Assembly (NCBI GenBank): GCA_028753945.1
Contig: JAPNXP010000004.1
Coordinates: forward strand, 2,914,001-2,978,000
Source of the DNA: Hexactinellida sp. DTS-2022
Lineage: Eukaryota > Porifera > Hexactinellida
Length of the DNA stretch: 64,000 nucleotides
Direction of reading: 5' to 3'
The notes under the pieces were generated by a model, which had not been told where the DNA came from, searched no databases, and was given only the letters and a program-made list of their open reading frames with translations. Below are positions 1-64,000 of this stretch, one piece after another; position 1 is the stretch's first letter, and each line of letters starts with the position of its first letter. Both the position numbers and the translations under genes were made by a program.

Positions 1-1768
1 GTATAGAATATATTTTCCACTTTCATATAAGACAACTGTGGAGAAATACACCGTAATCTAGAGTATAGCTGTTCACAGACTTGGGAGTTGATAGTTTTAA
101 TTTCTCTTGTTTGAATACTTCGCATTGAGTAGCCTGGATTGCACTTGTGGTTGATGGAGTGAAATCGGTCAATCAAAAAAGTTGTCTTTCGAAATTGTCT
201 TGGATCTCTAAAAGCCCAAATAGTTTAGTTTACAAGCAAATACGTATACAAGTACATAATGGTTATAGTGATAATTTGTACTGTACATATATACAATTAA
301 TAATTAAAGTACTTAGTTACATTATTAGACATGTGTTGTGTAGATTGCACGCATTATCGTATATTAGGGGTATCATAAAGTACTGCATCAAAATGTTGAA
401 GATTGTAACAGTCGATTCCCCTGAAGTCAGTATTTTAAAACCATAACATATACCATGACGGCAAGACATGGTTACCATTCCGGGGGATAGGATCTTATGT
501 TTCGGATAAGTTTTCTTACATCCTTGTTTATCTTTTCGATTTTCAAGATCATAATTTGGCAATCTAAATAAATTAAACAATGGTTATACAAAACTATTAG
601 ATTAACCTAATACATTACTCACCTGTATTGTTGTTCAAAAGCTGGAAAATAGTTGAAGTATTCCTGCTCAACGTAGACGCGAACAGGCTTTCTGGTTCTG
701 CTAGTGTATAAATTTTCTACCTTATCAATTATTTTTAATAACAAACCGGAAACTAAAGGATGGAGACGGATTAATTCTGACGGCATTACTTGCACTTCGT
801 AAGATAGAAAAAGAGGTTTGAAGTTTACCATTTTATTGTACAGCAGATCAATCACGCAAACTTTTCTCGGTATACCAACTGATAAATCGACAAATAATGC
901 TAATTCTTCCTCATCCAAAATTGAAAACTGAAAAACTCCAGAAATAGGCTGAGTTGTAGACAGTTAGCTAAGAATCAATGAAACATGCTTATTAATAGGT
1001 TTATAGGTCATGTTTCCTCCGCTGTTAATAACAGTGTAACTGTTGGCTACATATTCATTAAAACATCCAGGGTCAAGATCCACCATTAAAATCCCGAATG
1101 CTTGTGGCGATAACCCATCTGTTGAGTAGTGTTGTAACGCTCTTCGCAGCTTGCTATTTGTGATCCATACGCGATTTTCCATTGGTATGTGCGCTATTTG
1201 GATATCTTCTTTCGGAACAGATTCAGTGGGAATTTCTTTATTAGCAGTTACACAAATTGGACAGGAAAAACACCGAGAATAATCAATAGCACTGAGTCTA
1301 AGGTAAGCATTCCAAGCTAAATGCATCGTGTGATACTTGAGAAAGTTGGTACTTCCCATTCTCTTCAATTTATTGTTTTTGGCACTATTAAGATTAAGAA
1401 AGTGATTATAGTAAAAAGTTCACCAACTTATAATTGCAAAATATTGAACTAAAATTACTATCTCTTTAAAATAAATACCTGACAAATGCATAAAGTGGAT
1501 TTCTTGCAGTCCTCATTAGTTCGCTATACTCATACAGCAGCCCGTAATGGATCAAGTAGTGGTCATTTAGGTTTAAGAGAAGATGTTCATGGCCTTGATA
1601 GCCTTGCTCACATTTACAAGGGCCATCACAGATTGATGTATAAACTAAATATATAATGTTAGTAACTATACTATTAAGCAGCACATAGAATGATAAATAC
1701 ATACCTCGGTGTTTGGGTAATAGTATTACGTCGCTTTCTGTATAAAGAATAATTCCTTTATGATGGGG

Positions 1769-1795
1769 CACAGTGGGGCAAATACACCGATTAAG
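1769..1795 (+). repeat. Left (5') terminal repeat of RAG-like element 1
   Basis: Heptamer CACAGTG (1769-1775), then the rest of the 15-base TIR. An inner box ACCGATTAAG lies at 1786-1795. GATTA starts at 1789, leaving a 13-base spacer after the heptamer. The matching box at the other end lies 22 bases from its heptamer. Confidence 0.8.
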
Positions 1796-2529
1796 TGGAA
1801 AATTTTATATAAATAGAACTGCTCCTTAGCATTTTATTCTGATTCTGCACATTTTCATATCTATAAATTCAAAAAGTCGGCGAGTAGTAGTGATTTTATT
1901 AGGGTTACGATATCAATAAATGCAGCGTTTCAAGTATGAGCTCAAAATGATGATGAATTCACTAAAAAGTCGCTAAATATAACTTGTCAGAAATTTCAAT
2001 TAGACTATAAATAACTGTTTTTCTATTCTGCATTTATCTACTAGAGATACAATTTTATTTCACATAAATAGATTTAAATACAGAACTTGAACCATTGTGG
2101 TTTTGTTATTCATTGTACTTATTACAGGTTTGTTTATATTATCTCACGCTTCTTCAGAAGATCCAAAGCGATCCTTATAACGAGTAGTTACATATAAGTA
2201 TATACCAAGATAACTTCCATTTTTAATGTTTCCTGGAACCGCAAAAAGTCGCAAACGATAATTTTAATTCCACTATGTTTTCCATTTGGAAATTTCGGAC
2301 GAAACCCCCTTTTTTATTTTTTATCCCTGGAATAAATACGGTATGCTGTATTTATAGCGTACAAACAGCTTCCTTAATTGAAGCAATATGTTCTATGACA
2401 TGTTGGGCCCGGTTCAGAGCCATTTAAATTCGATTTAGATTAACTTAAGTAATATATGTCAAATGCGAGTGGTTCTTTTAGAGAGTAGAAGCATGTTAAA
2501 TTATTTAAATGAACTTATACTATATTGAA

Positions 2530-3003
2530 TTATCTCGCCCTCTCATCTCGAACTTTTCGCAAATCACACTTGATCGCCTCACTCGTCTCAATCGATTCCC
2601 GCTTGAAGGTATTGAACTCCTCGCGGTCCTCGTCTCTCTGCTTCTTGAAGTAATTGATTGTGTCCCGGTCTTCTTCCCACTGCCGAATAAACAGGCGGAG
2701 AGCTTCGCGATCGTCTTCTCTCTGCTTAGACAAGACAGCTATATTATTGTGATCCTCTTCTCTTTCCTTCACTAATGTACAAATTCTAGCTCTATCATCT
2801 TCTCTCTCCTTCTTTAAAATTGTTAATGTCTTCCTATCCTCTTCACTTTGCTGTTTCAATACAGTCACCGTCTTGCAGCTCTCCTCCAATTGATGACTCA
2901 GGAATAGCACAGTGTTCCTGTCCTCCTCTCTTTCCTTCATCATAGACTCCATATTACCAAGGATATTGGTAACTTCTCTGCAGATTTCTGCTAGTGAGTC
3001 CAT
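2530..3003 (-). CDS. Coiled-coil protein of 14-residue repeats, inside RAG-like element 1
   Basis: Intact 157-residue ORF, divergent from the transposase. From about residue 22 to 143 it is built of roughly 14-residue units of the form (K/R)xREEDRxxIxxLx, for example KEREDDRARICTL, KEREEDHNNIAVL and KQREDDREALRLF. Two heptads per unit imply a long charged coiled coil of E, D, R and K with hydrophobic positions at heptad spacing. No signal peptide, membrane segment or zinc motif is seen. It is not RAG2: there is no kelch pattern. It stays open while the neighbouring transposase has several frameshifts, which could mean selection, chance, or simply that codon-periodic repeats tolerate drift. 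Function unknown; oligomerisation is the only inference offered. Confidence 0.5.
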   Translation of the reverse strand: MDSLAEICREVTNILGNMESMMKEREEDRNTVLFLSHQLEESCKTVTVLKQQSEEDRKTLTILKKEREDDRARICTLVKEREEDHNNIAVLSKQREDDREALRLFIRQWEEDRDTINYFKKQRDEDREEFNTFKRESIETSEAIKCDLRKVRDERAR

Positions 3004-3290
3004 CTACCCTGTAGCTATTTATTTATTTATCTAGTTAAATTAAATTATTGTATAGAAAATTTTAGTAAATTTAGGGTCAAATAACCTCGTATTGTACTTG
3101 TTCTTCTTTATATACTCCTCGTGAAACCTTTTATTAAAAAAGTGATCTGTAAGTGTATCCTGAGTTATGTATCTCAGTTAGTATTAAACTTGTTGACATA
3201 GGCATATGACTAGATCAGAAATTGGTTGCCATTCTAAACATTTGTTCCTTTATAGATTTCATTATTTACCTACGTATTTTTCACATAGAT

Positions 3291-3463
3291 GCATTATACG
3301 ATTATACGTTATACGTTCGGGGAGCGATAATGGACCATATATACGTACGTTAAAATCGTAATACGTTGTATGATGATTATACGTTACGTATGATGGCATT
3401 ATACGTTCACCTATCGTATAATGGTACCACATATACGTTATACGTTACGTATAATGCAACTAT
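3291..3463. repeat. Short inverted-repeat block rich in TATACGTTATACGT
   Basis: Begins GCATTATACGATTATACG and ends with the inverted form CGTTACGTATAATGC; the similarity extends outward (CATAG..GCATTATACG). The interior is repeated ATACGTTATACGT units. It looks like a MITE or foldback within element 1, upstream of the transposase. No clear target duplication. Confidence 0.45.
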
Positions 3464-3536
3464 GAATTTTTTCTTATGACTAGATATTTTTTTTACAAAT
3501 ATAGCTACAACTCGAAACACAGGAAACTTTATTCCA

Positions 3537-5717
3537 ATGAACAATAAAGAAGCATATGAATTTCTCAATCAGAGCGAGAGCTGTTCAAACGCAGCCCGCA
3601 AGTACATCAACAACAACTTAGATTTGGATGAATCCAATTTTAATTCTCTGAAATCCAGATTCAATAAATTAAAATTATCTAGGGTAAACTACGTGAAATT
3701 GAAAAATATTGATACCTGGAATACTCAACCTTTTGTCCCAGTAGACGCACAGGATATCAATTTTCCCAAGAAACGGAAATGTGTTTCTACTGCTGATTCA
3801 ATCGTACTCTATCCACTGGAACCTTTTGCAGAACTTGCAATAGTCAAACTGTATGCCTAAATTGCTCCGATGGGATTTTTGCTGAACAAAATTCTGACCA
3901 GCGAAAACACATCAGTGAGTTGAAATTGGAATCCCAAAGGTCTAGGCTCAATGTCTTATTGCAGCACATAAATTTTATAGCTAGTCGTAAAGATGTTAAC
4001 GGAAAGGAAATTGCAACCTATGCACTCAAATTAATTTCTAATGTTGACCATGACAGGAAGGTATCTAATGTTTGTTCTGAAATTTTGCAAACAGGTACTT
4101 TTGCACAGCCCCTGAAACAGTTACCAATTGAAAAATCTGCTTTCTTGCTTGATAGTTTGGAAATTGGTAAAATAAAATACTCGAACATTCGAAAATTATG
4201 CAAGACAGAGCCATAATTTTTCCAACATATAAAAAAGTTGCTTCATTTCGTTCCGATATCTCTCTTTCAAATCGAATTACATTAATCGAATGCGATGGAC
4301 AAACAATTGGTGCAGGTTACTCTTATTTCGAAATCGTACAACACACCACTGAAAGGATTTTAAAAATGTTTACAGTAGATCCAAGTCAATACCCAATAGA
4401 ATTAGAAATTGCAGATGGGCTCGATGGTTCAGGTAGTCATAGAATCTACAACCAAATAAGCAACAACCCCAATTTCACAACCAAAAACCTTTTATTGTTT
4501 GCTTTCAAGGTTCTTTCGATTAAGGACAGAAACTCTGCCACACTATGGTGCAACTATCTCCCTAATTCACCTTTTTCCACTCGACCAGTTAGTTTGTTGG
4601 CAAAGAACGAATCTATTGAGACAGTTGAATTTCTGATGAAAGAATTTAAAAGATAGCATGGAGTTATCAGGTGGCCACTGTATTCTTAAAGTACGTCGTA
4701 CTATGTTCGATGGAAAGATGTCAAAAATATTAAGTGGTGCTGGTGGCGCTCCTTGCCAATTATGCACTGTGAAACATGCTCAGCTCAAAGACCTTGAACT
4801 AATAAGATCTGGTTTTCCGATAAACCGCCAGATTCAAGACGCGATTGCACTGTTTAATGACATTGATCAAGAAGAATTTTTGAAGTTAGATTCTAATTCG
4901 AGATTTGGTTTAACTCATCCACCAACTTCTACTATAGATATTATCCCGGCATCACCTCTCCATAGCTATTTATGCGTATTCCGCTGGTTCATGTTGCTTA
5001 TATATCACCTCGATGCAGGCTCACATAAATGGTCTCCAACATCTCCATTGATACAGACATCCATGAAGCGAGTTAGAGCTGTATTAACTGAAAAAACCGG
5101 TTATCAAATTGATCTTCCAACCTGCGATGGAGGTACCACTACAACTGGAAATGTTGCAAGAGATTGTTTTTTCTGATAAACGCGACTTCTTTAAGTGGGC
5201 AACATCAACCATTAGCGAGAAAGATCGAGAATTAATCCAAATAATACACCAAAATCTTTCTGCAATTTTAAGAGTATTTAACAGCAGCCACAAAATCGAC
5301 GTAACACAATTGAGTATACTTTGCAATGATTCTTATGAATTTATTGTAGTAAACTTCCACTGGGCCAATATTACTCCATCACTCCACAAATTGCTGGCCC
5401 ATTCCGCAGAACTCATCGAGAAGTACAACAATGGCTTTGGTCTTAAGAATTTTTCAGAAGAGGGACTTGAAGCATTGAATAAATATGTCAGGAAATTTAG
5501 GGAACACCTAGCAAGAAAATTCTCATTCGAAATGAACATAAAAGATATTCTTGTTAGGTTGACAACTCAGAGTGATCCCATACTCGTTAACCACAGACTT
5601 TCAATTATCAGCAAAAAAAAACATGATGAAAATTTAACCTACCAGGATTTCATTGTGGATAAGTTAATATTGTGCAAGGAAGATCTGCAAGGATGTAAAG
5701 ACTGCATGTTATGAAAA
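3537..5717 (+). pseudogene. RAG1-like transposase, frameshifted
   Basis: Pieces 3537-3860, 3827-4203, 4198-4656, 4658-5176 and 5165-5717 lie in changing frames but form one protein in order. N-terminal CRTCNSQTVCLNC (from 3827) is a CxxC-x5-CxxC zinc-type motif. Then come QRSRLNVLLQHI, FPTYKKV and EIVQHTTERIL, and the first acidic site ADGLDGSGSHRIYNQ (about 4414-4450). Next are CQLC (4754-4765), GGTTTTGNVARDCF, and LHKLLAH (H-x4-H, about 5385), matching the C/C/H/H zinc site of RAG1. FSEEGLEALNKYVRKFR (about 5457) corresponds to the last catalytic Glu region. The middle acidic residue (RAG1 D708 position) aligns with PLHSYLCVF, where no Asp is evident. At least four 1-base shifts. Domain order fits both RAG1-like and Transib transposases. 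Confidence 0.8.
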
Positions 5718-5829
5718 GTTTATTGATTAATGGAGGTTATTTCCATTGTTAGATAAGTTTAGTTTACTTATATCTGATAGTTTATATGCTAGTATATATT
5801 AATTAATAGTTGATCATTTATTGTAAATT

Positions 5830-6243
5830 ATGATGACGTCATATATCACACATCACACATTTGAAGGTATGCGACTGAAATAAATGTCTCAATAGATTCC
5901 TGGACATCGATAACCTATAGGTTGGTAGTATATTCTACGGGTCTATCTCTATCCATCAAGGAGTTATCCAATAAAAACAAAAAGTGTCCATTTATGATGA
6001 CGTCATATCTCACACATTTGAAGGTATACGACTGAAATAAATGTCTCAATAGATTCCTAGACATCGATAACCTATAGGTTGGTAGTATATTCTACGGGTC
6101 TATCTCTATCCATCAAGGAGTTATCCAATAAAAACAAAAAGTGTCCATTTATGATGACGTCATATCTCACACATTTGAAGGTATGCAACTGAAATAAATG
6201 TCTCAATAGATTCCTAGTCATCGATAACCTATAGGTTGTTAAT
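5830..6243 (+). repeat. Three tandem 3' subterminal modules of RAG-like element 1
   Basis: Units start at 5830, 5994 and 6151 (164, 157 and about 93 bases). Each holds TGACGTCA (5834, 5998, 6155) and CATCGATAACC (5905, 6062, 6219). Start-to-start spacing is 71, 64 and 64. The last box ends at 6229, leaving 81 bases to the element end. TGACGTCA is the palindromic CRE/ATF site. The same arrangement recurs in element 2. Confidence 0.85.
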
Positions 6244-6274
6244 ACTTTTCGAGTGACTATCTGTGCTCTAAATA

Positions 6275-6310
6275 CCTAATCGTTGTAAACTCCCAATTTG
6301 CCCCACTGTG
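6275..6310 (-). repeat. Right (3') terminal repeat of RAG-like element 1
   Basis: Read inward on the minus strand: CACAGTG (6310-6304), then the rest of the 15-base TIR, and the inner box AACGATTAGG (6284-6275). GATTA starts at 6281, a 22-base spacer from the heptamer. Confidence 0.8.
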
Positions 6311-7442
6311 TGGGGTTTGCATGAACTTGAAGGGATATATTTGTGCCCATTGTTGCAATATGCGTTTTCAGAGTTTAAGTGTTCAGGAAGATTCAAGCCA
6401 TCTGATAATTGGTTGATATATATTTGCTTCATTTCTGGTGTCAGTGAATGCGGAATGGGTGTGTTCGTCACCGTTTTGAAAATCATCGGATGATATTCTT
6501 TAACAGACATATTTGAGTCGGGCGCAATACTATGCTGGTACTCGCTTATGGTTTTCTTTTCTGGACAAGGACCTTCACAATCAATGGAATAGAAACAATT
6601 ATCAGTTACTTTAAATGTGTGTAGATCAGTTTCGTTTAGAATACAAATGAATTTCTTCGAAAATATATGAAGGTGATGAGATCTTATGGTAATAGGACAG
6701 GAAGATGGGATACATTGGTCTTCTAACGCAATTTTATATGTTTTTATGTGTAAACAATCAACCTCTAGGCACTGATTACAAGAACCATTTTTGATAATCA
6801 CAATACGACCTTGAACGAGATGAACGATATCTAGAAATGAACAATAATATGTTATTTTGAATGAAAAATTAGTAAGTACAGTAAAACCTCAATAGTGCGA
6901 AAATGATTAATACAAATTTCCGTTTCGTACGAACACAATCTTGGACCCTTCAATGCTAATTTGGATAAGACGAGCAAATTATTACTGTCCCTTGGTGTTC
7001 GTAATAATGAGGTTCTTAATGTACGTCATAAATATATCTTAATTAAAGGGTGATCCAAATTTTTTAATAAAATTTACCAGATTCTTCATTGATTTCATAA
7101 TCATACATCAAGATTATTTCCGACCCGGATAATTGCAAAACTCCAGAATGTTGGAGGAGAGTAACAAATACTTTTCTTCAGGACTCGATTCTAAAACTTC
7201 CACCATCAAATCGTGTTCCTGATACGATGATTCGTGATCTGAGAAATAATCATAAATCTGAGTTCCTTCAGCAGAGTTTAGTTGAGGCGAAATTATTCCT
7301 GGAAATAAGAAAATTTGTAGTACGCACAGTAAGCAAGATAAAGTTTATACTTACCCAATTCAAATTCAAAATAACTATCTTGTTCAGGTTCTTGTGAGGA
7401 CACAGGAGACATGTTGATATCTTCCATTATGTAGTCTGCCAT

Positions 7443-7838
7443 TTCTAATTTGATAGATCAGTTATGTGGCTCAAATTTATTTATATGAGACATTTCGACA
7501 GCGATTATTCCAAGTTAGATCTTTCCGCTGACATATCAACTGGTCATAGAAACGGTTAGGATGCTAAGAATTTAACCACGTGTCAATTTAGATTGTGCCA
7601 CTGTATTAGCTGGAAACTGATTGCATGATTGAAATTCGTATTCTGTGGTTTTATTTCTTAGTCTTTAAAATTTTCTCAGAAATTACTTTTGTGAAGATAG
7701 GTTGCTAACTTGATTTCGTTTTATTATTGGGATGAACAATAAAACAAAAACAAAAGCTATTTTACGTTAGAAATAACTAATAATAATTTTGAGAGAGATA
7801 AACTAAATCGTGTACGAAAATATAATTGCGCAAAGTCT
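7443..7838. other. 5' flank of the KDZ-like gene, no coding signal
   Basis: AT-rich sequence upstream of the ATG at 7442. No ORF, repeat or clear promoter element was recognised. Confidence 0.4.
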
Positions 7839-7945
7839 GTATGCGCTAGCGCATATTCTATGTACCTATGGGCTAGCGCATAATCTATGTACCTATGCGC
7901 TAGCGAATAATCTATGTACTCTATGCGCTAGGGTATGCGCTGAGT
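7839..7945. repeat. Tandem repeat of palindromic GCGCTAGCGC units
   Basis: Four decaying copies of about 34 bases, each with TATGCGCTAGCGCAT followed by ATTCTATGTACC or similar. It abuts the end of inverted arm 1 at 7961. Confidence 0.75.
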
Positions 7946-7960
7946 ACTTTTTAATACATG

Positions 7961-9867
7961 CAGGTTGAGGGTGCTCAGGGCGATTTGAGACGATTTCGCT
8001 TAGAGTCTTCACCGTATCGAGGGCAGCCACCATTGTCTCTTCCTTGCCCTGAAGCATCTCAGTAGCTACTGCGCACATAGGCAGCAACTAATGCATTGTC
8101 AATAGGTGACCCACAAAACAAGAAGTAAGCTTTAATTGTAAATTTCGGGAAGTGGTACCGCGGACTCCACTTTATTCCGCAAACTCGTCAATGACGTCCC
8201 TCACAGCGGCCAGAGTTGCAGATAGCGTGAATAAAGCTCTACACTGGAAGACCCATCTTGTCTGAGAAACACTGGGAATCTCGCGCGTCTGACGTTCCGG
8301 GTAAGGTTCATTTTGAATAGCAACATAACGGGAATGCATTACGCTGGTAGACAGAAAGTTATGGAATTGTTGTAGAGTAACGAAAAGGTCACAAACTCTG
8401 CCGTGAGTCTTTACTAGGTCCATCACAACGAGATTTAAGCGGTGGGTGTAACAATGTACATAAGTCGCATGTGGCACTACCTCTTTGAACCGTTGTACGC
8501 CGCCGAGCTGACCACTCATGACAGCCGCCCAGGGACGGAATAAGCCATGGTGAGGCCCTAAGCTATATTGACTTCTGAGCCCCCCCCCCCCCCCCCAATT
8601 CAATAAGGCCTCCTAAACTTGTGAGGCCCTAAGCTATAGCTTAATTAGCTTATGCCATAATCCGGCCCTGCAGCCGCCCCGTCGTAACATTGCGAACAAC
8701 AACGCTGAGGGTCGATCCCACTATTCCGCAGAGTGTGGAGGATAGTTCCATAGAGTGCCTTGTATCCAGTTCTTCGCACTCCTTGAAGCACAGAAAGTTC
8801 TCATGAATTTCGCCGTTCCTCAAATAGCTAAGGACGATTGACATTTGCTCTGCCTTGGACGAGTCACGAGTTCCGGCCGCCATCACAGCATATACTCCGG
8901 CTTCGACAACTTGGGTGACTATAAGCTGACGAACCAAGGCACTTGCAGAAGACAGAATATCATTCTGTATGTCATGATGTACGTATTTTTCGTTTCTTGG
9001 TCCAGATTCGAGACGTTTACGCACCACCCCGTCATACACACTAGTTAACGAAACTATTTCCAAGAAGTTTCCTCGGTTGAGTGTGGGATTGTCAACGTCG
9101 ACCTGCTCACGATGGCCCCTTAGACTTAGAGCGATGCCCTGTATTGCACAGAGGATGACGAGGCGGATGATTCAGATTACGTAATGGCGGTTGTCGTCGA
9201 TTTCCTGTTTGTGTGCACTGTGATGCTGCTGGCTACTCACTGAATAGACTTCGACTTTACTTTCTCGAATGTTTTCCATTTCACAATGGCAGACTTGTGT
9301 TGCTCGCTGGCATTGTGATCTTCTAACTTCTTTTTCCGTGTGCAAACTTTTGCATTCCTTTGGTTCGGTAAGCGTCATGACCAGCAAAAATGAATTGACG
9401 ACAAGCGTAACAAAACACACTATTGTCCTTTTACTATATTCAACCCAATAAAACATTCCATACCAGTCAGGATTGGAGCGGCGACCAGTGTTACCAACCA
9501 CAGGATACGAAAGCAACTTGGGTTGAGGCTGAGCTGGCTTCTCGTCTGCGAAGGTGGACAGATCATCAGGCCCAGGAGCATCATTTCTATGACGTTTAGA
9601 GGATTCAGGAAGAGTGTTACTCATCATAATAAGTAGTAACGAAGAGGGTACAACTATAGTATTGTACCGGATACACACTTTATAAAGACGATTCTTTCTT
9701 AATGAACCATAATACATACTAAAAAAGACGAGTCTTTCAAGACGAGTCTTTTCAATATGCACATAATATTCCGGTACAATACTATAGTTGTACCGAATTA
9801 ACTAATGCATTTTGTATTTCCCTTCATATTTATTGCAATCCCCTGAAAATACCTAGCGCCGCCTCTC
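7961..9867 (-). pseudogene. hAT transposase copy (TTF-type zinc finger), arm 1, truncated
   Basis: The minus strand runs from a TTF-like finger region (about 9300-9620) through PHATYVHCYTHRLNLVV (about 8470-8400), the typical hAT catalytic-insertion motif, to TVKTLSEIV near 7990. Breaks include stops and shifts after the finger, a poly-C run at 8580-8596, and loss of the C-terminal dimerisation domain at the arm boundary. The arm-2 copy retains that domain. The 5' terminal repeat GAGAGGCGGC maps to about 9867-9858. Confidence 0.75.
9647..9794. mobile_element. 148-base MITE, arm 1 copy
   Basis: Ends are inverted copies of GGTACAACTATAGTATTG (about 24 matched bases), themselves nearly palindromic. 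The interior has a doubled GACGAGTCTTT. The same MITE is at 15141-15288 in arm 2. Confidence 0.7.
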
Positions 9868-10050
9868 CAAGGCAGTAAGATTAGAACTGGGCCACTATAC
9901 TATAGTATAGTCGGCACAGTATTATAATAACTAACCAATGCACTAAGATTAGAAATGGGCCACTATACTATAGTATAGTCGGCAGTGACTCGGCACAGTA
10001 AAAATAATAATAATAAAGGCAGTGAGATTAGAACTGGGCCACTATACTAT
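9868..10050. repeat. Blocks of CTATACTATAGTATAG repeats, arm 1
   Basis: Several copies of a unit of the form GTGCCGACTATACTATAGTATAGTGGCCCA plus AT-rich (ATT)n spacer, given here as its core CTATACTATAGTATAG. Matching units lie at 14560-14694, 14885-15067 and 21812-21870. Unassigned dispersed repeat. Confidence 0.6.
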
Positions 10051-10240
10051 TGTTAAGATTGGAAGTATACTGATACTTTAATAAGTAATGTAAAGTACGA
10101 AGGAATACTGAACAGTATGCGAATCATACTAATCCCAAACGCTATACTACTTATACTATTAACTGGGAATAAGTCCTGTGCCTAACACGTAATGGGTGTT
10201 CGACTGTTGCTATGCGACTAAGATAACAAGACTCATAGCA
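10051..10240 (-). repeat. 190-base LTR (3' LTR of the gypsy-type element)
   Basis: On the minus strand it begins TGCTATGAGTC and ends CCAATCTTAACA. It is preceded by a purine-rich GGCGGGGTGA tract that serves as the polypurine site. The same LTR in opposite orientation lies at 14695-14884. Confidence 0.75.
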
Positions 10241-10399
10241 TCACCCCGCCATCCGTTCTTTGTCCTATGGCTGCTAGTATGAGTCTATGGGGTTTCCTTT
10301 GACCCCAACGCGTAGTCATCTAAGTAATTGGGCATTCGTTTATCCCTCTGAGGGTAGAGACTTTTTGGCTTCCCCTCTGAATCGGCGTGGTTTCCCGCG

Positions 10400-10597
10400 T
10401 TAACTTCTGGAAGAGTTACTCCTCATAGATCTGTTTGCTGGGGGATCTGGGCTGTGATCTGGCCCTTCGTTCGTGAGGTTGTCACCACCCATATCGTCCT
10501 CAGAGTCCTCATTCAGACTTTGTTCTCTTGGGTAGTCAGCTTCATCATTCACTGTGGCTTGATTGCTTCTCTGTAATTGGCTAGTTCCATGCATCAT
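10400..10597 (-). pseudogene. C-terminal tail ORF of the gypsy-type polyprotein
   Basis: Sixty-five residues, acidic and Ser/Asn-rich (NEDSEDDMGGDN). It lies between integrase and the 3' LTR. Probably the tail of pol after a shift; no motif seen. Confidence 0.35.
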
Positions 10598-10856
10598 AGA
10601 CTGATTTGGTTCAGCGTACTTCTTTACGTTGTTGAGGTGTACCCACCTGTAGTTATCCGTCAGGCGTACCTTAACGTATTAACGTCCGGTCCTTTCCTCT
10701 CCACGACTAGAAATGGACCTTCATACCTCGGTGACAGCGAGTCTTTTGTTATATTACTTTTCAGCATAACCATGTCTCCCTTATCGATCTCCGTCTCACG
10801 CTTTCCCGAGTTGTACCGCTGCCTAAATTTAGATAGGTTTCTCTCGAATCTCGATA

Positions 10857-11752
10857 CTATCTCGGGCGATGTTCTCTAGTTCTTTTTTTTTTCTTTTTCA
10901 GGGTGTTAAGGTACTCCTCATGGGATCTCTCTTCTTCGCTGAGATTTTCGCACCAGGAATCAAGTGGAGAGTGGGGCACGCGTCCAAATGTGAGGATATG
11001 CGGAGACAGGCTGGTCGCATTTATCTTGCCGTTTATGTGAAAACTCACTTCGGTTAATAATCCTGGGCAACTTGCTTTCGCTAGGTGGCGGTCTGCTTGT
11101 AAGCACCGAATTACCTGTTTCACTAGTCCAATGTGTCGCTCAGCCATGCCGTCGCACTGAGGATGATAGGGCGTTGTGCGTATTGTTTACCTCTGCTAAC
11201 CGGAAAAACTCCCGGAACACCTGACCATCCACGTTCGTTCCTTTATCCGTCAGTATGATCGAGAGCATGCCGTGACCCCTGTAAACCCAGCCTTGTTCAA
11301 ATGCCCTGAGCAAACTACTCGCCTCCTGGTCCTTTAGGGGTTCCAGTTCCACATAGCGAGAGAACAGGTCAACCATTAGGAGGAAGTATCTGTGGCCCCC
11401 TTCCTGACTCTCCGTCCATGGCAACGTCCCTATATCCATCGCAACTGCTTCGCCCGGCACGCCTTCTCAAGGCTCATTGGACACATTGGCTCGCGTCCGC
11501 TGTTGTCGTACTTGGACCTTTGGCAGGCAAGGCAACTCTACAAAACGGCTTTACGTCGCAAGTCATGTGGGGCCAAAAGAAATGTTTCTTGAGAGAGTCT
11601 AGGGTCACAGCCTGCCCGAAATGGTGTTGGCAATGCGTAGCCTCAATTGTTTCCCGACGAAGGTGGGCCGGAACGACCACTCTGCTTCGAAAATGGAGTA
11701 TACCCCATATGATTCCGAGTCTACTACTGACCCTCTTAAAGGCCCGATGCAA
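10857..11752 (-). pseudogene. Integrase of the gypsy-type element, frameshifted
   Basis: The His/Cys region reads EATHCQHHFGQAV and FFWPHMTCDVKPFC (11752-11474). The catalytic core is in another frame at 11460-11140: AMDIGTLPW (first Asp) and ILTDKGTNVDGQVFREFF (second Asp). The third frame, 11147-10857, has MAERHIGLVKQVIR, the region after the catalytic Glu, and ends in a Lys/Arg-rich tail. At least two frameshifts separate the three pieces, so the copy is inactive. In Ty3-type elements integrase follows RNase H, as here. Confidence 0.8.
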
Positions 11753-13143
11753 CGTCTCCGCGTCGTAGTTGTTCGAGTACTGTCCGAACGGTGCCGTCCT
11801 GGAGTTGTTGGTCTCCTATCCTCTCGTACAAATCCTCGGGTCCCATTGTGTGAAATATCTCCTCCTCAAAGACATTGTGGTTGGCTTCTTCATCCAAGTT
11901 CATTGCGGGGCATCGACTAAGGTAGTCTGCCACTACGTTATCCCTCCCGGGTCGGAAACTAATGTGAAAGGGTAGCTCCTGCAGCTCCATCAGCCAACGT
12001 GCATAGGTACGTTTTGGATCCTTCTGTGTCTGTAGCCATTGGAGGGGGCAATGGTCTGTCAAGAGGACTATGCTCGGGGCGCCTTTAAGGTACACTGACC
12101 ATTTTCGAGTCCCTGCGATCAATGCCCACGCCTCCAACTGTCCCGCCGAGTAATTCTTCTGACTAGAACTGAACGCAGACGAAAAGAATTGGATAGGCCG
12201 TAGTTTACGGGTGTTCTCGTCCAGCTTTGATAGAATGGCTGCCACCCCTGTTGAGCTTGCGTCGGCCTCCACGTAGAACTCTTTATTCCATTTAGGATGA
12301 GCGAGGGACACGGGTTCGCGTACTAGTCTTGTGCGTAGCTTCTCGAACGCCTTCTGGCACGCTGCGTCCCAATTCCACACTTTTCCCTTTCGCAACAGGG
12401 AATATAGAGGTTGACCAATGAGAGACATGTTCTCAATATAGCACCGGTGATAATTTGCTGTACCGATAAACCGCTGTAGCTCCGTAAGCGTTCTGGGTAC
12501 CGGGAACGACTTGAGCCTCTCTAGGTATTCTGGTACTGGGCTTCGCCCTTCCTCGGCTATCTTGTGTCCTAGAAACTCGATAGATCTGTGCCCCAGCTTG
12601 CACTTGTCCCTGCGTAGTAAGAGGCCAGACTCTCCCAGCCGGTTAAACACCGCCTTTATGTGTTGTACGTGAGCTTCGAAGGTCGGGGAATTTATCAAAA
12701 TGTCATCCACATAGCTTTCGCAATTAGGGATGTTCCCTAGGGTACGGTCCATCACCCTATGGATGGTGGCCTTGGCGTTACATAGCCCGAAAGGCATTAC
12801 GTTCATCTCATGCTGTCCCCTAGGGGTATGAAATGCCGTTTTCTCGATTTCGCTTGGGTGGACAGGAATCGACCAATAGGCGGAGGCGACATCCAACTTT
12901 GAGAAATAACGATTCCCAGCGAGACGATCGAAAATCGATTGCGGATTTGAAACTGTACTCGTCGCGCTTTGTAACGAAGTTCAACCGACGGTAGTCTACT
13001 GCAAATCGTAACGTCCCATCCCTTTTCTGGACCAAGACTATGTCGGAGGACCAAGGTGAATAGCTGGGTCTACAAATGGGAGGATCGGCAGCTAGCATCT
13101 CCTCTAATTGCCTTGAAATCTCTGGCTCCCAATGTAGGGGCAC
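11736..13143 (-). pseudogene. Reverse transcriptase and RNase H of the gypsy-type element
   Basis: The first piece (13143 to about 12900) carries the RT entry, DIVLVQKRDGTLRFAVDYRRLN. After a frameshift, 12896-11736 is a 386-residue open stretch: MDVASAYWSIPVH, MPFGLC, and the catalytic box YVDDIL near residue 62. Then follow the RNase H connection (FYVEADASSTGVAAILS), FFSSAFSSSQKNYSAGQLEA and LLTDHCPLQWL. The catalytic Asp residues of RT and the first Asp of RNase H are present. The clean 386-residue run shows limited decay. Grouping with Ty3/mdg4 rests on the RT-RNase H-integrase order. Confidence 0.88.
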
Positions 13144-13918
13144 TCTCCTTGGCCGTGATCTCTGGGGTGCTGCGTTGTCCGTCTGTATGCGATGTGGCTC
13201 GTCGATAAGGCATCTTCTTGGAGGCTTGGGATGGAGGGCGAATACGCGCTTGATTTCCCTCGTTAGTTGCCCAAGCGTCTCTTTCTCCTAGTACTTGGAT
13301 CCGTTCCATCACGGGGCTCCTGTCGCCAACTTGGACCATGGCCTCCACGTAACCGCTAACCCTAACGGGGTAGTTACAGAGGCCGTAGACTCGTCGCATC
13401 GCGGGAATAATCGGAAGATCCAGTCTATGTGCTGTCTTGATGTCAATCAAGCTGGGCCGGGCACCTGTGTCTAACATAGCTTCAACTTTATGGGGACCTA
13501 TGTACACCTCGATCGTCACGGCATCTTTGTCTCCTTGAGCCAAGAATATTTGATTCTTAACAGTAGTCTTTGGTTCTCTCTGCACCCCTGTAAACGTAGT
13601 TCTCGTGTGTCTCTGTCCCCCTGCTCTCCTCGGTTTGCGTGGGCACTCGGACGGCCTATGGCCTAACGTCCCGAAAATCGTACACCGCTTGTTTGGACAA
13701 TAGCGTATTAGATGTTCACGCGAACCACAGCAATAGCACTGCAGACGTTCAGGCCTTCCTTTGTAGTCTCTCCCTCGGCGCTCCCGGCTAACTTGTTGCA
13801 CCTTAGGGTAAACCGGGTCATTAGAATCGTCGCTTGCTTCTCCTGGCTTGCCTGGCTCGACGAGAAGTGAGGCATCCGTAACGTGCTGCACTCGACATCC
13901 ATGGTCTACCGAGAACAT
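13070..13918 (-). pseudogene. Nucleocapsid zinc knuckles and aspartic protease, gypsy-type
   Basis: A 282-residue open piece. CYCCGSREHLIRYC is a CCHC knuckle, followed by a second imperfect one (CTIFGTLGHRPSEC). About 50 residues on is the protease active site, AMLDTGARPSLID. Basic residues between them fit a nucleocapsid. It continues toward the RT frame at 13143, where the two overlap after a shift. Retroviral-type proteases act as dimers and cleave the polyprotein; a single DTGA motif is as expected. Confidence 0.82.
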
Positions 13919-14413
13919 TTTCCGTTAACATTCTTCGGATTACTGTTCCGAATTGTAGTACGCCGTCTTCAGACAGGTCATTTTCCTTTGGCCGGATCCA
14001 ATCCTTCAGCTTGGGTTGAATTTTCACTAGGCTCTGGGAGACCATGAATACGCATGCAGCCTTGGCTGAGAGTTCCGCCTTCACCGCCTCCTCGAGGTAG
14101 CGCGTGAAGAAATCCTGGATCGGTTCCCCCGGGCTCCAAGCCATCCTGCGGAATTTAGCTGCAGCTCAAATATGTCTTCTTCCGGATCCAGGCGTTCTTT
14201 GAGGTAGGAGAAAGCTTCTGCAAGTGTCTCCTTTTCCATCGCCACTAACACAACTTTCTCTTCGAGTCTACCTCTCTTTACGTACGCCGGTATTAGCTTC
14301 ACTGCTGCCTTTTGGTCTATCCCTGACACTGTTGAGATAAACAGCGGTTCCCATGTCGCTAATGTTTGCCGTTCTTGCAGAGGCGGAATCGCCATCGTTA
14401 GGGGAGTAGCCAT
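13821..14413 (-). pseudogene. Gag of the gypsy-type element, one frameshift
   Basis: Starts at ATG 14413 (MATPLTMAIPPLQERQTLATW). Runs to about 14150, then continues in another frame as RMAWSPGEPIQDFFTRYLEE to 13821. The capsid-like region has helices with LATWEPLF and AEAFSYLKERL, similar in place to the second gypsy-type element at 22481 (VEEWQPLF-like, AAFKVLCNAL). The shift near 14100-14150 means Gag is broken. No envelope-like ORF follows pol. Confidence 0.7.
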
Positions 14414-14450
14414 CGCGGAATACGTTGAGTATTTATGTTAAGATTGGAAG

Positions 14451-14694
14451 ATTGGGAAATACGGGTTTTTTTGCCTCTTTTTCCATGCATTTAGGGGGGG
14501 CAAAATAAACGATTTCGACTGTAAATACTTGTTAGTTAATAATTTTTTAGTTTTACTGTGACGACTATATTATAGTATTGTGGCCCAGTTCTAATCTCAC
14601 TTCATTTAATATTATTTTTTTACTTTGAAGACTATACTTAGTATAGTGGCCCAGTATTGAAATCATAGCCTTTTACATGCCGACTATACAATAG
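14451..14694. other. Spacer at the centre of the inverted duplication
   Basis: No gene. Contains degraded GACTATA..TATAGTGGCCCAG blocks like those at 9868-10050 and a G-run/T-run near 14465-14500. It joins the truncated 5' end of the gypsy-type element to the opposite-facing LTR. Confidence 0.5.
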
Positions 14695-14884
14695 TGTTAT
14701 GAGTCTTGTTATCTTAGTCGCATAGCAACAGTCGAACACCCATTACGTGTTAGGCACAGGACTTATTCCCAGTTAATAGTATAAGTAGTATAGCGTTTGG
14801 GATTAGTATGATTCGCATACTGTTCAGTATTCCTTCGTACTTTACATTACTTATTAAAGTATCAGTATACTTCCAATCTTAACA
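14695..14884 (+). repeat. Lone 190-base LTR in arm 2
   Basis: TGTTATGAGTC to CCAATCTTAACA, inverted relative to 10051-10240 and in exact arm register (sum 24935). Flanked by ATAG on both sides, a possible 4-base target duplication. It has no internal region attached. Confidence 0.75.
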
Positions 14885-15140
14885 ATAGTATAGTGGCCCA
14901 GTTCTAATCTCACTGCCTTTATTATTATTATTTTTACTGTGCCGAGTCACTGCCGACTATACTATAGTATAGTGGCCCATTTCTAATCTTAGTGCATTGG
15001 TTAGTTATTATAATACTGTGCCGACTATACTATAGTATAGTGGCCCAGTTCTAATCTTACTGCCTTGGAGAGGCGGCGCTAGGTATTTTCAGGGGATTGC
15101 AATAAATATGAAGGGAAATACAAAATGCATTAGTTAATTC

Positions 15141-15288
15141 GGTACAACTATAGTATTGTACCGGAATATTATGTGCATATTGAAAAGACTCGTCTTGAAA
15201 GACTCGTCTTTTTTAGTATGTATTATGGTTCATTAAGAAAGAATCGTCTTTATAAAGTGTGTATCCGGTACAATACTATAGTTGTACC
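15141..15288. mobile_element. 148-base MITE, arm 2 copy
   Basis: Inverted ends GGTACAACTATAGTATTG. Exact register partner of 9647-9794, so it predates the duplication. It supplies an upstream ATG in frame with the hAT ORF, but the natural start is more likely ATG 15308 or 15311. Confidence 0.7.
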
Positions 15289-16054
15289 CTCTTCGTTACT
15301 ACTTATTATGATGAGTAACACTCTTCCTGAATCCTCTAAACGTCATAGAAATGATGCTCCTGGGCCTGATGATCTGTCCACCTTCGCAGACGAGAAGCCA
15401 GCTCAGCCTCAACCCAAGTTGCTTTCGTATCCTGTGGTTGGTAACACTGGTCGCCGCTCCAATCCTGACTGGTATGGAATGTTTTATTGGGTTGAATATA
15501 GTAAAAGGACAATAGTGTGTTTTGTTACGCTTGTCGTCAATTCATTTTTGCTGGTCATGACGCTTACCGAACCAAAGGAATGCAAAAGTTTGCACACGGA
15601 AAAAGAAGTTAGAAGATCACAATGCCAGCGAGCAACACAAGTCTGCCATTGTGAAATGGAAAACATTCGAGAAAGTAAAGTCGAAGTCTATTCAGTGAGT
15701 AGCCAGCAGCATCACAGTGCACACAAACAGGAAATCGACGACAACCGCCATTACGTAATCTGAATCATCCGCCTCGTCATCCTCTGTGCAATACAGGGCA
15801 TCGCTCTAAGTCTAAGGGGCCATCGTGAGCAGGTCGACGTTGACAATCCCACACTCAACCGAGGAAACTTCTTGGAAATAGTTTCGTTAACTAGTGTGTA
15901 TGACGGGGTGGTGCGTAAACGTCTCGAATCTGGACCAAGAAACGAAAAATACGTACATCATGACATACAGAATGATATTCTGTCTTCTGCAAGTGCCTTG
16001 GTTCGTCAGCTTATAGTCACCCAAGTTGTCGAAGCCGGAGTATATGCTGTGATG

Positions 16055-16090
16055 CACAGTGGCTTAAAATCGCAGTTGGTAGGGAATAGA
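16055..16090 (+). repeat. 3' terminal repeat of RAG-like element 2
   Basis: CACAGTG (16055-16061), then AGGGAATAGA at 16081-16090. GAATA starts at 16084, a 22-base spacer, the same value as at the 3' end of element 1. This is the 3' end because the transposase reads on the minus strand. Confidence 0.82.
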
Positions 16091-16135
16091 TATCTGTGTG
16101 CACTTTAGCCTATTATAATGTATTAATTACATATG

Positions 16136-16368
16136 GGTTATCGATGTTTAGAAAATGTTTGGTCATATCAAAATTTATTTACACCTCATACTTTGTCTGT
16201 TATGACGTCATGATGATGATACTTATTTTTTTGAAATTCTGAAATCCGCTATATCTTTCGAGTTTGCGTTGTACTATGAATTAATTACATATGGGTTTTC
16301 GATGCCTATGCATCTTTTGACATATAAAAAAATTATTTATGGCTCCAGATGTATTAGTTATGACGTCA
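16136..16368 (-). repeat. Two 3' subterminal modules of RAG-like element 2
   Basis: In transposase sense: TGACGTCA (starting 16368 and 16210) followed by CATCGAAAACC (starting 16304) and CATCGATAACC (starting 16146). Spacing is 64 bases in both. The last box ends at 16136, leaving 81 bases to the element terminus, exactly as in element 1. A shared TTAATAC follows both. Confidence 0.85.
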
Positions 16369-16526
16369 TACAACCGTGTTTTTTTTTAATTTCTGGTATT
16401 AATTAATTTAACCCCTTAAATTAATATTTTGCAATTATGTGTCGACTGTACCTAGGAATTGCTTAGAAAATTAATTTACTTATTGCCTTAATTCATTCAA
16501 AATAGGTTTATTAATTATATAATACA

Positions 16527-17163
16527 CTATTTACAGCTGACGTAAGCTCGTATATTTTCTTTTACCAATTTCCAAATAATCAAGAAGAAACAACTACTTA
16601 TCAATCGGAACTTTTTTCGTGTTATCGCATCACAAAAATCTCCAGCATAGGCAATCTTTTTGGAAATCTGAGCTAACTGACGGTTATCGTCTTGATTGGA
16701 TACCAATTGTAAAGAAATAGCTGCGATTGAAATTTCTGACATGTCTTCAATTTCTGAAATTTCTTTAATGCACTCCAGTAATTTAGAGAGGCGTGATCTC
16801 TGATGTTTCAAATAAACACTATCGAGACTCTTTCTATGGATAGGTCTACTTTCATCAGGCACAGAGGACGTAGTAAAGTCAGCTGGAGTTGATAGACGAC
16901 TCTTTTTAAAGTCCATAATTAAAATCGATTTGAGAATTCCACCATTCTCCATCCAATTCGTCAACTGACTTCCTTCCTTTCCTCACATTATTACGAACCC
17001 TCCATAGCAATGATTGCAAGGCACTATTATTTATTCCAACAGACTCTTCAATTTCAGTCAATGCTGCTTGAATATTGAATTCATGCGACTTCAAAATCTT
17101 TGCCAAATCAAGTCTGGTCTTGGGGATATTCTGATCACTAGCTGCCATTTGAGATAAATACAC
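16527..17163 (-). pseudogene. N-terminal fragment of a RAG1-like transposase
   Basis: Two overlapping pieces. The first starts near 17148 (MAASDQNIPKTRLDLAKIL) and holds QSLLWRVRNNVRKGRKSVDEL and WNSQIDF. The second, after a 1-base shift near 16920, reads MDFKKSRLSTPADF then LKHQRSRLSKLLECI and LQLVSNQDDNRQLAQISKKI. This matches element 1 in order: FNSLKSRFNKLKLSRVNY, WNTQPF, INFPKKRKCVSTAD, QRSRLNVLLQHI, LKLISNVDHDRKVSNVC. The CxxC motif of element 1 is absent, and everything from the first catalytic Asp on is missing. It ends at ENIRAYVSCK and a stop. Confidence 0.78.
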
Positions 17164-17835
17164 AAAAAAATGAATGAAAATTGACGCGAATTATGGTCAC
17201 TACTATCTTAAACAAAATATATATCACATATGAAACAGCAGAATCAAATAACTTGGTGGTTACAATGGATATTGAATTGCAGTTACCAAATTGAGACTTG
17301 GAATCTTGCATAGTAACCGAATGCTCACATTGGAATGTAGTATATATTTTTATTTCCGGAGCGAACCGGAGGTTGTGACTTTGTATACTAACTCTACATA
17401 CATTAATTGATTTTCTGAAAGTATATTCAATTTGTATTTCTTTGCATAATGGTGTTTCCGCACACTTCAAATATCTAGATTTGTTACAATTTGTTTAATT
17501 TTACAGGTGATATTAAAAATAATATTTCTTGGAAAAATATTTAAGCTACACTACTATGATTAAAAATACAGTTTCAGAATACTTATATTACTAATCTAAA
17601 TTTAGTACACACAAAAAATTGCCATAGTAACATAATTATATTGACTCTAAGTAGAATACCTTATTTCAAATTCCAACAAAACCGCAAATGGAACTAAATT
17701 ACTCCAACGTTCGAAGGCAATTTTTATATACTTGTAGGCTTTAGATAAGCTGGAAATTTGAAATTTAGAACACTATGGCAATCAAATAACAATAAACAAG
17801 CTGGAAAACACAATACTACAGACCTCAATAATTGG

Positions 17836-17861
17836 TCTATTCCCTGCCATAAGCCACTGTG
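17836..17861 (-). repeat. 5' terminal repeat of RAG-like element 2
   Basis: Read on the minus strand: CACAGTG (17861-17855), GCTTATGGC, then AGGGAATAGA (17845-17836). GAATA starts at 17842, a 12-base spacer. The surrounding 13 bases match the other end at 12 positions. Confidence 0.82.
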
Positions 17862-18723
17862 TGATGGCGGCCGGAACTCGTGACTCGTCCAAGGCAGAGC
17901 AAATGTCAATCGTCCTTAGCTATTTGAGGAACGGCGAAATTCATGAGAACTTTCTGTGCTTCAAGGAGTGCGAAGAACTGGATACAAGGCACTCTATGGA
18001 ACTATCCTCCACACTCTGCGGAATAGTGGGATCGACCCTCAGCGTTGTTGTTCGCAATGTTACGACGGGGCGGCTGCAGGGCCGGATTATGGCATAAGCT
18101 AATTAAGCTATAGCTTAGGGCCTCACAAGTTTAGGAGGCCTTATTGAATTGGGGGGGGGGGGGGGGCTCAGAAGTCAATATAGCTTAGGGCCTCACCATG
18201 GCTTATTCCGTCCCTGGGCGGCTGTCATGAGTGGTCAGCTCGGCGGCGTACAACGGTTCAAAGAGGTAGTGCCACATGCGACTTATGTACATTGTTACAC
18301 CCACCGCTTAAATCTCGTTGTGATGGACCTAGTAAAGACTCACGGCAGAGTTTGTGACCTTTTCGTTACTCTACAACAATTCCATAACTTTCTGTCTACC
18401 AGCGTAATGCATTCCCGTTATGTTGCTATTCAAAATGAACCTTACCCGGAACGTCAGACGCGCGAGATTCCCAGTGTTTCTCAGACAAGATGGGTCTTCC
18501 AGTGTAGAGCTTTATTCACGCTATCTGCAACTCTGGCCGCTGTGAGGGACGTCATTGACGAGTTTGCGGAATAAAGTGGAGTCCGCGGTACCACTTCCCG
18601 AAATTTACAATTAAAGCTTACTTCTTGTTTTGTGGGTCACCTATTGACAATGCATTGGTTGCTGCCTATGTGCGCAGTAGCTACTGAGATGCTTCAGGGC
18701 AAGGAAGAGACAATGGTGGCTGC

Positions 18724-19024
18724 CAGTGCTCGACAAAATGAAATTTAGATGGTGGCTAATTAAGCCACCATCTCACTTTTTCTGGTGGCTAAAGAATAAT
18801 CAACGGCCGGTTTAACTGACAACTGATGGCTTGAGAAAATTCTGATGCCGTAAAACAACAATAATATTCATAACCAATAATTCAACGAACAATTTAATCT
18901 ACACAACATTAAATAATTCCACAATTAATGGTGGATTAGTTAAGCCACCAAAGTTTAAATTTGGTGGCTTAAGAAAGATTTTTGGTGGCTAACGCCACCA
19001 AACCACCTAATTTGTCGAGCACTG
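18724..19024. mobile_element. 301-base hAT-type MITE inside arm 2
   Basis: TIR CAGTGCTCGACAAA at both ends. 8-base duplication GTGGCTGC at 18716-18723 and 19025-19032; the empty site is in arm 1 near 8030. Internal copies of GGTGGCT(T)AA and their inverses. No ORF. Confidence 0.92.
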
Positions 19025-19938
19025 GTGGCTGCCCTCGATACGATGAAGACTCTAAGCGAAATCGTCTCAATTCGCCCCGAGCACCCTCAACCTGACGCCG
19101 TATGGAACTGCATCTGGAGCGAAGCCATGGAGCTAACCATCCAATGTGAGTTTCATGCACTTCCAGTTCATCGTATGCGCAGCGTCCGCGTCCGTAGAGC
19201 CGAAGGAGAGCATGTTGGTTACTTTGAAAGTCCAGATGAGTATCGACATCGATTGTTCTTGCCACTGTGTCGCACACTCTCGAAAGAGCTCGATAGACGC
19301 TTCATGAATAATGAGAACCGGATAGTGTACAACGGAATTGCGGCTCTCTCTCCAGGAAGTATTACGTTCTTGGATGTCGCTGTTATCAATGCATTCTGTA
19401 GACACTATGGTTTGTTTTGTGGAGATATTTTGGTTGCTGTGGAATCTGAGATTGCTCTAATGAAGGACATGTTCACGAGAGAGGAAGAAATTCCCAAGAC
19501 GTTGCTGAATTTTGCGTTTTCATTTCTCCACACAAGATTCTATTTCCACTTATTTGCACAGCGATTGAAATAGCTGCTACAGTTCCTGTATCGAGCTCGT
19601 CGGCGGAAAGGTCATTCAGTGCACTGAAACGGATTAAATCGTACCTTCCTTCGACAATGTCAGAAGAGCGGGGTAGCAAAGTGGGGGTGCTTCATGTTAA
19701 TTGCAATATACTTACCCCCATCGATGAAGAATATATATTGATACGGTTTGCTGAAAAATACCGCCGGACCTGCTTAGTTTTACGTTCAAAAATGTTATAA
19801 ATTAGTATATTAAAGTTAAGTACTATTATTTGTGATTCTTTAACTAGGTTTTTTCTAATCCAAAATACATAGAAGTGAGATCACAAATTTTACATAACTA
19901 TTGCTTATAATCCTGCCTTCCCTCTTAAGCCGCCACTG

Positions 19939-22332
19939 ATAAATAGTGAGCTTGATTAAATTTACTTATTTGGATTGTGAATTAAAATCTACACCTTTTT
20001 GCAAATCGAAAATTTTCAATTTGTCCTATCTTTGTGCCATATTTGGGGTGCCAATCTCCTGTATTTCCTCACTCTTCGGATTCAGTAAAAGTGTTATATC
20101 AAATTCCATTGTTTCAACATGTAATACATTTTTTGATTTAACTTGTTAAATCTTTCACTATTGTTTCAACTTGCGATAATTATATTGATTACTTATTAAT
20201 TCCAGCTGGCTTCTTTTTAATTGTAGTATTACTTTTAATGATTAAAGGAAATTACATTAAATAAGGAATTGTGAGCTTAAATCGAACTCACTGTGGATAA
20301 CATTGCTAAAAATAATTTATTATTAATACATAATGAATTAATGGCATTAAACTCAAGATTGTTATGATAGAAACAAACTTCAAATTTATCTACCTTTCCT
20401 TACCTCTACAAATGGGTATTGACACCTTGAGATGATGATTACTTCGTAAAAAATGAGTTTTCACAATATAAGATAGTGCTACTAAATGGAAATGCGTCGG
20501 CACACCTGCAATTTTGGATTTTTATTCATTTATTTATTCTTCGTATACGCCTCCCTGGGCACACCTTTCTACATTGAGGGCTGAAACTTGGCATGTAATT
20601 TCGGAGTGCCCTTCTAATTTTCACCTGGGGTTACGATTTCGGATCAAATAATATTAACACCTATTTACTCCAATTATGGCTTAGAGCCAATTATATTCGA
20701 GGGTTGCACCAGTATGGATTAGCAGCTAGCATCCAATTAGTATAAAAGGATTTTCTGTCAATTGTTAGTGTGCATTATAGAATACCTAACAAAGCCTGTA
20801 ATTTAATTGGTCGAGAGTATATTCAAGCAACCAATCAGTTATTTGTGTTCCATCAGTTATTTCAATCAGTAATCTTTATATACAACATATTATCTATACA
20901 TAATTATGAATGGCATTAACTTCAAGATGGTTTAAGTTCGAAACACACTTCCAATTTACCAATCGTTCCTTGTAGCTCGTGACTACTTTGAGGCATTATT
21001 CAATTTACCAATTAGTAGCCACCAAAATATAGTGCCTCCAAAGGAATATGCGTCGGCACAGCTGCAATTTTGGATTCTTTGCTACTTTTGGAGTGCGCGC
21101 AAGCTAAATTCTTTGACATTCGAGCCTCTAGAAATGTGTCCAGGGAATGAGTAAATTTCCAGGAAATTCTTGGAATGAGTCTAGGGATTAGCCGGAACGA
21201 AGTTATCACATTTGATTTAACTTGAGATGCACTAAATCGTACCGGCAAAAAGTTTAATTCTATTTTTCGAAATTGAATTTACAGCTTTGCAAACATGTTT
21301 GTGACATTGGGAAGTTTCTTATGTCAAAATATTTCAAAAATATATCCTCATTGCTATGAAATATTTCTTGGCAAAGTTGAACATGTGTTTGTCTAAATAA
21401 ATATCACACTATTCTTGTTGAAATTCCTTCTATAAAACCTTGCGAAGATTTACTAATATCGTTCTAAATTTAATTTGCTTCACTAAACCAACGAATATTA
21501 TATTCCCTATTCAAACGATTCAGAGATTCAATGGATAAAGGTGATCAAGGCAAATTCGATCTTCAACTTTAAATATCTATGTAATATGGAGAATTCAATC
21601 TTTAGTCAATTTTATGTATTCAATAGCTTTCCCCATCGATTTAAGGTTCAGGTATACTTCCCAGCACTTTTTGAACAATTTTTTGCAGATTTAAAATAAG
21701 TTTTTGATATTAGATTCTCCGCTCCGAGATATATCCAAAATTCATTAATATTCGACCTGGGTAACATATAATTTTATAATTTAAAAAAGCACATTATGTA
21801 GTATAATAGTTTCTACTGTGCCGACTATACTATAGTATAGTGGCCCAGTATTGAAATCACTGCTTTTATTATTAATATTATTATCTTGAGTTTTCGTCCA
21901 GTTTGTCTGTGAGTATTTTGAGGTTCTCATCAAAGTTACTAAATTGGTACAAATGTCGTGCTCGTGTTAGTTACACTAGTTCCTTGTATATGCTCATTTT
22001 CTCTATCACTTGCACTCAGAATTATTAATCTAAGCTCAAGTACTGTAAAGCCGGTAGAGTCTCTTCTATCACACAGTCGAGGGAATGTAGAAATTTACTC
22101 AACTTTTCCGCAGAGCACCCACTGATAAGGGAAATTCTGACTGTAAGAGGCAAATTTCCACTGGGTCGTTTAATTAATCTTGACATCTTTGATGATTTTA
22201 AATTTGTAAGTTTTTTTGTTTGTGTAAAGTTTTAAGTAAAGGTAATCTATAATTTTTTAAAATTAAAGATTGTAAAAGTAGTGTAAAGGATCTAAAGGAA
22301 CGAAAGTTATTGCTGGGTTTTACAGTTTTTTT
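19939..22332. other. Non-coding stretch with a decayed direct duplication
   Basis: No convincing gene. About 200 bases at 20330-20530 recur in diverged form at 20895-21080 (shared ATGGCATTAA, AATGCGTCGGCACA, GCAATTTTGGATT). At 21812-21870 is one CTATACTATAGTATAG block as at 9868-10050. The rest is AT-rich and unassigned. Confidence 0.45.
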
Positions 22333-25300
22333 AACCTTAGGGTTCATACTTAGTAGATTAGTTAAACAGATCTTAGGTAGTTTAGTATATAGCAAAACTT
22401 ATTAGTATTTCTCTTACATTCATTAGAGCTGTTATTGTTTGCTTTCGCGTTCACATAAATACTATTAGTTTTGATTTCAAATGGCCTCTAAGATGAATAT
22501 CTCTAACCCTCCTCTGAAGGCAGACGAAAGAGTTGAAGAGTGACAACCCCTATTCGTAGCAGCAACCAGCTCCCTCGCAGCTCATTCTGGAAAAGGTGCA
22601 GCCGTACTGATTATACCAGTTTATGTGTGTAGGAACGAGTACGAGAGAGATACGGTGCTGTTAGCGATTAAGGAAGAAACTATCGAGGCCGCCTTCAAGG
22701 TACTTTGTAATGCGTTAGATCCGCCTATTTACGAACTAGAGGCCACCGCGCGTTTCCGTAGTATGAACTGGGCCAGGGGAGTTCGAATTGAAGTATTCTT
22801 CATCCTTCTCTGGAAAGAGGCTAAATGCGCTCATTTCCTCAACCGGAAAGTATACGTATATGGTTCTGACAAAGCAGCTTCCTAGTAGGATTCACTCTGC
22901 AACCAAGAAATGGATCCAACAACAAGAAGGCGACGTATTTACGGACAAGCAAATGCGAGAGTTTTTAGCAACAGTACAACAAAACTTAAGCCAATCAGAT
23001 ATCCCTATCCCTCTAGACCCTCTAGACTTGTCCAAATTCCCAGTACCACGAAACGTGACGGAGTTGCAACAATTCCTAGGAGTTATCAACTTTTACAGAC
23101 CATATATATATGATATATATGTATGATATGATAGATATATATGATTTCCCTCGCATGGCGCAAATAGCAAGTCCACTTTATGAGCTAACAGGAAAAGGAG
23201 CCGATTGGTCTGGTCTAGAAAACGCGCACAAGAATATGATACGCTGAGGTATAAACAAATCAAAGAACCAGTGATGCTAGCTCTCCCAGACTGGGGAAAA
23301 GGTTTTACGATCGAAGCTGACGCTAGCTCTAAGGGAATTGCCGAAGTACTATCTCAGAGAGACATAGTAAGTGGAATGTTACGTCCGATTGACTTCTTTT
23401 CTTCAGCACTTAGTTCATCCCAGAGGAATTATTCTGCAGGCCAATTGGAGGCATGGGCGTTGATAGCAGCCAGCCTCAAGTGGGAGATGTACCTGAGAGC
23501 AACAGGATAAGTTGAGTTGATTACAGACCATTGCCCTTTGAAATGGCTCCGAAACCAGAGACCCCCGTAGGACTTTTGCCCGTTGGATCCTCGAGTTGGA
23601 GGAGTATGTTTACCATATTGTACACAGACCTGATAAGGACAATCACTTACCCGATTACCTTAGCAGAGCCGAAAACCTGCCTATCGACGTTGGAGTCCAG
23701 GATGAGAGCGTGTTTGGAGATGAGATATTTAGTGTGAATGCTGGGGAAAATACAGCGGGCGCTTTCAGCCTAATTCAGGCGCAGAGTGCCGATCAAGTAA
23801 CGAACAACGCTTTCTAGGAACTAAAGAGTAAAGGTGAAGTATCCTCGGGTCAGCTGCAAAAGGAATCAGATAGGCTCAAATTATCCCCGGATGGTACCCT
23901 ACTGCTCTTCCAGGACCGGGTTGTGTTCCTATTCATGCCAGAAATAGAGTGTTAAAAGCAGTACATGCAGCCGGTCATTTCGGGCAGAAACGGACAATGC
24001 AGAATTTAAGACGTACCTACTTCTGGATTGGGATGGCCCGAGACACGCGGATCTTTTGCCAGGATTGCCTGGTATGCAAAAAGTCAAAACCATCGAATCA
24101 AGCACGAGTACCCCTCGATCAATTTCACCTAGATGGGGTAGGGCCAGTAGACTTAGAGGCCATGGATATAGCGACTCTCCCTTGGACTCATGAAAGTTCA
24201 GATATTTCCTCTGTAGACTGTATTGTTGACGTTTTCACACGGTATGTGGAGTTAGTTCCCTTGCAAGATCAAACTGCCGATCGTTAGTGCACGAATTTGA
24301 ACTAGGTTGGGTCTATCGGGGGCACGGGGTGCCTAGAGCCCTATTGACAGATCAGGCACACAACGTAGACGGGGTGGAGGTAAGGAACTTGTGTCAAAAG
24401 CAGGGGATAGAAAAGAGGCACTCGTTGCCATATCATCACCAAGCAGATGGATTGGTAGAAAGAACAATCGGCTTGTTCAAGCCAGTGGCTAGATCCTTGA
24501 CACTGGATCGCCACTTGGGTAAAGAATCATTGCCAGACATCTTACCAGAGGTGTCCTATTGCAATATTTCGGGAAATGCTACGTCTAAGTTTATACCACA
24601 CCTCTTGATGATGGGGAAGCAACCCCTGTCCCTATTTACGCGATGATTACAAAAAGGTGGTCACATAAGGGTTCTAACGCGCGATATGTTGAGCAATTAC
24701 AAGAGGTTGCAGCTCAGTTAAGAAACATATCCAGAGAAAACGACCGGTAGGGGAAAGTGGGAAGAAACTAGATCCGGAATAAGGGAGCGAAACACCCAAG
24801 GTTTGTGAAAGGTGATATGGTCTTAGAAAAAAATGAAACGCGTAGAGATTCTTTAGCACTAAAATTTAAGGGTCCTTATGTAGTCTTAGACGTTAGGAGG
24901 GCCAGTGTCAAGATCAAGACAGGGAGGAGGGAGAAATGATACTTGCAAGTCGCTGCAAGTTGTATAGGGAGAGTGGAGATTCCGAAGGCGACCCAGTAGA
25001 TAATGGAGAAGTAGCTACAGAGTCTCAAAAAGAGTACGAAACTTCCGGCAATATTAGCAGCATTAATTAAAGTAGAGAACGAAGAAGAGTTAGAATGAGT
25101 AGAGCACCCTCCTAGTATCAGTGACGCGGTACAAGAAGCTGCACGAAGGTACCCACTGCGAGAACGGAAAGCAAAATAATATAAGGATTATGTGTTAGGT
25201 TCGAAAGGCCCTATGTAGAAGAAGAAATGTTTTAGAAGGGGGTGATGTAACGCTCAGTAGTTGTTAGTTAACCTTAGGGTTCATACTTAGTAAATTAGTT

Positions 25301-25397
25301 AAACAGATATTAGGTAGTTTAGTATATAGCAAAACTTATCAGTATTTCTCTTACATTCATTATACCTGTTGTTGTTATCGTTCGCGTTCGCGTCACA
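22333..25397 (+). mobile_element. Second Ty3/mdg4 (gypsy) retrotransposon, internally deleted
   Basis: Direct LTRs: 3' LTR 25246-25397 (TGTAACGCTC to GCGTCACA, 152 bases) after the tract GAAGGGGGTGA. 5' LTR 22333-22455 has lost about its first 30 bases. The shared core begins AACCTTAGGGTTCATACTTAG. No target duplication is recognised. The LTR is followed by TAAATACT, as in the other gypsy-type element. Confidence 0.82.
22481..24650 (+). pseudogene. Gag-pol remnant of the second gypsy-type element
   Basis: Gag starts at ATG 22481 (MASKMNISNPPLKADERVEE, then a TGA). It continues past CRNEYERDTVLLAIKEETIEAAF to about 22980. Gag then runs straight into the RT thumb, FPVPRNVTELQQFLGVINFYRPYI: zinc knuckles, protease and most of RT are deleted, and YVDD is absent. 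An AT microsatellite (23104-23141) breaks the next part. RNase H remains (FTIEADASSKGIAEVLS, FFSSALSSSQRNYSAG), and integrase (AAGHFGQKRTMQNLRRTYFW, CQDCLVCKK, AMDIATLPW, LLTDQAHNVDG, HHQADGLVERTIGLFK), with several frameshifts. The degraded 3' part runs to about 25240. Confidence 0.82.
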
Positions 25398-25985
25398 AGA
25401 GTATAGATGTTGAAAGTTTTCGAATATTAGATTTGAGTAGCAACCTAAAGTCATAGCTACTTTATATAAAATACTACCGTGATAACATGACACAATACTC
25501 ATTAAACATTCTGGCGGGCTGTAACTGAGCAAAATGCTTGCAGCCCACGAAATACAACAGCACCTCCCGTTGCACCCCTATTTTGAGGTGCTAGCGCCGC
25601 CACTGGTTCTATTCATGATAAAAATATCATATATTTTGAGACTCCCGATTTTATATCTTTGACCTACCGATTGTTTGGCAAAACATCCCGCTTTATGGTT
25701 TCCAGAGCATCCCGGGCATCCCTGCTGATGTATCAACCGAAATTATCCTAGAGTTAAAATCCGAAATAATTATCGGATAGATAGTCCATGACATGAGCCA
25801 GACCAGATTTTGGTATCATCTGGGATGGCAAAACTTTAATGATACGACAATGTTTGTAAGGTCTATACAAGTACTTTAAGCTATGATAACCTTTTCCCAG
25901 TGGCAGCTAAATGACTTTTTTCTATAATTTCAATTTTACCAATTTGTTGCCCTGTATATGTGCAGATCGTAACAATATCACAAAT
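25398..25985. other. Non-coding; orphan hAT end near 25585
   Basis: No gene. GCTAGCGCCGCCACTG ending about 25601 resembles the TIR of the TTF-type hAT at 15068, but no partner end was found. The rest is AT-rich. Confidence 0.4.
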
Positions 25986-26487
25986 CAGGGTTGTATCAAC
26001 TCATTTTGAGTGGCAAAACAACTCATTTTTTGTCTGCCAACTCATTCAAATTTCCTTCACCAACTCATTCAACTCCTTCATTTTGCTATTACCAACTCAT
26101 TCAACTCATTCAAGAAAATGAGTTGATTCTCCCAACTCATTTTTTATTAAACTAATTGTAACTAACGTATATCTTAAATCTTCAGTTTATTAATACATTT
26201 ACAGCTGCATAGGTCGGCTCTCAAAAGTGATCCGGCCAAATTTGGATCTCTCTGGGCATTAATGTTACGACAAAGTGAAAGTTGTCTGGCCATGGTCGGA
26301 AGTAGGTTTGTATCAACTCATTTTGAGTTGGCAAAACAACTCATTTTTTGTCTACCAACTCATTCAACTCATTCATTTTGCTGTCACCAACTGATTCAAC
26401 TCATTCATTTTGCTGTTACCAACTCATTCAACTCATTCAAGAAAATGAGTTGATTCTGCCAACTCAAAATGAGTTGATACAACCCTG
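25986..26487. mobile_element. 502-base hAT-type MITE built of CAACTCATT repeats
   Basis: TIR CAGGGTTGTATCAACTCATT at both ends. Perfect 8-base duplication TCACAAAT (25978-25985 and 26488-26495). Inside, a second 5'-like end begins near 26304, and CAACTCATTCAACTCATT arrays occur twice, so it is a composite or an internally duplicated copy. Confidence 0.9.
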
Positions 26488-28003
26488 TCACAAATGAGAG
26501 ACCAAGATATTCAATTATGTCGATATTTTTTGATGGAAACTTTTCATACAATAAATATAATATTAAATTAATTTTAAATCATTTTTTTCCCAAAGAAGCG
26601 AGCACGTACAAGCTGTGTCATCCATTGTTCTGATTATCCTTCGGAATCGAGTATTTAGTGTCATCGAAAGATCTTGACTCATTTAGGACAATCTTAAAGG
26701 CAGCCGAGATCAGAAAGCATGCCCCGCTTCTGGACATAGCCAAAGGCCTCCCAGAAGGAGAGATGCCTCCAGCGCACATTATACAATATCACCGCAAGTG
26801 TCGCGGCATTTTCACAATGAACAAACTACTGGAGTCCATAGCTGCCAAAGAAACCAGCACAGAGAGTGATACAGACAAAACCAGAAGGTCCTCCAGAGTG
26901 GCATACTCCACATCCAGAGTCTAAGAGAAAATATGCATATTCTGTAACAAATCACGCAAGTATATTAAAGGTCAGAACACCAGAGAGCCTCTCATCCAGT
27001 GTGTTGAACTACGTGCAGATGACATCATTCGTAAAGCTGCAACCAGAAAACTGGATGAAAGAATGTTATCAATCTTGAGTATAGAGCTGGTTTCAGCTGA
27101 AGGACATTACCACAGAACATGTTACTGTCTGACACACGTGTTGAATCTGCTGTCAGCTCATCTGTTAGTTTGACAAAAGAGCAAACGAGTATGCAGTGTA
27201 TCAAGAAGCAGAGAGTCAAGCCCACGAGGAGCTGTTTTTCTACATCAGAAATGAACTGATGACAAATCCAATAGTTGAACCCATGACAGAGTTAACATCA
27301 AGATTGGAGGGGGCTTTGAATTCTTTTGGTATTTCTGAGTTGAAACAGTCATTCAAGAAACATCTGCGTCGAAAGCTTGAAAGTGAATTTGGTTTTCTGA
27401 TGCCAATGGAAGACTTGTTGTGTATCCAGGCAGTCTGTCTAGGAATGAGCTTGCCAGAAAAGCACACCAGTGAAGAAAGAACTGCAAAATACAAAAGCTG
27501 CCACTTATATAGATGCTACTGGCAAGACAGCTATGCAGCTGAGATATGACATAAAGAAAAGAGATGTCATTCAGTATTGGCCACCCAACCACAGAAAGAC
27601 AAGGACATCATCCCAGAATCAGTCACACAATTTTTGTATACCCTGCTGACTGGGGGATCTGACTGAGGAAACTCTGTGAAAGAATCCAGAGACTAGCCAC
27701 TAGCTTTGGTCTTTGCTGTCACTTGTGGAAAGTTAAAGCCACCCAAGCATATCCTCCTTCCATTTGCTGTGAAGCAATACAAACTTGATACGAATTCTGA
27801 ATCTGCTTGGCCACGGTGTCTCCTATTCACAAGTTGAGGAGATTGACACTACACTATGTCTCCAGAAGCAAGATATCTCTAAGGATAATGTGCCACTTCC
27901 AGAAATGTCTACTCAGTTGTCTTCACAACATTGGTATGGGACAATATTGATCTCTTGAAGAGACAACAAGTGGAGAGGGGACCTCTCATCGAGTCGGGGT
28001 TTC

Positions 28004-28160
28004 CCCAGTTGAGCGAAACTTTATTGAGCGAAACCCGCTTGAGCGAACCCAATTGAGCGAAATCCAAATGAGCGAAACCCAAATGAGCGAAACCCAAATG
28101 AGCGAAACCCAAATGAGCGAAACCCAAATGAGCGAAACCTATGAACTAATTGAGCGAAAC
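28004..28160. repeat. Left TIR array of the MULE
   Basis: Tandem 15-base units of the type TGAGCGAAACCCAAA, about nine copies. Inverted counterpart at 29800-29945. Outermost bases CCCCAGTTGAGCGAAAC match at both ends. Confidence 0.85.
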
Positions 28161-28244
28161 ATAAGCAAGTTAGTTTAATTAATAATATAGAGTATTGGAA
28201 CTTAATTAATTATGAATGACAGATAAATATTTGAACAAATGGTA

Positions 28245-29633
28245 CTATAGAGATATGCTTGTAGGTTGTGCAATGTTGTAAGCTATTCCAGTTAGATATT
28301 GGTCAATATTCTTTCGCCCTAAAGTGTAATCATCTGTAAGATGTTTAATCTTTTCATTAATCTGCTTATATTTGAGATTATTGCTATGAGGCTTTATATT
28401 TCCTGCTGCAACTTGTGCTAAAAGAGTTTCTGTACATCCCTGCTCTCTGATCAGCTTTGATACAAATTCATAAATATTTGCATGGGCCTTTCCAACCGAA
28501 CGATTTAACCTAAGATGCCAACCTTCTAGATTATTATTGGTTCTCCTTTGTACCCCATACATATTCCAAAGCTTATTGTCCACAACTTCAATCCAGTAGT
28601 GCTCAAAATAATCGAACAGTGTTTGCAATTCAACTGGACCATCATTCCTTAGGCCTTGAAATATTAGAGAGATAAGTTCAATGGGGACAAAGGCCAGTGC
28701 AAGAAGCTTTCGTATATATATTCGATGAGGTCCATCATGAACATATAATTGTGATAAACCCAAAACTTGCACCTTGCGATAAATTGCCTGGCAAAAATGA
28801 AAGTAACATCCACGGACACAAGCATTTGGAAATTCCAGTCTAATGCTTTTTATCAGGCCACTTTCAAAATCACAAGTGACTAACTCAGGTGCTAATACTA
28901 CGTTTAAATTGCCAGCGTTATCTTTGAGAGCACGAAATAATTCCGAATAAATGACTCGCGTTTTAGCGGAGAGTAGGCAGTAAATGAGAGGAATTAATTT
29001 GTCACCTTCGAACGCATGGATGGTGAAGAGTTGAAGATATAAGTGAGGTACACTCCTAAATGTACCGTCTACACACCAATGTACTTTAGTAGAAAGCATT
29101 CGAATATTGTCTTCTGTACCGAAAATAAGGATTTCATTGTTTGAAGAAGAGTATTGCAGAAAGGTAGAACCAGCAATTGTTTGTTGAAGGTCTGTAGGCA
29201 AATTAAGTGCTTCTCTAGAAATTGGGAGTGTAGGGAATTTCTTCAATCTCTCTCGATATAAAGAGGAGTCAATTTGACTAAATAAGGGGAATCGTGATGC
29301 AATTGTAGGAGTAACTGAGAGCATTGCTGTAGCATCGCCGTAGAGCGTTGGTATAGGAGTTAATTGAGTCCTTGCCTTCACTTTAAGATCAGATACTACA
29401 ATTTCAATATACCTAGCATCTGGATCTGGTATGCAATGCTCACGGTGAGGTATTCGCGTTTGAATATCTGTATTTTCCTGGATATTTGCACTATAGACAC
29501 ACCCATTGCAGTCTCGTGTGCGACACCGCCATCGTTTTTTAGTATTGGCTGACACTAATTTGTCAAATCTATAAGAGTATCCTTCAAAACAAAGTGCAGG
29601 GCAGTTTTTTGTTGTTTCGTATTTTGATGCCAT
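28245..29633 (-). CDS. MULE transposase with FLYWCH-type zinc finger, intact
   Basis: A 462-residue uninterrupted ORF filling the element. Residues about 15-68 form a FLYWCH-like finger: W35, C37, C42, then H63 and H66/C67 (RWRCRTRDCNGC, PHREHC). The catalytic fold has WCVDGTFRSVP (D189), VTCDFESGLIKSI (D255), the GCYFHFCQAIYRKVQ block, and NNNLEGWHLRLNR (E370), which is the MULE DDE order. Length fits animal MULE (Phantom-like) enzymes. ATG 29633 lies just inside the right TIR array. Exact target duplication and an open frame suggest a recent insertion. It should cut at the inverted GAGCGAAAC arrays and make 9-11-base duplications. Confidence 0.9.
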   Translation of the reverse strand: MASKYETTKNCPALCFEGYSYRFDKLVSANTKKRWRCRTRDCNGCVYSANIQENTDIQTRIPHREHCIPDPDARYIEIVVSDLKVKARTQLTPIPTLYGDATAMLSVTPTIASRFPLFSQIDSSLYRERLKKFPTLPISREALNLPTDLQQTIAGSTFLQYSSSNNEILIFGTEDNIRMLSTKVHWCVDGTFRSVPHLYLQLFTIHAFEGDKLIPLIYCLLSAKTRVIYSELFRALKDNAGNLNVVLAPELVTCDFESGLIKSIRLEFPNACVRGCYFHFCQAIYRKVQVLGLSQLYVHDGPHRIYIRKLLALAFVPIELISLIFQGLRNDGPVELQTLFDYFEHYWIEVVDNKLWNMYGVQRRTNNNLEGWHLRLNRSVGKAHANIYEFVSKLIREQGCTETLLAQVAAGNIKPHSNNLKYKQINEKIKHLTDDYTLGRKNIDQYLTGIAYNIAQPTSISL

Positions 29634-29799
29634 TTGAAGATACGTATTATATAAGATATAAAAGCAGTATTTATATAAAATTTATCTGAGTGCTGTATAG
29701 TATTTACATACACCTTATTAATCGTTTATCCTAATCACCTTCATTTTGGCCATTGTAAGTAAATTCTTCATTGATAGCATCATGTACATTTAGAACTTC

Positions 29800-29945
29800 G
29801 CTCAATTAGGCTTCGCTCAATTACGTTTCGCTCAATTGGGTTTCGCTCAATTAGGTTTCGCTCAATTGGGTTTCGCTCAATTAGGTTTCGCTCAATTGGG
29901 TTCGCTCAAGCGGGTTTCGCTCAATAAAGTTTCGCTCAACTGGGG
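29800..29945. repeat. Right TIR array of the MULE
   Basis: Tandem TTTCGCTCAATTAGG / TTTCGCTCAATTGGG units, the inverse of the left array, ending GCTCAACTGGGG. Confidence 0.85.
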
Positions 29946-32659
29946 ACGAATCATCGAGTCAATGGGATTGTTATTCAGCCCTACGTTCTCCAGCAAAGTA
30001 CACCAGCAAATGTCATGCCAGTCATCACAAAGTCAAAACAGAGAAGAAGCATCCCTAAACCATCATTACTACAAGCCTACAACGTCGGTCAGCGGGCTGG
30101 ACCACCAAAGTTTGAGACATTGGATGTTGACACTAGCAACCAGGTCCAGGAGGCAAAGATGAAGAACTTTTTCTGGTTGCTTGCACGCATGTCGAACCCT
30201 GAGAACCAGACAATCAGCAGCTGGACTGGCTTTAACATCCAGATCAGGGATAATGTGGTTGTGATCCAGGACACTGTGAGCTACCTGCCAACAATCAATG
30301 CTCCTGCTACAGCTATGTCCACTGTAAATGAAGTTCTCAACCAAACACTCAACATCATGAAGTCCCTGCACCTAAACCAAATTGTCTGTGTGTTTGACCA
30401 AGCATTGTATGCTAATACTGCAGAGATAGTGTGGAAGCAAGACAAATTATAAGAACATTATCATAAGGATGGGTGCATTCCATACTTCTTCAACCAGTTG
30501 TCCACAATTGGCAAGCGATTTCAAGATGCAGTACTGAGGGACCTTTGTGTCGAGTCTGGAGTGATTGCAGAGGGATCAGTTACTGCTGTGATGGAAGACA
30601 GAAAGTACAACCGTGCAATTAGAGTGCACAAGCTGGTATATGAAGCAATGATGAGGCTGGCATGGAAAGGCTTCCTTCCATGGCCAGAGAATTCCTGTAG
30701 ATCAAACAATTGAGGAAACTGTCAACAAAGATACACAAACACCTGGTCGGACGAAAGGCTTCACAGCCTAAAGTGTGGAGCTGTCACAAGATATTACATG
30801 ACATCAGAGTACCGAACTATGTATCTCAGGCAGCTGAGGGAAATGATAGGTCACCAGGATAGCGATTTCAGCACCCAGAATCAAGCGAGATGAGACTGAT
30901 ATCCAGTCCTTGGTAGATTTCATGGAAACAAGTTGGTTGAATCCATTCAGTCCAGACCAACAAGAACTGGTGAGTTTGTCAACTGCTACTGCTGCACTAC
31001 CAGACATTGCTAAAGATCTTCTTGGAGCCCAAAAGTTAGGAGAGGAGGCCTATCAAGCTTTAAAACAAGAACATCTAGAAGTAACTCCACCAGCTACACA
31101 TTTTTATGACAAGATGACTAAGAGGAAATTGAAAACTTTCTCAAACATCAACAAGAGAATGCGCAGCCAACAGCAATCCAAACAAGTTGTCCTAAAAGCT
31201 GACAGGAAGTTGTTTGGACAGATGATTCTTGTTGCTGAAAGCAGAGACCTGTGTATTAGTGAGGTCATGACCCATCCCCTGGGGTCTCTACCATGGTCCC
31301 TTGTAATGGTGATGGATCCATGCGGAAAAACTAACAAAGCTGCCTTGGCAAGAGAGTTAGACAAAAATGCTTCCCCTGCCGAAGTCATCCCAGATCCATG
31401 AGTATTGTTCAAAGATGAAACGAAGTGACAAGACATTTTCACAACTGGCATGGGCAGAGTTAACCCTATCACATGTTCTCATGAAGGTGCCAAGAGTCAG
31501 CGCATTGACGTTATCTTTGATGTTTACAGAGAGAAATTCATTAAAGATGGAGAGAGAGTCAACAGAGGAGCAGATATGAGCATCCAGTTCAGAAATATTG
31601 CGCCTGGGCACAAAATTCAGCAGTGGAGGAAGTTACTCTGCAGTCCATCCAACAAGTAAAGTCTGATCTAGTTCCTGGTTAATGAGTGGAAGGAGTCTAG
31701 ACTGAGAGAGAAGCTGCAAGACAAGGAATTGTACGTAACCTGTGAGCAAGTGTGCTTGAAGATGACCATGGAGAAGTGGGAAGAAGCACCAGAGCTCAAC
31801 TCATCACAGGAAGAAGCAGACACGCGCATCCTTCTTCATGCACTCCATGCAGCAGAATTTGGCTGTAAGGCTGTGATAATCAGTGCTGAAGACACATACA
31901 TCTTAGTGCTGTGCCTGGCAGTAGCCACATCCCATATCCCATGTATCAAAAGTGTGGCACAAAGAACCGCACACGGTATCTAGACATCACAAAGTTTTCC
32001 AAAGATTAGGAAGTGGTGTCTGTGATGCCTTGGTTGGTATGCATGCTTTCTCAGGCTGTGACAGCATCAGTGCTTTTGCAGATTGTGGGAAGACGACTTC
32101 CTTCAAGATGTCGAAGTCTGACAAGACCTACCAGGAGGTTTTCAATCAACTTGGACATTCTTGTGATTTATCAGCAGAGTTGTTTCAGAGATTGCAGCAG
32201 ATCACCTGCCAAATGTATCTGCTATCCACCCGCACTACTGAAGTCAACGAACTGCGGTATCAACTCTTCTGTGCCAAGCGTGGAGAGGTGGAGTCCTGTC
32301 AGCTCCCACCTTGTAAGGACTGTATTTTCATGCATGCCCTGCGTGCCAACTATCAAGCTGCATATGGAGGCGATGCCTGCAGTGCCAATCCTTCATTCCA
32401 GGCCCCAAGGATCATGGCTGGATCTATGACGATGATGGTTAGTTGGATGTGGAATGGATGTGAGGGGCTCCTGCACAGGATACTGTGCTACAGCTGCTGT
32501 CTTGTAACTGTTCCTCATGCAAACTGCCAGATTGCAGCTTCCCTACAATGGCTTATGGTGCACAGATAAGTGCAGGCTTCAAACCTGTGACAACCAGGCC
32601 ATGATAGAGGAGCAGGCTGCAGAGCTAACAGACTCTGATACTGATTATGATGAAAATTA

Positions 32660-34404
32660 GTAAATACAAATATTCTAGGGTAGCTGTAAAGTAAATTCGA
32701 AGGTGTTTGGAAGTAGTTGGAGTTGCATAAATATTGTGCATAAAATTTTTATCCTAGAATTAATTTTTTTAAAAGGAAATTCCACTCACTCGTAATAGGG
32801 ATGCATGGTCATTCAAGGAGTAATAAATTACACTAAGCTGCAAATCTGCAAAGATTATAATATCAAAACATAACCTAGAGATGTTGTGGCAAATAAAAAT
32901 TAGCAATTATAATTTGCCACCTTAGATGGTATCAAATCATGAAATTTTGGATCTGGGCTGATGGACTAAGACTGCTGTTTGTAATATGTTGTTATAGAAT
33001 CAATATACTAATGTAGTGTAATTACATGATGGAGATGCATGATTTATGTAAAAAAACTTTTAACATAAAACCTGGAATTGGTTAGCGATAAATAGAAATA
33101 ACATCCTTAGGAGAATACTTAGGGTGACCATTGTCCAGTTTTTGGACAAAATTTGGAATCTGTCCAGTTTTTGTCCTTTTTTGTAATAATATTAGCCACT
33201 CTGCCACACCATATATGGACACTCTATGTACAGCTCTTAAACAAATTTTTTACACGGTGCCAAAAGCTAATCCAAAGAATTATATTTAATATGTAGATGT
33301 GATTAGGATAGAGCTAGTCTCTACTGTCAATGGATAATGTGGTGGAAATTTGTTTCGTCATCAAATATTGTAACATTTATATGAACATATATGGTAAAAA
33401 TCAAAACCATGACTGCTAGGGTCCCAAAATGTCTTAATTACGTGTAGAAAGTCAGGTATTTTAACTAATTTCAAGGGATTAAATGTATTTTAACTCCATG
33501 AGCTTATCAAATATGAATAGATGTGAACAGTGTCTAATTTATGCCCCCTCTGAAGGGTTTATGGCCCTAACTTTTTGAAAAATGATCGGATAGAGTTAAA
33601 TAACCTCATTTTGTAAGCATTTGCAATTTGGATCACTATATCCACAAATTTTGGATCTTGTATTACAAATTAGTGGATATTTTAACCCCTGAAGTGTGAA
33701 AATCCTATAGAACTGAGAAACACTCAGTAATAAAATGGGTCACAACTCATAATATGCATGACCTTGAGTGTTGAAATCAAATCCTATCGATAGAAGAGAA
33801 CCTGTTGCAATAATATATGCAATCGTGACCTTTGTTATATAAGGCCTTACTACTACTCCGAACCATGGATTACTTAAAGGCCATTGATTATTAGCTGACA
33901 TATCTTTATCTCAATAGATAGCAATGACAGACCTGAGAAATTCATTATAATTATATAGAAAGTTAGGAACATGATATCAAGGCATACATAACACCCTTTA
34001 GAATTGTGATATATCACCATTTGATTACTCAATCGCTATTTTTCGTGGGAATTATCGTGTTTTATAGCCTGCTTTTAACATAGTTAAACGCGTTATAAAT
34101 TTTCAAACTTGGAACATGGGGATGTCCATAACTAGTTGAATGAAATATATCGAAATTATAAATGGAATGTTGACACATTCCTCGGTTGCCAGGGAAAATA
34201 TATTTCCTAAATGAGCCATAACTCAAAAACTATCTATTCTATGTAAACTATGCTAGTACTAATCTATCCTCAATTGGTAACTTCCTATTCATTGATAATA
34301 CATTTTCTTAGCCTAACTACAATAAATCTTTGAGATAATGAGTGTATTACCATATAAAGAATGAAGTGCTATTAGTAATAAAAAATAGTTGAAGGAATTG
34401 ATAA
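32660..34404. other. Non-coding AT-rich stretch
   Basis: No gene. Near 33118 CTTAGGGTGACCA and a GTCCAGTTTTTGGAC motif resemble the flank of the Harbinger element (41985-42015 joined to 45157), so one more dispersed repeat family is likely here. Confidence 0.4.
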
Positions 34405-35556
34405 TTAAATAAATATACGAAGTCTGTTTTCAATTGGAGCTCGACAAACTGGGCATGGTTCAAGGTCTACTATTCTTTGGCTGCAGGCCGAGCAACAGGT
34501 AGCGTGTCTACAAGGCATAAATAACCAAGTTGTTGTGCGAACTGTCAAACAAACCGCGCAGGTTTGATCTGTAATTTGATCGGCAACGTCATTCTCGTTA
34601 TCCGATTCAATGTCCGAAAATTCTGTTCAGGTGTCACAACACTGCCAAGGAGTGTATGCTCCACTCAGTAGTTTTCCCTTGCAGGTTTCCCATCTTTCTT
34701 CTAATATGACATTATTCTTCTTCCTTGGCCTTGATATATCTTTTCCCAGTCTTAGTCTCCCAATTTCATTATCAGTGTCAACTATTATATCATTTAATGT
34801 TGTCATAAAATTCCAAATTCTCTAATGAGATATCTTTATAATTGATCTAATTTTCGCATGATAGCTTTCTGCACCATTTTTTGTTGTAACTTTAGCTTCG
34901 TATATAGAGAGTTCCTCAGGGGTTGTCTGGAGCAACCAACGTCTTTTGAAATACTTAACAAGTTTATCCATTTTCATAGATTATGTTGCAGACAGTTACG
35001 GAGCTTGAATGAATAGGTAAGTTGGACTTATTAGACTTGCAGGAAAAATGGATTGCCATCAGCTGCTTTACAAATTTAGTAATTTCACTGTTCTCATGGA
35101 AACTTTGAGTGAGACCGAGCTTTTGTACTTTTGCCCAATGCGTTCGGTATAATGGAAGCAACAACCAGGAACGGTATAAAATGTTCCGTCAAATTGGATG
35201 TCTGTGATTTCGGGCAAAAAATTCATTATAGTTTCAGAGTGTAATATTACTGCAACTTGAGTATGTAGAGATATCGTAAACTTATGGTGTTTTCCATAGG
35301 TCTTACCTGGTAACATTTCAGAAAAATTTTCAGCGCTAAGAGGAATCTTTGGTTGTGTTTTCCTTCGTGATCTGTACATGGAAGACTCACATTAGTTGAA
35401 TGAAATTCTACATTCGAAAGGGTCCGTTCTAGTTTCATCATCAAATAATTTTCTTAAACTACCTTGTGAATTTCTCGCGATCTTCTTGCATCGGTTTTTC
35501 AAATCATATATACTTCTGATTCATATGCATCGATATCATGGTTATGAATAGAACAT

Positions 35557-38500
35557 TAGGGTGGCCTGAAAATAAAAAAATTCGCATTAAACTTCGCACA
35601 CCCCCTCAAAAGGTGAGGTTATATACCAAACTGAATCATACTAATTATTATCCCAAACGTATGCCATTAACAGGTCTCTCAAGGTCACTATGTCTGTTCT
35701 TGTCATCCTGATTTTCACCGAATCCCGATAAATTATATGGTTACCTTAATTGAGCTTAAGTTGGTACTATACGAGTCTATACACGATTAAATTCGAAAAT
35801 TAGTGATTTTCTGGCAAATTCGTTTTTATTTATAACAATTTGACATCACACTACAATTTACTATTACATTTTTAACACCCCTATAAAGTCACCTATTTTG
35901 ACATTAGTAATTTTGATCATTTTCATATAGAAAAATCATTAACTGGAATACAAATTATTGTCAGATTGATTTATCAACATACAATCACATCACTAAATAT
36001 TCATCAAATCATTCTTGCACGCGTTTGAACTGTATAGTTTGCGGTGATATTCCACTACCTGGTAGAGCAGCTGCCGCTGTTCTTCATTCTTTGTTAGCAC
36101 TTCATTGAAGTCTGTTGCCAACTTGACGGCCCGCTCTGCAGCGTCGTTAACAACACTCAATGCACGGACAGTCATACGTGCTGCCTTGAAATCTTCGCGT
36201 TGTTCCCAAAGTTCAACAGCAACTGTTAGAAAACCCTGCGGAAGACGCAAAGCCTCAAATAAGTTAAAGGATCGTGGAGTAACGAAGTCCGAAATCGACC
36301 GATGTTGGAATGTAGCCTGGTTCGGATCGAGACGACGCACAAGTGTATTAGTAGTCTGTATATCACTTTGCAGTGCGGTAACAATCGCGGATCTATCGGT
36401 GGTATTGATGTTGTCAGAAAACAAAGACAAGCAGACGAGATCCTCACTCAAGTACCACAAGTGGTGTCGCATCTTCTTCTCAGCGACAATTGCGACCTTG
36501 TTGTCGACGGTTTTGAACTGTTCCACTAGTTTCAGCATCCGGAGGTCGTTGGCTGGTGCGGAGGTCGTTTCTGCCGCATCCAACCAGAATGTCACATAGA
36601 TTGTAGTGTTAAACAAGCATATGCGACGCAAGCTGTCGATCTCCCGTCTGATCAAATGAATTTGGTTGCGGAAACCAAAGATCTTCAGACAGTAAATGCC
36701 CTTTGCCATCCATCTTGCGCGGTGGTATGCCCCTGGTGCGTAGATTGAAGCATTAACTTCTTCTCCCAGTAAAAGTAAATCGTCAGAAGGGCGAATTCTC
36801 GGTAGTCATCACGTGGTTTTATTTCCGCCAGGTATTTTCTAAGTTTGTCGACTACTTCGCCTCGCCGTGATGCAAGCCATGTCATTTCTGCAGGATTCAA
36901 AGCACCAGCTCCATCCTGATCACTGTTAAGTTGTTCAAACTTTGATTTGTCAATAAAGGCCCATTGCGACTTGAATCGTTTGAATAGTTCTATCTCAGGC
37001 CCCGACGAGACAAATAAGTTATCAAATACTGCTGCTGCGTACAGCTCCAACATGTGATGCCGGCACGCAAGGAACAACAGTCTCTTAGGAAATAAATCCT
37101 GGATGACTGTTATCGCGCCTGTGTGAACTCCTGTATTACTCGCTGTTGTGTCAAAGCAGAGACCTGCCAGATTCTCCTCGACACCTGACCATTCGTGGAT
37201 AAACTCCATCACCTTCTGGGCCATCAACTTCCCACTTCCGACAGGCAGGATGGGGATGCCCAGCAGTTTCTCAACACCTAGTCCCGACACAACAATCGCA
37301 AGACGATCGTTCTTTGTACCATCTTGGTTTGGCAACAGTTTCGTATCGAAGTGCACGACCAATGGAACATTTGGATTGAAATTTTGTCTGACCTCCGTAG
37401 CCATTAACTCTCGCGATTCGTTGCGAGCCTCCATCATGCTAGTGCGAGACATTGTGATCTCCTTCAAGTTTACACCTGCTGCGGCAAGTGCAGGCATGAC
37501 AATCATCATCGCCTTGCGAGTAGAGATCTGTGTCCGGTCCAGGGCTGTGTTGAAGACTGGATTGTCAATGATACGGCTTTTCTTGAATTGATTGGGTGAT
37601 AAACACTCCTGATTTTGAGAATCCAGGGTAGTCGGTTGAGTTTTTGAAATATAATCTCCAGTTTCGGAATTTTCGCAGTCGCTTAAATTGTAATCAGTCC
37701 TTTCAGATTGATTGTGAGGACAACATACTAAAGCGGCTGCTTGACGTGTTTGTTCAGATAGCTTGCGCCTGATTCTCTTCTCAACAGCTCTTCTAAAGGT
37801 TTTATCCTCAGTGGACATGGACATCAAGCGGTCGCTACGTTGATCTACCAGAAACTGTCGATCTTCGAGTAGCTTGGTTTTTTTCTCCCAGTCAGCATGT
37901 GCAATGTCAAATAATTTACCGAGTAGCAGGGTGAATTGTGTTTCGAGCATCTGCTGTGCTGTACTCCTGCGATATTTGTTTTTCGAAACTCGTACGGACT
38001 TGTGATGTAAATCCTTCAATTTGCTAACAACGTGAGGTTTCTCTGTTGTAGGGATGTTAGCTCGAGCCCAAAATGAGATCACCTCGTCTGCGACTGTACT
38101 GCAAGCGGTGGCAAGTGTCAAGTGCATTATCTTCATTTCAAAGAACACACGTCGAAGAGTCGTGCTGGAAAGAGGTAACTGACTCAGCTCGTCAAGCATG
38201 TGGAGGGGCTGTCCGATGAGTCAGATAGCTGTTGATGATCTGGTCGCCATGAAATATCAAATTTAGCTAATTGTTATAAAAATTGTAATTTTAAATTTCA
38301 AAATCTCTAATATACAGTATATAGGTTTTTTGATAAGATAATATAACAAATGTGTTATAGTAATTATATAGTCCCCAATCAATAGGTATTATGTCATTAG
38401 TCACATAGAAAACTTGAAAATTATAAACCAAATAAATCAAAGCGAGATTATTTTTAAAAATCGTGCAACAAAATGACCAGTACATACATGATGATCTTGA

Positions 38501-38634
38501 GAGACCTGTTAATGATGTCTTTTTGATGTAAAAATTGCATGTTGTCAGTTTTCTATACAGGGTCACGTTTTGAGAGGGTGTGCGAATCTCAATTCCAAAA
38601 TATTTTTTTTCCAATAGAAAAATAAACCACCCTA
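35557..38634 (-). mobile_element. hAT-like DNA transposon with 9-base target duplication
   Basis: TIR TAGGGTGG plus a subterminal match around TTCGCACACCC.CTCAAAA. Target duplication ATAGAACAT (35548-35556 and 38635-38643). Because of a shared T the true length could be 8. Removing it rejoins a FLYWCH finger in frame (FIHPC-SIHNHD). Carries one near-intact transposase gene. Confidence 0.85.
35993..38199 (-). pseudogene. hAT-like transposase with one frameshift
   Basis: A 504-residue open part (38199-36685) and a 238-residue part (36709-35993) in the next frame. They join near 36765, where the second frame reads GEEVNASIYAPGAYHRARWM before MAKGIYCLKIF. Motifs: VVHFDTKLLPN (possible first Asp), LCFDTTASNTGVHTGA (second Asp region), LLFLACRHHMLEL (CxxH, like the C-x2-H of hAT enzymes), and FKRFKSQW. 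I recall this protein family as frequent in invertebrate genomes without a settled name. hAT affinity rests on the D..CxxH pattern and the 8-9-base duplication. Only one break is evident, so the copy decayed recently. Confidence 0.6.
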
Positions 38635-38790
38635 ATAGAACATGGATGTATAAAATCAGATTCAAGATTCAATTTACCTGTCCCTTTACAACCATTTTTC
38701 CATAAAACACATCTCAAATATGCTCTTGTCTCCTTAACCTTGTATTTCACGTATTTGAAACCATCGATTGTTTCATATATATTTCAACCA

Positions 38791-39734
38791 GTGCGCACAT
38801 AATTTCCTAAGGTCTATTCCATGATTTGGAATTTTTAGATATGAATTTTTTGATGAAATTATCAAGTAACTAGCTTTTTATAAAAAGTCGATCAAATCGA
38901 TTGATGTTTTGATATAACATTAACGCTACCTACGACTAGTCAGGACTGTGACGTAATGGGTAAAATCAAAACTATTAACGATGTCAATTCAATTAGTATA
39001 TCAGTTCCTTTGCCTTACTATAGAGTATTTGAAAAATAACTAACATCATTGATTTCATTCTTAAACTTGCCTATATTCAATGAAAACATATATAGCGTTG
39101 CTATGTAATATAAGCCATAGATATTTCTAGTAGAAAATCACGATAACTTCAATTGAAACACTTTGTTTTTACTTCATTACTCGCCAAATCAATATGTATT
39201 CAAATTGCCTATACGAGAAAATCACCAATATTATCGAAATTTATAAATTTATAAGGAATTCAAAAATTCAGGTCTATTTTTAGATGGAATTTCCCTATTT
39301 TTGAGAAATGTGGCCATACAACTTTGCGAAAATAGAAAAAAGTATGGAAACGCTCTGAACGATATTTAGATATATATATAAACTACATCTCCCAGAAATT
39401 TCAAGTTGATATCATAAATAATCACGGGGTTCTCTAGCTTTTTCCACAGCCGGTATTAGAAAATATTTATGTGGAGAAGAGGGTTTAGAAGGACACAATA
39501 GTGGCACAAACCTTCAATACTTCTGACAGAAAATGGTTTGAAGATAATTGAAGCAGTTCATATTCCTCGAAAACGATTACTGTTAGTGTTAGCAAGTTAG
39601 AGCTAAGCTCTTGCACAACTCTGATTTTCATGATCGATGGTTTGTGATGGTCACATGACACCTCCATATATGGGCATGGGCTCCTTGAGCATGGAAACTA
39701 TTTGGAAAATAGTCCAATTTGTTATTCCAATGAT
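38791..39734. other. Non-coding AT-rich stretch
   Basis: No gene recognised. A GAGCTAAG(C/T)TCTTGC segment near 39602 recurs at 39962 on the other side of the next MITE, and CATATATGGGCATGG (39663) is inverted at about 40030. Confidence 0.35.
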
Positions 39735-39917
39735 GAGATATCTTATATGTAGACCGTCTAGAAATAGACCAGGTTTTATTCCCTATGCATTAGTATTACC
39801 CATAAAAAGCAGGGCAAGTGGTCTACAGAATTTATAGACGGTCTACAAATTTTTGGCTTATTTGTATGGGCTTTTATAGACCGTCTATTTCTAGACGGTC
39901 TACATATAAGGATGCTC
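39735..39917. mobile_element. 183-base MITE with 9-base duplication
   Basis: Inverted ends GAG(A/C)ATC(T/C)TTATATG continuing into GTAGACCGTCTAGAAATAG. Target duplication TCCAATGAT (39726-39734 and 39918-39926). Internal extra copies of TATAGACGGTCTA. The 9-base duplication suggests MULE mobilisation. Confidence 0.85.
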
Positions 39918-41278
39918 TCCAATGATATATGCATGATATATTGATGTGAATAATCGATTAGAGCTAAGTTCTGCTTTCTCTAGTTTATGAGATACAAAAA
40001 TGCTGAATCATCAAAATGTGGCACATATCCATGCCCATATATGGTCATTTGAAAAAATGGAAGTCGTGTATTGCGAGCCTTTTTCACTAGTACATTTTAA
40101 TTCTAGGTGCACGGGAGTCTGAGAAATGTATTCAGAGGGGGGGTGTTAGAAATAGGACCCCTAGGATAGATAATGTACCCTAACTTTGCGAATTTTCTCT
40201 TTCTATATGATTTTTTTATCAATTTTGGTGTTTTTAGCACAGACTATCAAATGGGCCAGGTATATTCAAGGAAAATCACCAAATATCATGTCACTTAGAG
40301 CAAACAATCTATCTGAAAGTGCTGAACCACTGAAAAAGTGCACTCAGCACCCCAAATATCGACTTATAGAGGTCAAATTAGTCGAGATATTGTACGTTTG
40401 ACCTTTGCATATCCTTGGGGGCTTAATCAAGCGTCTATAGACGAAATAAATCTTTTTTGAGATTTTGTAGCCATTGGAAAAAATAATACTCGTAGGTAGC
40501 GTTAAATGTGATATGATAAATAGTATCAAATCATTTGTTTATAAAATCTGTATTTCATGACTATTTTATGTATTCAAAACTCACAAACAATCGATCGACA
40601 GAGGCGATCTATCTATCGACAATTTCCTTAGAAATGGAGTCGATCACCGACAATCTCCTTAGATATGGAGTCAATCTATTGACAACCTCCTTAGAAATGG
40701 AGTGGATATATCGACAATTGTTCATTTTCGATCTATCGACAGCTAAAGAATTCGATCTAATGCAGGCGCCCATTTTTTCTATATACTTAATTAGAATATA
40801 GTGTAACCAATGGCTTATCCTTAATAATATTTGTTTCTGTTTACCAAAAATGTGATTTCGAATCAAGTGATGATAATCAGGATTACTCGAATAAATAAAA
40901 AATTGAATTTGTTGAAACGTTTATAGCTCAGATACTATTTTTTGTAAAACTATTCTAGTAAATGTTAATTAAAAAGCTATACACTGACCTACCAAAAGTA
41001 TTCGTACCAATCAAATAACTTGTGCCACAAATGGCACATGGCGTAAATATGCTTCAAATTTAATGTGTGTAGTATCAAAATATTCTGAAATGTAGTATTT
41101 CTTCGAGTTTGGTTAACTCCTAAAAAAGGGTTAACTGCTTCTAAAATTATTATCCCTGCTATAACAATATATGAGTCCCATCATATCGAAACCCAATTTA
41201 TTGTGTAATCTATTGAAATGTTGGTGAATGTGGAAATTATTGTTATGTACGAATACTTTTGATAGGTAAGTGTAGTAG
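39918..41278. other. Non-coding, with a short tandem repeat at 40610-40720
   Basis: No gene. At 40610-40720 about three copies of a 45-base unit (TCGACAATCTCCTTAGAAATGG, given here as core CTCCTTAGAAATGGAG) are visible. Confidence 0.5.
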
Positions 41279-41385
41279 CAGGGCCGGCGGAAGTGGTCAG
41301 GCCGGTCAGCCCATGGACTTGACTACTTTAGTCAAGTTGTAAGGCCAATATCCTGACTACTTAATAACTGCTTCCGCTGGCCCTG
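41279..41385. mobile_element. 107-base MITE with AGTAG flanks
   Basis: TIR CAGGGCCGGCGGAAG against CAGGGCCAGCGGAAG (14 of 15). Flanked by AGTAG on both sides (41274-41278 and 41386-41390). The CAGGG ends look hAT-like, but the duplication is 5, not 8. Confidence 0.65.
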
Positions 41386-41403
41386 AGTAGGGTCCAACTA
41401 TAG

Positions 41404-41548
41404 CAGTGGTTCCCAACCTGGGTTCCACGGACGGCAGTATGAGTCCACAAGATCTTAAAATTTGTATTACTATCAATGGTAGGGGGTCCACAGAACGTCT
41501 AATATTTGCTATAGGGGGTTCACGGTTGAAAAAAGTTGGGACTCGCTG
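41404..41548. mobile_element. 145-base hAT-type MITE
   Basis: TIR CAGTGGTTCCCAAC against CAGCGAGTCCCAAC. Flanks AACTATAG and TACTATAG, an 8-base duplication with one change. Confidence 0.85.
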
Positions 41549-41680
41549 TACTATAGTTTTATACGATTTTAATTTGGGCAGGAGATGAAGAATTTACTAG
41601 AATTGAAAATCCAACCCAATTCTCAATTTCGTCTTGGTTCCTCTTTTATACTTAAATTTGTGTTCTGATCCAAGTGACAC

Positions 41681-41928
41681 CATAGGCGCCGAAAGTGGGG
41701 GGGTCAGGGAGGGTGTCTCCCCCCCTGACCGAGGAGATGTCAGGGAAGAAAAATGGAAAATTACTGATTCCATAATGAGTTTGTATAAATTTCAGTTGAT
41801 GATGTATATATCTATACAATTATCCCCATCCAACATTGATTTTATCCCCATACGCATTGTTTTTTTAACTTTGACATTTGAATATTACGTCACACCCCCC
41901 CTAGCGTTTGAGAGTTTCGGCGCCCATG
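41681..41928. mobile_element. 248-base hAT-type MITE
   Basis: TIR CATAGGCGCCGAAA against CATGGGCGCCGAAA. Perfect 8-base duplication AGTGACAC (41673-41680 and 41929-41936). The end sequence resembles the MITE at 53263. Confidence 0.88.
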
Positions 41929-42533
41929 AGTGACACTATATACGTAATTAGAAATACAAATTGAAAATATCGAGATAGTATACTTAGGGTGACCAGATGG
42001 GTTTTAACAAAAACCTGGGGGGTTATTCACTAAACTTCTTAAACTTAAACTTAAACTTAAACTAAGTTTAAGTTTAAGTTTAAGTTTTCGTCTTAAACTT
42101 AGCTTTTGCTTAAACTTAAACTAAGTTTTTGCTTAGTTTTACTGTAAAAACTTAGCAAAAGTTAAGCCCCGTCCGAAGCAGACTTAACTTGATTATTCGC
42201 TCCTTTTTGATATGATGGCATCAATAAATATAATTTTAGAGCTTTGTAACAATTCGTACTATCTCCCAACATAGTATACACTTGAAATAAGAATATAATG
42301 AAGTGAATTCCACATAATTATTTTAAAATCATGGTTGGACTAGGATTATTAATAATACATGTATAATTGCGTGGATATTGCGATAGTATTGTTTTGCAAT
42401 CAATCGCAATACTTCGTCAGGATGACAAGATTTGAATCCTGAAATGGCAAATCTATAAATAATTAATTTTCGATGCTACAGAGTAAATAATTTTATCCCT
42501 ACTTACAATAATTGTTGCATTCTGTCACTTCCG

Positions 42534-43319
42534 ATGTCTTTGAAAATTCGTGCCAATAATTTTTCCGCCGAGGAGATAGCATTACTAATTGAATTAGTTC
42601 AAGAGAATAAGCCAAATCTCTTCGGTGCTCTAAGTTCTTCTCTCACCAGTGAAGAGAAAGTTAACATCTGGGAAGATATCGCCCAAAAGCTTACACAGGC
42701 TCATGGAACAGTTAGGACCAAAGATGATGTCTCTAAGAAGTGGTCTAACATCTTGGCAAAACACAAGCCGATTATAAGCGACAAGTTGTCCTCCATCCGT
42801 AAAACAGGAGGTGGGTCCCCTGAAGGAAATTTATCTGAAATGGAGCTTAAGATCAAAAGTATTAAGGGGAAGGAACTTTTCGAAGGTGTGGCATCAGGCA
42901 TTGATCTTTCCCTTTTATCGCCAATCAGTCAATTGAGTGAATCTGAGATGTCCATCGGCAGTGCAACAGATAGAGACATCAAACCACGTCGAAAAAGAAA
43001 ATTCTTCGACGATGATGTTGCTTTAACTCACTCGGTAAAGAATGTTATTTTGCAAAGTGAACAGGAGAAGCTGGTTGTATTGAAAAGTATAGATAGCAAG
43101 TTGGATCGAGTGGTGGATCTCTTAGAAGCTGTAGTATCTAATCAAAATAGGATGCTCTCCAACAATTTTAGCCAAATACAGCCTACTTTACAGCCTACTT
43201 TACCACCTTTTCAAACTGCTCCTTCCACACTACCACCTCCCCCTAATCCTCACGGGTATTTTCACTCCTTCGTTCCTCCGCACCCTCCGCACCCTCATCA
43301 TTTTCAAACTAATGATTAA
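42534..43319 (+). CDS. Myb/SANT-like DNA-binding protein of the Harbinger element
   Basis: 261 residues, open. Residues about 8-85 have the Trp/hydrophobic spacing of a SANT/trihelix domain: FSAEEIALLIELV, KVNIWEDIAQKL, VSKKWSNILAKH. A basic stretch, KPRRKRKF (about 150), could be nuclear import. A helical segment (LDRVVDLLEAVVSNQ) follows, then a Pro/His-rich C-terminus. In PIF/Harbinger elements the Myb-like partner carries the transposase to the nucleus and binds the ends. The ATG at 42534 gives the SANT domain at the usual N-terminal place. It is intact although the transposase is broken. Confidence 0.82.
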   Translation: MSLKIRANNFSAEEIALLIELVQENKPNLFGALSSSLTSEEKVNIWEDIAQKLTQAHGTVRTKDDVSKKWSNILAKHKPIISDKLSSIRKTGGGSPEGNLSEMELKIKSIKGKELFEGVASGIDLSLLSPISQLSESEMSIGSATDRDIKPRRKRKFFDDDVALTHSVKNVILQSEQEKLVVLKSIDSKLDRVVDLLEAVVSNQNRMLSNNFSQIQPTLQPTLPPFQTAPSTLPPPPNPHGYFHSFVPPHPPHPHHFQTND

Positions 43320-43403
43320 TTTATAATCTTAATCTTAATGTTTATACTATACAGAATGTATATCAATAATTATTGTAGGTTTATACTATATAAAACTTAA
43401 TAA

Positions 43404-44967
43404 TTAATCAAAATAATCTATAATGACTGACTGGCGAACAATACTTCCATTAGTTGTTGATGTAACACCCGGATAACTATCTTCTGCAATAGTATCTTCT
43501 ACAATAGGATCTTCTTGCTCGATTGTATCTATCTGCCATTGTAGCCTATGATCGATGCAAAAATTATGCAGCACCATTGTAGCTACTACTAATCGACAAA
43601 CTCTCTCCGGGGTGTAACAGAGTCCCTCCAGTTTTGTCCATAGATCGCCATCTACTCTTCCAAACCCCAAAAGCGCATTCAATAGTTTTTCGAGATTTCA
43701 GAAAAGCTCTATTATAGCGCCTCTCCCCTGGCGTGATTGGAGAAATTATTGGTGTAAGGAGGTTAGGCTTTAGTGGATACCCACTATCGCCGAGGAACCA
43801 TCCTTTGACAGTGGGTATATCTCCACTAGCAATCCTTCGATTGATACCAGACTGCCTCCAAATAAAGGCATCATGAGTGCACCCAGGCCATTTGGCGACA
43901 ATATCAATAAATTTTAAATCGGTATCGCATATTGCTTGGGCATTGATGGAGTGAAAGTTTTTCCTGTTGACAAATAGATCTTCGTTACAGTGAGGTGCTA
44001 AAATAGGTACATGTGTGCCGTCAATACATCCGAGTACAAGTGGAAAGCCATTTAATTCCAAGAATTTTTGCTGTATTCGTAATTGATCTACAGTGGAACC
44101 TCTATAAGTGGGGGAGCATGGGACGGGGAAAGTTTCAATTGCCCCCCATTCCCCGGTTATAAAATTAATTGGAAAACATTACATATGCTATATTATACAA
44201 AATATTCATATAACACAAACATTAATGCACGTTCTAGTTCTTATTTGTATACTATGACAATTTAGTTAACTGCTGATCTACACTAGGTGATTTCTTCTAA
44301 AAACATCAGAGTAGATCAATCGAAAATATTTTTTCTGTAGAACTTTAGAGTCGATTTGTTGGAAATATTGTATTATTTTATAATAATCATGTTAGGATTT
44401 GTCCATTCTCCCCATTTATGGAGGTTGTTTTGTATGGAGATAAAAACTCCTTGAAATTTATGGTCCCCCATTCCCCACTTCCCCGCTTATAGAGGTTCAT
44501 TTGTATGGATATAAACGAATATTGTAAAAAAATTCCCCACTTATGGAGGTTCCCCATTTATAGAGACCCCACTTATAGAGGTTGCACTGTATTTGATTTG
44601 GGAAAACTATATAATCTCGGGCAAAAAAACATAGTGCATCTGTCACTGTACGGATACATCGGGAAACAGAAGGCTGGGATATCCCATGTGAAGTTGCGAC
44701 AACCGTTTGAAATGAACCGGTGGCGAGAAATTGTAATGTGACAGCTAATTGTGTGGGAGCTGGAATGGAATGTGATCGAATAGTTGATCGATGAAGGAAC
44801 GTTACAACTTTTTCTTGCAGCTGAACGAACATATATTTAGTAACTCTGTAACGCGCGATAAATTCTGTATCGTTATAAACATCAATTGGGTTGAGTCTAT
44901 CACGAAATACTCTCTGTCGTGACAAACTTTGTGAAAGATCGAGATCAAGTTGAAAAGCGAGTGCCAT
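43404..44967 (-). pseudogene. PIF/Harbinger transposase, MITE-interrupted and frameshifted
   Basis: Starts MALAFQLDLDLSQSLS (44967) and runs to FPNQI at about 44592. It is interrupted by the MITE 44091-44589 and resumes as DQLRIQQKFLELNGFPLVLG. Excision with one TA keeps the frame. Catalytic residues: VLGCIDGTHVPI (Asp), GWFLGDSGYPL (Asp), KTIECAFGVWKSRW (Glu). A 1-base shift near 43625 separates this from the C-terminal LCYTPERVCRLVVATMVLHNFC, which ends at 43404. All three DDE residues remain. Similar to HARBI1-type nucleases in plan. Confidence 0.85.
44091..44589. mobile_element. 499-base pogo/mariner-type MITE
   Basis: TIR CAGTGGAACCTCTATAAG against CAGTGCAACCTCTATAAG. Target TA duplicated (44089-44090 and 44590-44591). 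Internal repeats of CCCCACTTATAGAGGTT. No ORF. Confidence 0.88.
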
Positions 44968-45348
44968 AAAAGAAAGAATTGATAGTTGTTTATTGTATGT
45001 TGATAGACGTAGTTTATATATATATACTAGTTTCCAAGTTTAAGTTAATTAAGTTTAAGTTAAGTTTAAGTTTGAGTTTAAGTTTAAGTTTAAGTTTAAG
45101 CTTAAGTTTGAGTTTGAGTTTAAGTTTAAGTTTAAGAAGTTTAGTGAATAAGGCCCCTGGACATTTTCGATTTTTGGTCAAAAAAACTGGACATTCCTGG
45201 ACACGTAATCCAAAACCTGGACAAATCTAAAAACGCGATAAATCTCATATTATGAGCGTAGGAGTGCTAAAATTGCATATTCCATACTCTGACATATAAG
45301 AGTATATAATTTCATTTTAAAATTGTTCCTAAAATTCACGATAAGGCG

Positions 45349-45757
45349 GGATCCCCTGGAATTGGGAAAGGGTCATACTGTCTCATACGCTTGCTAGTTT
45401 GTTCCATTATACCCTTACATATTAGCTATTATTCAAGACAAAGTTTGACTCTCTAGCTTATATACTTTCCAAGTTACAGTGAGTTATGTAAATATGGAAC
45501 TAAATGACGTGTTATTATTATTTAGCATTAATTGAAATTTTCCTATGCCAAGGATTTTATTAGAGAATTGGGAAGTTATCAATGCGATGATAGTTATTAT
45601 AAAAGTTAGTACTATATAGTAGGTCATCGGCAATAGAGAGCTTTTAGCGATTCATTATTTACTTTCAATACTACTGGAGTGACTTGATCAAATTTTCTGG
45701 AATGTTTAACATTCCAGAAAATTTGATTTGATGACCCTTTCCCTGGTGCAGGGGATC
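45349..45757. repeat. MITE-like inverted repeat with a strong internal hairpin
   Basis: Ends GGGATCCCCTG..GGGAAAGGGTCAT and its inverse at 45730-45757. The hairpin at 45688-45726 has 19-base perfect arms (TCAAATTTTCTGGAATGTT) around a single T. Target duplication not resolved. Confidence 0.6.
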
Positions 45758-45819
45758 CGAAGCATTAGTCATTATGTATTTAATTTGGTTAATAACTTAG
45801 TTTACTTACCACTTACAAG

Positions 45820-46925
45820 TGTAAATGAGTGAGATTTGGTCATTTTTCACAGTACACAGCTGACACAGCTTTGCCACGAATGTTCACTGTTCAGGCAGTA
45901 TCATTCGAGGTATGTCTCCAAAAACAGACAGCACTACTCCTCTATGGAACCATTTGCGATCTTGTCACGAAGAAAATTATTTGCAGACAAAAAAATGCTG
46001 ATTTTAAAGTAAACCAATTCACATGTAAATGAAACGAGGGAAAAACCCCGAAATACTCTCTCACAGCTGTATCTAGTAGATATTTTTGAAGAGAAAAGAA
46101 GTGGTCGATTAATGACCCCAAAGCCAAGGCAATTCTCTATCGTATATGTTAGATGATTGCTCTTGATAACCAGCCATTTTCCTGTATGCTAGATATAGGC
46201 TTCCAAAGGCTAATTAAACTAGTTGCTCCAAGATACGAAATTATTAGTTGAAAAATTGTTCCATCTATTTATGACAAAATGAAGTGGTCTATTACTGAAC
46301 TCCTGCAACATGTTACTTCGATCTTATTTACATCCGATATTTGAGTGATCCTCATGCCAATAACTCATATATTACCCTGAGTGGACACTAAGCATCATAC
46401 AGGAATTGCCATTTCGGACACTTTCCATGAGATATTGGAATTCTGGAAAATTCCAGCATCAAAATGCATCTCTTGCTACGGGATAATGTAGAAAATATTA
46501 TTTTAGGAGCCGAACTGACACTTTTGAATAGTGAAGGTTGCTTTCTACACACACTACAATTAGCGATGACTGAAGGGATTTTTCAGAGGAGAGTTAAATA
46601 TATAATCGCTATATGCAGAAATATTGTAAAGCATTTAGTCATTCACCTTTGGCATGTGGCAAGCTTAATTAATTAAATTCAAAAAGAACGAGTTTTTCCT
46701 GGACATAAGCTTATTCAGGATGTAACAACAAGATTGAACAGTACCTTCTACATGTTAGAACGATTACATGAGCAAAGAAGAGATAATTATAGGATGTTTG
46801 TCACAGACCATGGTAGTATACAAAATCTTTCAAATTATCAATGGGAGTTAACCGAAATATTTTGAGAACACTTCAACCGTTTGAAGAAGTACAAAAAAAT
46901 TAGCAGTAATTTACGTATGGCCTGT
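45820..46925 (+). pseudogene. hAT transposase remnant, ZBED type
   Basis: Weak BED-finger region at 45828-45990 (SEIWSFFTVHS, then GSIIRGMSPK, TPLWNHLRSCHE in one frame). Then LLRDNVENIILGAELTLLNS, GCFLHTLQLAMTEG (the hAT C..H.L.L motif, about 46530), IIAICRNIVKHL, IQDVTTRLNSTFYMLERL (about 46715), and DHGSIQNLSNYQWELTEIF to about 46865. Several stops (TAA at 46675, TGA at 46862). The C-terminal dimerisation domain is absent. ZBED1-like elements read in the same order. Confidence 0.75.
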
Positions 46926-47151
46926 TAAACTTAAGGCTTCGAGTCCTCCTGGATAGGCCTGCTTGATCCCTAACAAAAAAATTATATTTAATAATGATTT
47001 ATCTATTCTAACATATTAGCTATCATATGTATTAAAGACTATTTTGACAAATGTCCTTATCAGTGAACTTAATTCTAAACAAGTTAACCTTGTCTTTTAC
47101 AATTGAATTTCCTATTGTAATAAATACTTTGCCAGTAAACTATATTTTTAG

Positions 47152-48312
47152 ATGAGTTCATTTAATTTTTTCTCATCTTCTAGTGGAGTACCTCTCTACA
47201 ATTTCTCCACCTTACATACCTATGATATTTTATTCAGTTCACATATTGGTTCATTGAATGGAAGTTATTTATTTTCTAGTTGTAAAAGCGATATTTATCT
47301 TTGGCAATGTGGAAATAACTTAATTAAAATACATTGGGGATCGTATCGATTCATAAATGTTATTTCCTATTTTATTGAACCTTTTCTGGTGCCACAGTTA
47401 AATGATGTAATATCACTTATTGATACTATATTATCATTATTTTCCAGTAGCGCATTCTTGATAAGTCCATTTTCTTTATCAGAAAGTAGTATTCGGTGTG
47501 TTATTCGGTTCACTAAGATTCTTGAATCATTTATCTCCCCTGGAGAGTATTTGAGTTTGCCTTCGGGTATTTTCATGGAAATTTCCAATCTTCACTGTTC
47601 ACCCAAGGAAATTTTATTTCTATTTCAAAGTTCCTTTGTTTGTATAAAGAATCAGCATTATTTTTATTTTTCTTCAAATAATTGGAATAAACTTAACAAA
47701 TACCAACAAATTATTATTATGAATATTGTTCGGACTCTTGAACCGTTTTCATTAATTGATTTACCAGTTTACCTCCACGATTTCTTATCTGAACCATTAA
47801 GACTATTTTCAATACATTTATCTGATTCTTTTCAATTTATTGGATTATTTGGCTCTGAAGTTCAAGTGGAAACTTTTCACTCTTTTCTCAAAGATTTCCG
47901 TTTAAAATTTTATAGAATTGATCAACCGACATATCCGTTATCTATAACAGAAATTGGACATTTTTGTATTGGGATATTGAGTATTAACTCATTTTCCCAA
48001 AATTACTCATATTCTTTCTATCCAAATTCGCTTATATCTGATCGATTCTCTTTAAAAATGTTACTTATCCGTGAATACTTTGTATTTACCAGAGCCTTAA
48101 TTCATTTCAATCAACTTTTGTCACCATTTAACGAAAAGTATACTATGGATATAAGAAATACTTTTATTAGCTATAAGAACATTTCTGTTTTTATTGATTA
48201 CAATTGCAATACAACTAATGTTTTATTACTTTCTAAATTTGATGCAAATTTCACACATATATTAACTATAAAATTGGGAAATTTTATTCATTACAATGAT
48301 GAGATGCAATGA
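47152..48312 (+). CDS. FUZ: Fuzzy homologue, planar cell polarity effector
   Basis: 386-residue open frame, no intron. The N-terminus has SSSSGVPLYNFS and LFSSHIGSLNGSYLFSS at the places where fuzzy proteins have SSGVPLF and IGSLNG, the start of the first longin-like domain. FLVPQLNDVISLIDTILSLF fits its later helix. A second domain includes LIDLPVYLHDFLSEPLRLFSIHL and FQFIGLFGSEV, again with the family's PVYL. Vertebrate fuzzy is about 418 residues, so this is nearly full length. FUZ works with Inturned and Wdpcp (CPLANE) in ciliogenesis and planar polarity. ATG 47152 directly follows TATTTTTAG, which could be a splice acceptor for a 5' UTR exon. Codon use is AT-rich like the surroundings. 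The call is from recalled motifs; an alignment would settle it. Confidence 0.72.
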   Translation: MSSFNFFSSSSGVPLYNFSTLHTYDILFSSHIGSLNGSYLFSSCKSDIYLWQCGNNLIKIHWGSYRFINVISYFIEPFLVPQLNDVISLIDTILSLFSSSAFLISPFSLSESSIRCVIRFTKILESFISPGEYLSLPSGIFMEISNLHCSPKEILFLFQSSFVCIKNQHYFYFSSNNWNKLNKYQQIIIMNIVRTLEPFSLIDLPVYLHDFLSEPLRLFSIHLSDSFQFIGLFGSEVQVETFHSFLKDFRLKFYRIDQPTYPLSITEIGHFCIGILSINSFSQNYSYSFYPNSLISDRFSLKMLLIREYFVFTRALIHFNQLLSPFNEKYTMDIRNTFISYKNISVFIDYNCNTTNVLLLSKFDANFTHILTIKLGNFIHYNDEMQ

Positions 48313-48522
48313 ATATTTTGATTTGACTATATTATTATAGCCATATTTTCTTTATTGTGTTATTCAACGGGCAACCTTTTTTCGTAAAAATTAGGGTTTA
48401 TGTTAGGGGGGGCACCCTAGCTTGAGTTTCATTCCCTAGAAATTAACTTTTAAGTTCTAATTTGCAGGTAAATTTATGTGGTTTTTTGAACAAAGTGAGT
48501 CAATAGACATATGTGTCAGAAC

Positions 48523-48705
48523 CAGGCTTGGGCTGATTACTATTACAATCGTAATCGATTACAACATTTCCTGTAATCGTAATCGTAATTACTCACTAGT
48601 AATCAGCCCCAACCTAGGCTTGGGGTGGATTACGATTACAATCGTCATCGATTACAACATTTCCTGTAATCGTAATCACTCACTAGTATTCAGCCCCAGG
48701 TCTGG
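48523..48705. repeat. Two tandem palindromic repeats, TGATTAC/GTAATCA type
   Basis: Two adjacent copies (about 48523-48612 and 48616-48705) beginning GGCTTGGG(C/G)TG(A/G)ATTAC and ending AATCAGCCCCA or ATTCAGCCCCAG, each with GTAATCGATTAC in the middle. MITE-like. Confidence 0.65.
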
Positions 48706-51700
48706 CCAGAACCCACCGGATATACTCTCAAAAGCCCTGTAATTTTAAAATATCAAGTGAGGCCACAGACTCCTTAAGTAAAGGACTGGAACGTCGCGAT
48801 CTCGGGGGTTTTAACTTGAGTCTGAGAGGCTCCAATTATAAAAATTGATAAAGCATTAATTTCCGGTCTCCAACTGTGATTTTTGGCATATAGGGGTAAC
48901 CTTTGGCACCCGTCAACAATTTGAGGATTTCACTCAAAATTTCTCACACCTCGACAAGTCATGACGTCATTGTCACATTTCGAGAATCCTGAAAAGTCAC
49001 TTAATCGCACATAATTCACGCACTCTAAGAGATAAAAATCTGAAAATTTAATAGAACATGCACATTAATGATGCGGACACTTTGGTAATACCAGATTGCC
49101 AATATGCTTACTCATTATCACATGATGACGTATCACTAAATTTTCACATTTTTAAATTTGACTATTTAGGCCTATTTACGCTGTATAATCAATGTTAGAA
49201 GTGTATAAACCAGGGGTCGGCAACCCCCGGGGATCTGGCCCGCGAGGCGAAATTGTCCGGCCCGCTGCTCTCTATAAACCTGCTCATCGTGACCCCCGAT
49301 TCGGTCATTCAAATGAAATCCAACATCATACACCCTCGCTAGAGGTGTTGCGATTCAAAGAAATTCTGTTCCGATTGTGAAATTGTACGGATTAGTGAAG
49401 TAGTAATACGATTTCTATATTAAAGTTTCTATAAAATGAGATCCTGATAATTTGAACGAAACAAGTCCAAACCTTTTAAATCCAAACTAAACATCTATTA
49501 AACATAGTATACTACCTAAATACCTAAAGACATTTTTCATAATTCCATTATAATATTCAATTTTTTTCCAATTTATATGAAAAATAGTTTTGGATCTGCT
49601 GTTCGGACTAGCGAGGATCGGATTTGCAAGGGTGTACAATATTTTTATAAATAATAGTGGTAATATTGTTAGACCGAATTAGTATATACCAGACCCCCCA
49701 CTTAGAATAGTATAGGTATTCACTAGTGCGTGACCTACGTTATAATAAGGCCTGTTCACTAGTGTGAAATTTTGGGCCATGGATTTCGTTTAAGTCCATT
49801 GATTATTTTTACAGTAAATGTTCAAGTTGAAGATTATTAACCAAATCGTGACCCGTGTTATATTATGTGATGCTAATTTACCCAATTTTTGCGTTGTTCA
49901 AGCTAAATAATTTACATTTGCTTGGAAACCCATAATATTTATTTTTTCTGTGTATCAAGCTTTCGACATCCAATATAATTACAGAGGACTTCTATATTTA
50001 TCATCCTTTGCCTTTTTGAACTTGGTATTCTCGAATTTAACGTTCTTCCTTTATGATCATGTTATTTTATATTATTTACATCTCCCTTTCGATTTGCTCC
50101 TTGTGTATTTCTAGCATTTTCTTATATATATTAGCTTGTCATGCCCAACAGGTGTTCGGCCCCCGGATGTCGGAGTAATTTCGCAGGAGAACCGCATACT
50201 CCAGTATTTAAGTTGCCAAGTGGTCCTCCTGAGTTCGTCAATCGTTGGCTCCGATCGCTCTCTAGAGAAAATATCGTTGACTTACGGAATGTGTTTGTAT
50301 GTTCGAAACATTTTCTCGACGAAGAAATTCAGATCAGTTTTTCAATCCTTCAACCTGATGGATCACACTTAGAAGCACCTGCTAAGCCGAAATTGCACAA
50401 AGAAGCGGAGCCAAGATTCCTACCCGGCTGTCCACCTCATCTTTCTTCGTCATCTGACACCAAACTTTTGAGATTTGATCGATCTTTGAGAGAACAGCAA
50501 TTGATTGATACTGCATAGATGAGAATCTAATACACTATAACCGAGACAAAGAGCTTTTTCAAATCACCACACTGCAAGACTTAGTATCCAAAACAAAGCA
50601 CTTGGATTTGCCTAATCATTGGATAGTTTGGTTTTCTGAGGATAATTCCTTTAATTTAATCAAACCAATAACAAGTAACAGTTTGATTTTGATTCTATGC
50701 TCCTTAACCATTACCGAAACATTACATACTATTGGTTTCTATTAAGGTGTACGCATTACTCTTTCTCTCACTAGGATAAATGATATTAATTAACTTAACA
50801 TTTTGCTTAAAGAAGTTGAACACCATTCTATCCCAGTTAATTCCCCTGAGACACCCCAACACCATGTCAGAGAAGCAACCAAAAGCATTCATCAATCAAT
50901 CGACTTACTCCCGCCTTCAATTAGCGAAGATTCTTGGAACCAACAGCTTGTATTATTACGTCTTCAGTTCATTCTTTGCCAACTGGACAACGTTTTGATC
51001 GCGAAAACTATGAGACGATACAACATCGAAACTCTTGTCTTATCGCTCCAATGCCAGCTTATCTCGCCTGTTTGCTATAGATATCTTTAATCCTTGGACT
51101 GTCTATCATTACCGCATCTTTCCACATTTAAACGCTTGTATTCAAATTTTGGTTTGGATGCTGAGTTTACCAACTATCTCAAAGAATCTGCCACTCAGTT
51201 CAACAAATGGGAGCGAAATGTTGTAATTTAGATGGATGAAATTCACGTAAAATCAACTTTTACATACAAGTGAGGTAAGGTAATAGGATCTTCTTTGAAT
51301 CCTACTGATCCAGCAAAAACCGTTTTTGCCTTTCATGGTATCAAGTTTGTCGAAAAGATGGTCCAGTATTGTTCGTTTACTGCCCTGTGCCAACTCATCC
51401 CCTGGTGAACTCTTTCCAATTATCAAAGAGGTTATTCAAGACGTAGAAGCATGTGGACTCTCTGTTCAAGTTATGTGTACCGATAATTACCCTATGAACG
51501 TGAACATTTTCAAGTTGTTTTCTCCTAACCGAATGCTAGAGCCTATCGTTCCTCACCCTATGGACTTAAATCTACCATTATTTTTGCTTTTCGACTTCGT
51601 TCACATACTCAAATCGATCCGTAATAACTGGCTAAATCAAACAGATTACAATAAAACGTTTACTTATCCAGATTATGAGAAGATCCAAGTTACGAACACT

Positions 51701-53262
51701 GCAGTTTTGAAGAGATTCGACAATTGTACAAAAGTGACCAACACTCTGTTGCTAAATTAGCTCCAAGGTTAACCTCTAACGCTTGTTGGCCTTCCACATT
51801 TGAAAGACAAAATGTTTCTTTAGCCTTAAGGATATTTGATGAATCAACAACCGCTGCATTGAATGTTAGCTACCAATCGCGATAACACCTTTCTACAAAT
51901 TCACAAACTGCAGACTTTATTACCATTATATGTAATGTTTGGAAGATATTCAACATCAATACTCCTAACAAGGGTATCCTTCTCAAGGATCAATTTTCCA
52001 TCCCATTAACAAACAATGATCTAGATTTAGTTTCCTTCAACGTGTAGTTGATTGGGCTGAGTGTTGGCGAGCCATGCCTGACAAAAGAGGTAAATTAAGT
52101 CCTCAAACATTTACCAGTTTTCGTCACTCCTGTATTGCACTCCCCTGTATTGTTAACCATCTCACTGAAAATTGTGGCTATTTGTACGTCCTCTCTTCGT
52201 TCTTGCAAAATGATCCACTTGAGCATCATTTTGGCCTGTACAGGATGATGTCAGGTGCCCTATACCACATTAGCTATTGCCAGATACTTGAGACAGAACG
52301 GAGAATAAAGTTGTCCAGCATACTTAAATTATATTCGAAAAAGCATGTAGAAGATAACACATCTCTGAAAAACTTCTTAGAATCCTGCTCATCCTCTTGT
52401 GACCAAGACTCTCATGCCTCTTTCAGCTTAGATACGTATCTTTCTGCAATACAAAGATATTCAGAAATCGAATTAAACAAGCAAATACTCCAATCACTCT
52501 CCTTTATAGCCGGTTACTCAGTGCATGCCTATTACAAACATTCTACTAAATGTCAAATTTTCAATCATGCCTCTCATTTCTCACAGTAAACAAAGAAATG
52601 GAAATTGAAGAACCTTCAGAGTCTGAATATAGATTAATTCAGATAATCGACCGAGGCTCACTAAAATGGCCAAGTAGTGATGTCATAGATGCAATTATTA
52701 CGCTGTGGAAATTATTCTCTTCAATCGAGAGTCAACCAAGCTTATTCGATAGCTTTATTACCGGTCCTTCTAGAAGTATCCTCATACAGTTAACAACTAC
52801 TCTTAGGCCACTGTTAATGACAATATTGTTTCAGCTCCACAAGAAGTCTATCAGAGGATGCGGGCGGGCGCCATCTCATTATCATTATCTCATTATTTGA
52901 TGACGACATAGTTAATAATTATAATTATCTGAACAAATATTCTAATTTGTGAGTGCTTATTGATAAAGTATGCAATCGTTGGGTAATAATGCTTGTTATA
53001 GATTCTGATTTTGTTCCTAGCTAATTATGGCTATTTTAGAGTGTGTCCTACAGTAAAATCGGTAACGAACAGTGGCCTTACTTTGAAATGTAGGTGTAAT
53101 AATGGGAATAATGACAATAATGACAATATTCGTGCGGGAGTGAAATTTGACGCGGGAGGTGGAGCTGAAACAAGATTCCCACAAACAGTGGCCTTATATA
53201 AGATGAACAAGCTGAAATATGGAGAGTGATGTGTGACAACTGTGGTACACTCATGTGGGATA

Positions 53263-53702
53263 CATAGGCGTCATTAATGGAGGGCAGGGGGGGCAGGCCC
53301 CCCTAGTTTTTAAAACTGGGGGGGCCGAGTATCCCAGGCCCCCCCCCAGTTTATTAACCTCGGTGTTTCATAGATTGATTGTTTTTTACAATGAATGCGA
53401 CTATTCATTCGCAAGGTGTTACAAAAACAAATTGTTAATTTATTGTTAATTGTGTAATGATATTAATAATGAGGCATAGAGATAAACCTTTTTTGGTCCC
53501 CCCCAGATTTTGAAGGATACCAAAAATATCGACAGGGGCGTGCTGGCCATACAATCGATGCGGGATTCCCGCTCGGGCCCCCCTTTGAAGGCCGCCTTAG
53601 GGCCCCACTTGTGGGACAGCAGGCCCCACAGCGAACCCTTTCTGAATGGAATCCCGCATGGGCCCCCCAACCCCAGCACGCCCCTGAATATCGACGCCTA
53701 TG
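53263..53702. mobile_element. 440-base hAT-type MITE in the P element
   Basis: Ends CATAGGCGTC and inverse GACGCCTATG. Perfect 8-base duplication GTGGGATA (53255-53262 and 53703-53710). Interrupts the P transposase C-terminus between CDNCGTLMW and AKLLTSTSNC. Contains another MITE. Confidence 0.9.
53533..53686. mobile_element. 154-base hAT-type MITE nested in the MITE
   Basis: TIR CAGGGGCGTGCTGG and inverse. Perfect 8-base duplication AATATCGA (53525-53532 and 53687-53694). GC-rich against an AT-rich background. Confidence 0.92.
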
Positions 53703-54379
53703 GTGGGATATATTAGCCAAATTATTGACATCTACTTCGAACTGTATCATATCTAATAAAATCAAGAATATGAATGCCTTGCTACCGTTGAAGTCTGGTG
53801 TCGAAAATACTCGAAAATTAAAGAAATTGTAACCAAATTAGCTTATTTCGTATACCCCTTTCATATACTACTTCCTTAATATTTTGTACTATTATCATAC
53901 ACACTACTTAAAATGTGAATTGTATCAAAACCTCATAATATTTTCTTTCTGGATTCCTAATTTAGCTAAGTATCACTGTAAAAATAATCAATGAACTTAA
54001 ACGACATCCATGGTCCAAAATTTCACGCTAGTGAACAGACATTATATCGTAGGTCACGACTAGTGCTAGTATATAATAGAGTCAATTAGTTAGTTTAGTA
54101 TTGCATACCAACCTTATTTCTGTTTTTCTCTATTGTCAGTATTCTCAAGTAATAATAGTACGGTGTATCTATAACGTTTCCGTCTAAGCGCGCACTCCGC
54201 TTCACAACAATATTATTTAGTAAACTTAGAAAAGTCAATGATATTTAGTCATAATTAACAATTCTACAATGGAAATTACGAGTATGACCAAAGGATAGTA
54301 AATCGCTAGGCCCGAATAATGCAGTAAATTACTCAATCGGGCCCGCAGGCTGAAAAGGTTGCCGACCCCTGGTATAAAT

Positions 54380-54560
54380 CATACACCAACCGCAAAGCGG
54401 TTGGTGTGTGGTTGGGTTCTTCCGCGAAGCACGCTAGTATCTATATAGATTGATGCTACAGTATATCTATATATATATACTAGTGCTCTTCGCTTGCTAG
54501 GTCGCTTTGCGGGAGAACCCAACCACACACCAACCGCGAAGCAGTTGGTGTGTGGTCTAT
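54380..54560. repeat. Palindromic MITE with GGTTGGTGTGTGGTTGGG arms
   Basis: Inverted copies of ACACCAACCGC(A/G)AAGC and GGTTGGGTTCT near both edges, and a TATATCTATATAGAT-like centre. It lies in the middle of the outer long-inverted-repeat element. Confidence 0.6.
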
Positions 54561-54944
54561 ACACTTCTAACATTGATTATAAAGCGTAAATTGGCGTAAA
54601 TAGTCAAATTTAAAAATGTGAAATTTTAGTGATTACGTCATCATGTGATAATGAGTAAGCATATTGGCAATCTGGTGTGACCAAAGTGTCCGCATCATTA
54701 ATGTGCATGTTTCATTAAATTTTCAGATTTTATCTCTTAGAGTGCGGGAATCATAACTTGTCGAGGTGTGAGAAATTTTAGTGTAAACCTCAAATTGTTG
54801 ACGGGTGCCAAAAGTTACCCCTATATCCAAAAATCACATTTGGAAACCGGAAACCTAATGCTTTTTCAATTTTTATAATTGGAGCCTCTCAGACTCAAGT
54901 TAAAAACCCTTAGATCGCGACGTTCCAGTCCTTATCTTAAGGAG

Positions 54945-55193
54945 TCTATGGTTGGAGAGCATATCTTAGGTGATAGCGGGTATATGCTGAAATCCTATTT
55001 ATTAACTCCATACCGGCAACCTGCTTCAAATGTCCAAGAAAATTATAATTATTCCCACAAAAAAACGCGTGTATTAATCGAGCAAACCTTTGGGAGGTGG
55101 AAGTGAAGATTTCATTGCCTTCACGGAGAGATCCGCATGGCTCCAGATAAAGTCTGCACTATTATTCTTGCATGTGCTGTTCTTCATAATATT
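54945..55193 (+). pseudogene. PIF/Harbinger transposase fragment
   Basis: Reads EHILGDSGYMLKSYLLTPYR (second catalytic Asp) and KKTRVLIEQTFGRWK (catalytic Glu). After a TGA it continues as [19 protein letters not shown]. The first catalytic Asp and the N-terminus are gone, probably cut by the element ending at 54950. Only the C-terminal third of the enzyme remains. Confidence 0.78.
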
Positions 55194-55589
55194 GGAAGCA
55201 ACCCATGTTGGAAGATTCCATTATTGATCACACTGGTCAAAGCACATTTTGGTGCATTGGAAGTTTTAATTATTTTCGGATATATTTGATGCAGAGATTC
55301 TAAAAATGAAATCAGTTTGACCCGATCAGCTCTTGTTTTTGTATTACAGGCTACAACAATTAATTTTGAATTCAACCCTTGCTTCCTCGTTTTAGTGGTC
55401 CTGAATTGCATCGTTTTCCATTTTCTAAGCAAAAATAACCACAGTGTTTTTGTTCCAAATAGTTTATGAGATCTAAGCATATATTTAGAAAGTATACCAC
55501 CAATTATAAGGCATAAAATACAATTTTGACTGAAATAGTGGCTGGAAATAAAGAATTCTACCACACAAAAACATGTAATAATCAGTCAA

Positions 55590-57286
55590 CACATAAGAAG
55601 GATCTTTTACGTGTTCCCCTTGAAAGAGATTTGCTAGGACATTCTCGTTGAAGAGTCCAGCAGTAATCTGCCATCATGTGGATATCCCATCTTCCCTGGT
55701 ACCTCTCTCCCATCACTTTGATGTCTTGGTGAAACCTTTATCCTTGTTCTTCACTTAAATCACCAAGGTTTTCCGGAAAGTAATCCAAGTGGCTGTGGAG
55801 GTAGTGAACTTTAATGCTCATGTTGCAGCCAAGATCCTTGAATTTGATCAGCATATCGCCTACTAATTCAGACTAGTTTTCTGCTTTATAGTTGCCCAAA
55901 AAATTCTGGACAACTAAAACAAATGCAGTCCAAGCACCAGACTCCGTGTCGTCTATCCATTTGGTAAAATTCGGGTTTTTTATGAGCTGTCGGATTTTGG
56001 GGCCATCAAAAATCCCTGCTTGAGTTTTTCGAAGCTCAGCTCAGGGAAACAACTGCATAAATAGCGGAAGCAGGAACCATCCTTATTCAAAGCTTTTACG
56101 AATTGCTTCATGAGGCCGAGTTTGATATGTAATGGCGGGAGAATGATTTGTTCTCTGTTTACAAGTGGTTCGTTAATTATGTTTCTTTCTCCCGGTAGCA
56201 TTTCTTGTCTCAAGGGCCACTCTTTTCTTATCCAGTGTTCATTTCTGGCTCGGCTGTCCCAAAGACACATGAAGCATGGGTATTTTGTGTAGCCACTTTG
56301 CTGGTCAAGGAGAAGGTTAACCATCTTTAGGTCGACACAAATCACCCATCGATGGGCATGATAGAGCAACTTCTCCAAGATTAGTCTGATTGATTGATAT
56401 TCTTCCTTCATACTGGTTGAGTGGCCAATTGGAATCGATCCATACTTTTCCCATTGTGTAATAGTACGCATTTCAAACTCATTTTGGAGCTGTCAATGAA
56501 AAGGCGCCATTCATTTGGCTTGTATTCTGATAAACCCATTTTCCTGAGAAGGCCTCCAACATCATTGCACCAAACTAGACTACTGTCTTTCGAAAAGTAT
56601 TGATGCAAATCTTTTTCTCTGGTACGATAATGTCTAATCTTAGTGCCAAGAAGAAGTAAGTTTTTTTCTTTCAACCTGGAAGCCAGCAATTCAGAAGATT
56701 CCTTTGAGAGGTTCAGATCCCTGATCAGATCATTCAGTTCTAATTGATCAATGAGTTGAGCTGTCGATGAGGTGCCTTCAAAGTCACTGGTACTGCTGTC
56801 ACTGATGTTGACCTCTGCGTTATGAGTATTGTCTGCTTCCTCATATTCCATGGTGAGTTCTAGCATATTATTGAAAGTGGGAATGGTCACCTCTTCTGAG
56901 TGAGGAACAGCTCTTCTTGCTGATTCTAGATCAGGGTATGTCCAACAGCTCTTTTGTTATTTCGATTGATTCCCTTGATGTTCACCATACAGAAATAACA
57001 ATCATCAGAATGGTTTTTTTGGTTCTCTCCAAACCATTCGTACACAAAACATCAAGCTTCGCCTCTTTCCACAAGTCCATTGCCGCAAATGCTCCATACA
57101 AGTTTTGCTTTCTATATGGGGGGCCCATGACTTATCCTGGTCTCCAAGCTTGACTTCAAAATAATCCAGATATGCCGTGTTAAGGAATTCAGAAATAGAT
57201 TCTCTCTGTTCTTTCATGGTATATTCACCACAAATATAGCAAAAAACGTCTGGATTATTCAAACAGCTTCTTCGTGATGAAGCCAT
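55590..57286 (-). pseudogene. Unassigned invertebrate repeat ORF family, decayed
   Basis: Starts MASSRRSCLNNPDVFCYICG (57286). The N-terminus has CYICGEYT, KLGDQDKSWAPHI, CMEHLRQWTCGKR, a zinc-type Cys arrangement. A 1-base shift in a T run near 57015 leads to DDCYFCMVNI. Then ELNDLIRDLNLSKESSELLA, WRLFIDSSKMSLKCVLLHNG, and after a stop SIPIGHSTSMKEEYQ, HRWVICVDLKMVNLLL, YTKYPCFMCLWDSRA, LPPLHIKLGLMKQFVKAL. It ends with VHYLHSHLDYFPENLGDLSEEQG and MADYCWTLQRE near 55640. I recall near-identical proteins as frequent uncharacterised entries in cnidarian and arthropod genomes. No catalytic triad could be assigned, nor any terminal repeats. Confidence 0.6.
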
Positions 57287-57370
57287 GAAGTGACTTAACT
57301 AAAGAACTATTTGCTACAAAAAAAGATAAATTGTAGAAATTAACATCAAAAATCAATATAATATACTATA

Positions 57371-57544
57371 CAGTGGATGCCGGTTCTAAGCACATCGTCG
57401 GGAACTGCACTTATGGTGCTTATAACCGGCATGTGCTTATAACCGACATAAATTATACAGGGTAGATGGCAAACGTTTTCCAACATAGTGTGCTTATAAC
57501 CGATGTGTTCTTATAACCGGTGTGCTTATATCCGACATCTACTG
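57371..57544. mobile_element. 174-base pogo/mariner-type MITE
   Basis: TIR CAGTGGATGCCGGTT against CAGTAGATGTCGGAT. Target TA on both sides (57369-57370 and 57545-57546). Five TGCTTATAACCG units inside. Confidence 0.85.
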
Positions 57545-57546
57545 TA

Positions 57547-58248
57547 TAGCTATAAATGAAACATGCATGGCTGTGGTTCAATAACAAAGTTATAATGCTT
57601 GATTTAAACAAGCAAGCAGGTTATTAGACGCAATTGAATACTAATGATACAAAATAATTGGATTAGAGTATATCATTCTATCTGCGGGAAAGGAGAGAAT
57701 AGTTGCTAAGGTGGCATACTATATCTCAAAAACTAGAGCTGATGTGTCAAATCTGATCGAATTTTTAAACTAAGCGCATCAAGCATATCCCAAAATGTTT
57801 GTTACCTCCGAGGCACCAGCATAATATTTTCTTTATGTTGGCCTGTGTCATCATACAAGTATGATGGATGAACCGTTCGCATTTGAGGAAACTGGGCATT
57901 TTGCTGCAAAACACTACAGGGATCAGTTTGTTATTCATAACTTTAGTTGAATTAAGATTGTATTTAAACGCTACTATACAATTAATCTAATTTATATATC
58001 AAAGAGCATAAGTTGTATATAATGCATTCATCACATAAAGATTAAACAAAACATATAAACAATAAGTGCTTTGTATATTGTAACATGAAACAGTTCACTA
58101 AAACAAAATATTAACATATCGGCATCAAAATTTCTGCGCCATTTGAGTAATGGAAATAAACAGTGTCATTAATGGTTTCGTAGGTCGGCGTCCTCCCGTA
58201 TATATAAATTGCTGCTGAGTACTTGCAATAAGTTTACAATACCGAAAA
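57547..58248. other. Non-coding AT-rich stretch
   Basis: No gene or repeat structure was recognised. Confidence 0.35.
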
Positions 58249-58946
58249 AAATGGACCATAACCGCAAAACAAATTGGACCAGAGAAGAAGAATGCAGTCT
58301 CATTAATGAAATTGAATCAGCAGCTGAGATTTTGAAAGGCTCAGGAAATAGTGCTGACAAAAACAAAAAGAAGAAACAAACCTAGAGAGACATTGGAGTC
58401 AAACTTAATCGAGCATATGAAATAAAAATGGATGAACCTTAAGCTAAACGCCAAGCATAAAAATGATGCAAGCTTTAGGGAAAGGGAAGCCAGAAAGACT
58501 GGGGGGGGGGTACAAACACTGCTGGACATGTCGAAGACGAAGACATGCTCATTATATCAGCAGATAGAGGTATTTCTGACTCTGCAGACCGGGTAACAGA
58601 GATGTTTCAAAACACCCCTGCTTTTAGTGGAATTTCAGGTGCTGTTGATCTTTTCCAACCACCAGCTGGGAATAATGAAATCCCAATATGCGTAGCATCA
58701 ACAGAGGGTCCCGTTGAATTTGAAGGAAGTCCAATTTTAGAGTCTCCAGAAGTTGAAATCCCGACATATAAGCCATCAAAGAAAAGTCGGAAGAGGAGGC
58801 GAACTGTTGATAACCAAGATGATTCGGTCGAGTTATTGAGTGCTGCAGACTTACTTCCATTACAGCAGGCAGTTTTGTTTCAACAGATGGCTGTATTCTC
58901 AGCACAGCTTCAGTTGATAGAAGAGCAGAGGGAGTATTATACGTAG
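58249..58946 (+). pseudogene. Myb/SANT-like protein of a second Harbinger element
   Basis: MDHNRKTNWTREEECSLINE starts at 58249. TAG replaces an expected Trp codon in KKKKQT-stop-RDIGVKLNRAYEI. After a G run (58501-58510) the frame shifts and continues open as LSSADLLPLQQAVLFQQ-like sequence (LLSAADLLPLQQAVLFQQ) to 58946. SYKPSKKSRKRRRTV-type basic stretch (KPSKKSRKRRRTV) could be nuclear import. Zeste/Myb-SANT proteins of this plan accompany PIF/Harbinger transposases. A Harbinger-type end lies at 59272-59433; no transposase is seen here. Confidence 0.6.
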
Positions 58947-59271
58947 ATTGAAACGTTTAAGACCGATGGAAAAATAATGTAAATGATTTCCAACAGTCAT
59001 ATGAATAAATATATAAACCCTTTCTCTATGGTAATGCATATTAGAACTAGTATTATACATACATTTCAAACAATGTAGGTATGTTTATTCATACAATCAG
59101 TAATATTATGCTACGAATTATATCATGTGATTATACACAATACCAGAAACCTTTCAAAAATATTTACGTTAATTTGAAGTCTAATATAAATCAAAGGTAG
59201 ATTAAATGTTCGATAGAATTAAATTTGAACAACGTTTATGAAGTTATTAGTGAAAATCGAATCAAATACAA

Positions 59272-59433
59272 TACTTAAGACACCTCTCTAAGTAGCTTAA
59301 AGTTCGGTCTTAAGATCGAACTTAAATCTTAGTGAATACCGATCTTAGTGAATACGACTTAAGATCGAACTTAAGACTTAAGTACTAAGATCGATCTTAA
59401 ATTCGATCTTAAGTTCTTAGTGAATACGGCCGC
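59272..59433. repeat. Harbinger-type terminal region, GATCTTAAG arrays
   Basis: Repeats of TTAAGATCGAACTTAAG and CTTAGTGAATACG, ending TTCTTAGTGAATACGGCCGC. Very like the end GTTTAGTGAATAAGGCCC of the Harbinger at 45156. The opposite end was not found. Confidence 0.6.
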
Positions 59434-59559
59434 TGAACTCAATTTATTGAAATTTGTGCGAAAAATATATTATTCTAGCAAACTAAAATATCTAAATAGG
59501 GACAATGATACTATGTATATCTCAAACATAAGCGTGCTAATACGTGAAATCTAAGAGCG

Positions 59560-60425
59560 GTAAATTTTCTGAATAAAGAGAAGACTTTCTCCGTTTTCTG
59601 ATAGTAGTTTACTACTCTTCTCTTCGAAGATTATCTCAGCCGTGGTGAATAATATTTTCACTATAAATAGAAGTTGGTGAAACACATAGATACTTCTTTG
59701 CTAACTTGACTAGATTTGGATATAAATATGCATTTATTTTCCACCAGAGTAGTGGGTCAGAAAATCTTGAGATTAGTGGAAGGTTTATATATAGCTCAAG
59801 CTCTTTTCTATATATGTATATAGTCAACTCCTCTTAATAGAGCCACCATTTAATCGGGTCAAAATTTAACAGGATTTCTGAGACATAATTACAGTTTGTG
59901 GCTTATAATATTTTCGGTTAACGGTTTCCCCGCTTAATCGGTCAAAACAACCTGGTCCCGGGGTGGCTCTATTAAGCGGAGTCGACTGTATGCTTGAGCA
60001 ACATTTTCTCGTACTAAGATCTAGATTTTCATCGTTATCACTAGCAATTTTTGATGAAAATTTCATCAAAACATATTGATATTGACTCATGAATTTCTTG
60101 CTTTAGACGTTTAATCTTCAGGAGAACTACAATCTCCTACTGAATCATCAACAATAATAGGTACATCCGAAATGGAAACTTCATTTTCTTGATTAGTTTC
60201 CATTATTTCTAGAATTATTTCTTTCTTAATCTTATCTAGATATCCTTGTTTGCTGTCGAAAAGTGAATTTTTGAATCTAGGATTCAAAAGTGTAGCAAAT
60301 GTAAAATGTTCCCTTTCGTAGATACGGCCTTTATTGACGAAACGGAATTCAATAGCATCCCTTAAATTTCTCTCATAGTCAGAACGCCTTTGTACTTGTC
60401 TTTTTGCTAAGATAAACTAGAATTC
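59560..60425 (-). pseudogene. hAT transposase C-terminal part, ZBED type
   Basis: 60425-60115: QVQRRSDYERNLRDAIEF then FATLLNPRFKNSLFDSKQGY. The lower part (59780-59570) has INLPLISRFSDPLLWWKINA, YPNLVKLAKKYLCVSPTSIY and, after a shift, AEIIFEEKSSKLLSENGESL, the hAT dimerisation domain. A MITE (59821-59989) lies between. The catalytic N-terminal half is missing. Confidence 0.72.
59821..59989. mobile_element. 169-base pogo/mariner-type MITE
   Basis: TIR (C/T)AGTC(A/G)ACTCC(T/G)CTTAATAGAGCC at both ends. TA at both flanks. Resembles other TA-target MITEs here. Confidence 0.72.
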
Positions 60426-60432
60426 AACTATT

Positions 60433-61121
60433 AGGCCACATAAAATAAATTACTTGTTTATCATCCATATTTTTCGAGAAAATTAGGACGGCGGACGGGA
60501 TTTTATTTTTATTTTTTATTCCCACTAATATGCAAATAACATCATCCTATGCCAAAAATATATATAAATATTTAATTTAATTAGAAAATAACATGACAAT
60601 GCCCAAATAATTAAAGTAATGCTCTAAAATATAGGACTTATTAAAAATTTATGCATAGTAGGTACTAAACACAAGTTCATTGATTATATTTTGTACGATT
60701 ATGTTCCTAAGATAATAATAAAATAGATCCGGACGGATACTAGTAAAATTGTGGGCGGGCGGGGATGATAAACATGTTGTTTATTTTATACGGCCTTACC
60801 TCCACAATGGATAGGCCATATAAAATAAATAACTTGTTTATCATCCCCATCGTCCCAAATTTTACTCCCGTTCGGATATATTTTATTATTATCTTATGAA
60901 CATAATCGTACAGATATCAACTATAAACTTGTGTAAAGTCCTCCTAATGTATCAAATTTTTATGAGTCTTGTATTTTAGGGAATTACTTCAATTATTTGG
61001 ACTTTGTCATTATATTTTCTAATTAAATCAAATATTAAAATTAATTGCTTTGCATAGGTTAATGTTATTTTCATATTAATGGGAAGAAAAAAGATAATCC
61101 CGTCCGCCGTCCATATGGCCA
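60433..61121. repeat. Foldback element, about 300-base arms
   Basis: Arms about 60487-60800 and 60808-61112. Outermost match GGACGGCGGACGGGATT, innermost GTTTATCATCCCC with TAAAATAAA. TAGGCCA.ATAAAATAAAT also occurs as a direct copy at 60432. No ORF. Confidence 0.7.
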
Positions 61122-61206
61122 GGTGCAATGTGTACTAGTATGTACTAAATTAGTATAGGCTCAAATAGACTTGAAATCAATGCATTTCAAATAATATAGC
61201 TATGAC

Positions 61207-61355
61207 CAGTGTTTTTTTTAAGGCAAATGGGCCTCTTATTTTTAACGTGCTAAGTACTCAATATCATGAAATGTAAGTGATGGCCTCTAATTGTTGGGGT
61301 GAGGGCCTCTAATTGTTGATAGGGCCCTCTAAGCAAATCCTTAAAAAAAACACTG
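61207..61355. mobile_element. 149-base hAT-type MITE
   Basis: TIR CAGTGTTTTTTTTAAGG. Flanks GCTATGAC and GCTATGAT (8-base duplication with one change). Internal GGGCCTCT and GAGGGCCTCTAATTGTTG repeats. Confidence 0.85.
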
Positions 61356-61595
61356 GCTATGATGTATACTAATCGCCTCACAGCCTACTTAACTATAGCC
61401 TATTCACGGTATTTAACCATGGATTACTTCAAGTCTTAAGTGCAAAATACAAGCTGTATAGCATATCTATATTTTTAGCTGAAATTTAATGGAGTGTAAT
61501 GAATATTAATACAATAGAGGTGGAAAATTGTGATAGTTCTCTCTCTTACTACAAACTAACATGTATAAGAATAAAAATACATACTAAAATGGATA

Positions 61596-63185
61596 TTATT
61601 CAGATTGTAATTTTTGTAGTTTTCTCTTGGATCCACCGTGATATTTTTCTAAGCTCCTTTTAGAATTCATATTGCGGACCTTATTCTTTAGTAAACAGTT
61701 GCTAGCGGCAGAGAGTATTTTGTTTAGATAAAAAAGGAAAGGTGTGTGACAACTAGGGCAGTTAGATCTCCAGAAATCAAAACTCTCAAACTCTATCCTC
61801 GAAATTGAGAGTTGAATAAGAATAGTTTTGCTGGTACTAGCAACAAATTGTCTCATTAAGCAACTGTTCTGTTCAATTCTATAAAGGATCTTCCATAGTG
61901 CTGTGACTGCATTTAAAACTTCATCAGAAGGATATTTAAGTCCTCCTCGGTCTGCTAAGTGAATTAAGATCAAGTCAGATTCTTTACACTCGAGGGCAAA
62001 GCTTTCATTATGGTGAGTAAAGACAAGCATTGGGAACATAATGAAGTGGTGGCATTTGAAAGAAATTTCTTTGAATATAACTTTGACTTGCAAATACCAT
62101 GTATAGCATATCCAGCAATGAAAGCCAAGGATTGGCGAATTTCTGTCATTGGTGAAAATTCAAAGTTTTGGTGAAGAAGTGAAGAGTAAGTGCTTAGGTC
62201 TGTTGGTAGAGTTGCAGCGTTATCAGGTTCCATGTCACACGAGAAAGTTCCAACAGATTCCTTTAGCGAAGTCTCAAATTTGCTGTCTTGAGCTCGGTAT
62301 ATTTTTAAGTGTTAGAAAGTTTAATTCTACGTTCACTCTCAAGAATTTGGCACACAGAAATGTTGTAATTACAACCGGACATTAATCTGTAAACACCAAA
62401 GTGTTTTTCTAGAGACTCGTTTTGTAGAAATCCTGTTAGAACGTAAGAAAATCCACAGTCATCACTGGTTAAATAGTTGACAATTTTTGGTATAACTTGA
62501 CAGGTGTGAATTAAGCTGGTAAAAGTTTGTGAGCTAAGTTTTCCTGCTCTACAGCTACAACTAAAGGTCTTCCAATCCTGAAGCCAAGAAACCAACTTGG
62601 AAAAAAACACAAAACGGTCATCTTGAAGCTTGAAAACCTTTAAATCAGGATCACGTAAGCGAATATCTTTGCCTGGACTATGTATGTTCACATCTTCCAA
62701 AATCTGGTTATGAGAGAAATGAATTCATAGGGTTGGTTGGAAATACAATTCTTTTCATTATACAACAATACTACATTGTATGTTGACTGATCCCAAACCG
62801 CAAGAGCCAAAGGACACTTTGTCTTTCAAGAACTGATGGCCAAACAACTTTGGATGTTAATTTATGAGCGATCTTAGCGTTTGAATATTGTTCGGACTTG
62901 TAAATATTTCTGAGATCCTTGAATGAAGCGTTTGAAAGGTGATAAGGAAAAGTTTCACTAAAGTAATGATCAATTGATGGAAAGGTAAATGTTGTATTGG
63001 TATCCTTTTGATTTATCCAATTTTTCGGATACACTTCACAATATGAACTGGATCAAACATCAAGAAAATAGATCTAGTAGGGTCTGATGGGTTTGGACAA
63101 GTTAGTTGTAAACTTGTACTACCAGCTAGAGACTTGAATAAGCTCACGTTTTGTTGATAATCGTCTGTACAAATAACTATTACTT
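61596..63185 (-). pseudogene. P-element transposase C-terminal part, decayed
   Basis: Minus strand. Near 63185 it reads CTDDYQQNVSLFKSLAGS, FLMFDPVHIVKCIRK (63060), FKDLRNIYKSEQYSNAKIAH, SVLERQSVLW (62820). A shift then leads to LALAVWDQSTYN. VNIHSPGKDIRLRDPDLKVF (62690), KLSSQTFTSLIHTCQ, NESLEKHFGVYRLMSG, SLAFIAGYAIHG (62115), ADRGGLKYPSDEVLNAVTAL, and the end KYHGGSKRKLQKLQSE at 61596. It parallels the copy at 50141-53832 (PLEHHFGLYRMMSG, SFIAGYSVHA). No THAP finger remains: the N-terminal half is displaced by the hAT element at 63191. Confidence 0.8.
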
Positions 63186-63190
63186 TAAGG

Positions 63191-64000
63191 CAGTGGTTCC
63201 CAACCTTTTTTCGTCATTCGCCCAATTTTACCAAATTAGTTTACAAATCGCCCCCTTAGTTCTAATTGAGACATTTATACTGGTTTAATACTATATTGTA
63301 ACATTATTAAATTATTATGCTAGGATAATTCAGTCATAATATAAAGTCTCCGCAGTCAATGAGATGGCTGTGCTTGATGTTACCTACATAAGTTTTCCAC
63401 ATCTGGCTTAAATTTTGTCAAAGCTAAACGTAGATCACCACCAGATGTTACGTTAAGCTTATTTCTTTTATTTGTCAATAGGCTGTTGACCTTACTGAAA
63501 CCCATTTCAACTAGGTAAGACGTTGGGAAGGCAATCATCAGTAATTTCACCCTCTGCCACAACAATGGGTATTTTGTCAAAATATCGGCATCATTCCATA
63601 AAGCATTATAACCACCTTTTTCGAATCTCCTTGTCGCATCCATGTCGTTCTTAATATCAGAAAATTCCTCTTGAATATCTATGTCTACAGAACTTGAATC
63701 AATTGAGAATGGATCTAAAATCCACGGTTGGATATGTAATTCTTTCAAATCCCCGAAGCGTTTGAGCATATCCTGATGCAGAGATTGCAAGTGTTCTGAA
63801 TATACTAACAGGGTATCATCAGTAATGCTGTCTGCTTTTTTCTTCAGTGTGGGAAACTGACTGAATTCACGTCGACTAAGGTTTTGCTTGTACAGTGATA
63901 GTTTGTCAATGAAGGACATGATAACACTCTTACACTGTATAAGATTAGTTTTTGCTCCCTGTAATTGTAGATTGACCCTATTGAGCTTCTCGAAAATATC
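63191..64000 (-). mobile_element. hAT element, one end in the window
   Basis: The end CAGTGGTTCCCAACC lies at 63191, a common hAT terminus; the element runs past the window edge. It interrupts the P transposase gene at 61596-63185. Confidence 0.78.
63380..64000 (-). CDS. hAT transposase C-terminal part, open to the window edge
   Basis: Over 200 codons open from the edge (NRVNLQLQGAKTN) to a stop at 63380. The run includes FSQFPTLKKKADSI and FSIDSSSVDIDIQEEFSDI. The dimerisation region is LLMIAFPTSYLVEMGFSKVN, then LLTNKRNKLNVTSGGDLRLAL, typical of hAT proteins of the ZBED5/SCAND3 kind. The N-terminal catalytic part lies outside. No break is seen in this part, unlike the P element it entered. 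Confidence 0.8.
   Translation of the reverse strand, partial: DIFEKLNRVNLQLQGAKTNLIQCKSVIMSFIDKLSLYKQNLSRREFSQFPTLKKKADSITDDTLLVYSEHLQSLHQDMLKRFGDLKELHIQPWILDPFSIDSSSVDIDIQEEFSDIKNDMDATRRFEKGGYNALWNDADILTKYPLLWQRVKLLMIAFPTSYLVEMGFSKVNSLLTNKRNKLNVTSGGDLRLALTKFKPDVENLCR

Follow-up and report, generated by a model that had tools for sequence, protein, structure and literature searches.

Unequal spacers near 12 and 23 base pairs at the two ends of Transib-type transposons in a glass sponge

Two transposon-like insertions lie in a 64,000-nucleotide stretch of DNA from a glass sponge (Hexactinellida sp. DTS-2022, contig JAPNXP010000004.1, positions 2,914,001 to 2,978,000; hereafter the window), both bounded by the heptamer CACAGTG. 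A sequence-only reading of the window had noted a second box, GAWTA, at unequal distances from the two heptamers of each insertion and had likened this to the 12/23 rule of V(D)J recombination. The locus raises the question of whether unequal spacing is a general property of such ends and how it might be connected with the 12/23 rule.

The first element, E1, occupies 1764..6315 on the plus strand including its TSDs (TGGGG at 1764-1768 and 6311-6315), with the element proper at 1769-6310. Its 5' end consists of the heptamer (1769..1775, plus strand), a 13-bp spacer (1776..1788) and the box GATTAAG (1789..1795, plus strand), and its 3' end of the heptamer (6304..6310, minus strand), a 22-bp spacer (6282..6303) and the box GATTA (6277..6281, minus strand). 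The transposase frame is broken, leaving on the plus strand an N-terminal piece (3537..3857), a RAG1 NBD-like segment (3902..4042), whose homology to RAG1 was found via a profile of relatives, and a catalytic region (4237..5711) in open pieces at 4237-4653, 4661-5173 and 5160-5711. Upstream of the transposase a minus-strand open frame within E1 (2500-3003) contains heptad-like EEDR repeats and is perhaps host-derived or an insertion.

The second element, E2, lies at 16050..17866 on the minus strand including its TSDs (TGATG at 16050-16054 and 17862-17866) and is a non-autonomous relative in which remnants of a transposase survive on the minus strand (16635..17148; N-terminal part 16942-17148, NBD-like part 16635-16916). 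Its 3' end is made up of the heptamer (16055..16061, plus strand), a 22-bp spacer (16062..16083) and GAATA (16084..16088, plus strand), and its 5' end of GAATA (17838..17842, minus strand), a 12-bp spacer (17843..17854) and the heptamer (17855..17861, minus strand). The heptamer coordinates and the distances of 13 and 22 in E1 and 12 and 22 in E2 are exactly those first reported, as is the identity of the inner boxes of E2 (GGCAGGGAATAGA and GGTAGGGAATAGA) at 12 of 13 bases; the corresponding 13-mers of E1 agree at 11 of 13. Because the E1 transposase is on the plus strand and the E2 remnants are on the minus strand, the short spacer is transposase-5' and the long one 3' in both, again as had been stated. 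No other heptamer pair in the window, at separations of 50-8000 bp, has identical 5-bp flanks. GAWTA occurs within 30 bp of 8.5% of random points in the window, and random 33-bp pieces reach a best 13-mer match of at least 12 in 0.1% of cases and of at least 11 in 0.7%.

E2 moved recently, as read from an empty target site with a single TGATG (8881..8885, minus strand) in the other arm of a large, near-perfect inverted duplication (8022-10240 and 14695-18724), one arm of which E2 interrupts. The arms with and without E2 are 99.87% identical over 2,219 bp (2 mismatches, 1 gap), an identity for which gene conversion between them would be another explanation. Among the 40 left-end matches listed for E2, 14 including the window's own are 100% identical over 92 bp. 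The duplication encloses reverse-transcriptase and protease ORFs (11736-12896 and 13070-13918), and a MULE transposase ORF with a FLYWCH domain (28245-29633) lies between inverted 15-bp repeat arrays spanning 27987-29946.

The two elements had been described as two RAG-like families. The families are distinct, but transposase comparison leads us to reject two unrelated ones: as judged from sequence, E1 and E2 are families of one large Transib-type cut-and-paste group. Members have a Transib/RAG1-type transposase core, 5-bp TSDs, CAC-heptamer TIRs that are asymmetric, and an alpha11-alpha12 region (ZnB) seen as 48 profile positions that align with lancelet RAG1L and lie between two stretches matched to HzTransib (404 and 453); HzTransib itself has 13 residues there. 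The CTT1 knuckle, Cx2Cx3GHx4-6C, is present in 11 of the 22 proteins of at least 600 aa, changed or missing in the remaining 11, and found in 19 of 106 proteins of any length. Homology of the NBD to RAG1 was found with a profile of relatives, whereas a search with a single piece as query gave no match; Pfam named little beyond RAG1 near the cut-off. Element A, complete at 3,142 bp between its TSDs, has one ORF above 300 aa (743 aa), and a second ORF of at least 300 aa, sought there as a candidate RAG2L, was absent from this element. One protein query gave at least 151 matches (150 of 484 candidates scored). All 13 named proteins among 65 relatives come from the glass sponge Oopsacas minuta, and a profile-based second search gave further relatives, the named ones among the candidates listed being again from Oopsacas.

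Copies of both elements keep the arrangement. In four E1-like left ends GATTA is at 13 in three and AATTA at 13 in one, and in nine E1-like right ends G/CATTA is at 22 in seven and at 21 in one, the end being lost in the last. For E2, all 30 long-spacer ends fetched out of 40 listed matches have GAATA at 22, and 28 of 30 short-spacer ends have it at 12, with one degenerate box at 11 and one match that stops short of the end. Variable spacers or a box without conservation, named at the outset as the outcome that would tell against the pattern, were looked for in these copies, and a conserved box with nearly fixed spacers was found instead. Inward-facing pairs of the E2 family comprise 23 unlike pairs, with 5-bp flanks identical in 15, differing in 7 and untested in 1; the sole like pair joins ends that each have a partner of their own, and 24 ends have no partner. 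A search for TSD-matched partners within 24 E1- or E2-like loci, extending about 1.5 kb inward from each, found none.

In order to locate ends independently of the box we used the flanks of transposase copies, the heptamer and the 5-bp flanks, and obtained both ends in 14 families, E1 and E2 included. Flanks are identical in 12 of the 14; family N agrees at 4 of 5 positions (5 of 5 in its second copy, C15) and family T fails. T, which would be 13/23, was left out of the subsequent scan; copy I has no 3' end and Q is a repeat of family P. In each of the remaining 13 families we compared the two ends inward of their outer 13 bp and recorded the best twelve-base match. The box is displaced from one end to the other by 9 bp in nine families, 10 bp in two (E2 and K) and 14 bp in Ee (9/23), while family M, with no clear box match, gives an offset of -1, which is no sensible value. 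Single-family p values run from 0.003 to 0.54, five of the eleven families besides Ee and M (O, K, L, P and F) not reaching 0.05 singly, so that the strength lies in the agreement among families, itself due in part to shared descent.

The matched sequences are specific to each family. In a comparison of 12 families (without Ee, and with M set to an offset of 9 and the other offsets taken from the twelve-base scan, which slightly favors within-family matches), the box regions of a family's own two ends agree at 109 of 144 positions, as compared with 70.3 when 3' ends are shuffled among families (p 5e-5). Outer positions 8-14 likewise agree at 67 of 84 (37.4 shuffled). No excess is seen at spacer positions 15-20 (24 of 72; 22.8 shuffled) or at the eight positions on the inner side of the box (20 of 96; 20.4 shuffled). 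Two matched blocks separated by an unmatched spacer of differing length are thus present, arranged as in a recombination signal. The box core is often RAWTAGG; GAWTA, present in E1 and E2, is thus one version of a family-specific core and not the general box. Spacing differs by family as well: 12/22 as in E2, 13/22 as in E1, or 13/23, and one copy has 9/23.

Among 13 copies, transposase identity is 33-69%, as measured on longest open frames, of which those of P, F, Ee and T are incomplete. J, a full-size copy of the E2 family, groups with K and M with support 100/100; J and K have a 12-bp spacer, and M, whose box is poor, was counted with J and K because of where its A-tract lies. Across such diverged transposases spacer length has therefore rarely changed while spacer sequence was replaced. 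The end architecture is a matched box 12-13 bp from the 5' heptamer and 22-23 bp from the 3' heptamer, so that the two ends are offset by 9-10 bp, or roughly a helical turn. Every family whose box is resolved has this polarity.

A survey of the whole genome (112.4 Mb, 18 contigs) gives the same distances. The pattern CACAGTGG-N(4-33)-RAWTAGG, which was picked after the family ends had been seen and does not match the box of E2 itself, has 629 matches, as compared with 18 for the reversed pattern, with 224 at spacers of 12-13 (1 reversed) and 355 at 22-23 (1 reversed); 579 of the 629 fall on 4 of 30 spacings. The 100 matches listed have spacers of 13 (35), 22 (37), 23 (18), 11 (3), 21 (3) and 12 (2), together with 17 and 20. 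Pairs were counted among the 169 ends listed up to C5:1,743,745 (69 of 224 short, 100 of 355 long), and among these all 35 adjacent inward-facing pairs less than 6 kb apart are unlike (fifteen 13/22, fifteen 13/23, five 12/22), whereas adjacent pairs more than 10 kb apart comprise 7 unlike and 6 like. When all inward pairs among the listed ends are taken there are 38 unlike and 1 long-long below 6 kb, and 40 unlike and 2 long-long below 10 kb. Because copies inherit both ends, unlike pairs establish consistency and not a requirement. Elements of non-autonomous size (0.95-1.2 kb) with one short- and one long-spacer end occur in several families, for example at G000:C1:2191915-2193051. A chance origin of the pattern was rejected on the family scan, the shuffling of families, the genome-wide counts and the random pairs from the window.

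Each end is thus bipartite, consisting of CACAGTG with a family-specific outer extension, a spacer and the second box. In the mechanism that we propose, the catalytic core would bind and cut at the heptamer, and the NBD-like domain at the N terminus, with a hinge and a dimeric form like those of RAG1, would grip the box at both ends. The offset of one turn would let a single asymmetric dimer hold one short- and one long-spacer end, the synaptic complex would thereby prefer unlike ends, and insertion would be staggered by 5 bp. We consider it probable, at roughly 60%, that the box is read by the NBD-like domain and that pairing requires unlike ends. RAG1 carries the motif GGRPR; the sponge NBD-like region is without it and has RKPL-like residues instead, and the domain may therefore not bind the box.

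The same ends could also be a frozen legacy, in which an ancestor happened to have a 3' spacer longer by 9-10 bp and the box is bound at either spacing with no preference for unlike ends. In its favor, the families all fall within a single group, both ends are passed on to non-autonomous copies, and most Transib families are described with symmetric TIRs (PMC8289069, in the portion available). However, spacers have stayed at 12-13 and 22-23 although positions 15-20 are unmatched and transposases are down to 33% identical, and 579 of 629 genome matches sit on four of 30 spacings; we regard such a legacy as unlikely.

Spacing is not the only asymmetry. The fixed unequal distances near 12 and 23 stand, but many 3' ends are in addition long and multi-block, and 5' ends short. 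Twelve 3' ends, chosen for having the palindrome TGACGTCA or a near form in register, align gapless over 156 bp, with AAAATGGCAATT between heptamer and box, TATTT beyond the box, and AAAATGTATTAT, TATAGGTTATCGA, GGCTTCA and TTATGACGTCA as further blocks. TGACGTCA starts 149 bp from the 3' cut both in E1 (6155..6162, repeats at 5998 and 5834) and in E2 (16203..16210, repeat at 16361). In a census of 21 3' ends, which includes five or more second copies of families, it starts 148-150 bp from the cut in 12 ends and, with one base changed, at 149 in 4 more; it is at 101 in T, one-off forms are at 138 and 159 in P and Q, and it is absent from F and L072. In E1, E2, B and L028 the palindrome recurs some 157 bp further in, a distance close to nucleosome length, and at the 3' side of E1 a 157-bp unit is present three times (5846-6316, up to the element end), with 97% and 67% identity to the first. 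The 5' ends are conserved over about 40 bp only, and just one of 12 (element A, 148 bp) has TGACGTCA near 149 bp. An A-tract lies on the inner side of the box at 5' ends only, and an A-rich nonamer as the shared box was rejected on that account.

With blocks confined to 3' ends and short 5' ends opposite them, the spacer is therefore not the sole possible marker of end identity. These additional 3' blocks, which in many families reach as far as TGACGTCA at 149 bp, probably help to mark the 3' end. Identity might even come mainly from the long array (AAAATGGCAATT, TATTT, TATAGGTTATCGA and the palindrome) set against a short A-tract 5' end, with the box offset secondary. Other transposons likewise pair one complex with one simple end, and the gapless run of about 156 bp in the twelve chosen 3' ends, with its several conserved blocks, against some 40 bp at 5' ends fits this. 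P, F and others are nevertheless without the palindrome at that place, and the blocks matched from end to end, family by family, are the outer TIR and the box, which makes a leading role for the array quite improbable in our estimation. TGACGTCA resembles a CREB/ATF site, a likeness that would suit a box serving as a host-factor or promoter site and not as a transposase site. A YY1 site reported in ProtoRAG TIRs in the available part of PMC7481187 points the same way, but the box occurs at both ends at a fixed distance from the cut and changes sequence with the family, and we give a host-factor role almost no weight.

Recognition of the box by the NBD-like domain, the reading we prefer, can be set against known systems. 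Every Transib of Subgroup I is reported to combine asymmetric TIRs with an NBD equivalent and CTT1, and the alpha11-alpha12 region is absent from Subgroup II (Tao et al. 2022, PMC9435367). The sponge elements share with Subgroup I the Transib-type transposase, alpha11-alpha12 region, NBD equivalent, 5-bp TSD and asymmetric TIRs, and half of their long proteins also have its CTT1-type C-terminal knuckle; no sponge is named in the text of that paper. Some Drosophila and Anopheles Transibs (Transib5; Transib2/N1-N3) have 12/23-like TIRs with nonamer-like elements (PMC8355894, in its available part, citing Kapitonov and Jurka, 2005). As described there, they have, as here, a heptamer and a second element at about 12 and 23, but theirs is nonamer-like whereas the sponge box is not and varies by family at both ends, and the sponge pattern, unlike that account, is documented over hundreds of ends. 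In Aureococcus, AanRAGL has two conserved elements with 4 and 13 bp between them (PMC9435367), the same 9-bp offset as in the sponge, which by our calculation from that paper puts its second element some 10 and 19 bp away from the heptamer; it carries RAG1L and RAG2L and its ends are CACACCC. The lancelet ProtoRAG has 27/31 spacers and prefers unlike TIRs in assays, a preference suggested to be ancestral (Tao et al. 2019, PMC8289069, available portion). On the same partial text it shares asymmetric bipartite TIRs and a 5-bp TSD with the sponge elements and differs in its spacers, the presence of RAG2L and the heptamer CACTATG.

V(D)J signals have in common with the sponge ends the consensus heptamer CACAGTG, two spacer classes near 12/23 and a homologue of the RAG1 NBD. 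They differ in the second box, the A-rich nonamer ACAAAAACC as against one that is often RAWTAGG, and in an offset of 11 as against 9-10 from spacers of 12-13 and 22-23. The sponge ends, unlike V(D)J signals, belong to a transposon, with no RAG2L in the one complete element examined. The layout parallels the 12/23 rule and may reflect shared ancestry. That pairing of unlike ends may predate the rule, as the sequence-only reading had suggested, has already been published as a hypothesis (PMC9435367, and PMC8289069 in the part available), with a related hypothesis in the accessible text of PMC8355894. In a stronger version the rule would have been inherited within the Transib/RAG1 lineage, the sponge NBD homologue would read a box offset by one turn and enforce unlike pairing, and vertebrates would have domesticated an existing rule, box sequence being free to change; we hold this tentatively, at somewhat less than even odds. 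Invertebrate RAGL has been proposed to be relatively insensitive to TIR asymmetry (PMC7204232, in the portion available), which counts against an ancestral rule.

A literature search for glass sponges together with Transib found no paper, and neither Transib nor RAG1 occurs in the main text of the Oopsacas genome paper (PMC10280926). What is new here is a set of Transib-type elements of a glass sponge with 12-13/22-23 signals over hundreds of ends, in which a family-specific box replaces the nonamer. How the 12 and 23 forms of V(D)J signals originated is an old question that these elements make testable, as they combine the same heptamer, nearly the same spacers and an NBD homologue with hundreds of ends and recent copies. 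The changes of the box at both ends, family by family, amount to natural swaps of box and spacer, in elements apparently without RAG2.
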